Virus record (IMG/VR): IMGVR_UViG_3300021247_000478
Coordinates: 1-33,612 of that record
Origin: a virus
Length of the DNA: 33,612 bases
Direction: 5' to 3' (one strand)
This document shows, piece after piece, positions 1-33,612 of the stretch (the stretch's first letter is position 1; every line of letters starts with the position of its first letter). Below the pieces are notes generated by a model. That model was not told the origin of the DNA, ran no database searches, and was given only the letters and a program-made list of their open reading frames with translations. Both the position numbers and the translations under genes were made by a program.

Positions 1-1516
1 TTAACTGAACAGTTTTGTTTGCTGCAGATATTTGAGGAAAGCCTTCTGAGTACATTGTTTTAATTGGTACAAAATAATCGTATCCATCAACATTAATAAT
101 AATATCATAAAACTTAATCTGTATGTTGTTGTTTATATAGTTAACAATAATACTATTTTTATTATTTTCGTTAAATGCATCATCGTAGTCAAACAGTGAT
201 ATTGTTCCTGTAGATGCTAATAGTTGCCCAACAGGAAGACCGTTAGATCCAAGATCTCCTGCTGTCTTCTTAACACTAAAATCAGAAACCTTATCTGATA
301 GATCTACACATAGTCGTGGCGATAACTCAATTAAATCAAAGGTTGAATCTGCCTTGTTCATTGTGTCTACGACTATTCTTAAGCCCTGGATATATGCAAA
401 CTCTCTGTAAGACACAGACTTATTTGCTGCATTGTTATATTTAATTGGTGATGTTAAATCTGTTGCAAAGTTAGTAAGTCTACTCACTGTCTCTTCTTCT
501 AGATACCATCCATAAGACGGAACAAAAGTTTCGTAGTTTCCATTAAACCAAATATGATAAGTTCCAATATCTAAATCATTTTCTTTGATTAAATAAGCAT
601 ACCCCTTTAAAGATTTTTCTGGCAAAAACTCAGTCTGAGAATATTCTTCTGCTTTTATAAAAACATCTTTATATCTTTCTGGAACAATAAGTCCATAGGC
701 TAACTCAACATACCCATCAGATTTAATTACTGACGACCCATCTTTACGGGTTGATGCCTTGTTAAAATTAACCATATCTACCCAATTATTATTTTCTAGG
801 TATTGAACTTTCCAGTTAACTGGGGTTGTCTTATTTGCATCTCCATATAGTGGATCAGTAATTGATCCAGAAGGACCTTTAAATGGTCCAAGGTCTACAC
901 TTCCAACATTTGTCTGCATCTTAATAACAACTCTATTTGCTGGAACACTGTTTTTATAAACAACATATGGAGCAGCGTCCTCAATGAAATAAGAGCCATT
1001 GACAAGTTTGTTTGCAATGCCTCGTTCTAAATTACCTTCAGTTCTATAAGATGTCCAATACTTAAAAATATCATTTTTATCTGCCATGTAGTATCTTGGT
1101 CTTTTAGCCATCTCTACATTAGTATTGTGTAAAAATTTTGAGTTCAAATAACTTGCTTTGTTAATTCCAGATCTTGGCCTAAACCTTTTAAAACAATCTT
1201 CTAAAGAATAAATCATTTTTACTTTATCTTTATTAGATATAAAAGACATAGGTTGATTAATGTCATCAAAGCCACCATCAATAGTTATATCGGCATCGGT
1301 TGCTCCAGTATAATAATTGGCAGCATCATTAATATCAAAAGACCCTGCAATATTTTTATATTTAGTTCCAGCAGCATCTGTTGGTCTATATCTATAATTA
1401 CCTATCTGCTTTATATTTTCTGCAATGTTCATATTCCATTCTGCAATTACAGCAGACTGACTTCTAACTACCGAAGAAGTTTGAAGAAAAGATTTTAGTT
1501 CATTATTAACAAACAT
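1..1516 (-). CDS. Minor tail / tail-tip protein, 3' end cut by window edge
   Basis: An open frame runs without a stop from an ATG at 1516 to base 1 (505 codons), so the protein continues beyond the window. The ATG overlaps the stop of the preceding distal-tail gene (TAATG), which indicates translational coupling and fixes the start. The N-terminus reads MFVNNELKSFLQTSS. The sequence is rich in Asn, Asp and aromatic residues, has no membrane segments or signal peptide, and looks like a beta-rich virion protein. I recognise no catalytic motif. Its position directly after tape measure and distal tail genes is where siphophages encode baseplate or tail-tip components, sometimes receptor-binding. 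The role is inferred from gene order alone. Confidence 0.75.
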   Translation of the reverse strand, partial: MFVNNELKSFLQTSSVVRSQSAVIAEWNMNIAENIKQIGNYRYRPTDAAGTKYKNIAGSFDINDAANYYTGATDADITIDGGFDDINQPMSFISNKDKVKMIYSLEDCFKRFRPRSGINKASYLNSKFLHNTNVEMAKRPRYYMADKNDIFKYWTSYRTEGNLERGIANKLVNGSYFIEDAAPYVVYKNSVPANRVVIKMQTNVGSVDLGPFKGPSGSITDPLYGDANKTTPVNWKVQYLENNNWVDMVNFNKASTRKDGSSVIKSDGYVELAYGLIVPERYKDVFIKAEEYSQTEFLPEKSLKGYAYLIKENDLDIGTYHIWFNGNYETFVPSYGWYLEEETVSRLTNFATDLTSPIKYNNAANKSVSYREFAYIQGLRIVVDTMNKADSTFDLIELSPRLCVDLSDKVSDFSVKKTAGDLGSNGLPVGQLLASTGTISLFDYDDAFNENNKNSIIVNYINNNIQIKFYDIIINVDGYDYFVPIKTMYSEGFPQISAANKTVQL

Positions 1517-2157
1517 TATGCTTCTTCCAGCGTAACAGATATATTCCAGAGATCGTGATTAGATCCTCCACGTTTTTCAACAGAGTATGAAAAATCCGCA
1601 AAGAACATTTCCATTAATTGACTATATTGTTGTAGATGTCCATAAGGGTTATCGTACTTATCAAAGTTTGAGTACTTATCGTATGACAGATAAACCCAAA
1701 ATGAACCTTGATGGTTTTCATACCAATCAAGAAGTTCAACGCCTCCTGCTCCTGCGTCAGAGGTATACTCTAAAGAGTTGTTTCCTGAGTGTGGAGATTT
1801 TCCAGTTGAAGAATTAAAGTCTGAATTTGTAGAATGAGATCTAGAAGGAAGCATTGTCCAACTTGTAGACAGAGTTAACTTATCTGCTATGTGTGTAGAA
1901 CGCATTCTGCCATTAATCATTCTTTCTCTTTTTTCAATTCTTGTTGGGGTAAAAGAAAGTGGTGTTCTTCCATCATCAGAGAGAATCAAGAACTGATTAA
2001 ACAATTTTGTATTTTGTTCAGACCCAGTATTTGAATTTACCTCATAGCCATTTGGTATATATAGACCATCTACAAGAGTTCCAGAGTTGTCTGCCCAAAG
2101 CATGCCTTGTGGCCTAGCATACTTCTTTCTACCTAGCATATAGTTTGCAGATGTCAT
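1516..2157 (-). CDS. Distal tail (Dit-like) / minor tail protein
   Basis: A 213-aa protein encoded immediately after the tape measure gene; its ATG overlaps the tape measure stop as TAATG. In siphophages this slot normally holds the distal tail protein, which forms the hexameric hub joining tail tube to tip. The size, the Tyr/Trp-rich C-terminal half (a WVYLSYDKYSNFDKYD stretch near residues 152-167) and the lack of signal or membrane segments fit that role. No diagnostic motif was recognised, so the name rests on synteny. It could instead be another small minor tail protein. Confidence 0.65.
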   Translation of the reverse strand: MTSANYMLGRKKYARPQGMLWADNSGTLVDGLYIPNGYEVNSNTGSEQNTKLFNQFLILSDDGRTPLSFTPTRIEKRERMINGRMRSTHIADKLTLSTSWTMLPSRSHSTNSDFNSSTGKSPHSGNNSLEYTSDAGAGGVELLDWYENHQGSFWVYLSYDKYSNFDKYDNPYGHLQQYSQLMEMFFADFSYSVEKRGGSNHDLWNISVTLEEA

Positions 2158-5100
2158 TATTGTCTAACCCCCCTGAGTCTTTGCGAGTCTATTTGCTTAA
2201 TCTGAGTCATAACTGTTCTTGCAATCTCATTTGGATTAGCGTCAGACTTAACATTAACACTTAGATTATAAGTATACACTGATCCTCCAACAGTTTCTCC
2301 ATTATTCATTGCCTTAAGATTTTCTACACCATGCTGATTAACAGCATACTTGCTCATAATAAATTCTCCTGGGGTTAGCATTGCTGGCACTGTATCTGCA
2401 CCACGAGCAAAGCCTCCTGTTGCAAAATATTTAGGAACAACGCCACCCATGTTTAGATATCCCAGCGCTCCCTTACGAAGAGCGACAACATCTTGTGAAG
2501 ATATAGGCTTAATTTCTGCAATATCTTTCATCATTTGTACTGTTGCTTTTTCTGCACCGTATGTATTCCCACGACTAATCATTCCCTGAATTACTTTTTG
2601 TTGATCTGTAGCAATTGCCTGTTGATCTGTATTTAAAGGTGTTGGTGGTGGTGGTGTTTTCTTTTGATTAGCACCGCCTGAGCCTCCTCCGCCTGCACCT
2701 GCTGCAGCAGCAGCATTTGCAGCCTCAATAGCAGCCAAAACCTTTTTCCATGCAGCCTCTATGCTAAGAACTCCTGTTGCTACATCGTCCATTACTCCAA
2801 GCATATGTGCTTCTCCAAGCCATTCTGTAACTGCCTCTGTAGCAGTTTTTACAGTGTCCCACTGAGACTTTGTTTGACCAACTTTATTTGTTACATTATT
2901 AATTGCATAGGTCATATCTTTATTATATTTATCAATAATTCTTTGCATATCTCCAAGAATTGTTTCTTGCACCTTTGCTTTATCATTAAGAGCCTTGAGT
3001 GTTGTCTGTTCTGCAAGATATATAGCATCTTCTTTTTGCACAATAAGATCTTGTAATTGAACTCTGGTATATTTTTGACCATTAATTTCAACTTGAATTG
3101 CAGCCAAATCTTTTTCTTTTTGTAGTTCAAGTGCGTTCTTTTGCTTTCCAAGATTAGAAATAAAGTTTTCTTGTGAGTTTTGTGAAGCGCTTGCTCTCAT
3201 GTCTTGAGCAATTTTTGCTGCTGCACCAATGTCACCAGAAGATAGGGCTCCAGCAAGATCTGTTTGTTGTTTTTGTTGGTCAATGAGTTGCTGATTAACT
3301 TTCTTAACATCTTCCAGTGCAGCAATCTGTTCATCAATTGCCTTGGTGCGTTCTCCATAGGCCTTGTTTATTTTGTCTTCTTCTCTACCAATTAAATCAA
3401 GACCACGATTATATAGAGAAACTTCTTCTTGAATTGCATCTATTCTATCTTGCTCTACTTGAACTGCTTCTCTTGCTTTATCTACAGACTCTTGCTGCTT
3501 ATCAATAACTTCCTGATATTGTTCTGGAGTGTATCCACGCATCTTTGTAAAATCTGCCATTGCATTTTGTTTAATAATTGCTTCTTGTGCAGCAAAATAT
3601 TGATCCATTACATCTGCTGCTGTTTCTTTATCTTGAGCATCTTGGAACGCTAATACCTTTAGTGTTTTTGCTAATTCCTTAACACTGCCATCTGCCTTTT
3701 TAGCGCTAGAAATAAAGTTCTTCCAGTCAGTACTACCAACCTTTTCTGCAGCAATAGCAGTGGTTAATGCCTCATTGCCAAGAATTTCAGTAATCTTTGC
3801 AGCAGATACCCCTGCCCCTACTAATTTGTTATATGCGGTGACTTGCTCTCCAGCATTTTTTGTAACCTGTTGTTGTTGATCTACAAAACTACCTAGTTCA
3901 ACTTCCTTTGTAAACTTTTGAATTGCTTGTCCAAGATCACCAAACTTTAATTTGCCATCCTTAGTAAATGTAAATAGTCTCTTTTCGATCTTTTTAAATG
4001 TTACTGCATCAAGTCCGCCTACAATGTCGATAAAGCCCTGTGTAGCACCTGCTGCACGTAGAAGTTCGTCTGTGCCCTTAAAGCCCTTCATATCGCCTTT
4101 CAGCGCTGCTATAAAGCCCTTTACGCCCTTAGTAGCATCGATAGAGTTATTGCGTACTAACTTTAACTTCTTTAGTAGATCATCAACAAATGCGTATGGT
4201 TTATCTGCAGTTCCTCCGCCATCATTTACATTTTTTGTCCCGTCAGGCACGGGGGAATCTTTGGTTACCTTTCCACCACCTTCGATGGCTTTCTTTAGTC
4301 TTTCTACAGAACCCTTTGCATTATCAAGATTCTTTTTATAAGTTTCAAGATCTTTGCTTCCATTTTTCTTTGCTCTATTATATTTTTCTTGTGCATTTCT
4401 TAATCTTTCTGTTGAGTTTGAATATTCTAGTTGATATCTTAATGCGTCAGATATTCCAGTAAGATTTGCTACAAACTCAACCTTTTCCTTATAGGTTTTA
4501 CCATCCATCTCACTTAAAATAGTATCTAGTTGTAAAATATCTGTTGCTGATAAACTTCCATTAGCATAACCAATAAGAACTTCTGTTCTCATATTCTTTG
4601 GCAAATTCTTTGTTACAGTCTCCTTAAGTAGTTTTGCAACTCTCTTATTTGTTTTTTCTAATGATTTAAATGTTGTATCTGCCATATCAGCGATTGCTGC
4701 TTGAGAAGCCTTACCACTTGGATCAACTTTATCAAGAGATACTACAAGATCATCTGTTGCTTTTTTAATATTTCTAAAGTTAACCATCTGTGCTTCATAT
4801 GCAGCATTGTATTGATCAACTGTTATTTTGCCATCAACGTACATTCCATTAAGAATAGCAAGAGAGTTTTTTTGATCTTCCAGTGCAAGAGTTAAGCCTA
4901 CTGTTGCAAACTTAGTATTTTTAATTTGTGTTTCTTTGCTCTTTGCAACCTCTGCATTATATCCGTAGTAATCAACATTACCTTGTGCGTCTGTTTGGAG
5001 TTGAGGCGGTTTAATCTGATCAATCTTTCTTTGAATTACTGAAAGACTAGTTTCAGATGCTTTGCTTAAATAATTAATTCTTGCATCAATAGACAACGGT

Positions 5101-8100
5101 TCCTTGGTTATATCCTTGCCATCTTTATTAAGAAGTTCTTGAACTTTGCCCTTAAGTTTAATTTCACTAACCCCAGAAAGTTCTGCTGCAGCCTTAATGT
5201 TTGCTGCAATATCTGCAGGGGCAAGACCAAATGTTGCTGCTCTTTGTGCAACATCTCTTGCAGTTACATCTAGTGCATTTTTCTTTCCCATTCTTCCAGA
5301 AATCTGTGCACCAACTGTTTTACCTTCTTCTTGATAGAACTTTCTAAAGTTTGCTGCCTTAGCAAGATCTGCGTCAATAAATCTCTTATCTCCAACACGG
5401 TTAAACTGTCTTTCTGCAGGAAGCGCTTTATCTCCAACATATCTTGAATATGCATTAATAGATTCAATGTTTCCAAGTCTTGCTTCTGCTTCTTTCTTCC
5501 CTGCATTTTCTAAATCCTTGATATATTCTTGTTGTTTCTTTCTTAAGAAGAAGAACCCTGCTGCTACCGCAGCAACTCCAGCAACTGCAAGACCAACTGG
5601 GTTAGTTAAAAGTGGAAGGGCCATTGCAAGAGATTGAAGCCCCATGACTGCAGGCGCTGCAGCCTGTGCCAATTGTCCAACTGGTCCTGGCATCATTGAT
5701 GCAGCCATCATTGCACCTGATGCAACCATTCCTCCACGCATTGCTTGTCCTGATATTGCTGAAGCCTTAGCCTTAAGTGGCTGGGCCTTAAAGTTTTGAT
5801 ATGCCCCAGAAAGTTTTCCACGCATAGATTGCTTTGGCATTGGTCCAATCATGGTATCTGATATTCCTGGTGCTGGAGTAAATCCTTCTGGAAGCACAGA
5901 CATACCACTATTATTTCCAGTACCTGCAGGAACAAGAAGTCCAGAGGCTGTTTGTTCAAATTGTGTTACCGCTCCATTTGCAACCTTGGCTGCTGCTGCA
6001 GCAACTGCACCAGATCTTTTTTCCATTCCAACAATAAGTCCATTATCAATATCCTGACCAGTTTGATCAGTAAATCTTGATGGTGATTCAGTTCCTGCAC
6101 CCTTTGCAACTGCTCCGACTGCAACTCTACCAACTTGCATTGCTTGTTGCTCAATAAGAATCTGTCCTTCTTTAAATATTGCACCATCTTTAAGTTGTTG
6201 CATAACTTGCTGTTCAATGTCAGATCCTGCACCTGCTTTTTTACGTAAGAATGGTTCTACATAAGTTTGTGTTGGAGCAGAGTATGGTATGTGTGCAAAC
6301 TGGAAAGACTTAGGATAATCTTCTGGCTGATTCATTCCACGCATTGCAAGTTCTGAAGAGAATGACTTCTTAATCTGATCCTTATAACTTAATCCAAATC
6401 TTTCTGTAGATGCTCTCTTAACAATATTTTGTCCAGCCTCATTTACCGAAAGTTCAACTCTTTGTAGATTTTGTTGTGTTAAATCACTTTCTAATGGAGC
6501 CAATAGTTTTCTCACAGCAATAGACATTGACTTTAGATCGGAGGAGGCAATCTGTCCATTTGCAGCCATCTCTTCTAGGCTTTTAATAATGAGCGGATAT
6601 TGAGTTTGTCCAACTTGTGCAATGTTAGTTACATCATCTGTAACTCCCTGCTTAAATATGTCAAAGATTGTATCTAGGGTTGGAGTAAGGTTTTCTCCAA
6701 ACTTACGATAGTTTGCTTGTGTTACACGAATGCCTTCTTCCATCATCATGGCTGTTTTGATTGATGCTGCAAAAGAAGCCTTTGCTTCCTCGTTCATCAT
6801 AAGCCATTCTCTATCCATTCCAAAACCACCAGGTGTGTTTCCTGGTGCCATCATTGCAACTGGAGAATACCGTCTAGACTTAAATGTTCCACCAAGAACT
6901 GTTCCAGTAGTTGGAGTTAGTCCACCTGCAAAACCAGGAATATTTCCTGATACAAGTGCATTGACTAAATCTGGATTTCTTGCAACAGACTTTGCTGGAA
7001 TGATTGCCTCTCCATTTGAAACTCTTGCAATAATAGAATCTGATGTCCCAGTTCCAGGACCACTAATAACTCCACCATCAGCATATCTCTTTGGCTGTCT
7101 AGATTGTGGAACCATCATTCCTGGATTATTAATTGCAAATGAGTTTGCTGCAGCAGTTGCACTTAAGTATGCATTACGCAGATTGTTAACTGCATCTGCT
7201 TCAATTGTAAATCGTTGTGTTAGTCTTGCGTGAACCTGATCAAGTGAGTGAGCAACTGCCTCTGCCTGCATCTGCTCACTAGTAAGATATTGAGTTTGAT
7301 CACCAAGAAACTTAGACTGACCGCTTAGTCTTAGATACCCATTTCTAATTAATCCAAACAACTTTAACATTTGTCCACCAAAGTTAGCAATAAGACCAAC
7401 AAGCATTAGTACTACTGGACCAACACCAGCAAATAGTGTAACAAGTGTTGTTACTACTTTCTTACTTCCATCTGAAAGATTGTTGAACTTATCTGCAATC
7501 TTTGTAAAAAATTCTATTATAGGTGTAACAACCTTAAGGAATGCTTCTCCTACTGGAGCAAGAGATGCTCTTAGTGCCTCAAGTGATGCCTTGAACTTTG
7601 TTGCAGCATTTTCCTCAATTGCATTTAATTCTTTGTTTGCAATTGCTGCCAAATCTTGTGATGACATCTTAACAAGTTCTAAAGCATTTGCTGCTTGAGA
7701 TCCTGATCTAGCAATATTATCAAAGAGCGCTGAAACTCTTGCAAACTGAAACTTTCCAAATAGTTGTTCAAGAATTCTTTGTCTTGCAAGCGGTGTAAGT
7801 TGTTTCATCGCATCTGCAAGGTCAAGAACGGTACGCATAATGTTTCCTTCGTTCTTCATTGTCATTGCATTTAGATCAATGTTAACGCTGGCAAGCATTT
7901 CTTTTGCTGCCTTGCTTGGGTTAATAATAGATGCAAGTGCGGACTTCAAACCATTTGCTGCTTCAGCAGCATTAACACCACCCTCTTGCATTGCTGCAAG
8001 GAACACTGACATGTCCTTGATGTCTCCACCAAGACCTTGAATAACTGGTGCCACTCTTGGAATTGCATCTGTTAAGTTTTGAAGGCTTACTACAGATTGG

Positions 8101-9083
8101 TTTTCAACTGCGTTAAGGAAGTTGATTGATTCTGAAAGTTGATCGCTATTCATTTTAAAGGCTGTTTGAATTGCAATAGTTGCAGATAGCGCCTGTTGCT
8201 TATCTACTTCACCAAGTACAGAAAGTCTAGTTGCTGCCTTTACTTGTTCTTCAAGTTTTCTTCCAGAAAAACCTGCTGCTGCAGCATCTGCTGCAAGAGA
8301 CATTGTGTCTGCAATAGCAACGCCATACTTTGTAAACTCTTCTGCAAGACCACGAATAACTGTTATATTTGCTTGTGTTTCTGAAGGCAGCGTAAACAGA
8401 TCTCCGTATACTCTCTTAAATCTAATTACCTGCTTTTCAAGATCCATGAAAGCCTTAGATGCAGTAGAACCAAATATACTAAGTGGAATAGTAAAACCAA
8501 CCATCAACTGACGGCCTGCCCACTGAGTATTCTTACCAAAGTTAATTAAGTTAGTTGTTCCTTGTGCTAACAGTTGATTAAACAATTGCTGCTTTTGAGC
8601 AGCCATCATTGTCTTAGTTCCCAGATTTTCCATATCAAGAGCAAGTGGTGTAACGGCAATAGCCTTCATTGCTCCAGAGGCATCTCTGCCCATCTTAATA
8701 TATTGTGTCTGTAACTTTCTTACACGCTCTTCAGCAACCTTGTTTATTGTTTCAAACTCAGTTTTAAATACCTTGCCAAAAGTTTTAGAGGAGGCTACCC
8801 CGTATCTAAAATACTCACGCATTGAAAATTTGTTCTTCTCAAGCGACGTTGTAAATGATTCGGCAGATGTTTTGATTGTCTGCATACGAGCAGCAAATTG
8901 ACCTGTAGCATTAATTGAGTTAACAAATTCTTGCTGCAGGTTTCTTTGTGCTATCGCTGCTGATGCAGACGATTTTGCTATTTGATTATGGAACTGTGAG
9001 ATCTGCCTCTGTAGATTTTTTAATTCACCTAGGGCTGCAGACGTGTCAATATTAACGCTGATATTAGCATTAACATCTGACAT
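2157..9083 (-). CDS. Tail tape measure protein
   Basis: At 2308 aa this is the longest gene in the window. Tape measure proteins set tail length and travel through the tube into the host during DNA entry. The N-terminal ~500 residues are helical with the typical phage TMP core (a region around AEEFTKYGVAIADTMSLAADA). Hydrophobic, probably membrane-active segments lie near residues 539-571 and 1110-1181. Predicted coiled coil occurs near 1858-1895, and a Gly/Pro-rich linker with a PPPP run is at about 2121-2148. A motif ending in NGEAIIP or PGEFIM after a YADGG or YFATGG element appears twice (about 666-700 and 2219-2245). The start is supported by AAAGAGGTGAG just upstream. At roughly 0.15 nm per residue the tail would be about 340 nm long. 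Confidence 0.95.
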   Translation of the reverse strand: MSDVNANISVNIDTSAALGELKNLQRQISQFHNQIAKSSASAAIAQRNLQQEFVNSINATGQFAARMQTIKTSAESFTTSLEKNKFSMREYFRYGVASSKTFGKVFKTEFETINKVAEERVRKLQTQYIKMGRDASGAMKAIAVTPLALDMENLGTKTMMAAQKQQLFNQLLAQGTTNLINFGKNTQWAGRQLMVGFTIPLSIFGSTASKAFMDLEKQVIRFKRVYGDLFTLPSETQANITVIRGLAEEFTKYGVAIADTMSLAADAAAAGFSGRKLEEQVKAATRLSVLGEVDKQQALSATIAIQTAFKMNSDQLSESINFLNAVENQSVVSLQNLTDAIPRVAPVIQGLGGDIKDMSVFLAAMQEGGVNAAEAANGLKSALASIINPSKAAKEMLASVNIDLNAMTMKNEGNIMRTVLDLADAMKQLTPLARQRILEQLFGKFQFARVSALFDNIARSGSQAANALELVKMSSQDLAAIANKELNAIEENAATKFKASLEALRASLAPVGEAFLKVVTPIIEFFTKIADKFNNLSDGSKKVVTTLVTLFAGVGPVVLMLVGLIANFGGQMLKLFGLIRNGYLRLSGQSKFLGDQTQYLTSEQMQAEAVAHSLDQVHARLTQRFTIEADAVNNLRNAYLSATAAANSFAINNPGMMVPQSRQPKRYADGGVISGPGTGTSDSIIARVSNGEAIIPAKSVARNPDLVNALVSGNIPGFAGGLTPTTGTVLGGTFKSRRYSPVAMMAPGNTPGGFGMDREWLMMNEEAKASFAASIKTAMMMEEGIRVTQANYRKFGENLTPTLDTIFDIFKQGVTDDVTNIAQVGQTQYPLIIKSLEEMAANGQIASSDLKSMSIAVRKLLAPLESDLTQQNLQRVELSVNEAGQNIVKRASTERFGLSYKDQIKKSFSSELAMRGMNQPEDYPKSFQFAHIPYSAPTQTYVEPFLRKKAGAGSDIEQQVMQQLKDGAIFKEGQILIEQQAMQVGRVAVGAVAKGAGTESPSRFTDQTGQDIDNGLIVGMEKRSGAVAAAAAKVANGAVTQFEQTASGLLVPAGTGNNSGMSVLPEGFTPAPGISDTMIGPMPKQSMRGKLSGAYQNFKAQPLKAKASAISGQAMRGGMVASGAMMAASMMPGPVGQLAQAAAPAVMGLQSLAMALPLLTNPVGLAVAGVAAVAAGFFFLRKKQQEYIKDLENAGKKEAEARLGNIESINAYSRYVGDKALPAERQFNRVGDKRFIDADLAKAANFRKFYQEEGKTVGAQISGRMGKKNALDVTARDVAQRAATFGLAPADIAANIKAAAELSGVSEIKLKGKVQELLNKDGKDITKEPLSIDARINYLSKASETSLSVIQRKIDQIKPPQLQTDAQGNVDYYGYNAEVAKSKETQIKNTKFATVGLTLALEDQKNSLAILNGMYVDGKITVDQYNAAYEAQMVNFRNIKKATDDLVVSLDKVDPSGKASQAAIADMADTTFKSLEKTNKRVAKLLKETVTKNLPKNMRTEVLIGYANGSLSATDILQLDTILSEMDGKTYKEKVEFVANLTGISDALRYQLEYSNSTERLRNAQEKYNRAKKNGSKDLETYKKNLDNAKGSVERLKKAIEGGGKVTKDSPVPDGTKNVNDGGGTADKPYAFVDDLLKKLKLVRNNSIDATKGVKGFIAALKGDMKGFKGTDELLRAAGATQGFIDIVGGLDAVTFKKIEKRLFTFTKDGKLKFGDLGQAIQKFTKEVELGSFVDQQQQVTKNAGEQVTAYNKLVGAGVSAAKITEILGNEALTTAIAAEKVGSTDWKNFISSAKKADGSVKELAKTLKVLAFQDAQDKETAADVMDQYFAAQEAIIKQNAMADFTKMRGYTPEQYQEVIDKQQESVDKAREAVQVEQDRIDAIQEEVSLYNRGLDLIGREEDKINKAYGERTKAIDEQIAALEDVKKVNQQLIDQQKQQTDLAGALSSGDIGAAAKIAQDMRASASQNSQENFISNLGKQKNALELQKEKDLAAIQVEINGQKYTRVQLQDLIVQKEDAIYLAEQTTLKALNDKAKVQETILGDMQRIIDKYNKDMTYAINNVTNKVGQTKSQWDTVKTATEAVTEWLGEAHMLGVMDDVATGVLSIEAAWKKVLAAIEAANAAAAAGAGGGGSGGANQKKTPPPPTPLNTDQQAIATDQQKVIQGMISRGNTYGAEKATVQMMKDIAEIKPISSQDVVALRKGALGYLNMGGVVPKYFATGGFARGADTVPAMLTPGEFIMSKYAVNQHGVENLKAMNNGETVGGSVYTYNLSVNVKSDANPNEIARTVMTQIKQIDSQRLRGVRQ

Positions 9084-9102
9084 TCATTCTCACCTCTTTA
9101 TC

Positions 9103-9441
9103 TTATTCAGCGTTTGCTGATGCAAGGGCAGCGTTCAGGAATGAATCTTCGCCCAACTTAATTCCAGATGCAACATCCACAATCTTGTAAACGGTAGGAA
9201 GATCAATATTTGCTTCCAGCGCTGCTGCATCCTTTGCCAATTCTGGCTTATACTGCTCTAGTGCAATTTGTACACATTCCATTAGTACGGTCATTGACTT
9301 ATCATTGTCATCTGCGACCTGTGCGATTTTGTCGAACTTCTTCATAAATTTACGAAGCAAAGATACGCTGAGTGGCTTTAGAACAAGTTCTGTTCCGTCC
9401 ATAAGTGTTACCTTGTTTGCCTCATATACTGTTGTTGTCAT
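9103..9441 (-). CDS. Tail assembly chaperone, short form
   Basis: A 112-aa acidic helical protein between the long chaperone and the tape measure gene. It aligns along its length with the N-terminal ~95 residues of the 225-aa product encoded just upstream: both share a VY start region, a PL..R.FM..F block, an ECV.IA..Q..P.L.K block and a DL.T.YKI...A..IK block. Tail chaperones coat the tape measure during tail assembly. ATG follows GGAGGAAAATA. An extended -10 box lies 28-36 nt upstream of the start, giving the gene its own promoter. No frameshift extension is possible: only 19 nt separate its stop from the tape measure start. It therefore acts as the short gpG-like partner. Confidence 0.8.
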   Translation of the reverse strand: MTTTVYEANKVTLMDGTELVLKPLSVSLLRKFMKKFDKIAQVADDNDKSMTVLMECVQIALEQYKPELAKDAAALEANIDLPTVYKIVDVASGIKLGEDSFLNAALASANAE

Positions 9442-9468
9442 TATTTTCCTCCATCGGTTGACTTACTA

Positions 9469-9477
9469 ATTATAGCA
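9469..9477 (-). promoter_or_regulatory. Extended -10 promoter for short tail chaperone
   Basis: The minus strand reads TGCTATAAT, a perfect TGn extended -10. It lies between the long and short chaperone genes, followed by a leader of about 20 nt with a GGAGG ribosome binding site. No good -35 element was seen. The identical nonamer lies before the ribonucleotide reductase gene. Confidence 0.55.
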
Positions 9478-9486
9478 TGAAACAGC

Positions 9487-10164
9487 CTAATTTTTTGTAA
9501 AATCTTCATAGTCTAATCCCATACCAATTCCAAAACCTGCTTTGGTTGCATTGACACCCTGATAGTATAAAATATCGTCACTGTCTTTAGCCTTACCACC
9601 ACTAAATACTCTAGCCTTCATTTCTTCCCAAGGATCTGCTTTACCTGTTTCATCATCTAAATTAACACCCTGCATTGCAGCATCAAACTTTTTCTGCTGA
9701 TACTCAAGATCTCTTTTTGTAGATAGTAGTAATGTTAATTCTGGCATAGATAAAGATTCTTCTAGTTCTTCAAAGTTCTTCCATATTCCCGTCAAAAATG
9801 CTTCAGCCTCTAGTGCTGGCAAGTCTATCTCAGCCCAACTAGCACCTTCAGTGGACCCCTTAGTTTCTTCAGTCTTATTAGTTTTGATTTCTGCAGCAAA
9901 TTCAAGAATCTTATATAATGTTTTTAGGTCAAAAGAATTGGCAACATCGTCTTTGGTTTTATATAGGTCTGGAGCAAACTGTTTCATTGCAATAAATACA
10001 CACTCTACTACAAGATCCAAGGCAAGGTCCTGATCTTTTTCTTCTGAGACAAGAATAAAACTATCCATAAATTCTCTCATATATTTTATTTTTAATGGAT
10101 AAACTTTAATTAAATTATTATTGATATCTTCTACGTAGTCAGTGTTATATACTTTTTTGGCCAT
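9487..10164 (-). CDS. Tail assembly chaperone, long form
   Basis: A 225-aa protein directly after the tail tube gene. Residues 1-95 are paralogous to the 112-aa product downstream. Residues ~100-225 form an extra acidic domain containing a WAEIDLPALEAEAFL element, comparable in position to the T extension of gpGT chaperones. In most siphophages the long form arises by programmed frameshifting from the short gene; here it is one continuous frame. No Shine-Dalgarno precedes the ATG. Instead a TGGTATACT box ends 6 nt before the start codon, which predicts a leaderless mRNA. A terminator-like hairpin separates it from the tail tube gene. Confidence 0.8.
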   Translation of the reverse strand: MAKKVYNTDYVEDINNNLIKVYPLKIKYMREFMDSFILVSEEKDQDLALDLVVECVFIAMKQFAPDLYKTKDDVANSFDLKTLYKILEFAAEIKTNKTEETKGSTEGASWAEIDLPALEAEAFLTGIWKNFEELEESLSMPELTLLLSTKRDLEYQQKKFDAAMQGVNLDDETGKADPWEEMKARVFSGGKAKDSDDILYYQGVNATKAGFGIGMGLDYEDFTKN

Positions 10165-10170
10165 TTTATA

Positions 10171-10179
10171 AGTATACCA
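10171..10179 (-). promoter_or_regulatory. Extended -10 promoter giving a leaderless transcript
   Basis: The minus strand reads TGGTATACT, then six bases (TATAAA), then the ATG of the long chaperone. The spacing puts the expected transcription start at or within a base of the ATG, and no ribosome binding site is present. The same 12-mer TGGTATACTTAT lies before the pre-portal gene. Confidence 0.6.
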
Positions 10180-10194
10180 AAAAGAAAATAGAAA

Positions 10195-10220
10195 AGCCCA
10201 GACTTTTTACGGCCTGGGCT
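10195..10220 (-). terminator. Intrinsic terminator after the tail tube gene
   Basis: On the minus strand a 7-bp perfect stem (AGCCCAG / CTGGGCT) encloses a 12-nt loop and is followed by TTTTCTATTTTCTTTTT. It lies 20 nt after the tail tube stop and directly before the promoter of the next gene, so it would limit read-through from the highly expressed tail tube gene into the chaperones. Confidence 0.7.
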
Positions 10221-10239
10221 AATCCTATATTAAGTTGTA

Positions 10240-10872
10240 TTATGCTGAAACGGTACGATCTACGATCTTTCCGTATGAGCCTGAGTTGTTTGGAAGAAGA
10301 CGGAAAGTTACATCGAACATTGTCGCTGCATCTCTCTTAGCAGATACTGTTACGATTTCGATTGAAAGTGCACGGTATGCTACATAAACTCTTTCCAAGT
10401 TTGAACCTTCAGCACAGTCACCTGTACCTGGTCCTACTGCAACGAGTCCACGCTCTACTGGACATTCACCAATATCGCCTGCTGACAAGTTGAGTGTTGG
10501 GTTACCTGCAACGGTTGCAAGATCAGCATCTTTTCCTGCAAGAGAGAAAAGAAGGTTTTCCAAAGTTGCTTCTGCGAAAGAAGTCTTAAGGTTAACCTTC
10601 ATGCCCTGCTTGAAGAGTTTTGCTGCGTCAAGTACCTGATCCACTGCAACTTCTGCGAAGTCTGGTTGGAACTGGATTTCGAGACCGTTAGAAGTATAGC
10701 CAACGTTACGGAAATCTGTAGGAGAAACGAGTGTTCCTTCTAGAGTATCCTTAAAAGAAGTTCCGTCTACGTATGTTGGTAGAGCGGCGTTTGTTAGTTC
10801 TCCAAGTTCGTATGTGAACAGCGCTGCTGCTCCAACGATAATCTGTGAACTGTTACCTCTTGTATATGCCAT
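10240..10872 (-). CDS. Major tail (tube) protein
   Basis: A 210-aa protein starting MAYTRGNSSQ, located between the neck genes and the tail chaperones, the normal slot for the tube subunit. The composition (many Ala, Thr, Val and Gly, few Lys, beta-rich, no signal) fits a self-assembling tube protein. The start is backed by AGAGGTGAAAAATT before ATG. It has its own extended -10 promoter upstream and an intrinsic terminator downstream, consistent with a monocistronic, highly expressed virion gene. Its codons (for example GTA, GCA and TCT mixed with GTTACG-type C/G endings) look more selected than those of the accessory cassette. Confidence 0.8.
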   Translation of the reverse strand: MAYTRGNSSQIIVGAAALFTYELGELTNAALPTYVDGTSFKDTLEGTLVSPTDFRNVGYTSNGLEIQFQPDFAEVAVDQVLDAAKLFKQGMKVNLKTSFAEATLENLLFSLAGKDADLATVAGNPTLNLSAGDIGECPVERGLVAVGPGTGDCAEGSNLERVYVAYRALSIEIVTVSAKRDAATMFDVTFRLLPNNSGSYGKIVDRTVSA

Positions 10873-10927
10873 AATTTTTCACCTCTTTTTTCTGTTTGAA
10901 ATAAAGGCGTTTGTTTCCTCATTATCA

Positions 10928-10936
10928 ATTATATCA
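10928..10936 (-). promoter_or_regulatory. Extended -10 promoter for the tail tube gene
   Basis: The minus strand reads TGATATAAT, located just after the stop of the upstream neck gene and 56 nt before the tail tube ATG. It is identical to the box ahead of the 146-aa gene that follows the capsid gene. Confidence 0.55.
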
Positions 10937-10943
10937 GCGTTTA

Positions 10944-11459
10944 TTATGATTTATGCCAGTCGTAATCAATAATTATCTTGTTACCAGCAAAAGTACGGGC
11001 TGTGCCAAAGTCAACAATATCTCTGGTTTCTTGTAGTTGATAGATCTTAAGCCTGTGGAAAAATGGCAATGGCATAGGCTCTCCATCTGGCCCAATAATT
11101 GGGTTATTCTTTATCCATTCATTTAACTCTTGCGCTGACTCGTCCTCATTATCTAGTAGATCTTGAACTACTTGGGTTGTCTCAATAAGAGCCTCTGGGT
11201 CTCCTGCCATTTTATAGAAATAATACATAAGTTGTTCACACTTAATATGTGGAAATGGAGTTCTTCTCATCTTAAGCATTCTGTCATAAACACAAAAAAC
11301 TTCATCCTGTCCAGCAGGAAATGTTTCAGTTAATGCAGTTATATCTGTTGGAGAAGTTGGAAAAAACTTCATAGATCCAGAAAATCTATTTGGTAAATAT
11401 GATGGAACTTTAGCAGATAAATATGCATTAATAAAGGTTGGTGGATGATATATAGCCAT
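10944..11459 (-). CDS. Putative tail terminator / neck protein
   Basis: A 171-aa protein whose ATG overlaps the stop of the preceding gene (TAATG). It is the last of four tightly coupled genes between capsid and tail tube. That position normally encodes the tail terminator that caps the tube and joins it to the head. The sequence contains an acidic helical stretch (VVQDLLDNEDESAQELNEW, about 99-117) and an aromatic C-terminus IIIDYDWHKS. I recognise no family motif; the function is inferred from order. Confidence 0.55.
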   Translation of the reverse strand: MAIYHPPTFINAYLSAKVPSYLPNRFSGSMKFFPTSPTDITALTETFPAGQDEVFCVYDRMLKMRRTPFPHIKCEQLMYYFYKMAGDPEALIETTQVVQDLLDNEDESAQELNEWIKNNPIIGPDGEPMPLPFFHRLKIYQLQETRDIVDFGTARTFAGNKIIIDYDWHKS

Positions 11460-12130
11460 TATGATACCTTTGCATTTACTATCCAGCGATAGCCAGTTTC
11501 AATGCCCTTTCCTCTTCCTTGCTTTGAACCAGCAGCAAAGTTATTTTTATAAATTTGTACATTTTCTAGTTCTGATAATGCACCAGACTTTCTCAAAAAT
11601 GCTTGTGTAAAGTATTGTGTAAAGAATTGATCAACTACGGATTCAAAACCACCTTGAGAATTTCCTCCAGGATTTTCTACAATAACTGGCCCCTTACTAA
11701 ATACTTGCTCCCCATCAATCTCAAAACTTAAAACCTTTGCTTTTACTGGAGCAATAGTTACTGGAATACCATCCTCCATAATTCTTGCCTTGTCATAAAA
11801 CGGTGTGCGTGACCCATTCTTAATTGTTCGTGATTGTGAAAATGTAGATTTAAAAGATAAGCCAATATTGCTTACTGTGTAGTTAAGATCAAACAATCTT
11901 GCATCTGGACTTCCAGTTTGATACCACTCATAGACGTGATGTAGTCTTGATGGATTTACTCTTGCGCTTGAGTCAATATATTCTTTAACAAGTTCTGTAA
12001 TATCTTTTCCAAGGTTGTCTAAGAATATACGCTTACCCTTTTCAATACCATCTAAAAATCCAAAAGAATATTCAATTATATTATTAAGATCTCTCATTAG
12101 ATCTTTGTCATTAAGTTTAATTGATATCAT
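11459..12130 (-). CDS. HK97 gp10-like neck / tail completion protein
   Basis: A 223-aa protein starting MISIKLNDKDL, which overlaps the preceding gene by four bases (ATGA). A helical N-terminal region followed by VNPSRLHHVYEWYQTGSP (about residues 59-76) and a C-terminal region with RWIVNAKV resembles the HK97 gp10-like minor capsid/neck family, which helps attach the tail. The length is somewhat above the usual 130-180 aa. The family assignment is from pattern reading and synteny. Confidence 0.6.
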   Translation of the reverse strand: MISIKLNDKDLMRDLNNIIEYSFGFLDGIEKGKRIFLDNLGKDITELVKEYIDSSARVNPSRLHHVYEWYQTGSPDARLFDLNYTVSNIGLSFKSTFSQSRTIKNGSRTPFYDKARIMEDGIPVTIAPVKAKVLSFEIDGEQVFSKGPVIVENPGGNSQGGFESVVDQFFTQYFTQAFLRKSGALSELENVQIYKNNFAAGSKQGRGKGIETGYRWIVNAKVS

Positions 12131-12573
12131 ATATCTACCGCCTGATTTTCAGAACGACGTAGAACTAACTTATAATATTCCACTCCACCAAAAGGACCAA
12201 CAAACGGCTCTTGTGATGCTACCTCAAAAATAGTAGGCTTTCCTGCACGTACTCCAGATGTTTCCATATAAACATTATTACAGTTTCTATCCTGTATATT
12301 AGTTAAAACCACATTAGTTAGTGATGTGCCAGAATCTAAGTTTGAAACTCTAATGTCAGACTTAACTCTACCAATAAGCATTGTATCTTGTGTGATATTT
12401 ACGTTTGGAATAATTTCTTCTTTTGCTTTTAGTCCTGCAGTTGTAAAGTGACAAGCAATAGTTTTATTAAGCATCCACTGCTTCTTAACATTGCCATATG
12501 CTCCTTGTTCAACTGTGGGATAGAAAACATCTACCTGCATAGGGAACATGAAGTCTTTTCCCTCGCATTGCAT
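12127..12573 (-). CDS. Putative head closure (stopper) protein
   Basis: A 148-aa protein starting MQCEGKDFMF, coupled to its neighbours on both sides (TAATG upstream, ATGA downstream). Small beta-rich proteins in this slot plug the connector after DNA packaging. It shows a beta-strand pattern and an FEVASQEPFVGPFGGVEYYKLVLRR end, reminiscent of the 'position measured against neighbouring ring' fold of stopper proteins, without a decisive motif. The role is inferred from gene order. Confidence 0.5.
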   Translation of the reverse strand: MQCEGKDFMFPMQVDVFYPTVEQGAYGNVKKQWMLNKTIACHFTTAGLKAKEEIIPNVNITQDTMLIGRVKSDIRVSNLDSGTSLTNVVLTNIQDRNCNNVYMETSGVRAGKPTIFEVASQEPFVGPFGGVEYYKLVLRRSENQAVDI

Positions 12574-13484
12574 TAGATCAATCCTGGCTTAGGGATTGTG
12601 ACTGCGTACTTATCTAAAATCTTGTCAACAATCATATTGCCAGTTCCTTCAAATAATTTTTTGTCAAACTGAATTCTAAACTGGTCTGAATTATATGAAG
12701 ATACATATCTTGTGTAGTAGTCTAACTTTCCACACTTTAAATCTTCAATAAGCAACTTAGTTGCATACTCTACATCTGCTGGAACTGCTTTGTATCCACT
12801 ATCTAAAATAAATGTGTAATCCCAACCTTTTGGAAATCCTACTGCAATTGATCCTGCTGAATAGCCTAAATCGCCAAACGCTCTAGGGTATTGTTGTGCA
12901 CCTTGTTCAGACCTATTAAATCTTTCTGCAATAACTCTTTCTATTGCAGAGTTATCGTATGTTACTCTAAAATTAAACTCATTAGTTTCAGGTGTATCAA
13001 TATCATAAACTAAAGCATTATTTTCATAAACTTTTAGTACTCTATTGGCACTTTCCCATATTGAAAAATAATCTGATCCATCAGCAGATCTTTGAACAAT
13101 ATGCTTGCTATTATAAAAACCATCTGTAATTATAGTATCAATAATTGAACGTGCAACCATTTCTAATGTTTTATACTCTTGTATTTCAGAAGCAGTGGAA
13201 CCAAGTTTTGATGGATCTACATATGGTCGTATTATGTCTAAATTTTCTTCATAAAGAGTATGTTCATGTTCTGTATCATAAAACTTAATCAAAAAGTTTC
13301 TGTCATACTGAACCTTATCTAAGGGAAGCGTGTAAACAAGTTTGCCATTTACATCGGAAGATATATTTGTTTCTTCTACTGAGTGATCCACCAAATCCTC
13401 AACATGAACAACATACTCATAATTAGGTATGGGTAGTGTCCATGTTGTTGTTAAAGGATAAGGTGGAACTCTCAATACTTCCAT
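12573..13484 (-). CDS. Head-tail connector / adaptor protein
   Basis: A 303-aa protein starting MEVLRVPPYPL three bases after the preceding stop. The N-terminal ~90 residues look beta-rich (Ig-like). The C-terminal half has the helical adaptor-like stretch VPADVEYATKLLIEDLKCGK (about 236-255), typical of phage head-tail adaptor proteins that bind under the portal. It is larger than common adaptors (100-200 aa), so the N-terminal domain appears to be an addition. It is the first gene of the coupled connector block. Confidence 0.6.
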   Translation of the reverse strand: MEVLRVPPYPLTTTWTLPIPNYEYVVHVEDLVDHSVEETNISSDVNGKLVYTLPLDKVQYDRNFLIKFYDTEHEHTLYEENLDIIRPYVDPSKLGSTASEIQEYKTLEMVARSIIDTIITDGFYNSKHIVQRSADGSDYFSIWESANRVLKVYENNALVYDIDTPETNEFNFRVTYDNSAIERVIAERFNRSEQGAQQYPRAFGDLGYSAGSIAVGFPKGWDYTFILDSGYKAVPADVEYATKLLIEDLKCGKLDYYTRYVSSYNSDQFRIQFDKKLFEGTGNMIVDKILDKYAVTIPKPGLI

Positions 13485-13487
13485 TTA

Positions 13488-13928
13488 TTACTTACCAAAT
13501 GCCTTTGCAACTTCGTCTGGTGTAGCCATTCGAATATGTGAGCGGGTAAGCCACTGATCAGCAACAGCCTTATCTACAATATTATAACCTGTGTAGACCT
13601 TTCCTACTCCTGGCCAGGTTACGTTTTTTGTAGAGTGTAGTGCTACAGTATCTTGAGCAACCTTCTTCTTTGCAGGCGATGCCTTCTTTGGTTGACGTGG
13701 TGCAGATGCTACTCCGATTGCGCCGTCTGCTACTGAACCAACTGCCTGTACTTCTGATGTTGAACCTGCAAAAGAATCTGTTCCTACAACTGCTTGCTCT
13801 TCAACTGCTTCTGGAGCCTCTTCAACCTTAACTGGTTCTGGAGTTACTTCTTCAGCAACTGGTGCTTCAACAATTTCAACAGGAGCATCAATCTTTTCTT
13901 CTTCAACTGGATTATTTAAATTTTCCAT
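13488..13928 (-). CDS. Hypothetical head-associated protein with acidic N-terminus
   Basis: A 146-aa protein encoded right after the capsid gene. Residues 1-75 are extremely rich in Glu, Val, Ala and Pro (repeats of the VEEAPEAVEE type) and probably disordered. A Lys/Pro-rich linker follows (about 80-90), then a compact C-terminal domain of ~55 residues containing KVYTGYNIVDKAVADQWL. Such proteins next to capsid genes in actinophages are usually virion or head-assembly proteins, but I do not recognise a family. ATG is preceded by TAGGAGGAATAAA, a strong ribosome binding site, and an extended -10 box lies just upstream. Confidence 0.6.
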   Translation of the reverse strand: MENLNNPVEEEKIDAPVEIVEAPVAEEVTPEPVKVEEAPEAVEEQAVVGTDSFAGSTSEVQAVGSVADGAIGVASAPRQPKKASPAKKKVAQDTVALHSTKNVTWPGVGKVYTGYNIVDKAVADQWLTRSHIRMATPDEVAKAFGK

Positions 13929-13947
13929 TTTATTCCTCCTAAATAGT

Positions 13948-13956
13948 ATTATATCA
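13948..13956 (-). promoter_or_regulatory. Extended -10 promoter after the capsid gene
   Basis: The minus strand reads TGATATAAT between the capsid hairpin and the 146-aa gene. The predicted start site would leave a leader of only about 13 nt, almost entirely the AGGAGG ribosome binding site. Confidence 0.5.
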
Positions 13957-13968
13957 TTAAATTGATAA

Positions 13969-13998
13969 GGGGAGCAGGAGCGTTAACTCCTACTCCCC
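13969..13998 (-). terminator. Strong hairpin after the capsid gene, likely terminator
   Basis: A 12-position stem with one mismatch (GGGGAG-x-AGGAG paired with CTCCT-x-CTCCCC) and a 6-nt loop lies about 20 nt after the capsid stop. On the minus strand it is followed by TTATCAATTT, a weak T-tract, so it may be a partial terminator or an mRNA 3'-end stabiliser that reduces expression of the connector block relative to capsid. Confidence 0.55.
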
Positions 13999-14018
13999 CA
14001 AATCTTTACTGTTACAGA

Positions 14019-15173
14019 TTATGAATCTGATGCAGCGTCAGCGAATGCGATTGCATCCTGTTCTTCCCATTGAATACCGAAGCGAACGAAGACTGTGTAT
14101 TCTACAGTGTCCTTCTTTGGCTTGTATTCACGGTTAACAGTGATGTCACGCTGGAAGCCCCATACACGGTTCTGTGGGAATGTCAAGTCGACATATCCTG
14201 CAGGGTAGTAAGGAACTTCTTGTACGTCGATTCCGAGGACACGAGTTGTACGTGCTCCACCGAATGTCTGTCCATTTCCATCAAGGTATGCTTGACGGTT
14301 AGCAGGTGTACCTGCTGCACCAGCGTGTGATCCAAATGCTTCTGCGATTGCATCTGCAAGTGTACCGTTGTTCTTAACGATACCCTGGAACACATCTGTA
14401 CCTGCGTAGAACTTAAGGTTATTCTTAAGTGCACGGTACTTACGTGGCATTGCTAGGATAATGTTCTGCATAACTTCTGGAGTCCATCCACCATTTGAAA
14501 CAGTTACTACTGATTCGTGAGCGTCTCCTTCAGTCTTTACACGGTTTACGAAACCGTTCATGATACCAAGGAATGCTCCGTCGTCAGAGTCTCCTGTACC
14601 ATTGATAGCGAGATCTTCGATGTCGTTACCGAAAGCGTTTGTCATAAGACGAACGATGTGATCTTCGAGTGCTGCACCTTCGATGTTATCTTCAAGTGCT
14701 TCTGCTGTAACTTCCCAGTCAAGACGAATCTTCTTTGTAGTCAATTCAACCTTTGAGAAAGTTGCTCCAGCGTTTGTGTAATCTCCGATTGCTTGTGCAG
14801 CAGAACGAATAACACGTTCACCAACGTTTACCTTTTCAAGTTCCATGGTGTTTGCTCTCATCGTGACTCTACGTCCGTCTTGAGCGAGTACAGTTGCATC
14901 CCACACGTAATCAATAAATTGACGTGCTTGTTCAGGGCGAAGGATTCCGCTAGCGGCCTCACCTGAAGGATTTACTGCATTTGGTCCTGATGTTACTCCT
15001 GAGAGTGCTGTAGGAATATTTCCTAGTACACCACCATCAGTGTAGTTACCTGGTACGTTTGCTGCTGTATCTGATCCTGATGCAAATGCTCCCTGACCCT
15101 GATAGAGTCCTGGTGCAGTTCCACCGATATTACCAGATGTACCTGGCTGATTCTTTATAATTTCTTCTGACAT
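14019..15173 (-). CDS. Major capsid protein, HK97 fold
   Basis: A 384-aa protein starting MSEEIIKNQPGTSG with GGAGGTGAAATAA before the ATG. Residues 1-75 are Gly/Ser/Pro/Asn-rich and disordered-looking. From about residue 80 the sequence (RPEQARQFIDYVW..., then VNVGERVIRSAAQAIGDY, LDWEVTAEALEDN and a long helix region) matches the N-arm, E-loop and spine pattern of HK97-type capsids of actinophages. It lies directly after the protease/scaffold gene and is followed by a hairpin, as expected for an abundant capsid mRNA. Codons contain more C/G-ending choices than those of the accessory genes, suggesting selection for expression. Confidence 0.9.
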   Translation of the reverse strand: MSEEIIKNQPGTSGNIGGTAPGLYQGQGAFASGSDTAANVPGNYTDGGVLGNIPTALSGVTSGPNAVNPSGEAASGILRPEQARQFIDYVWDATVLAQDGRRVTMRANTMELEKVNVGERVIRSAAQAIGDYTNAGATFSKVELTTKKIRLDWEVTAEALEDNIEGAALEDHIVRLMTNAFGNDIEDLAINGTGDSDDGAFLGIMNGFVNRVKTEGDAHESVVTVSNGGWTPEVMQNIILAMPRKYRALKNNLKFYAGTDVFQGIVKNNGTLADAIAEAFGSHAGAAGTPANRQAYLDGNGQTFGGARTTRVLGIDVQEVPYYPAGYVDLTFPQNRVWGFQRDITVNREYKPKKDTVEYTVFVRFGIQWEEQDAIAFADAASDS

Positions 15174-15196
15174 TTATTTCACCTCCAAGTGATTTT

Positions 15197-15748
15197 CTAA
15201 TTAAATAGATCGGCTGTTTTGAGGAAACGTCCGCCCCATAGGGATTTTTCAACCGTTTCAGGCTGATCCTGAATAATCTCACCGAGATCACCAGACTTTC
15301 GGAAAGCAGTATCCGCTTCTACAGCATCTACACGCTTACCAAATTCATTTACTTCACCCTTTGCTGCTGCAATATCTTTTGCAACTTCTTCGAATGAACT
15401 CCGTACTGCATCAACGTCGACCTTTGTAGACTTGAGAAGTTCTACTTCTGCCTGCAAAGACTTAACTGTTGATAGTAGATCGCTAAAGGCTGTTGTAAGA
15501 TTGTCATTGATTGAAGCAACTGCTGCTGCAACATCGTCTGACTTCTTTGCCTTGTCTTCTTCCATTTCATCTGCTGGCTTTTCGCTAGCATCTTCTGCTG
15601 GAGTTTCTTCATCTGCATGTGGCTTCATAGCCTTTTCTGCTTCTGTTGATTCTTCGACAATAGCCTCTGGAGCGACCTGTGTTTCTACAACTGTAGCGTC
15701 TGATTTCTCAACGATTTCTTCTACTACTTCATTTGTTGTTTCTGTCAT
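15197..15748 (-). CDS. Nested scaffold protein, internal in-frame start
   Basis: Inside the protease gene, ATG at 15748 (codon 254, MTETTNEVVEEIVEK) is preceded by AAGGAGGT with a 7-nt spacer. This is a far better ribosome binding site than that of the full-length protein. The product would be 183 aa: an acidic linker (about 1-90) and a coiled-coil scaffold region. Nested protease-scaffold genes are established for phage lambda (C/Nu3) and many others. Free scaffold is needed in large excess over protease, which the relative strength of the two initiation sites would provide. Expression is inferred from the site. Confidence 0.7.
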   Translation of the reverse strand: MTETTNEVVEEIVEKSDATVVETQVAPEAIVEESTEAEKAMKPHADEETPAEDASEKPADEMEEDKAKKSDDVAAAVASINDNLTTAFSDLLSTVKSLQAEVELLKSTKVDVDAVRSSFEEVAKDIAAAKGEVNEFGKRVDAVEADTAFRKSGDLGEIIQDQPETVEKSLWGGRFLKTADLFN

Positions 15749-16507
15749 AGGATTGACCTCCTTGTTAATCTTAGAAGTATTAATGCCTTTAGCACTATCA
15801 ACTAAGAACTTTATCATATCTGTTTTTTCATTATCCGTTTTTTCAACGAAACCTATATTTTCCATCTGTGATCCAGTTAGTGGATTCTTTTCTGATTCAT
15901 TTTCAGAGACCAAAACAAGTCCAGCCTCTTTGTCATAAAATACATTTTCTAATACTGTTTCATCGGCCTTGATGATATCTACTCCATCAACTTTTTCAAC
16001 AGAGACAATGTTTGCAAATTGATTTGCTGGGGAATCTACAAGACTCAACTCAACAAGATCATATTGCTTAATAACACGAATTGTTTTATCTGACTTCTCA
16101 TCATAAGCGTCATCCCACTTATTCATTCGTCCCCCGATTGAAAAACCAGTTAGTGTTCCATCAAGAACTTTTTCCCAAGTGTCCTGAGCACCCTTTGAAA
16201 CATATGCAGAAACAAAAACACCAGAATAAAACTTCTTAGATTCTGGATCAAAATACTTATCTTCCTTAAAGGAAACCATCTTGCCTACTGCAAGTGGCTG
16301 ATGCATTTCACGAATGTTTCCACGGAATCTTGCAAACGCATCTAGTGATGCTTCTGCTGTTACAATGTCATCTTGCTTATCAATATTATCAAGAGACGCA
16401 AAACCTGAAACGATACGGCGTTCCTTGTCTACCTTTGCAAAAGGCATTGAAAGACGCAAATTGTCCCCATCCGAATTCCAATGGGCCTTAGTTATATTGC
16501 TCACCAT
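15197..16507 (-). CDS. Capsid maturation protease (XkdF-like) fused to scaffold domain
   Basis: A 436-aa protein. Residues ~15-190 match the XkdF-type phage serine protease: an N-terminal GFASLDNIDKQDDIV segment, a MHQPLAVGKMV motif with candidate catalytic His69, and a DGTLTGFSIGG motif with candidate Ser123. The C-terminal ~180 residues are Ala/Glu/Lys-rich and end in coiled coil (SLQAEVELLKSTKVDVDAV), as in delta or scaffold domains. The protease processes the scaffold and capsid during prohead maturation. ATG at 16507 has no good ribosome binding site. A TATAAT box ends 6 nt before the next codon, GTG at 16504, so a leaderless start one codon later is an alternative. A second internal start produces free scaffold. 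Confidence 0.85.
   Translation of the reverse strand: MVSNITKAHWNSDGDNLRLSMPFAKVDKERRIVSGFASLDNIDKQDDIVTAEASLDAFARFRGNIREMHQPLAVGKMVSFKEDKYFDPESKKFYSGVFVSAYVSKGAQDTWEKVLDGTLTGFSIGGRMNKWDDAYDEKSDKTIRVIKQYDLVELSLVDSPANQFANIVSVEKVDGVDIIKADETVLENVFYDKEAGLVLVSENESEKNPLTGSQMENIGFVEKTDNEKTDMIKFLVDSAKGINTSKINKEVNPMTETTNEVVEEIVEKSDATVVETQVAPEAIVEESTEAEKAMKPHADEETPAEDASEKPADEMEEDKAKKSDDVAAAVASINDNLTTAFSDLLSTVKSLQAEVELLKSTKVDVDAVRSSFEEVAKDIAAAKGEVNEFGKRVDAVEADTAFRKSGDLGEIIQDQPETVEKSLWGGRFLKTADLFN
15756..15763 (-). promoter_or_regulatory. Shine-Dalgarno site for nested scaffold start
   Basis: The minus strand reads AAGGAGGT within the protease coding sequence (codons for N-K-E-V), seven bases before the in-frame ATG at 15748. 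It decides the scaffold start. Confidence 0.7.
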
Positions 16508-16510
16508 TAT

Positions 16511-16516
16511 ATTATA
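16511..16516 (-). promoter_or_regulatory. Possible -10 box for the protease gene
   Basis: TATAAT on the minus strand, 3 nt before ATG 16507 and 6 nt before GTG 16504. No TGn extension and no clear -35. The 6-nt spacing to GTG matches other leaderless candidates in the window, but AT-rich sequence makes chance matches likely. Confidence 0.3.
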
Positions 16517-16539
16517 AACCCTTTTTTAACAATATCTTA

Positions 16540-18147
16540 CTATTCGGACAATTCAGACAGTTCGTCAGATTTTCTACCTTCACCCTTTGGATTTCTGCCA
16601 GCAACTGTTGCTGATCCATCCGACTGATTATTTGCTCTCTGACCATCTCTTGCCCTTGTAGTAGTTGCATCTGCTGCTTGTTGTGGCTTAAGATCTAGTG
16701 GCTGATCCCCACCATCACGCTGTGGCATACGCAAAATTGTTCTTGCTTCATTAGGAAGCATAATCTGGTTCTTTACATAACGCTCAAGAATTTGTGATTG
16801 AGCAATTTCATCTGTTAGTGTAAGTTCATTAAACTTAAACTGAAGAATGTCAGTTTGTTCACGAATGATTTTATTAATTGGCTTTTCAAGTTCTCTTTGT
16901 GCTGGTCTTGCAACCTGCTCTTTAAATGTTCTATCTTGTGCAAGGGCTGCTGCAATAGCCGATGAATCTGAACCACCAAGTTTAGAAAGTGGTACCTGAT
17001 GTGCAACCAAAATGTCATCACGGTTTTGCTTACGATACTTTTCAAATGATCCTTCTTGAACACCATTCTCAATTGGCTCCATCTTGAACTCAACTTTATT
17101 AGTGTCGGAATCTCCTGGCAATGGAATATAAAGTGTTCTGTGGTTTTGCCCTTTCATTCCTGTTTGTAAGAATCTAAACATCTTGTCTTCTGCTTCTCCA
17201 GAAAGTTTTGCACCCTTAAGAGTTACAACGTATCTAGGCACAGCCTTGTTGCTAAAATAATCAATGTTGTATTGTGATGCAAGCATGTCACCCTGTAGTG
17301 CAGTGATTGCTGAAATAATATCTGGAACACCATAGAATGTGTTTAGTGGTGAGTACTCTCTAAAATGTATGATCTCATTTGGACGATTATCTGCTGTTAC
17401 TGGGTTTGGATTTGTTGCTCCAAAATTACGGAAGTATACAACCTTATTTCCAATTACTTGAACAAATCCATCACGCAGTCTACGCACACGCATTGTTACT
17501 GCTGGTATGTGACCAATATATCCAATCTGACCCTTTACTGTTCTACCTACTTCAACATAGCCATTACCAGTAGCCTGAACATCGGTGTAAACCTTTTCCA
17601 TAATTGTTGTAAAAGAATCTTCTTGGTTTAAACTTTCTAGCCAGTCTGTTAGTTCTACTTTTGCACGTTCAATTCTTTTACGAGCATTCTGAGCAGTTGT
17701 TGGCTGAGCAGTCTCCAACTTTAACATTGTTCTTGGAGATATTTCAAAATCATAACCTAGTCCAACAATATTTTCTACCTTTGCATCAATTGCAGCATGG
17801 TTTGCAAATGATGTATCATAAAAACTTGCAAGTTCATACAGGTTCCATGGTGGAGTAATTACATCAAACAGTCCGTAGCCATTTCTATATATTGTTCCTG
17901 GATTAATTTCTTTTGACTTTGCCCCGTCTTTTCCAGTTCTTACTGCAAGTGCGCTATCCATGTATTGTGGAGTTACTTCACCCTTTGCAATTCTTCCAGC
18001 ACGGCGCTTAAAATTATTATCTAAACCAGACAGACCTTTTAGTTCGTCCCAAGTTTTATTAAATGGATCCTGCTCTTTAAAAACATCTGCTTCTTGTGGA
18101 AACTCATCCATTGAAGCACGAACTATATATTCGTTTTGGTCAGACAT
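16540..18147 (-). CDS. Portal protein
   Basis: A 535-aa protein whose ATG overlaps the stop of the small upstream gene (TAATG). The dodecameric portal forms the DNA entry and exit channel. Typical portal features are a start near the clip region with VENIVGLGYDFEISP (about 106-120), a stem region MLASQYNIDYFSNKAVPRYVV, a GMKGQNHRTLYIPLP segment, and the C-terminal AHQVPLSKLGG with a long helix of the crown (FKEQVARPAQRELEKPINKII). The length is normal. The last ~60 residues are Gln/Arg/Asp-rich and likely disordered. It is followed after 32 nt by the protease gene. The terminase genes that usually precede portal are not in the window. Confidence 0.9.
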   Translation of the reverse strand: MSDQNEYIVRASMDEFPQEADVFKEQDPFNKTWDELKGLSGLDNNFKRRAGRIAKGEVTPQYMDSALAVRTGKDGAKSKEINPGTIYRNGYGLFDVITPPWNLYELASFYDTSFANHAAIDAKVENIVGLGYDFEISPRTMLKLETAQPTTAQNARKRIERAKVELTDWLESLNQEDSFTTIMEKVYTDVQATGNGYVEVGRTVKGQIGYIGHIPAVTMRVRRLRDGFVQVIGNKVVYFRNFGATNPNPVTADNRPNEIIHFREYSPLNTFYGVPDIISAITALQGDMLASQYNIDYFSNKAVPRYVVTLKGAKLSGEAEDKMFRFLQTGMKGQNHRTLYIPLPGDSDTNKVEFKMEPIENGVQEGSFEKYRKQNRDDILVAHQVPLSKLGGSDSSAIAAALAQDRTFKEQVARPAQRELEKPINKIIREQTDILQFKFNELTLTDEIAQSQILERYVKNQIMLPNEARTILRMPQRDGGDQPLDLKPQQAADATTTRARDGQRANNQSDGSATVAGRNPKGEGRKSDELSELSE

Positions 18148-18551
18148 TAGTCACCACTTCCATACTTGTCGTGTGTGTCTTGTGCTGCTTTCCATGCACC
18201 TAAATCATTCATAGAAGGGATAAGTCCTTCTGAAAGTCTTTGTTTTTGTTCAGAGTATTCTTCTTCTGAAATCCTTGTGAGTCCTGGTACAAATACGCAT
18301 GTGCCATCTCCTTCATCTCCGTAATATTTTGCTGCTTCTTTAAGTTTGGAGATTTGCATAATGTCACCCTTCATGGACTCAATGTTTAAAACTGATCCAT
18401 TACCATCTGTGAACCACTTGCCATTTGCCTTTTTATAAACATATAGGCCCCAGTCATAGTGCTTCTCAATAATCTTTGCACGAGATTCACCAACTTGCCC
18501 CTTCATTTTGGGTAGAGACTTACGCTTTTTCTTTGGATTTTCAAGATTCAT
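18147..18551 (-). CDS. Small conserved pre-portal protein, unknown function
   Basis: A basic N-terminus (MNLENPKKKRKSLPKMKG) is followed by a compact domain with HYDWGLYVYKKANGKWFTDGNG and an acidic, helical C-terminus. The longest frame starts at 18557, but the ATG at 18551 is preferred. A TGGTATACT box ends 7 nt before it, there is no ribosome binding site, and the same promoter 12-mer lies ahead of the leaderless long chaperone gene. With this start the protein is 134 aa. The gene is coupled to portal (TAATG). Small genes just before portal in actinophages are of unknown function; I do not recognise this one. Confidence 0.65.
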   Translation of the reverse strand: MNLENPKKKRKSLPKMKGQVGESRAKIIEKHYDWGLYVYKKANGKWFTDGNGSVLNIESMKGDIMQISKLKEAAKYYGDEGDGTCVFVPGLTRISEEEYSEQKQRLSEGLIPSMNDLGAWKAAQDTHDKYGSGD

Positions 18552-18558
18552 AACCATA

Positions 18559-18567
18559 AGTATACCA
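18559..18567 (-). promoter_or_regulatory. Extended -10 promoter, leaderless head operon start
   Basis: The minus strand reads TGGTATACT, located 7 nt before the ATG at 18551 and just after the stop of the 1263-aa gene. It would start the pre-portal-portal transcript directly at the start codon. Confidence 0.55.
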
Positions 18568-18569
18568 TA

Positions 18570-21500
18570 TTAAACAGCATTTTGGGTTGAACTCTGCCAC
18601 TCAATATCACTATAGAAGTTATATTCGTAATCTTTAAACGATAAAACCTTTGGATTTGTTTCAGATGGGTTGTAATCATCAACAATAACCTTATTGGTTC
18701 CAGCATAGGCCTTATAAATATCTCCTGGATTTGCTCCATAGTATGATGTTGAAGATATAACTAATACCCCCTGCCATTTATATGCTATATCCCAGAAGTC
18801 CCAGTTAAGAGCAAGAAGGCCTGCATACTTAACCTTAAACCATGGTCTAGTTCTAACATTTTGAACTTCCTGCAAATTAGTAGATTTATATGTTGAAATA
18901 AGATTAACTAGCAATGGACCATTTATTCTAATAGATCCAACAAAACCATTAAAGTTTAGCAGGTTAGAAAAAGATATTCCAAGAAATGCCCATTCTTTTG
19001 TTGTTATTACTGGGTCATTAACAATCTTTCCATTTAGGTAAAAAACAATTCCATCTTCTAACTCTCCAGTATTTTCATTTATTGCATATATCTTTGCTCT
19101 TTGTCCACTAGGGCTATCTGAAAGCATAAAGAATTTTATTGTTCCGTTTTTACTTTCAATATCAAATATTTGAGTTGGTGTGTATGGGAAAAAGTTTTGA
19201 TCATATCTAATAGCAATTTGCATTGACATGACCTTATAGTCATTAGACATAGACTTATTAATTGGAATTGCCAGACCCCTATTTTCTAATGGATCAAAAC
19301 TTCCTCTTACTTGGATACCGCTTTTTCTTGTAAGATAAAGATATGGAGAACTTCCTTTATAAATGCTAAAAGGGTTTTCAGTTTTATAATCATAGTAGAT
19401 TCCAGACTTCTTGTAAGGATAAATAGATGTTCCAAACCTGGTTCCAATTTCATTTGCAGAATTATTTAATGCTTGTGATGCCAATTGCAAAGATCTAATT
19501 TCTAGTGGATTTTTTAACATTTGTTTTACGTTAAAATCTAAATGAGTAACAATAGACAAATCATTAAAGTCTATGCCTTCTGGCGGATAAATAATACTAT
19601 TATCAACTACCTCATATTTAGTGTTTAAGAAACTATCGTATATTGGCTTGCCTTCAGTATCTGCATCAACAATGTAGGATCCTGGTTTTACTATGCCATT
19701 TGAATTAGGTCTAACAGAGTATTTAAAAGAATCCGAATTGTTGTTTGCACCCTCTGCTGTATATTGAAAAGATATATAAGATCTAACCAAAGACTTAGAT
19801 GTGTCTAGGCTATATGTTATTGTGGACTTTGTCATAAGATCTGAATAGTCATTATATCCAGTATACAAATGATTATCCAATGCTGCATAATTTTTTTGTA
19901 CTGGAATTTGATACTTAGTCATCAAATCTTGATAATTCCATGCTGTGTACTCTCCAGTTTCTATATAACTTAGTGGCGCTGGGTAATTTATATTAAACTG
20001 TAAGAAATCTAAACCATACTTTCTAATACCCTTTGAGTCCGTAATATATTTAGCAAAATATGTTAATGGTATATTGTCTTCCCAAGAACTTGCAACATCA
20101 ATGTCCAGTGAAAACTTGTTAAAATTAACTGATCCAACTAGTCCATAACTTGGCTTGTGATCATTAAGTTCTGTTGTAACATATGCAGCAACTACACCAC
20201 CAGATAAATAATATTGCCAAAACTCTAAATTGTTTTCTATAAACTGATCTAAACTATTGTAGTAGCCACCCTGGTTTCCAAAGTATGTGTCTCCAGCATC
20301 ATGGGTCCCAGTCTCCAAATACTCATAGACTTCCTGATATTCTTTTGGAGTTCCATTATTTGCAAATAGGCTTTTTATTTTTGTAAAGTTTTTAGCATTA
20401 TCAAAACAAACCTTATAAATCTTTCCAACGAAAGTATTAGATAATTCCTTTGTTCCTCCAACATAAACTCTTAAAGACCCCCTGTTTCCAAGTAGTTCAG
20501 AAACAGGTCCTCCATAGTAATTTGAAAATGTTTCAAAATTTAATCCTGCAGAAAAAACTTCTCCAGCAGCAATTCCCATAGATCTATAAAGCAACTTAGT
20601 GCTTGATCCGTGCTTTAATATATACTCTATATGATTTTCTACTAGGTTAACCGAAATATAATCTTTTGTTATTTGATCTTCTATTCTAAATAGCGTTTGA
20701 TACGCTGACGTAATTTCTGTGTATTTAAATACACCAAAAATAGATGATGCAAAATCATTAATTGGATTTATAGAATCAAAAACTAAATACGACTGAGTAA
20801 GATTCCATTGAGAATTTGGTTTAAATGAAAAAAACTTATCTGATTCATTTTGAGTTGCATAATTATCTATATTAAAGTTTGATAGTGTTTTATTGTTTGA
20901 TACAAAGGTTGGCAGTTTATATTCTGGCAAAGATAAAAAGTTGTTCTTAACAGCAAGATTATCTAAAACACCTTGCGACCACATACCTATATCTGGATAT
21001 AAGTAATTGTTTGTGTAGTTAGCAAAAGGATAGTCAATAAATACAGATGTTCCACTGTATGAACTATTAATGTTTTCTGGAATTTCTACACCTTGACCAT
21101 AAACAAATCTTCGCTTTGCAACAATTGATGGAACCTGATACTGATAAATAGCCACACAGTCAACTTCTATTGGAGATATATCATCATATGCATAAAACCC
21201 TAGCCAGTCATTATCTTTTCCATTTGAGGTTTTGTTTGGAAATGAAAGACTATCTGTAACAAAATTTAAAGAGATAACCTCTTCGCTATTTAGCAAAAGA
21301 CTTGCAGTATTTTTTGACACCTTAATGTGTATAAGCATTGGCCTTGTCCATTCTCCTACAAAGAATGATCCAATATTGTCAGATATCTTTAGTGTTAAAA
21401 ATGGTCCATTTACATAAAGTCCATCTGTGGAGTTAATTGGTCCAAAGATTCTCTTTAAACTTGTTGCGCTTGAATTAATTCTTAGCCACATCTCAACTGT

Positions 21501-22361
21501 ATAATCTTTAAACTTTCCATTATTATTTAAAAATCCTTGTCCAGGAATAATAAGAGATGGAAGGTTATCTTTGTTTGGTGTAAGAATGGTTGTATTTGAT
21601 GCGCCGTAAACCATTGGAATGCCAGAATTTTTTGCACATAGGTAAAACTTATTTAATAAATAATACCCAGAGTTTTCTGCAAAGCCATAAGCCTTTGCCT
21701 CTATACCCTTTGACTGAGGAATATTAATTGTTGAAGGAATTGCAAGTTCTGAAGTTCCTAAAGAGAAAGAGTTAAATTCCTCTGACCACTGCCCCACCGT
21801 TATTCCATTAATCAAAAACTCATACTCTGTATTTGGTGTTGATGACTTTAAATATGTAAACTTTATGACGGGTCTCATTTCAGCAGAGTCATCTGGTATC
21901 TGAAAAGTCTCTGAAACAAAAAACCATTTTTCTGCAATAGAGATATCATAATGTTTTAAATTTTGAATTAATGATCCAGTTGTAACGTCAAAATATTCAT
22001 AGCCTATATCGACACCAGTTAGGTATTGACTATATGCATACAGGTATGCCCCTACGCAAAATGTTTCTTTATCTTTATTAAGTTCTGAAAAATTAAATAT
22101 ATTTGGACCAACAGCAGATGCAGTCTCATAATCACCCGTAGGTTCTGCTCCAACTACTTTAATAACTGAACTATTAATAAAAGGTTCATCCAGTGCGTCA
22201 GTGAAATTAGACCCAGAGCAATTATCAAAAGACCAAGAAGACGAATTTCTTTGTTGCTCTGTAATTAAAGAAATATAATCTGCTGTATCATCAAGAGCCC
22301 ACAAAACTGTTGGGTGCTCAGCGAACACCTTTTCTGCATATAGGTTTGATGGATTAGACAT
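18570..22361 (-). CDS. Large LamG / concanavalin-like virion protein
   Basis: A 1263-aa protein starting MSNPSNLYAEKVFAEHP. Three regions resemble laminin-G/concanavalin-like beta sandwiches: about 280-400 (KDYTVEMWLRI ... MLIHIKVSKN), 530-660 (FGVFKYTEIT ... LRVYVGG ... GKIYKVCFDN) and 1040-1180 (QIAIRYDQNF ... WAFLGISFSN ... GSIRINGPLL). The opening DDTADY-type segment is typical of phage minor tail proteins that carry such domains and bind surface glycans. There is no signal peptide, membrane segment or catalytic motif. It is placed between metabolic genes and the portal rather than with the tail tip, which is unusual. The start has no ribosome binding site; a TGATAAAAT box lies 9 nt upstream. 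Confidence 0.7.
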   Translation of the reverse strand: MSNPSNLYAEKVFAEHPTVLWALDDTADYISLITEQQRNSSSWSFDNCSGSNFTDALDEPFINSSVIKVVGAEPTGDYETASAVGPNIFNFSELNKDKETFCVGAYLYAYSQYLTGVDIGYEYFDVTTGSLIQNLKHYDISIAEKWFFVSETFQIPDDSAEMRPVIKFTYLKSSTPNTEYEFLINGITVGQWSEEFNSFSLGTSELAIPSTINIPQSKGIEAKAYGFAENSGYYLLNKFYLCAKNSGIPMVYGASNTTILTPNKDNLPSLIIPGQGFLNNNGKFKDYTVEMWLRINSSATSLKRIFGPINSTDGLYVNGPFLTLKISDNIGSFFVGEWTRPMLIHIKVSKNTASLLLNSEEVISLNFVTDSLSFPNKTSNGKDNDWLGFYAYDDISPIEVDCVAIYQYQVPSIVAKRRFVYGQGVEIPENINSSYSGTSVFIDYPFANYTNNYLYPDIGMWSQGVLDNLAVKNNFLSLPEYKLPTFVSNNKTLSNFNIDNYATQNESDKFFSFKPNSQWNLTQSYLVFDSINPINDFASSIFGVFKYTEITSAYQTLFRIEDQITKDYISVNLVENHIEYILKHGSSTKLLYRSMGIAAGEVFSAGLNFETFSNYYGGPVSELLGNRGSLRVYVGGTKELSNTFVGKIYKVCFDNAKNFTKIKSLFANNGTPKEYQEVYEYLETGTHDAGDTYFGNQGGYYNSLDQFIENNLEFWQYYLSGGVVAAYVTTELNDHKPSYGLVGSVNFNKFSLDIDVASSWEDNIPLTYFAKYITDSKGIRKYGLDFLQFNINYPAPLSYIETGEYTAWNYQDLMTKYQIPVQKNYAALDNHLYTGYNDYSDLMTKSTITYSLDTSKSLVRSYISFQYTAEGANNNSDSFKYSVRPNSNGIVKPGSYIVDADTEGKPIYDSFLNTKYEVVDNSIIYPPEGIDFNDLSIVTHLDFNVKQMLKNPLEIRSLQLASQALNNSANEIGTRFGTSIYPYKKSGIYYDYKTENPFSIYKGSSPYLYLTRKSGIQVRGSFDPLENRGLAIPINKSMSNDYKVMSMQIAIRYDQNFFPYTPTQIFDIESKNGTIKFFMLSDSPSGQRAKIYAINENTGELEDGIVFYLNGKIVNDPVITTKEWAFLGISFSNLLNFNGFVGSIRINGPLLVNLISTYKSTNLQEVQNVRTRPWFKVKYAGLLALNWDFWDIAYKWQGVLVISSTSYYGANPGDIYKAYAGTNKVIVDDYNPSETNPKVLSFKDYEYNFYSDIEWQSSTQNAV

Positions 22362-22370
22362 TGTAAGTCT

Positions 22371-22379
22371 ATTTTATCA
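22371..22379 (-). promoter_or_regulatory. Weak extended -10 before the LamG gene
   Basis: TGATAAAAT on the minus strand, overlapping the stop of the oxygenase gene and ending 9 nt before the ATG. No ribosome binding site is seen between, so transcription from here would give a 2-3 nt leader. Confidence 0.3.
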
Positions 22380-22907
22380 CACTATGCGTGTAAACCAACG
22401 AGGTGTTGTGTACCTTGTACCTTTACTTATGGCATTTACTCCATGCACAAATCGTGGTTGATCTGGAAAACAAATTAAATCCCCTGGCTCTGGCTTAATA
22501 GAAATGTTATAGTCTGGGAAATGTATTTCTCCACCTTCATAGTTATCGTTTAGATATACTAGGGTTGCTATATCATTTGGTCTAGAAGAGTCATAGTGGT
22601 CATGCATTCCATGCCCTTCTTCAAAACGTGCCAAGTGTGTTTTATGAGGGTTGAATGGCTCAAACTCTCCACCATATGTTTCTTTGACATGATTGTAAAC
22701 TTTTAAAGCATACTCTTGCAGAAGATCTAGAGTTAATCTATCATTTGCTTCAATCTCATGGTATGTATAAACCTTAAATTCTTTTTCATTATTACCATGC
22801 ATGTTAAAACTACTGTCAAATTTTACTGCATGTTGATGTATAAACTCAGCATCTTCTAACTTCATAAAACCTTTTACATGGTGTATTTGTGACACGTAAT
22901 CCTCCAT
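22377..22907 (-). CDS. Prolyl-4-hydroxylase-like 2OG-Fe(II) oxygenase
   Basis: A 176-aa protein starting MEDYVSQIHHVKG; its ATG overlaps the reductase stop (TAATG). It has the P4Hc fold signature: HxD iron ligands at His104-Tyr-Asp106 within GMHDHYD, the strand IATLVYLNDNYEGGEIHFP, PGDLICFP, distal His155 (FVHGV), and Arg165 ten residues later for 2-oxoglutarate. All catalytic residues are present, so an active hydroxylase is expected. It uses 2-oxoglutarate, O2 and Fe(II); the substrate (a protein prolyl residue or other) is unknown. It belongs to a different branch from the three paralogues encoded at 27800-25026. Such oxygenases are common in aquatic phages. Confidence 0.85.
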   Translation of the reverse strand: MEDYVSQIHHVKGFMKLEDAEFIHQHAVKFDSSFNMHGNNEKEFKVYTYHEIEANDRLTLDLLQEYALKVYNHVKETYGGEFEPFNPHKTHLARFEEGHGMHDHYDSSRPNDIATLVYLNDNYEGGEIHFPDYNISIKPEPGDLICFPDQPRFVHGVNAISKGTRYTTPRWFTRIV

Positions 22908-24937
22908 TATTTTACCTTAATCTCGCAGTAGTCTGTTGTGCAATATGCTTCTCCTGATGCTTCTAGATTGTCTACACCATCATAAATAGCACCAAAATCA
23001 ATATGCTTTAACTTTCCTACATAACCATTATACTCCTCTTCGGTAATCTGAGTATATGGTTGTTGTGGATAAACCGTGTTGCCCATAGGTAAGAATGACA
23101 CCGCCTTCAGTTGACCCTCATACATGTGAAGTGCTGGTGCAACATGCTTTGACTCTGTTTCTTTATCAAATGAAAGAGTTACAGAAACACCATTATCTGA
23201 CCAGTACTTTTGAGCAGTTGCTGCTAGAGCAATCTTCTCGAATAAAGTTACATCCTTTTCAGAACGAGGATGTCCTGACTTAACTGGGAAGTATACTACT
23301 TGTGTATTTGCTGATACAACATCCTTTTCAATCTTGTACCCTGCTGCCTTAAACAAGTGAAGCATTGGATCTGTATCGCCAAAACGAATTGCACGAAGGA
23401 AGAAGTTTCCTCCAGGACCCCAGTGAACTCCAGGAGTTGCACCAGAAAGAATTGATACTGATCCTGATGGCTTAACAGTTGTTACACGAATTGATTCACG
23501 AACACATAGCCATTCCGAATAAGAATGATCATATTTACGAATAGTATTATATCCTTCATCCATCCATTCACGAACAATAGGCAAACCCTTTTGATCAGCA
23601 AAAGATGCAATGCCAGTGAGAGAGGTTCCAATACGACGGTTTCTCTGCATGATACCGTTTGTTTGCTGCCAATGTGTTGGAAGTAATGTAACAGTCTTAC
23701 CATAAAGGTAAGCAAACTTCAATGTCTTGAGGAAGTCCTCCTTGGATTCATGTCGATTTAAGTGAACCTCTACAAGAGTACAAAGTTCATACGACTCCAA
23801 TGGCTGCTCCGCACAAGGATTGAAGCCCATAACACGATAGTCTTTTCCATCTGCAGGATCTGCTAGACGACCATAGTTACGAGCAACATCAAGCCAAATA
23901 AACCCTGGCTCTCCATTATTAACAATCAGATCGGTGTACTTTTCATAGTCCATTCCGACTGTTGCAGAAATTGAGTTATTTGACATCCATGCCCATCCTG
24001 GGTTCTCTGGATCAAACGAGTTACGGTCTGGGAAAACCTCTGCATTCTTAAGATTAATGAAGTCTTCATCTCCTGCTGCACCTAAAGCAAGTGTTGCGGA
24101 ACGACGAACATTCCCTGATACCACACATGTACCAATTAGATTAATGATATCTGTAATAGCACGACTATCAAGTGTTTCTCCTGCTCTACCGCCGATTACC
24201 TTGTCAATCTGTGCATGTAGTTGTATGAGTGGTGCTGGACCGCTGGCGACCCCGCCAAAGCCTTTAATTGGTGCTCCTAGAGGACGGATAAGGTCATAAT
24301 TAAACTTCTGAATAGGCTGGTTTTGACGAAGGTAAGAATTTAGTAAAATACGAACTGACTCTACCCAACCTTCACGAGTGTCTGGGATATCAAAAATCGC
24401 TGCTGGCTCAGTAGGGGCATAGATTTGAAAACCTTTATCCTGTCCCACTGTATCAAAGCCAACACCAATACCAAGCATCAAAGCATCCATTACCCAAGCA
24501 AACAAAGCACCTGGATCATTCTTGTCAAGATCCTTTGTTGAAACCATTGCACAGTTCTGCAGTGCTGCGGAGTTGCGCTTCTCCATAGTCATGGCAGTTC
24601 CAAATGTCCACATACCTCTTCCTGGTGGTGTCCACTTTAACTCAAACATTCTTTGAAATGCTTCTTGTGCTGATTTTTGAGCCTTGTAATCATTCCATGG
24701 TAGACGATTTTCTTTAGCATGATTTTTTTGAACTGAGTACATGCCTTCAATTACACGACGACAAACTTCATGCCAACGTTCTTTAGTTCCATCTTCCTTC
24801 ACACGTGAATATGTGCGAATAAAAGTAATTTCTCCAAGAGAGTTTTCTGCTGCATCTTTAAAACCAAATGGATTTGGTGCTGATACAAACTTCTCTACGA
24901 ATTCATCTGTTAATCTAAAACTAAAAAAATCTGACAT
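22907..24937 (-). CDS. nrdJ: Class II (adenosylcobalamin-dependent) ribonucleoside-triphosphate reductase
   Basis: A 676-aa monomeric RTPR-type enzyme that makes deoxyribonucleotides for phage replication. Key residues read directly: thiyl Cys375 in FNPCAEQPLESYELC, with Asn373 and Glu377; redox Cys386, eleven residues later as in the Lactobacillus enzyme; partner Cys129 (AALQNCAMV); a CVVSGNVRRSATL segment; and a C-terminal Cys666/Cys671 pair (AYCTTDYCEI) for re-reduction. It is shorter than the ~740-aa Lactobacillus protein but retains all these residues. The ribosome binding site is GAAAGGACG before ATG. It has its own extended -10 promoter overlapped by a palindrome. Class II enzymes need B12, so the host must make or import cobalamin. 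Confidence 0.95.
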   Translation of the reverse strand: MSDFFSFRLTDEFVEKFVSAPNPFGFKDAAENSLGEITFIRTYSRVKEDGTKERWHEVCRRVIEGMYSVQKNHAKENRLPWNDYKAQKSAQEAFQRMFELKWTPPGRGMWTFGTAMTMEKRNSAALQNCAMVSTKDLDKNDPGALFAWVMDALMLGIGVGFDTVGQDKGFQIYAPTEPAAIFDIPDTREGWVESVRILLNSYLRQNQPIQKFNYDLIRPLGAPIKGFGGVASGPAPLIQLHAQIDKVIGGRAGETLDSRAITDIINLIGTCVVSGNVRRSATLALGAAGDEDFINLKNAEVFPDRNSFDPENPGWAWMSNNSISATVGMDYEKYTDLIVNNGEPGFIWLDVARNYGRLADPADGKDYRVMGFNPCAEQPLESYELCTLVEVHLNRHESKEDFLKTLKFAYLYGKTVTLLPTHWQQTNGIMQRNRRIGTSLTGIASFADQKGLPIVREWMDEGYNTIRKYDHSYSEWLCVRESIRVTTVKPSGSVSILSGATPGVHWGPGGNFFLRAIRFGDTDPMLHLFKAAGYKIEKDVVSANTQVVYFPVKSGHPRSEKDVTLFEKIALAATAQKYWSDNGVSVTLSFDKETESKHVAPALHMYEGQLKAVSFLPMGNTVYPQQPYTQITEEEYNGYVGKLKHIDFGAIYDGVDNLEASGEAYCTTDYCEIKVK

Positions 24938-24970
24938 GTGTTTCGTCCTTTCAAAAACGGAATAGACTTA

Positions 24971-24979
24971 ATTATAGCA
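24971..24979 (-). promoter_or_regulatory. Extended -10 promoter for ribonucleotide reductase
   Basis: The minus strand reads TGCTATAAT in the 88-bp gap before the reductase gene. It is identical to the box before the short tail chaperone. A ~27-nt leader with GAAAGGA follows. Confidence 0.6.
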
Positions 24980-25003
24980 GAGTTTTGTAAAAAGCAAAAC
25001 TCT
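24979..25003 (-). promoter_or_regulatory. 9-bp palindrome overlapping the reductase promoter
   Basis: A perfect inverted repeat, AGAGTTTTG and CAAAACTCT with a 7-nt spacer, abuts the TGCTATAAT box. On the minus strand it is not followed by a T-tract, so it is a poor terminator. It may be an operator covering the -35 region, or a stem ending the upstream message. Confidence 0.4.
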
Positions 25004-25025
25004 CCCCTAAACTACTACTTTATAG

Positions 25026-25688
25026 TTATAAAAACTTAATCCAATTTGGATTATCTTCAATACCAAAACTAACTAATCTGCTAAATGGTACAACATCATA
25101 TGCAATAGTTATTCGTGGTTGTTCTTCATACCAATCATCTCTACCGTGTGAAAAACCATTTGCACATAAAACCATTCGATTGTTTTTATTTATATTGCTA
25201 AATACTTCTTGTTCGTTAATCTTGTAGTAGGTAATAGATGGCTCTGCATCAACACAGTAGTAGCCATGAAAGTCTGGTGCTCCAAAACCACCTAAATGAT
25301 CATGAAAAAACCTATTGTTTTTTAATGGACTGTATTCTTTATTATTTACAGATTTAATATCATAGTTAAACCAAGCACGTACCATATAGTTTTGTTCATC
25401 AAAATCGTATCCATAATGTTTACAGGCAATGCTTGTTAAAGTTTTTAACTCATCGTACATTTCTTTAATGATTGGATCATGGGACTTAAATAAATTATAC
25501 TTTTTATTTAGTTTGGTTGGAGCATTGTTTAATTTATTATATTTTTTAACTAATAAATCTGTCAACAGATTATCTTCTTTTAGGCTATTTGAAAGAATTT
25601 CTTCATGTTTAATATCTAAATATCTTTTTAAATTGTCTAAATCAATTGACAAAAAACTTTCAAAGATTTTAAAATTATCCTTATTCAT
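25026..25688 (-). CDS. 2OG-Fe(II) oxygenase-like protein, paralogue 3
   Basis: A 220-aa protein starting MNKDNFKIFESF, coupled to the glycosyltransferase gene by ATGA overlap. It aligns with the two paralogues at 27800-26536: AWFNYD, FFHDHLGGFGAPDFHGYYCVDAEPSITYYKI, NRMVLCANGFSHG and PRITIAYDVVP. Candidate iron ligands are in His129-Asp-His131 plus distal His181. Arg192 is the likely 2-oxoglutarate anchor. The distal motif is FSH instead of the HPH of its paralogues, and the shared EQHWIPL tail is diverged to NPNWIKFL. It is more AT-rich and more diverged than the other two. The substrate is unknown. Confidence 0.75.
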   Translation of the reverse strand: MNKDNFKIFESFLSIDLDNLKRYLDIKHEEILSNSLKEDNLLTDLLVKKYNKLNNAPTKLNKKYNLFKSHDPIIKEMYDELKTLTSIACKHYGYDFDEQNYMVRAWFNYDIKSVNNKEYSPLKNNRFFHDHLGGFGAPDFHGYYCVDAEPSITYYKINEQEVFSNINKNNRMVLCANGFSHGRDDWYEEQPRITIAYDVVPFSRLVSFGIEDNPNWIKFL

Positions 25689-26554
25689 GATACTGAGTTC
25701 AACTTTTCAATATATCTTCTGCCACCAACTGTATCTAACGAAGAATGTCTGTCATACTCTATATCATTAAAATCAAAAGGTAGCAGGTATAGTTTTTGAG
25801 CATCTATACCAGTTGCAGACAAGAATTTTGATGGATCTAGATAAATAAGTTTTGATGTTTTGTTGTTTATCATGAGATCTAAAACCTCATTATAATTATG
25901 ATTTAATGAAAAAGGGACATAGCCTCTTTCATGAATAGGTAAAGAAATGTTTTTATAATATCCAGATGGCAAAGAGTAAATATCTACATTATGATTTAAT
26001 AAGTACATAGAAATATATTCTTCTTCTCCATAATACTTTAATTGAGTGGGAATTTCAATCTGCTTAACTATATCAAATGATCCAAAGATAAAGTTTCTAT
26101 CAATGTAGGATGTCTGAGTAACCTTTTCTGTTCTTACTTTTTTCTTTTTAATATAAAAATTTTTATCTATTGATAAGTTATAAGCACTACATCCAGAAAT
26201 AACAGAGTTCTTTGGTAGCATATCTATAAGTTCTGTATCCCAGTTTAAAGGCATTTCGACATGTTGTTTTAGAAGCAAAGCATATTGATACTCTTTTTCA
26301 TAGTTTTGCTTTAAACATTTTTTTAAATAGTGTAGTGGACTTATCAATTCATCCCACCAAATAACTTCATAGAACAAGTCTTTGTGGTTTGAAAACTGCT
26401 TAAGTCTTGTTAAATTATTTTGATCACTAACATATATATGTAACCTATTATTTTTAGAACTACTATCTATTAGTTGATTAACAAACTCTAAAAGATTTGG
26501 CTCTTTATATGAATAGATATATACAAAGATATCTTTTATATTAGTGGTATCCAA
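25685..26554 (-). CDS. GT60-like glycosyltransferase (Skp1 GlcNAc-transferase type)
   Basis: A 289-aa protein. Motifs follow the order of GT60 / GlcNAc-transferase proteins: an IFVYIYSYKEPNLLEFV opening (family: SIASYRDPEL), ALLLKQHVEMPLNWDTELIDML (family: LQIDSHMRF..WD..LI), FIFGSFDIVKQI, and YYGEEEYISMYLLNHNVDIYSLP (family: GEEISMALRAYTHGYDLYSP). The family adds GlcNAc to hydroxyproline in Dictyostelium Skp1. The Asp of the IDSH motif is replaced here (LKQH), which could change metal use. The start is TTG at 26554, backed by AAGGAG six bases upstream and overlapping the previous gene by 19 nt; no ATG lies before the conserved first strand. It is sandwiched between oxygenase paralogues. Confidence 0.65.
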   Translation of the reverse strand: MDTTNIKDIFVYIYSYKEPNLLEFVNQLIDSSSKNNRLHIYVSDQNNLTRLKQFSNHKDLFYEVIWWDELISPLHYLKKCLKQNYEKEYQYALLLKQHVEMPLNWDTELIDMLPKNSVISGCSAYNLSIDKNFYIKKKKVRTEKVTQTSYIDRNFIFGSFDIVKQIEIPTQLKYYGEEEYISMYLLNHNVDIYSLPSGYYKNISLPIHERGYVPFSLNHNYNEVLDLMINNKTSKLIYLDPSKFLSATGIDAQKLYLLPFDFNDIEYDRHSSLDTVGGRRYIEKLNSVS

Positions 26555-27180
26555 TGCTGCTCCTTAGCAGTCCTAATAGTCTCTAAAGGTGTAACATCGT
26601 ATGCAATTGTAATTCTAAAGTCTTTTTCATTCCAACTTTGAATACCATGAGGATGACCAGTTTCAGATAAGACAGCACGGTTATTCTTGTTTACATTAGT
26701 AAACCTCTCTCCATCAATACCGCCTATCTTGTAGTAGGTGTTGGATGGTTCAGCATTGACGCAATAGTATCCATGAAAATCTGGAGCACCCTTTCCCTCT
26801 AAGTGATCATGCAGAAAACTATCTGGCAAAGGCTCTGGCTTTTGATAGTTATCAAAATTAAACCAGCCCTGAATCATATAGTTTTGTGCATCAAAGTCAA
26901 TACCATAATAAGAACATGCCTCTTTAGTCATTTCAGAAACTGCACGATAAATGTTGTGAAGTCCTTCATGATGAAATTGAAAAACATTATACTTAGAACC
27001 AAGATTTGTTGCTGGAGATCTATTCTCTAAAACATCAAAATCTTCTTTTGTAATGTTTGGAATTAAACCATTTTCTAGTCCATGCATCTTATCTTGTAAA
27101 AACTTTGTTAGAGAGTTAAGGTCATTACTTAAAATTCTATCAAAAAACTTATGCTGTTTATCTATTTTTACTGGACTCAT
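26536..27180 (-). CDS. 2OG-Fe(II) oxygenase-like protein, paralogue 2
   Basis: A 214-aa protein. The preferred start is ATG at 27180, overlapping the preceding stop as ATGA; a longer TTG start at 27195 lacks a ribosome binding site. It shares with paralogue 1 the blocks KYNVFQF, YMIQGWFNFD, LHDHLEGKGAPDFHGYYCVNAEPSNTYYKI, NRAVLSETGHPHG, FRITIAYDVTPL and the terminal EQHWIPLI. Candidate iron ligands lie in His124-Asp-His126 and distal His176/His178, with Arg189 as the cosubstrate anchor. The pattern recalls the '2OG-FeII_Oxy_5' type of phage oxygenases. It is probably a hydroxylase acting on a protein or small molecule not identified here. Confidence 0.75.
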   Translation of the reverse strand: MSPVKIDKQHKFFDRILSNDLNSLTKFLQDKMHGLENGLIPNITKEDFDVLENRSPATNLGSKYNVFQFHHEGLHNIYRAVSEMTKEACSYYGIDFDAQNYMIQGWFNFDNYQKPEPLPDSFLHDHLEGKGAPDFHGYYCVNAEPSNTYYKIGGIDGERFTNVNKNNRAVLSETGHPHGIQSWNEKDFRITIAYDVTPLETIRTAKEQHWIPLI

Positions 27181-27800
27181 ACTAACGGTATCCAATGCTG
27201 CTCAGAGGCTCTTGCTTGTGCTAAAGAACGCAATGGAACAATATCATATGCAATTGTGATTCTTGGACCTTCCCAATCCCAGTCTGCTTGTGCATGTGGG
27301 TGACCCATCTCAGAAATAATCATTCTATTGTCAATATTATTGTTGGCAATTTCTCTTTGCGGATCATTGAATATTCTATAATAAGTTACAGATGGTTCTG
27401 CTTTAACAGAATAGTATCCATGGAAGTGTGGTGCATATGGACCACCATGATCATGCCAATCCAACTTACCCTTTTTTGTATGGTTAATATTAAACCATCC
27501 TTGAACCATGTATTCTTGTTCTTCAAAGTTCAAGTCATAGTAATCGCATGCTTCACGCATAACTTCTGAAATGTTTTTATACAAATTATGAATATCTGGA
27601 TTTAAGAATTGAAAAACGTTATATTCTCTCCACTTTACAGTTGAAAGACTTCCTGACTCTGTCCAAATCTCACCTTGACCCAACTCTTTGATTCCTGGTA
27701 GTGTCTGGTCTTGAATTCTGTCATACTGGTAGGCTAGGTATTCTGCTAGTCTATTTGTATCAACATTTAAAAATCTTTCAAAAAACTTATGCTCTTTCAT
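27177..27800 (-). CDS. 2OG-Fe(II) oxygenase-like protein, paralogue 1
   Basis: A 207-aa protein starting MKEHKFFERFLNVD. ATG 27800 is chosen because AAAGGGAG lies 6 nt upstream and the start aligns with the paralogues; the longest frame begins at 27857. Conserved blocks are EYNVFQF, YMVQGWFNIN, WHDHGGPYAPHFHGYYSVKAEPSVTYYRI, NRMIISEMGHPHA, PRITIAYDIVPL and EQHWIPLV. Candidate iron ligands are in His116-Asp-His118, with distal His167/His169 and Arg180. A TGTATAAT box 25 nt upstream gives the three-oxygenase/glycosyltransferase group its own promoter. That box is also 6 nt before an in-frame ATG at 27818, so a leaderless form with six extra residues is possible. Confidence 0.75.
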   Translation of the reverse strand: MKEHKFFERFLNVDTNRLAEYLAYQYDRIQDQTLPGIKELGQGEIWTESGSLSTVKWREYNVFQFLNPDIHNLYKNISEVMREACDYYDLNFEEQEYMVQGWFNINHTKKGKLDWHDHGGPYAPHFHGYYSVKAEPSVTYYRIFNDPQREIANNNIDNRMIISEMGHPHAQADWDWEGPRITIAYDIVPLRSLAQARASEQHWIPLV

Positions 27801-27824
27801 TGTTTCTCCCTTTGACATATTCTT

Positions 27825-27832
27825 ATTATACA
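27825..27832 (-). promoter_or_regulatory. -10 promoter of the oxygenase-glycosyltransferase group
   Basis: The minus strand reads TGTATAAT, immediately after the stop of the upstream gene and 6 nt before the in-frame ATG 27818. The preferred ATG 27800 follows with a Shine-Dalgarno, so the message could start at either codon. Confidence 0.45.
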
Positions 27833-28570
27833 CTATGAGTAATTTTTCTTTCTCCACGCAAATTTTTTATAATATGCGAATAATCTAGTCCTTCTATTTT
27901 CTAGGTCATACTCTTTTTGAAGTATTTCCTCTGGATCTAGGCTAACTTCCATTTCCCAGTCTTCTCTTTTAAAAGGTATAAGTTGAAATAATGGAGTTCC
28001 TTTTGGTATTGTACCAATAAAGTTCTTTTTGAGAAAAAATGATATAAATACTGGAATTCCAAAAAGGTCTGACTCAATTATACCTGATGGTATTGTAAAC
28101 GGTAAATCATACCTATTCATTGGGTGTGTTAAAAGTATAGAGTACCCAGGTGGAGTTTCATAATACCAATGCATTCTTAAACCAAAATGCACAGGGTGAT
28201 GCCCTTCAGGTGGAACCATATCTAGGATATACCTTTTATCCATCATCATGAGCCTATCTTCTTCCCATGAAATTGTTGGCTTTCCATCTGGATCTAAAGA
28301 CACCTCTAGGTCTTGTGTTAGTTTATACACATATCCTGCCGTCATTGCATCTCTAAATGGATAACACATTTTTGTAGAAACATTTGCTCCATCTGTACCA
28401 CGATCATTAACTGGATTGAGAAACTCTACACTGTTAGTATCATAGTGTTGTGCAAGATCTTTATACCATTCTGGTATGTTTTTAATTGCAGGCTCAGGAT
28501 GTAATATATCATAGTTTTCGTACATCTCTAAAGAGGTTGTAAGAAACTTAATCTTTTTTGTCAATGCCAT
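27833..28570 (-). CDS. Uncharacterised phage accessory protein, family copy 3
   Basis: A 245-aa protein starting MALTKKIKFLTTS, overlapping the preceding gene by 10 nt. Motifs: IPEWYKDL (about 30), MCYPFRDAMTAGYV, LRMHWYYETPPGYSILLTHPMNRYDLPF, and IPKGTPLFQLIPFKREDWE near the C-terminus. The same motifs in the same order occur in the 239-aa product upstream, so the two are paralogues. Similar proteins recur in aquatic phages and marine bacteria without assigned function. There is no signal or membrane segment. The KGTP-x3-IPFKR strand-turn-strand end suggests a compact beta-rich domain. It is always next to oxygenase genes here; function unknown. Confidence 0.7.
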   Translation of the reverse strand: MALTKKIKFLTTSLEMYENYDILHPEPAIKNIPEWYKDLAQHYDTNSVEFLNPVNDRGTDGANVSTKMCYPFRDAMTAGYVYKLTQDLEVSLDPDGKPTISWEEDRLMMMDKRYILDMVPPEGHHPVHFGLRMHWYYETPPGYSILLTHPMNRYDLPFTIPSGIIESDLFGIPVFISFFLKKNFIGTIPKGTPLFQLIPFKREDWEMEVSLDPEEILQKEYDLENRRTRLFAYYKKFAWRKKNYS

Positions 28571-29280
28571 TCCTTTTTATGCCAAAAGTTTTTCTTGTAA
28601 TAATTAAAAAACTTACTTCTTATTAGCATTCGCTGAGTTTTTTGATTATCTTTGGAATCCTTATAATCAACATACTTGCTTTGCCACGATTCTCTTTTAA
28701 ATGGGATTACCTGTGCTATAGGCGTTCCCTTTTCTATAACTCCCTTAAAGGTATTTTCAATCTTAAAAGATAAAAACCCTTCGCTCATATATGAATCTGT
28801 ATCAATAATTCCAGGTACTATTTCAAAAGGGTAGTGCTCTTGATGCATAGGTTTCATAAATATTGCACTATATCCTTCTGATGTTTTTATTGACCACATA
28901 GGATTAATTCTTAAAACATCCTTATGCATATTTGATGGCATAGGATAGTGTGTTATTTGTTCTGGTGAATGCGTAGTAAATAGTTCTTTCTTTAATCCTG
29001 CAACTGCTATAGGAATATTATATTCAAGTTTTCCTGGATCAGTAGCATCAACATAAATGTCTACTGGACAGTAGAGAGTATATCCTGCAGTCATAGCATC
29101 AAATACTGGCATACACTTCTTAATAGTAGAGCCAGAAACTCCCTTTTTTAAGAACTCTTCTTTATTCACATAGGCTGGTTGCTTTCTATACCACTCTGGA
29201 ACATTTCTATGTGTTGGTGTTGGAAGGTCTATAAGATTTTGTGCATCTTCGCTCCATGGATGAAACTCTATATTTGGCAT
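28561..29280 (-). CDS. Uncharacterised phage accessory protein, family copy 2
   Basis: A 239-aa protein starting MPNIEFHPWSEDAQ. It shares with its downstream neighbour NVPEWYRKQP, KKCMPVFDAMTAGYT, NPMWSIKTSEGYSAIFMKPMHQEHYPFEI, GIIDTDSY, EKGTPIAQVIPFKRESW and an NYYKKNFWHKKEW tail (the neighbour ends YYKKFAWRKKN). This is clear paralogy and indicates tandem duplication. AGAGAGAAGTT before the ATG is a weak ribosome binding site. No enzyme motif could be identified. Position between the Hint protein and the oxygenases suggests a role linked to virion modification or capsid/tail decoration, but that is only context. Confidence 0.7.
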   Translation of the reverse strand: MPNIEFHPWSEDAQNLIDLPTPTHRNVPEWYRKQPAYVNKEEFLKKGVSGSTIKKCMPVFDAMTAGYTLYCPVDIYVDATDPGKLEYNIPIAVAGLKKELFTTHSPEQITHYPMPSNMHKDVLRINPMWSIKTSEGYSAIFMKPMHQEHYPFEIVPGIIDTDSYMSEGFLSFKIENTFKGVIEKGTPIAQVIPFKRESWQSKYVDYKDSKDNQKTQRMLIRSKFFNYYKKNFWHKKEWH

Positions 29281-29296
29281 AACTTCTCTCTATCTG

Positions 29297-29968
29297 TTAG
29301 AATCTGTGGAACTTATAGTTTGCATAAAAGTTTTTTAAGGATGCTAATTCTTTTTCATCCAACATAACCTTTATATCATACATAGGAGTTCCTATACTAA
29401 TTTTACCATGCTTTGGATTTATCATGTGTTCCCCGTCTTTTTTAAACAAGAAATTAATAAAATGTGGCTCAACTACTGAGACATTTGTATCTATTGGATC
29501 AACTTTAGCCTCTTGTATTACAAAGGGGGTGTATTCATCTTTTACTGCTAATATTTCATATTCTCTATTTAGATCAAAGAACCATGGAGAATAAAACCTA
29601 TAGGGGACCATAAAGGTACCGTCGGCTTTAAACAATTTATCTGAACAGTAAAACTGCCTTATATGTGGTCTATCTAAAAAATAAAATCCAAGCCTATAAT
29701 CTCTTTTAATCCATATTTCTGCATGAGTGCGTTGTCTCAAATAGGCAAAACCATTTTCATACTTTAAAAATTCTGGAGCAGGGTATAGATTATAAACATA
29801 ATCATTAATTGGCTTTAGCACAGAGTTTCTTAGATCACTATTTCTATTTACATACTGATACTCTACAAAAAGCCTATTACAGTTGCTTTTATTGATAATT
29901 TCAACAAAAGACATGTTGTAAGTACTTAGCCAGAACTCAGATGGCTTTGGATGTTTATCTCCACGCAT
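29297..29968 (-). CDS. Uncharacterised protein, possible diverged family copy 1
   Basis: A 223-aa protein starting MRGDKHPKPSEFWL. ATG 29968 lies 4 nt after the Hint stop; a longer frame from 30097 would overlap the Hint coding sequence and is not credible. Weak matches to the two following proteins can be seen: SPWFFDLNREYEILAVKDEYTPF in the place of the TPPGYSILLTHPM block, and KISIGTPMYDIKVML in the place of KGTPLFQLIPF. It lacks the IPEW and DAMTAGY motifs. It may be a diverged third copy or an unrelated protein. Function unknown. Confidence 0.6.
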   Translation of the reverse strand: MRGDKHPKPSEFWLSTYNMSFVEIINKSNCNRLFVEYQYVNRNSDLRNSVLKPINDYVYNLYPAPEFLKYENGFAYLRQRTHAEIWIKRDYRLGFYFLDRPHIRQFYCSDKLFKADGTFMVPYRFYSPWFFDLNREYEILAVKDEYTPFVIQEAKVDPIDTNVSVVEPHFINFLFKKDGEHMINPKHGKISIGTPMYDIKVMLDEKELASLKNFYANYKFHRF

Positions 29969-29972
29969 TTTA

Positions 29973-30584
29973 TTACTTGTTGTGAGTAATAAAGTCACCA
30001 GCAATAATAAGATCTGCTGGTTCAGCACTGAAGGTGTAAACAGTCTTTTCACCTGAAGAAATGTCAATCTTGTTAACCATAACTTCTGTATAAGCATTTA
30101 GTGAAGGACTATACTTAAAGATAACATCTGATGTTTCAATTTCAGCAACCATTGCAAAGCCATACTTTGTAACTCCATCAATTTGCTTCTTTACAAGCAT
30201 CGGATGCTCTAGTGTAAACTGAGCAGAATCATCACCATTAAAGTAGATTGTTTGAATCTTGGTAGATTCTTCTACGTCAGTGATTGTTGTTTCTGAATTA
30301 TTTACAAAATTAAGTGTTTCTGATGACCAGTTAAATACTTCATAGTCTGGTGCTGAAGGATCAATTTCCATATAATCTGCAGACATAACTACATCTCCTA
30401 CAGCAATATCCTTTGCTTGCTTAGCAACTACTTCATTATTTGAATTAACCAAGGTCTTCTTTCCAGTTGCCTCATCTACTGAGATAACTCCAACCCCTGG
30501 CTTAATTCTAATAAATGTATCTCCGTCAATACACTTTACACCGTAAGAAGTTGTTGAGAACCCATATGGAGAGAATCCAAATGG
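29973..30584 (-). CDS. Hint (intein-like) C-terminal half, in shifted frame
   Basis: This frame carries a complete Hint domain of 186 aa from Cys at 30533 to the end. Intein blocks in order: A (CIDGDTFIRI), the following AKDIAVGDVVMSADYME, B (FTLEHPMLVKK), and the C-terminal VYTFSAEPADLIIAGDFITHNK with the His-Asn pair. The residue after Asn is Lys and is the last one, so normal protein splicing is not possible; cleavage or crosslinking as in bacterial intein-like domains is possible. It has no start codon of its own before Cys. It continues the PFGFSPYGF repeat of the FnIII frame upstream, so it is read as the C-terminal half of one gene (31284-29973) joined by a +1 or -2 shift near 30585, giving 436 aa. 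Alternatives are a decayed gene or assembly error. Confidence 0.7.
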   Translation of the reverse strand, partial: PFGFSPYGFSTTSYGVKCIDGDTFIRIKPGVGVISVDEATGKKTLVNSNNEVVAKQAKDIAVGDVVMSADYMEIDPSAPDYEVFNWSSETLNFVNNSETTITDVEESTKIQTIYFNGDDSAQFTLEHPMLVKKQIDGVTKYGFAMVAEIETSDVIFKYSPSLNAYTEVMVNKIDISSGEKTVYTFSAEPADLIIAGDFITHNK

Positions 30585-31284
30585 AGAATCCGAATGGTGA
30601 GAATCCGAACACACCAAACGGTGAGAATCCAAACACGGAAAATGGTGTAAATGTAAACGCTGATGTAATTGATGTTGACTCTGAAGATGTTCCAGAGTTA
30701 CCATTAGCATTTGTTGCATAAACATTATAGGTTTGACCTGTACCAGATTCTTGCAAAACAACTACTGAAGTTGATGCTGTATCTCCAGACTTTCCATCAG
30801 AAGATACCCAGTGATAGTTAGTTATAGCACTTCCACCATTAGCAGGAGCAGTCCATGAAACTGTATCATTTGCAGTATTTGCTGTACCTTGTGGAACAGT
30901 TGCATCTCCTGTTGCTGCTGTGCTTACGCTTGGTGCAGCAGGAGTTGCTGGAACTGTTGTTGCAGTAATGCTGTTAGATGCTGCTGATGCTGGAGATGTT
31001 CCTTCAGCATTTGTTGCAGTAACAGTAAATGTATATGCTACATCTGACTGTAAACCTGTAACTGAAATTGGAGAAGAAGCACCAGTTGCAGTGTAACCTC
31101 CAGGAGAAGATGTCACAGTAAATGATGTTGCTGCGTTTACTGGATCAGCAGTAAATGTTACATCCGCCCGACCATTATTGTATGCCCGTCCAGAACCAAC
31201 ATTTGTTGCTGTTCCGATTGTTGGAGCGTATGGTGCCAAGAAGTCATTTGCTCCTTGACTCATTCTACCTGCTTGCTTTGACAT
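30526..31284 (-). CDS. Fibronectin type III virion protein, N-terminal half
   Basis: Starts MSKQAGRMSQGANDFLAPYAP after AAAGGGGA. Two FnIII domains are evident: about residues 15-110 (PTIGTATNVGSG ... YTFTVTATNAEGTSPAS) and 115-213 (PAAPSVSTAATG ... YNVYATNANGNSGTSS). Then comes a run of Phe/Gly/Ser/Pro repeats (FTPFSVFGFSPFGVFGFSPFGFS). After codon TCC at 30585-30583 the frame leaves the repeat and reads SIWILSIWVLNNFLRCKVY to a stop at 30526, an abnormal end. FnIII proteins of this type decorate tails or capsids and bind carbohydrate. The gene is placed between the tail fibre and accessory cassette. Confidence 0.75.
   Translation of the reverse strand: MSKQAGRMSQGANDFLAPYAPTIGTATNVGSGRAYNNGRADVTFTADPVNAATSFTVTSSPGGYTATGASSPISVTGLQSDVAYTFTVTATNAEGTSPASAASNSITATTVPATPAAPSVSTAATGDATVPQGTANTANDTVSWTAPANGGSAITNYHWVSSDGKSGDTASTSVVVLQESGTGQTYNVYATNANGNSGTSSESTSITSAFTFTPFSVFGFSPFGVFGFSPFGFSIWILSIWVLNNFLRCKVY
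30545..30646 (-). repeat. Short tandem Phe-Gly-Ser-Pro repeat at the frame break
   Basis: Imperfect repeats of about 15 bases around GGATTCTC-x-CC-A-TT-T/C occur on the minus strand. One unit (30591-30579) is 13 bases, two short of the 15-base unit seen upstream and downstream, and this is exactly where the frame changes. Confidence 0.65.
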
Positions 31285-31308
31285 ATTATTCCCCTTTGTT
31301 TTTCTAAA

Positions 31309-33015
31309 TTATGCTGATAGGTCTCCGAAGACCAACCATCCACTTGAAGTCTTCATTGCTGTTACAACTGAGTTAGTTGTTCTGAACTTTAGTCCTGGTG
31401 TTCCTACAACGCTGTTGGTTGAAGCAAATTGTGCTCCAGTTCCAGAAGCCTGATAGAAGTCAATTGACTGTCCAGTTGAATATCCTGTTGCAGGAAGAGT
31501 AATTGTTACTGCTCCAGTAAGTGGAACAAACTTATCCTGCTCACCTGCTGCAAGAGTTGCAGAGGATGAAATTGCTGTTGCAAAGGTTGTTATAGATGGA
31601 ACTCCAACCTTTGTCTGTGTTCCGTCTGAGAAGACTATACCAGATGATGGAGTTACTGTTGTTGCTTCAAATTCGCCAACCTTAAGTGCATCAAGTGATC
31701 CTTGTGCAAAATTAACAGTTGTTGTTGGTTCATCTGTTACACCCTTGAAAAGTTTCCACTTTCCATCAGATGAATCCTTAACAAGACCTTGGTGAGCATA
31801 TGTTCCATCATTGTATGATCCTACAAATCCAATATCTACTAGGTTAGCATTATTCCCTTCTCCTAGGTAAATCACTGGGTCTGAAGTTGTAAAGTTTGTT
31901 GTATTTACTGTTGTAGTTGTTCCAGAAACTGTTAAGTTACCTGAAATTGTTACGTCTGCTGCTGTTAGTGTACCTGTAAATGTAGGCGCTGCTTTTGGAG
32001 CCTTAAGATCAAGTGCTGTTTGTGTTGCAGTTGATACTGGCTTGTTAGCATCTGAAGTATTGTCAACATTTCCAAGTCCTACTGAAGACTTTGTGAGTGC
32101 TGCTACTGCAGTTGAAATTTTTGTATCTGCTGCAGTTCCTGCTGCTGTAATAGCATCTGTTTCTGCTTGATCAGCGTATGCCTTTGTTGCAAGGTCTGCT
32201 GTATTTGAAATACCATGTACATTTGTTGTATCTGAATTGTGATCTGATACCGCTGTTGAAACATCGCTTGATGTTGCAAGAAGTGATGTATCTGCAATTC
32301 CGTGAACAAGTGTTGTATCTGAATTGTGTGTTGAAATCTTTCCATCTGCTGCTGTTGATGCAGTTGCAATTGCCGCATCAGACTTTGTAGTAGCATCTGC
32401 TGCTGCAGTGCTCAAAGCCGCTGTGATGTCTGCCTGTGTAGCAAGATCTGCTGTGTCCGCAATTCCATGAACATTTGTTGTGTCTGAATTGTGTGTTGAA
32501 ATTCCAGAACTTGATGTAGTAGTCACAAAAGATTGTGTAGCAAGGTCTGCTGTATTCAAAATTCCATGAACATTTGTTGTATCATCAGCGTGTGTATTTA
32601 GATTTGTCTGAGTACCTGCAATTGAATCTTCTAGATTTGCAAGTGAGGCAACTACTGTCGCTCCAAGTGTAGATCCATCTCCAAGCATTGTTGCAATCTC
32701 ATTAAGAGTGTTAAGTGCTGCTGGAGCACCATCAATTAGGTTACCAAGTTGAGAAACTGGAATTTGACCAGTTCCATCAAGTGTAGCGACACCATTGTTA
32801 GATGCCTTTTGTGTTAGTGGGATGTAGTCATCGAGAGTTCCACCCAAGTCTTCCAAATTCTTAAAGTAGGAGAGATCTGACCATGCGTTAACGCCATCAC
32901 CAATTTTAAACTGGCTGGTATCTGTCTCAAATCCAATTTCTCCTGCTGCCAAAATTGGGTCTGCGTCAGTCCATTGCTGTGCAGTACCTCTGCGTTGTTG
33001 CATTCTAGTTGCCAT
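31309..33015 (-). CDS. Tail fibre / receptor-binding protein
   Basis: A 568-aa protein. The N-terminal ~55 residues (RRGTAQQWTDADPILAAGEIGFE...KIGDGVNAWSDL) match the N-terminal domain of phage tropism-determinant and tail fibre proteins (Mtd-N type). Residues ~135-290 hold four copies of a HNSDTTNVHGI-x-DTADLAT repeat, probably a trimeric fibre shaft. Then come SSVGLGNVDNTSDANKPVS, a common phage fibre repeat, and a LTAADVTISGNLTVSGTTT beta-helical element. The C-terminal ~200 residues are the putative receptor or head-binding tip. Ribosome binding site AAGGAGATTATAA; extended -10 TGTTATAAT upstream. It is the largest of the host-range candidates near the right end. Confidence 0.8.
   Translation of the reverse strand: MATRMQQRRGTAQQWTDADPILAAGEIGFETDTSQFKIGDGVNAWSDLSYFKNLEDLGGTLDDYIPLTQKASNNGVATLDGTGQIPVSQLGNLIDGAPAALNTLNEIATMLGDGSTLGATVVASLANLEDSIAGTQTNLNTHADDTTNVHGILNTADLATQSFVTTTSSSGISTHNSDTTNVHGIADTADLATQADITAALSTAAADATTKSDAAIATASTAADGKISTHNSDTTLVHGIADTSLLATSSDVSTAVSDHNSDTTNVHGISNTADLATKAYADQAETDAITAAGTAADTKISTAVAALTKSSVGLGNVDNTSDANKPVSTATQTALDLKAPKAAPTFTGTLTAADVTISGNLTVSGTTTTVNTTNFTTSDPVIYLGEGNNANLVDIGFVGSYNDGTYAHQGLVKDSSDGKWKLFKGVTDEPTTTVNFAQGSLDALKVGEFEATTVTPSSGIVFSDGTQTKVGVPSITTFATAISSSATLAAGEQDKFVPLTGAVTITLPATGYSTGQSIDFYQASGTGAQFASTNSVVGTPGLKFRTTNSVVTAMKTSSGWLVFGDLSA
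32191..32592 (-). repeat. Four ~52-bp fibre-shaft repeats
   Basis: Copies lie at 32541-32592, 32442-32493, 32277-32328 and 32191-32241. They encode the HNSDTTNVHGIADTADLAT unit and differ by a few bases each. Spacing between copies is 47-113 bp, so they are interrupted repeats, not a CRISPR. Confidence 0.75.
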
Positions 33016-33054
33016 TTATAATCTCCTTATGGGGGCTGCCCATTTTCTTATCTT

Positions 33055-33063
33055 ATTATAACA
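33055..33063 (-). promoter_or_regulatory. Extended -10 promoter for the tail fibre gene
   Basis: The minus strand reads TGTTATAAT in the gap after the 151-aa gene, with a ~35-nt leader that includes AAGGAG. A small ATGGG/CCCAT stem lies in the leader at 33030-33044. Confidence 0.5.
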
Positions 33064-33069
33064 TCAATT

Positions 33070-33525
33070 TTAATTGAAGTTATCTACTACTGAACCACCG
33101 TCAAGAGTTAGGGCAAACACAGATGTGCTTGGTCCTCCACCATCGACTGCAGTTCCTTGTGGGCTGTTAAAACTTCCGCCTTCACGGAATGTTGAAACAA
33201 TGAACCCTGTACCATCAATTGCTGTATCGTGAATGTGCTGTGGCAAATTCAATGTATCGTCAATTGTGGCCTGTGTATACCATGAACCTTCATAGTAAAA
33301 GTTAACTCTATTTGTTAGAGTATCTAACCATTGTGTTCCATTAGTTGGTGAAGAAGGAGCAGTTGTGCCTACAGCCATAGATCCTGTTAGTGAATCTACA
33401 TACTCCTTAGTTGCTGCATGCCCTGCAAGAGTTGGTGCTCCTACTGTTACTGCATCTCCGAATGTACCGCCGTTAGTTACGACTAATCCATTCTTGACCT
33501 TGAAGTCTTTTTCTACTGTTGCCAT
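33070..33525 (-). CDS. Fibre-associated virion protein
   Basis: A 151-aa protein starting MATVEKDFKVKNGLVV with GAAGGAG ahead of the ATG. The N-terminus (KDFKVKNGLVVTNGGTFGDAVTVGAPTLAGHAATKEYVDS) resembles the start of phage fibre/beta-helix subunits (KNGL..TNG...V and ATK.YVD elements). A middle segment, APSSPTNGTQWLDTLTNRVNFYYEGSW, matches a short domain common in phage tail fibre and collar proteins. The C-terminal ~40 residues are Gly-rich. No enzymatic motif. It is likely a small structural or fibre-adapter protein. It is encoded directly before the main fibre. Confidence 0.65.
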   Translation of the reverse strand: MATVEKDFKVKNGLVVTNGGTFGDAVTVGAPTLAGHAATKEYVDSLTGSMAVGTTAPSSPTNGTQWLDTLTNRVNFYYEGSWYTQATIDDTLNLPQHIHDTAIDGTGFIVSTFREGGSFNSPQGTAVDGGGPSTSVFALTLDGGSVVDNFN

Positions 33526-33564
33526 TTACTACTCCTTCTTCCAACTATTTTTATTTTTTAGAAC

Positions 33565-33612
33565 TTAGTCTCTATCTGCGATCAATGTTGCTGCAACAAG
33601 AACTTCTGAGTT
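33565..33612 (-). CDS. C-terminal end of an upstream gene, cut by window edge
   Basis: A frame open from the window edge encodes NSEVLVAATLIADRD and then a TAA at 33565, 39 nt before the next gene. It is likely the end of a virion protein, but too little is visible to assign it. Confidence 0.45.
   Translation of the reverse strand, partial: NSEVLVAATLIADRD

Follow-up and report, generated by a model that had tools for sequence, protein, structure and literature searches.

Few recoding events in long-tailed phages are as conserved as the G/GT frameshift, which is believed to be kept because the ratio of its two products matters. In lambda, gpG and gpGT are produced by a programmed −1 frameshift, and their ratio of roughly 30:1 matters (PMC5009743). 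Other arrangements have been described: the passage of PMC10885494 that cites Vladimirov et al. 2022 reports that some T4-like phages do without frameshifting and have a short gene together with a long fused one, and in Microbacterium EA1 phages the chaperone genes are expressed separately with no evident frameshift (PMC7302621, PMC11659878).

The locus analyzed here lies in a 33.6-kb viral contig with 37% G+C (IMG/VR record IMGVR_UViG_3300021247_000478, positions 1–33,612; hereafter the window). As in lambda-type phages, it is located between the major tail protein and tape measure genes and yields a short protein made of an N-terminal domain and a long protein that adds a C-terminal domain. 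It differs in having two genes and no frameshift, with the long form encoded by a single open reading frame (ORF) that is placed before the short one. The nearest isolated relatives are Streptomyces phages of the Stanwilliamsviridae (Bmoc, Moab, Emma1919 and others), whose G and T domains are homologous to those of the window and have the same neighbors; these phages, however, possess a single G whose end carries a slip heptamer, and their T is in the −1 frame. T4-like phages resemble the window in pairing a short gene with a long fusion that carries the short domain, a likeness of architecture for which we do not claim common descent, but T4 genes 26 and 51 are on opposite strands and T4-like tails are contractile. 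Between gp26 and gp51, which we take to be the T4 chaperones, there is weak homology (20% over 161 aa, E 2e-6), and we know of no leaderless/leadered pairing in T4-like phages. The EA1 phages share two ORFs without evident frameshift, long then short, ahead of the tape measure gene, but the AlexAdler genes are a split G and T and not GT plus G; we rejected them as a GT-plus-G precedent because the AlexAdler pair are not detectable paralogues (E 0.46; one genome).

As T4-like phages already possess a short gene and a fused long gene, the two-gene principle is not new. New elements are a siphophage clade with this arrangement, the frameshift relatives of that clade and the pairing of a leaderless with a leadered start. 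A search of the available literature returned no report of this clade, of such a change beside frameshift relatives or of the pairing, although such an absence is no proof. A large clade of uncultured phages, with identifiable frameshift relatives, seems to have swapped the frameshift for duplicated genes with two fixed start architectures, and it provides a natural experiment on what recoding is for, in which it becomes testable whether the ratio or the slip is the selected trait.

In the window, the structural genes run along the minus strand in the order portal, capsid, small genes, major tail protein, long, short and tape measure, and the position of both chaperone-type genes between the major tail protein and tape measure genes is shared by annotated relatives. 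The preliminary description had reported a long protein of 225 aa in a single frame followed by a separate 112-aa gene, and both ORFs are indeed present on the minus strand (Table 1). No Pfam model matches either protein. Both match PHROGs of unknown function only, those of the long protein being phrog_10504 on residues 1–100 and phrog_10474 on residues 127–211.

Table 1 Coordinates of the two chaperone-type genes, their signals and their neighbors in the window.
Feature	Position	Strand	Remarks
Major tail protein gene (context)	10240..10872	-	phrog_2175 E 4e-29; phrog_885 major tail protein E 3e-4
Intrinsic terminator after the major tail protein gene	10195..10220	-	9-bp stem, U-rich tail, fold z -3.5
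Extended -10 of the long gene, TGGTATACT	10171..10179	-	hexamer ends 6 nt before ATG
Long tail assembly chaperone gene (fused G-T type)	9487..10164	-	225 aa, one frame; same fusion at 193 related loci
G domain of the long protein	9883..10164	-	residues 1-94; BLASTP, profile-profile and predicted model
T domain of the long protein	9490..9837	-	about residues 110-225; homologue of the -1 frame T ORF of Stanwilliamsviridae and environmental relatives
Extended -10 of the short gene, TGCTATAAT	9469..9477	-	in the intergenic gap; hexamer ends 27 nt before ATG
Shine-Dalgarno GGAGG of the short gene	9448..9452	-	in the upstream sequence
Short tail assembly chaperone gene (G only)	9103..9441	-	112 aa; G-domain paralogue
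Tape measure protein gene (context)	2157..9083	-	2308 aa; phrog_10030 E 3e-101

The long protein consists of a shared N domain and an added C-terminal T domain, and the short protein consists of the N domain. Over their first ~95 residues the two share 32% identity (95 aa, E 7e-15 by BLASTP), and a profile–profile comparison of the N-terminal domains gives a probability of 99.95 (E 1.2e-37). The predicted models, each with a mean pLDDT of 74 that rises over the shared domain, have a common order of elements (E9-12, E18-21, H26-41, H45/46-63/64, H71/72-77/78, H80/81-91/92). Sequence, profile and predicted fold thus agree with the earlier claim that the short protein is a paralogue of the N-terminal domain of the long one, and the structural comparison proposed at that time, which could have revealed two unrelated proteins, finds the domains related by predicted fold. 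A match to the fold of HK97 gp13 (2OB9) is found at rank 1 for the long protein (Z 4.8, 89 aligned) and rank 2 for the short protein (Z 4.4, 85 aligned), with Z low in both cases. A Foldseek search returned nothing significant for these proteins, and sequence searches of the PDB with each of the two families brought up nothing meaningful, the rows at E 0.4–1 being chance.

The assignment of both proteins as tail assembly chaperones rests on their position, on annotated homologues, on the −1 layout in relatives, on phrog_1932 and on the weak HK97 gp13 match. The homologues in Streptomyces phages are annotated as tail assembly chaperone, and phrog_1932, which carries the same annotation, is matched by 8 of 60 family members with a best E of 3e-4.

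To place the window among its relatives, we surveyed 247 loci from IMG/VR, a phage collection and one MAG using G and T profiles. At 193 of these, G and T are joined in one ORF that is followed by a second G gene, and at 44 G is followed by T in a different frame, which is −1 in all 44. Seven loci have the fusion only, and those checked (L085, L092, L093, L136) end near a contig edge; the remaining three are incomplete. The second G of fusion-type loci is spread over all three frames with respect to T (80/73/40) and thereby provides a control for the invariant −1 offset between G and T in the frameshift type. The 44 frameshift-type loci comprise Streptomyces phages of the Stanwilliamsviridae and environmental contigs. 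Annotated phages that match are Streptomyces phages only, and those opened that have a family assignment belong to the Stanwilliamsviridae. The long and short proteins of the window both land on one locus of these phages, in which G is followed by T, and the annotated join of the long form in Emma1919 has a length that implies a −1 shift. In the frameshift-type relatives, it is thus a −1 frameshift that joins the same G and T domains. No relative was found in the plasmid collection, and a genome scan yielded one frameshift-type locus with CCCAAAC (L249, MAG contig CAINGU010000031.1). This contig is binned as an uncultured cyanobacterium, and it is possibly phage DNA in the bin.

The distinct frameshift-type genes all carry a heptamer in the last ~70 nt of G (33/33). 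It is classical in 17, with GGGAAAC in nine (one of which has a second heptamer adjacent), CCCAAAT in six and CCCAAAC in two. The other 16, all Streptomyces-type, carry CCCGGAA, a non-classical heptamer that is probably the Samistivirus slip site. We also observe that in most of the Samistivirus-type loci (L145–L160) the −1 frame opens exactly at CCCGGAA, just past a stop. Among 127 distinct fused genes, none has GGGAAA[CG] or CCCAAA[CT] in register near the junction. The preliminary description had held that the long gene lacks a frameshift site, and a conserved slip site sought across these 127 genes was not found. The only X XXY YYZ heptamer in register in the long gene of the window is AAAAAAT at codon 223 of 225, with none at the G–T junction, and the combination that marks a frameshift locus, T in another frame with a slip site at the end of G, is absent from the window. 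The long gene is without a usable slip heptamer. Unrecognised recoding could nevertheless still release a short product from the long gene, to which the separate short gene would be a supplement; in the window the −1 frame reaches stops directly after the G domain, so that a slip there would yield a G-sized protein, and some X XXY YYZ heptamer occurs near the junction in 21 of the 127 fused genes. These 21, however, are scattered in position and sequence, and none is of the GGGAAAC/CCCAAA type, so that we consider such recoding extremely improbable.

Start signals were compared over distinct upstream sequences, 101 for the fused gene, 105 for the short gene and 31 for frameshift-type G. For the fused gene, we scored TGn plus a −10 with at least 4 of 6 matches that ends 5–9 nt before the ATG. 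Such an extended −10 is found in 96 of 101 upstreams as compared to 2% of shuffled sequences, and the remaining five have a −10 at 6 nt without TGn. The hexamer is off consensus, with a mean of 4.95 of 6 matches, and a Shine–Dalgarno core is present in none of the 101 upstreams, nor ahead of the long gene of the window. Since the hexamer of the long gene lies so close to its ATG, a leaderless mRNA is expected, the −10 spacing being consistent with a transcript that would start at the ATG.

We considered whether the −10 beside the ATG of the long gene is no promoter at all and the gene is instead weakly translated from major tail protein mRNA that reads through. A simple −35/−10 scan indeed does not report this site. 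This explanation appears very unlikely to us, as the motif recurs at a fixed, short distance from the ATG far above the level in shuffles and a terminator-like hairpin lies just upstream of the fused gene in 90 of 101 distinct relatives. Moreover, exact TGnTATAAT or TGnTATACT occurs at seven sites in the window, each of which is on the coding strand and precedes a gene.

The short gene presents a different picture. An extended −10 lies 23–41 nt upstream in all 105 sequences and at the fused-gene distance in none (0/105); it is a perfect TATAAT in 102 (mean 5.97 of 6 matches), and a Shine–Dalgarno sequence is present in 104. The promoter and ribosome binding site sequences previously ascribed to the short gene of the window are thus borne out, both there and in its relatives. 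Frameshift-type G is likewise leadered, with an extended −10 in 30 of 31 upstreams and a Shine–Dalgarno core in 24 of 31. The gap between the fused and short genes is 25–61 nt (median 47) and holds no terminator, with a terminator-like hairpin found before the short gene in 0 of 105 relatives, and transcripts begun before the long gene therefore probably continue into the short gene. The preliminary description had opposed a leaderless to a leadered start under two promoters. The contrast in start holds in about 100 distinct loci; the promoters, however, are nested and not independent.

The fused genes come out as a single clade (SH-aLRT 85) in a tree built from 58 T domains, nested in the frameshift-type series, and the G-domain trees group all GT copies together (94 in one tree, 88 in another). 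The free G-domain tree places the environmental frameshift types beside the short gene. A clade of GT and short G that excludes the frameshift types is not rejected (p-AU 0.785) and has an lnL 32 above that of the free quick tree; as the constrained tree fits better, the free placement is no evidence against one duplication. The environmental frameshift types as a single sister clade are not rejected either (p-AU 0.419), and the direction of change is therefore drawn partly from parsimony. The simplest reading is a single origin from a frameshift ancestor, with which the trees are compatible at modest support; the domains are short, and GT N-domains evolve fast. A possible trace of that ancestor, the tail of the short protein as the ancestral 0-frame tail, was tried and rejected; the tail in the window is similar, but tails across the clade are too variable.

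The homology, the gene order, the loss of the relatives' slip heptamers and the two conserved start architectures are direct observations. Taking these together, we think it probable that the window encodes a G/GT pair in which duplication replaced the −1 frameshift and GT and G are made at a ratio set by transcription and initiation. An ancestral programmed −1 frameshift locus would have been duplicated, with one copy becoming a permanent in-frame G–T fusion (225 aa) and the other G alone (112 aa). The off-consensus extended −10 and leaderless start would keep GT at a low level, and a consensus extended −10, a leader and a Shine–Dalgarno sequence would provide G in excess, with extra G coming from transcripts that read through from the promoter before the long gene. 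As in lambda, G would form a coat on the tape measure protein, and recruitment of the major tail protein would fall to the few GT molecules. A ratio set elsewhere by ribosome slippage may here be set by transcription and initiation, and we infer from the conserved upstream sequences, in support of the preliminary description, that the leaderless/leadered pairing sets G:GT. In actinobacteria, leaderless translation is not always weak. It is also possible, if short of probable, that the way in which initiation occurs, without a leader for GT and with a leader and a Shine–Dalgarno sequence for G, is itself the conserved device that replaced ratio control by programmed frameshifting after the duplication, in which case the ratio may track the translational state of the host.

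A different explanation is that the copies have diverged in job, with GT-type and G-type proteins assembling together with different partners or sites, and that the difference between their promoters is incidental. The two G domains of a locus are on average 42% identical, and nothing points to homogenisation. The GT copy is also the faster-evolving one, with a mean identity of 51% for GT N-domains vs 69% for the short gene when both are compared across one set of locus pairs, and with GT diverging faster in 94% of pairs. Other genes of the window (18147–18557 and 18570–22361) also look leaderless. These points are in keeping with divergence, but the leaderless/leadered contrast has the same direction without exception in about 100 distinct loci and the short gene nearly always has a consensus −10, and we regard an incidental promoter difference as unlikely.

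Several other features of the window were recorded, all on the minus strand. In the two additional leaderless-looking genes, a TATACT is found 7 nt ahead of the second ATG in the first gene and a TAAAAT 9 nt ahead of the ATG in the second gene. A second tandem pair of paralogues is located at 27833–28570 and 28561–29280 (31% identity), one of them weakly like DUF6065. Three similar proteins encoded at 25026–25688, 26536–27195 and 27177–27857 carry HFHGYY/DFHGYY and YxxxFxxQxYM motifs; two of the three share 44% identity, with no Pfam match. Two ORFs that together span 29973–31284 overlap in different frames inside a GGATTCTC-type repeat; one has an fn3 domain (30526–31284; PF00041, E 3e-8) and the other a weak match of the intein-splicing kind (29973–30761; PF14890, E 0.0016). 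Either a frameshift joins the two ORFs or the repeat is mis-assembled.

Follow-up and report, generated by a model that had tools for sequence, protein, structure and literature searches.

A candidate protein-modification cassette of 2OG oxygenases and a distant GT60 relative behind an FnIII fiber gene of an apparent actinophage

A run of minus-strand genes in IMG/VR record IMGVR_UViG_3300021247_000478, a virus that appears to be a phage of an actinobacterium, is best read as a protein-modification cassette within the structural module of this actinophage. We analyzed a stretch of 33,612 nucleotides, hereafter the window, in which three paralogous 2OG/Fe(II)-oxygenase-like genes (OX) and a GT60-like glycosyltransferase gene (GT) follow a repeat-bearing fiber gene. 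Our best reading of their role is hydroxylation of the fiber repeat and then its glycosylation, given the homology of the GT to GT60, a predicted fold close to that of peptide O-GalNAc-transferases, and the recurrent adjacency of GT and oxygenase genes; we rate the chances that it is correct as about even. The features are the following.

22377..22907, minus strand: P4H-like 2OG oxygenase with an HYD...H...R pattern (PF13640, 46.6 bits, cut-off 27)
22907..24937, minus strand: B12-dependent ribonucleotide reductase (PF17975, 107.1 bits; PF21995, 55.7 bits)
25026..25688, minus strand: OX copy 3, 220 aa (paralog alignments; phrog_2696, 20.8 bits)
25685..26554, minus strand: GT60-like glycosyltransferase, 289 aa, TTG start, K96-Q97-H98 in place of DxH (PF11397, hhalign, fold)
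26536..27180, minus strand: OX copy 2, 214 aa (AF2 model, pLDDT 95.1, pTM 0.91; 3bvc, Z 16.1; PHD2 5v18, Z 12.8)
27177..27800, minus strand: OX copy 1, 2OG/Fe(II)-oxygenase-like, 207 aa (phrog_2696, 42.2 bits; paralog alignments; HxH...H...RxT conserved)
27833..28570, minus strand: DUF6065-like protein 2 (phrog_7084, 128.5 bits)
28561..29280, minus strand: DUF6065-like protein 1 (phrog_7084, 168.8 bits; PF19541, 21.1 bits, cut-off 26.6)
29297..29968, minus strand: c10, without assigned family or function (GT present wherever c10 was seen)
29973..31284, minus strand: FnIII fiber protein with a (GF[S/T]PF)n repeat and a C-terminal Hint-like domain, candidate substrate (two overlapping ORFs)

The OX and GT genes are coupled by overlaps of 4 nt (copy 1/copy 2), 19 nt (copy 2/GT), and 4 nt (GT/copy 3), in agreement with an earlier note on this DNA, which also put a GT60-like glycosyltransferase between the second and third oxygenase-like genes and a further P4H-like oxygenase some 2 kb downstream. 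The latter lies 2.1 kb away with the B12-type ribonucleotide reductase in between, and its PF13640 match together with the HYD, VHG, and R present in its sequence places it among the P4H-like proteins; the reductase is probably a neighbor of the cassette and not a member. The GT gene starts with TTG and has AGGAG upstream. For OX copy 1, the start is most likely the ATG at 27800, judging from the AAAGGGAGAAAC upstream, rather than the GTG at 27857, and a relative in locus L005 begins at the equivalent position. The single promoter that the same note had assumed for all these genes is unsupported, since promoter-like sites were not above chance (35 found vs. 39.5 expected), the sole 12-of-12 site lies inside OX copy 3 (25565-25536), and genes on the same strand, namely the two DUF6065-like genes, c10, and the fiber genes, continue upstream of OX copy 1.

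The three OX paralogs are 37-44% identical to one another. In the AF2 model, copy 2 is predicted to adopt the double-stranded beta-helix of 2OG/Fe(II) oxygenases, with 2rg4 (Z 15.8) as a further match besides those listed above, and copies 1 and 3 would share this fold by homology. None of the 58 OX family members matched a 2OG family of Pfam (E<=0.05); the link to PF13759 goes via cyanophage relatives, and the bridging cyanophage proteins do match PF13759. An HxH...H...RxT pattern, which may stand for the HxD/E...H facial triad and the Arg that binds 2OG, is kept in 53-55 of the 58 members, and its HxH in place of HxD counts against our best reading; the cyanophage PF13759 proteins carry the same HxH. 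In the phage-isolate collection, copy 1 had relatives, each under 60% identity, in 38 cyanophage and marine-virus records; no relative of copy 2 was found there (E<=0.01), nor any OX relative among the cellular genome contigs searched. The family phrog_2696, listed as function unknown, gains a likely fold and a context from OX.

The 289-aa protein, by sequence, is a distant relative of GT60. It matched PF11397 with 27.8 bits (gathering cut-off 21), covering profile positions 1-42 only, and hhalign against phage GT60 gave a probability of 97.9 and an E of 6.4e-13; PF11397 was also matched by 10 of the 16 members of the window GT family (E<=0.05). Counting against this, a six-frame search with PF11397 (E<=0.001) detected the window-type GT in 1 of the 17 contigs carrying it, and under the cut-off. 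No relative was found in the phage-isolate collection (E<=0.01), and a sequence search of solved structures gave nothing usable for GT, OX, c10, or DUF6065. The AF2 model of the GT (pLDDT 87.2) has GalNAc-T2 as its best fold match by Z (6nqt_F, Z 17.6 over 240 residues, 3.1 A, 12% identity), followed among other folds by heparosan synthase 2 (8viw, Z 15.2), LH3 (Z 14.8), and COLGALT1 (Z 13.4), of which the likeness to a polysaccharide synthase was counted against the reading. The third-ranking Foldseek hit was the structure of Mimivirus R699 (9e92_B, 18% identity). The GT60 assignment of the earlier note was upheld in both profile and structure comparisons.

Within the proposed pathway, the activity of this GT is the weakest link. 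DxH is absent from all 19 readable members of the window GT family, with KQH in the window, whereas each of the 12 phage GT60 proteins carries D[SA]H; none of 10 members of the window clade has an Asp at positions 96-98, so the GT may be inactive or metal-independent. It would then be conceivable that the protein no longer transfers sugar and serves the oxygenases as a scaffold or by binding peptide, in a cassette that only hydroxylates. Besides the missing DxH, such a role would suit the match of the model to LH3 residues 293-520 (6fxm), the accessory domain of LH3, as well as residues N263, D264, Y267, and D274, which are invariant in 16 of 16 members and fall, as for a docking tail, in the segment 263-289 that the model leaves unplaced (pLDDT <50). 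We nevertheless consider this unlikely, as metal-independent GT-A enzymes exist and the WD and GEE motifs common to GT60 are retained in most members of the family. In the window, GEEEY at residues 176-180 aligns with the GT60 EE, and we take GEE to be an acidic motif on the acceptor/catalytic side of GT60.

Moreover, the pairing of GT and oxygenase recurs in other phages. In 28 loci, each of the 20 genes of the window GT family that we examined has a 2OG oxygenase gene as its immediate neighbor, where shuffling gave a mean of 8.8-8.9 and none of 2000 shuffles reached 20. This count leaves out contig repeats and near-identical loci (e.g., L009-L012, L014-L017, L057, L062-L064, L067, L071, and L120) and is inflated, like our other adjacency counts, as many loci were found by an OX or GT search and are also related. 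In L107, L113, L116, L117, and L119, which were not selected for an oxygenase beside the GT, all five GT genes adjoin one (a mean of 1.0 on shuffling, with 3 of 5000 shuffles reaching five), and here the partner is P4H-like, not OX. Pfam, run on four of these partners, scored the one in L113 above the cut-off and had no match in L107, L116, and L117; in these three and in L119 the partner was assigned by its resemblance to the c1 family (E 7e-23 or better). Canonical GT60 genes lie beside an oxygenase in 3 of 12 cases (0.79 on average when shuffled, with 61 of 2000 shuffles reaching three), or in 5 of 12 (1.1 when shuffled, with 4 of 2000 reaching five) if two proteins of 186-190 aa are counted as oxygenases. 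These two lie in L110 and L112, where the GT60 comes after such a protein and one rich in Thr/Pro; Pfam backs them weakly as oxygenases, one scoring 18.4 bits against PF13532 (cut-off 31.2) and the other having no match. Counting against our best reading, 61 of the 80 OX loci lack a GT in the stretch examined, including five whose contig carries a window-type GT elsewhere (L073, L076, L077, L085, and L091). Among the matches listed for open-access PMC titles and the opening lines of abstracts, we found no description of a phage oxygenase-GT60 cassette.

By its gene content across relatives, the cassette is wider than the oxygenases and GT of the earlier note, extending to c10 and the DUF6065-like genes and, in relatives, to sulfotransferase or carbamoyltransferase genes. 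The GT is present in 27 of 27 loci holding c10 (several of which share a contig), and likewise in L107, L116, L117, L119, and L120. PF19541 (DUF6065) scored 21.1 and 11.5 bits against the window proteins, both under the cut-off of 26.6, and was matched by 15 of 20 members of the DUF6065-like alignment (E<=0.1; best 2.7e-7). Treating c10 and DUF6065 as one family was rejected, the profile match being too weak (probability 53%, E 1.3e-4), as was a dUTPase-like fold for a DUF6065-like protein, whose sole basis was a weak match (E 0.075). Two DUF6065 relatives turned up among the cellular genome contigs, both on contigs of viral look, and a DUF6065 relative adjoins thymidylate synthase in a halovirus, which was counted against our reading; no mention of DUF6065 was found in the open-access PMC literature. 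It is improbable that these are unrelated cargo genes that accumulated where the structural module tolerates them. The content of this site does differ between phages, and the GC content of GT and OX copy 3 is 27-28% vs. 34-36% in copies 1 and 2, but c10, one or more DUF6065-like genes, and the GT form a unit found again, together with an oxygenase, in other genomic contexts, and none of the 2000 shuffles reached the observed GT-oxygenase adjacency.

From its sequence, the FnIII fiber, with its repeated [S/T]-Pro-Phe motif and its place upstream of the oxygenases, is a good candidate for the substrate. In this record the fiber frame shifts within the repeat near 30580, giving two overlapping ORFs; the homolog in L003 is a single ORF (fn3, 35.3 bits). 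Dense [STAV]P[FYW] motifs occur in 48 of 52 FnIII fiber proteins vs. 0 of 630 other proteins, and the exceptions are L085, L088, L091, and L093. Wherever the FnIII fiber is visible (81 loci), OX follows it at a distance of 1-4 genes, in 38 loci as the very next gene, the loci having been picked by OX or GT and some sharing a contig. The repeat is equally common in phages without a window-type GT and therefore tracks OX, not GT; in L107-type phages the GT cassette does not adjoin the FnIII fiber, and both points were counted against the reading. In L122, an FnIII fiber with (FFPFFPP)n is followed by P4H-P4H-DUF6065-DUF6065-P4H.

The further decorating enzymes bear on whether the cassette instead modifies a host glycan, a capsule or cell-wall polymer, or a small molecule, with oxygenases, GT, sulfotransferase, and carbamoyltransferase all acting on sugars. 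Sulfotransferases occur in the cassettes of 12 loci (c13; PF03567, 23 bits, cut-off 22) and 2 loci (c20; PF00685, 27.6 bits, cut-off 22), and two loci include an Asp/Asn beta-hydroxylase (PF05118, 47.1 bits), with one member tested in each case; carbamoyltransferase genes occur in L049 and L107. We counted these enzymes in favor of our best reading. For the alternative, sugars and metabolites are typical substrates of carbamoyltransferases and sulfotransferases, OX in L053 and L059 has GT genes around it (PF13524, 81.6 bits; PF13692, 28 bits), a gene that we judged epimerase-like from its sequence follows a canonical GT60 in L114, and the 8viw match points the same way. Phage 2OG oxygenases also sit beside group transferases in cyanophages, where a review of jumbo phages puts their clusters with carbamoyltransferases to capsular polysaccharide or secondary-metabolite chemistry, and the available excerpt mentions no GT60-like gene or fiber repeat (PMC7824862). 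Still, this explanation has only a modest chance of being right, as no nucleotide-sugar synthesis gene is among the identified window genes (22377-31284), the highest-Z folds for the GT are peptide glycosyltransferases, and OX keeps its place behind the FnIII fiber.

We consider it very improbable that the genes serve TET/JBP-type DNA hypermodification, in which the oxygenase yields a hydroxymethyl base that the GT glycosylates. Phages do use oxygenase/GT-type pathways of this kind, a ribonucleotide reductase is next door, and weak matches to dUTPase (one DUF6065-like protein) and Tet_JBP (P4H-like protein, 19.5 bits, under the cut-off of 34.9) were seen. However, the OX proteins had no Tet_JBP match and their fold matches are protein or small-molecule hydroxylases, and we know of no DNA pathway with a role for three OX paralogs and sulfotransferases. 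Against a library of viral structures, the GT model matched phage GT60 models at TM 0.59-0.70, whereas a TET-associated GT came at rank 47 (TM 0.41).

For the pathway on the fiber we propose a substrate, residue, sugar transfer, and order of steps as follows. The OX oxygenases and the nearby P4H-like enzyme would add hydroxyl groups to side chains of the GF[S/T]PF tail, with proline as the likeliest target, and the GT60-like enzyme would then move a sugar from a nucleotide-sugar onto the new hydroxyl or an adjacent Ser/Thr. c10 and the two DUF6065-like proteins would be constant partners, perhaps in substrate recognition or a further step, and the sulfotransferase or carbamoyltransferase of other phages could add other decorations. 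For this pathway, which the earlier note had suggested, perhaps for FnIII/fiber proteins, speak the GT60 homology, fold, adjacency, and fiber repeat, while the lack of DxH throughout the GT family speaks against the sugar transfer. GlcNAc as the sugar, proposed in that note, is unsupported. More tentatively, and with some doubt, the system may be modular: the repeated proline of the phage's own fiber would be hydroxylated and the hydroxyl then given interchangeable groups (sugar, sulfate, carbamoyl) by a GT60 branch without the metal motif together with c10 and DUF6065, partner families that would be new to any such pathway. If so, this would be a bacterial-virus counterpart of collagen and Skp1 hydroxyl-glycosylation. 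Hydroxylation-dependent protein glycosylation, known mainly in eukaryotes and giant viruses, would then also occur in tailed phages with a compact gene set, which would explain why 2-4 paralogous 2OG oxygenases are kept behind the fiber gene in these actinophages, would make it possible to test whether virion assembly depends on oxygen, and would supply small enzymes able to hydroxylate and glycosylate peptides.

Finally, we compared the cassette with known systems. The polypeptide GalNAc-transferases (GT27) perform peptide O-glycosylation and include the best fold match, but differ from the window GT in keeping DxH and a lectin domain. The Skp1 pathway of Dictyostelium and Toxoplasma likewise joins a 2OG oxygenase, the prolyl 4-hydroxylase PhyA, to a GT60-family enzyme, Gnt1; its substrate, however, is a cytoplasmic eukaryotic regulator, the window GT has no DxH, and to our knowledge no c10, DUF6065, or OX paralogs take part in it. 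There, Gnt1 puts GlcNAc on hydroxyproline in a PhyA-dependent manner (PMC6939170, excerpt). In Mimivirus, the lysyl hydroxylase/glucosyltransferase L230 and the glucosyltransferase R699 hydroxylate and glucosylate collagen (PMC9546862, excerpt). As with animal LH3/COLGALT1, hydroxylation is followed by glycosylation, and in Mimivirus the enzymes are virus-encoded and act on a repetitive structural protein; unlike here, the target is hydroxylysine in collagen Gly-X-Y repeats, the GT and oxygenase families are others, and Mimivirus infects amoebae. We know of no oxygenase step in mycobacteriophage virion glycosylation. The likeness there is in GTs encoded by the phage, for which a role in modifying an actinophage's capsid protein has been proposed (PMC11256854, excerpt). 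Streptomyces phage Coruscant (Stanwilliamsviridae) shares the gene order of the window, with a GT gene followed by genes for a ribonucleotide reductase, a LamG protein, and the portal, but its GT belongs to another family (GT4-conflict, 46.9 bits) and no oxygenase is annotated in the stretch compared.

The IMG/VR virus record examined comprises 33,612 bases, and the genes of the cassette region all lie on its minus strand:

27177-27800, minus strand: OX copy 1, 2OG/Fe(II)-oxygenase-like paralogue (phrog_2696, 42.2 bits)
26536-27180, minus strand: OX copy 2, paralogue (phrog_2696, 19.4 bits), modelled with AF2
25685-26554, minus strand: GT60-like gene (GT), 289 aa, between OX copies 2 and 3
25026-25688, minus strand: OX copy 3, paralogue (phrog_2696, 20.8 bits)
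22377-22907, minus strand: P4H-like gene (PF13640, 46.6 bits)

The three oxygenase-like genes, which the earlier note had read as paralogues, share 37-44% pairwise identity, and the GT60-like gene between copies 2 and 3 and the further P4H-like oxygenase downstream were likewise confirmed. So was the coupling by overlaps, which amount to 4 nt (copies 1 and 2), 19 nt (copy 2 and GT) and 4 nt (GT and copy 3). The most probable start of copy 1 is ATG 27800, preceded by AAAGGGAGAAAC, rather than GTG 27857, and the related locus L005 has its start at the equivalent position. The single common promoter also claimed was not supported: promoter-like sites numbered 35 when 39.5 were expected, and the sole perfect one sits within OX copy 3. 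GC content is 27-28% in GT and OX copy 3 (25026-26554) and 34-36% in copies 1 and 2, a contrast suggesting that the former pair may have been acquired separately from the latter.

None of the 58 OX members matched a 2OG family in Pfam at E<=0.05, and PHROGs annotates phrog_2696, where the window copies fall, as unknown function. The AF2 model of OX copy 2 (58 sequences; pLDDT 95.1, pTM 0.91) has a predicted 2OG-oxygenase fold, matching the solved structures 3bvc (Z 16.1, 175 aa, 3.3 A), 2rg4 (Z 15.8) and PHD2 (5v18, Z 12.8). Cyanophage relatives bridge the family to PF13759: ACG-2014b gp024 belongs to phrog_2696 (261.5 bits), and two further proteins, PSSM2_057 of P-SSM2 (40.1 bits) and one from S-CAM1 (32.4 bits), match PF13759 and, weakly, phrog_2696. 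Residues H124, H126, H178, R189 and T191 are each conserved in 53-55 of the 58 members, and the pattern HxH...H...RxT, also shown by the PF13759 cyanophage proteins, contains candidate iron ligands.

The relation of the 289-aa protein to GT60 was upheld by both profile comparison and structure prediction. PF11397 scores 27.8 bits (cut-off 21) over profile positions 1-42 only; other family members cover different parts, such as positions 207-264 in L107 (20.2 bits, just under the cut-off), and 10/16 match at E<=0.05. A six-frame PF11397 search at E<=0.001 detected the GT in 1/17 GT-bearing contigs, under the cut-off. When the 16 members were aligned by profile with eight phage GT60 proteins, the match extended over 194 columns (probability 97.9, E 6.4e-13). 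The AF2 model (pLDDT 87.2, pTM 0.86) gave its best Z with GalNAc-T2 (6nqt_F; Z 17.6, 240 aa, 3.1 A), followed by heparosan synthase 2 (8viw, 15.2), LH3 (6fxm, 14.8) and COLGALT1 (9evj, 13.4), while by Foldseek E-value the unnamed glycosyltransferase 9u7i ranked first and mimivirus R699 (9e92_B, 18% identity) third, the latter a collagen galactosylhydroxylysyl glucosyltransferase according to PMC9546862. Because the ranking mixes these enzymes, the modelled fold favours protein glycosyltransferases without singling them out. This mixture leaves some room for one of the strongest rivals, that the cassette decorates a glycan or metabolite; the lean towards protein glycosyltransferases goes the other way, and we consider it unlikely. 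Among viral structure models the top match was an uncharacterised phage protein (33% identity), next came phage 'Glycosyltransferase, GlcNAc' proteins (TM 0.59-0.70), and a TET-associated GT ranked 47th (TM 0.41).

DxH is present in 12/12 phage GT60 proteins but in 0/19 readable members of the window GT family. Counted from motif printouts, Asp occurs anywhere at positions 96-98 in 0/10 proteins of the window clade and at 97 or 98 in 8/9 members outside it. The missing motif counts against GT activity, and another of the strongest rivals holds that the GT has lost catalysis and serves as a scaffold; most members retain the GEE and WD motifs, and we hold this reading to be improbable. By its family features the protein belongs to a diverged branch of GT60 in which one of the defining motifs is missing, and we therefore call it GT60-like rather than GT60. 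Its tail (residues 263-289), with N263, D264, Y267 and D274 invariant in 16/16, is disordered and unplaced in the model and is possibly a docking tail.

The pairing of GT and oxygenase genes recurs in other phages, a co-occurrence that the earlier note had proposed to look for. Across 28 loci, a same-strand 2OG oxygenase gene (OX or P4H-like) directly adjoins 20/20 genes of the window GT family, a value reached in 0/2000 within-locus shuffles (mean 8.8-8.9); these genes share ancestry, so the cases are not independent events. Canonical GT60 adjoins an oxygenase in 3/12 (shuffled mean 0.79, 61/2000), or in 5/12 (mean 1.1, 4/2000) when oxygenases are taken to include two proteins of 186-190 aa that Pfam hardly supports in this role; the recount weakened the canonical association and strengthened that of the window family. 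Many loci were fetched through an OX or GT search. Five were chosen irrespective of the oxygenase beside the GT, namely L107 (GT search) and L113, L116, L117 and L119 (PF11397 search, OX-bearing contigs), and an oxygenase stood there in 5/5 (mean 1.0, 3/5000 shuffles). The P4H label in L107, L116, L117 and L119 denotes similarity to the P4H-like family c1, and Pfam returned no match for these neighbours in L107, L116 and L117. PF11397 searches of 24 and 43 contig records gave over-cut-off matches in 5 and 3.

A candidate substrate is the FnIII fibre (fn3 35.3 bits in L003), whose C-terminal part consists of (GF[S/T]PF)n, joined in the window clade by a Hint-like domain. At least five [STAV]P[FYW] motifs per 60 residues occur in 48/52 non-identical full-length fibre proteins (the exceptions are in L085, L088, L091 and L093), and 0/630 other proteins of the same loci have four. 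The proline position holds Pro in 390/392 matches, a pattern which fits, but does not prove, proline as the modified residue. In 81/81 loci OX lies 1-4 genes behind the fibre, and in 38 of them it comes first after it; the repeat occurs with or without GT, therefore tracking OX rather than GT. Most likely, the fibre repeat would be hydroxylated and a sugar then transferred to it. For this scheme, proposed earlier for FnIII/fibre proteins, the folds, homology, gene coupling, association and repeat are demonstrated here, and we infer substrate, residue, sugar and catalysis. Analogues are known from the Skp1 pathway (PMC6939170), animal collagen and mimivirus; what sets the present case apart is the phage setting, the partner families and the varying decorating enzymes. 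Among the open-access matches listed, no phage oxygenase/GT cassette of this kind was described, the closest being cyanophage 2OG oxygenases with carbamoyltransferases (PMC7824862).

Other loci vary the arrangement. In L110 (7530-10529) and L112 (6206-9258), a canonical GT60 (DSH) overlaps the gene of a 186-190 aa protein, possibly a DSBH oxygenase, behind a Thr/Pro-rich, mucin-like protein with (TP)n or (PVAPT)n; this looks like a second cassette in sister phages. L122 has an FnIII fibre with (FFPFFPP)n followed by P4H-P4H-DUF6065-DUF6065-P4H, and no GT was seen on its 5.3-kb contig. The Asp/Asn beta-hydroxylase c31 (Pfam on one member) occurs in two OX loci, L091 and L093, the only two whose fibre repeat reads FGFSPTPPF (n=2, related). 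In the window (29973-31284) the FnIII/repeat/Hint gene, a single ORF in relatives such as L003, is split by a frame shift within the GFSPF repeat near 30580, which may reflect assembly error, slippage or phase variation. The Hint/intein-like end (window 29973-30761; L003 3192-4550) runs from near CIDGDTFIR to THNK, with Pfam intein matches under the cut-off (12.3 bits in L003, 17.6 in L110), and autoprocessing of the fibre is possible.

The usual order on related contigs, from which individual loci may miss genes, is fibre genes, FnIII fibre, accessory genes, 2-4 OX, ribonucleotide reductase, P4H-like, tail protein and portal. Similarities of the portal (46-48% identity to Streptomyces phages) and reductase (61.8% to Actinomycetia phage DSL-LC01), together with a WhiB gene in L049, point to a probable actinophage. 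The best 80 of 411 OX loci include 61 without GT in the fetched stretch, and the contigs of five of these (L073, L076, L077, L085, L091) hold one elsewhere. In the first set, partner family c10 was seen at 27 loci, several on the same contig, and every one of them has GT; first-set GT loci without it lack the upstream end or are L053, which has a true GT60. Together with DUF6065-like gene(s) and GT, c10 recurs in other genomic contexts, with GT flanked by OX on both sides in L049/L104 and with P4H-like genes in L107, L116, L117 and L119/L120. All of these except L117 carry a carbamoyltransferase gene (Pfam basis L049, PF16861 186.2 bits, and L107). Accessories of OX cassettes include sulfotransferases c13 (12 loci) and c20 (2; Pfam on one member each). 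The DUF6065-like proteins (window 27833-29280) contain a dUTPase-like stretch, GIIDTD...KGTPIAQ (E 0.075), and a halovirus relative adjoins thymidylate synthase. Finally, L113 (1769-8461), where a carbamoyltransferase-like gene and a pair of GT60 genes accompany a run of SGNH-like proteins (read from sequence and, for the one checked, unmatched in Pfam), appears to be a larger decoration cluster.
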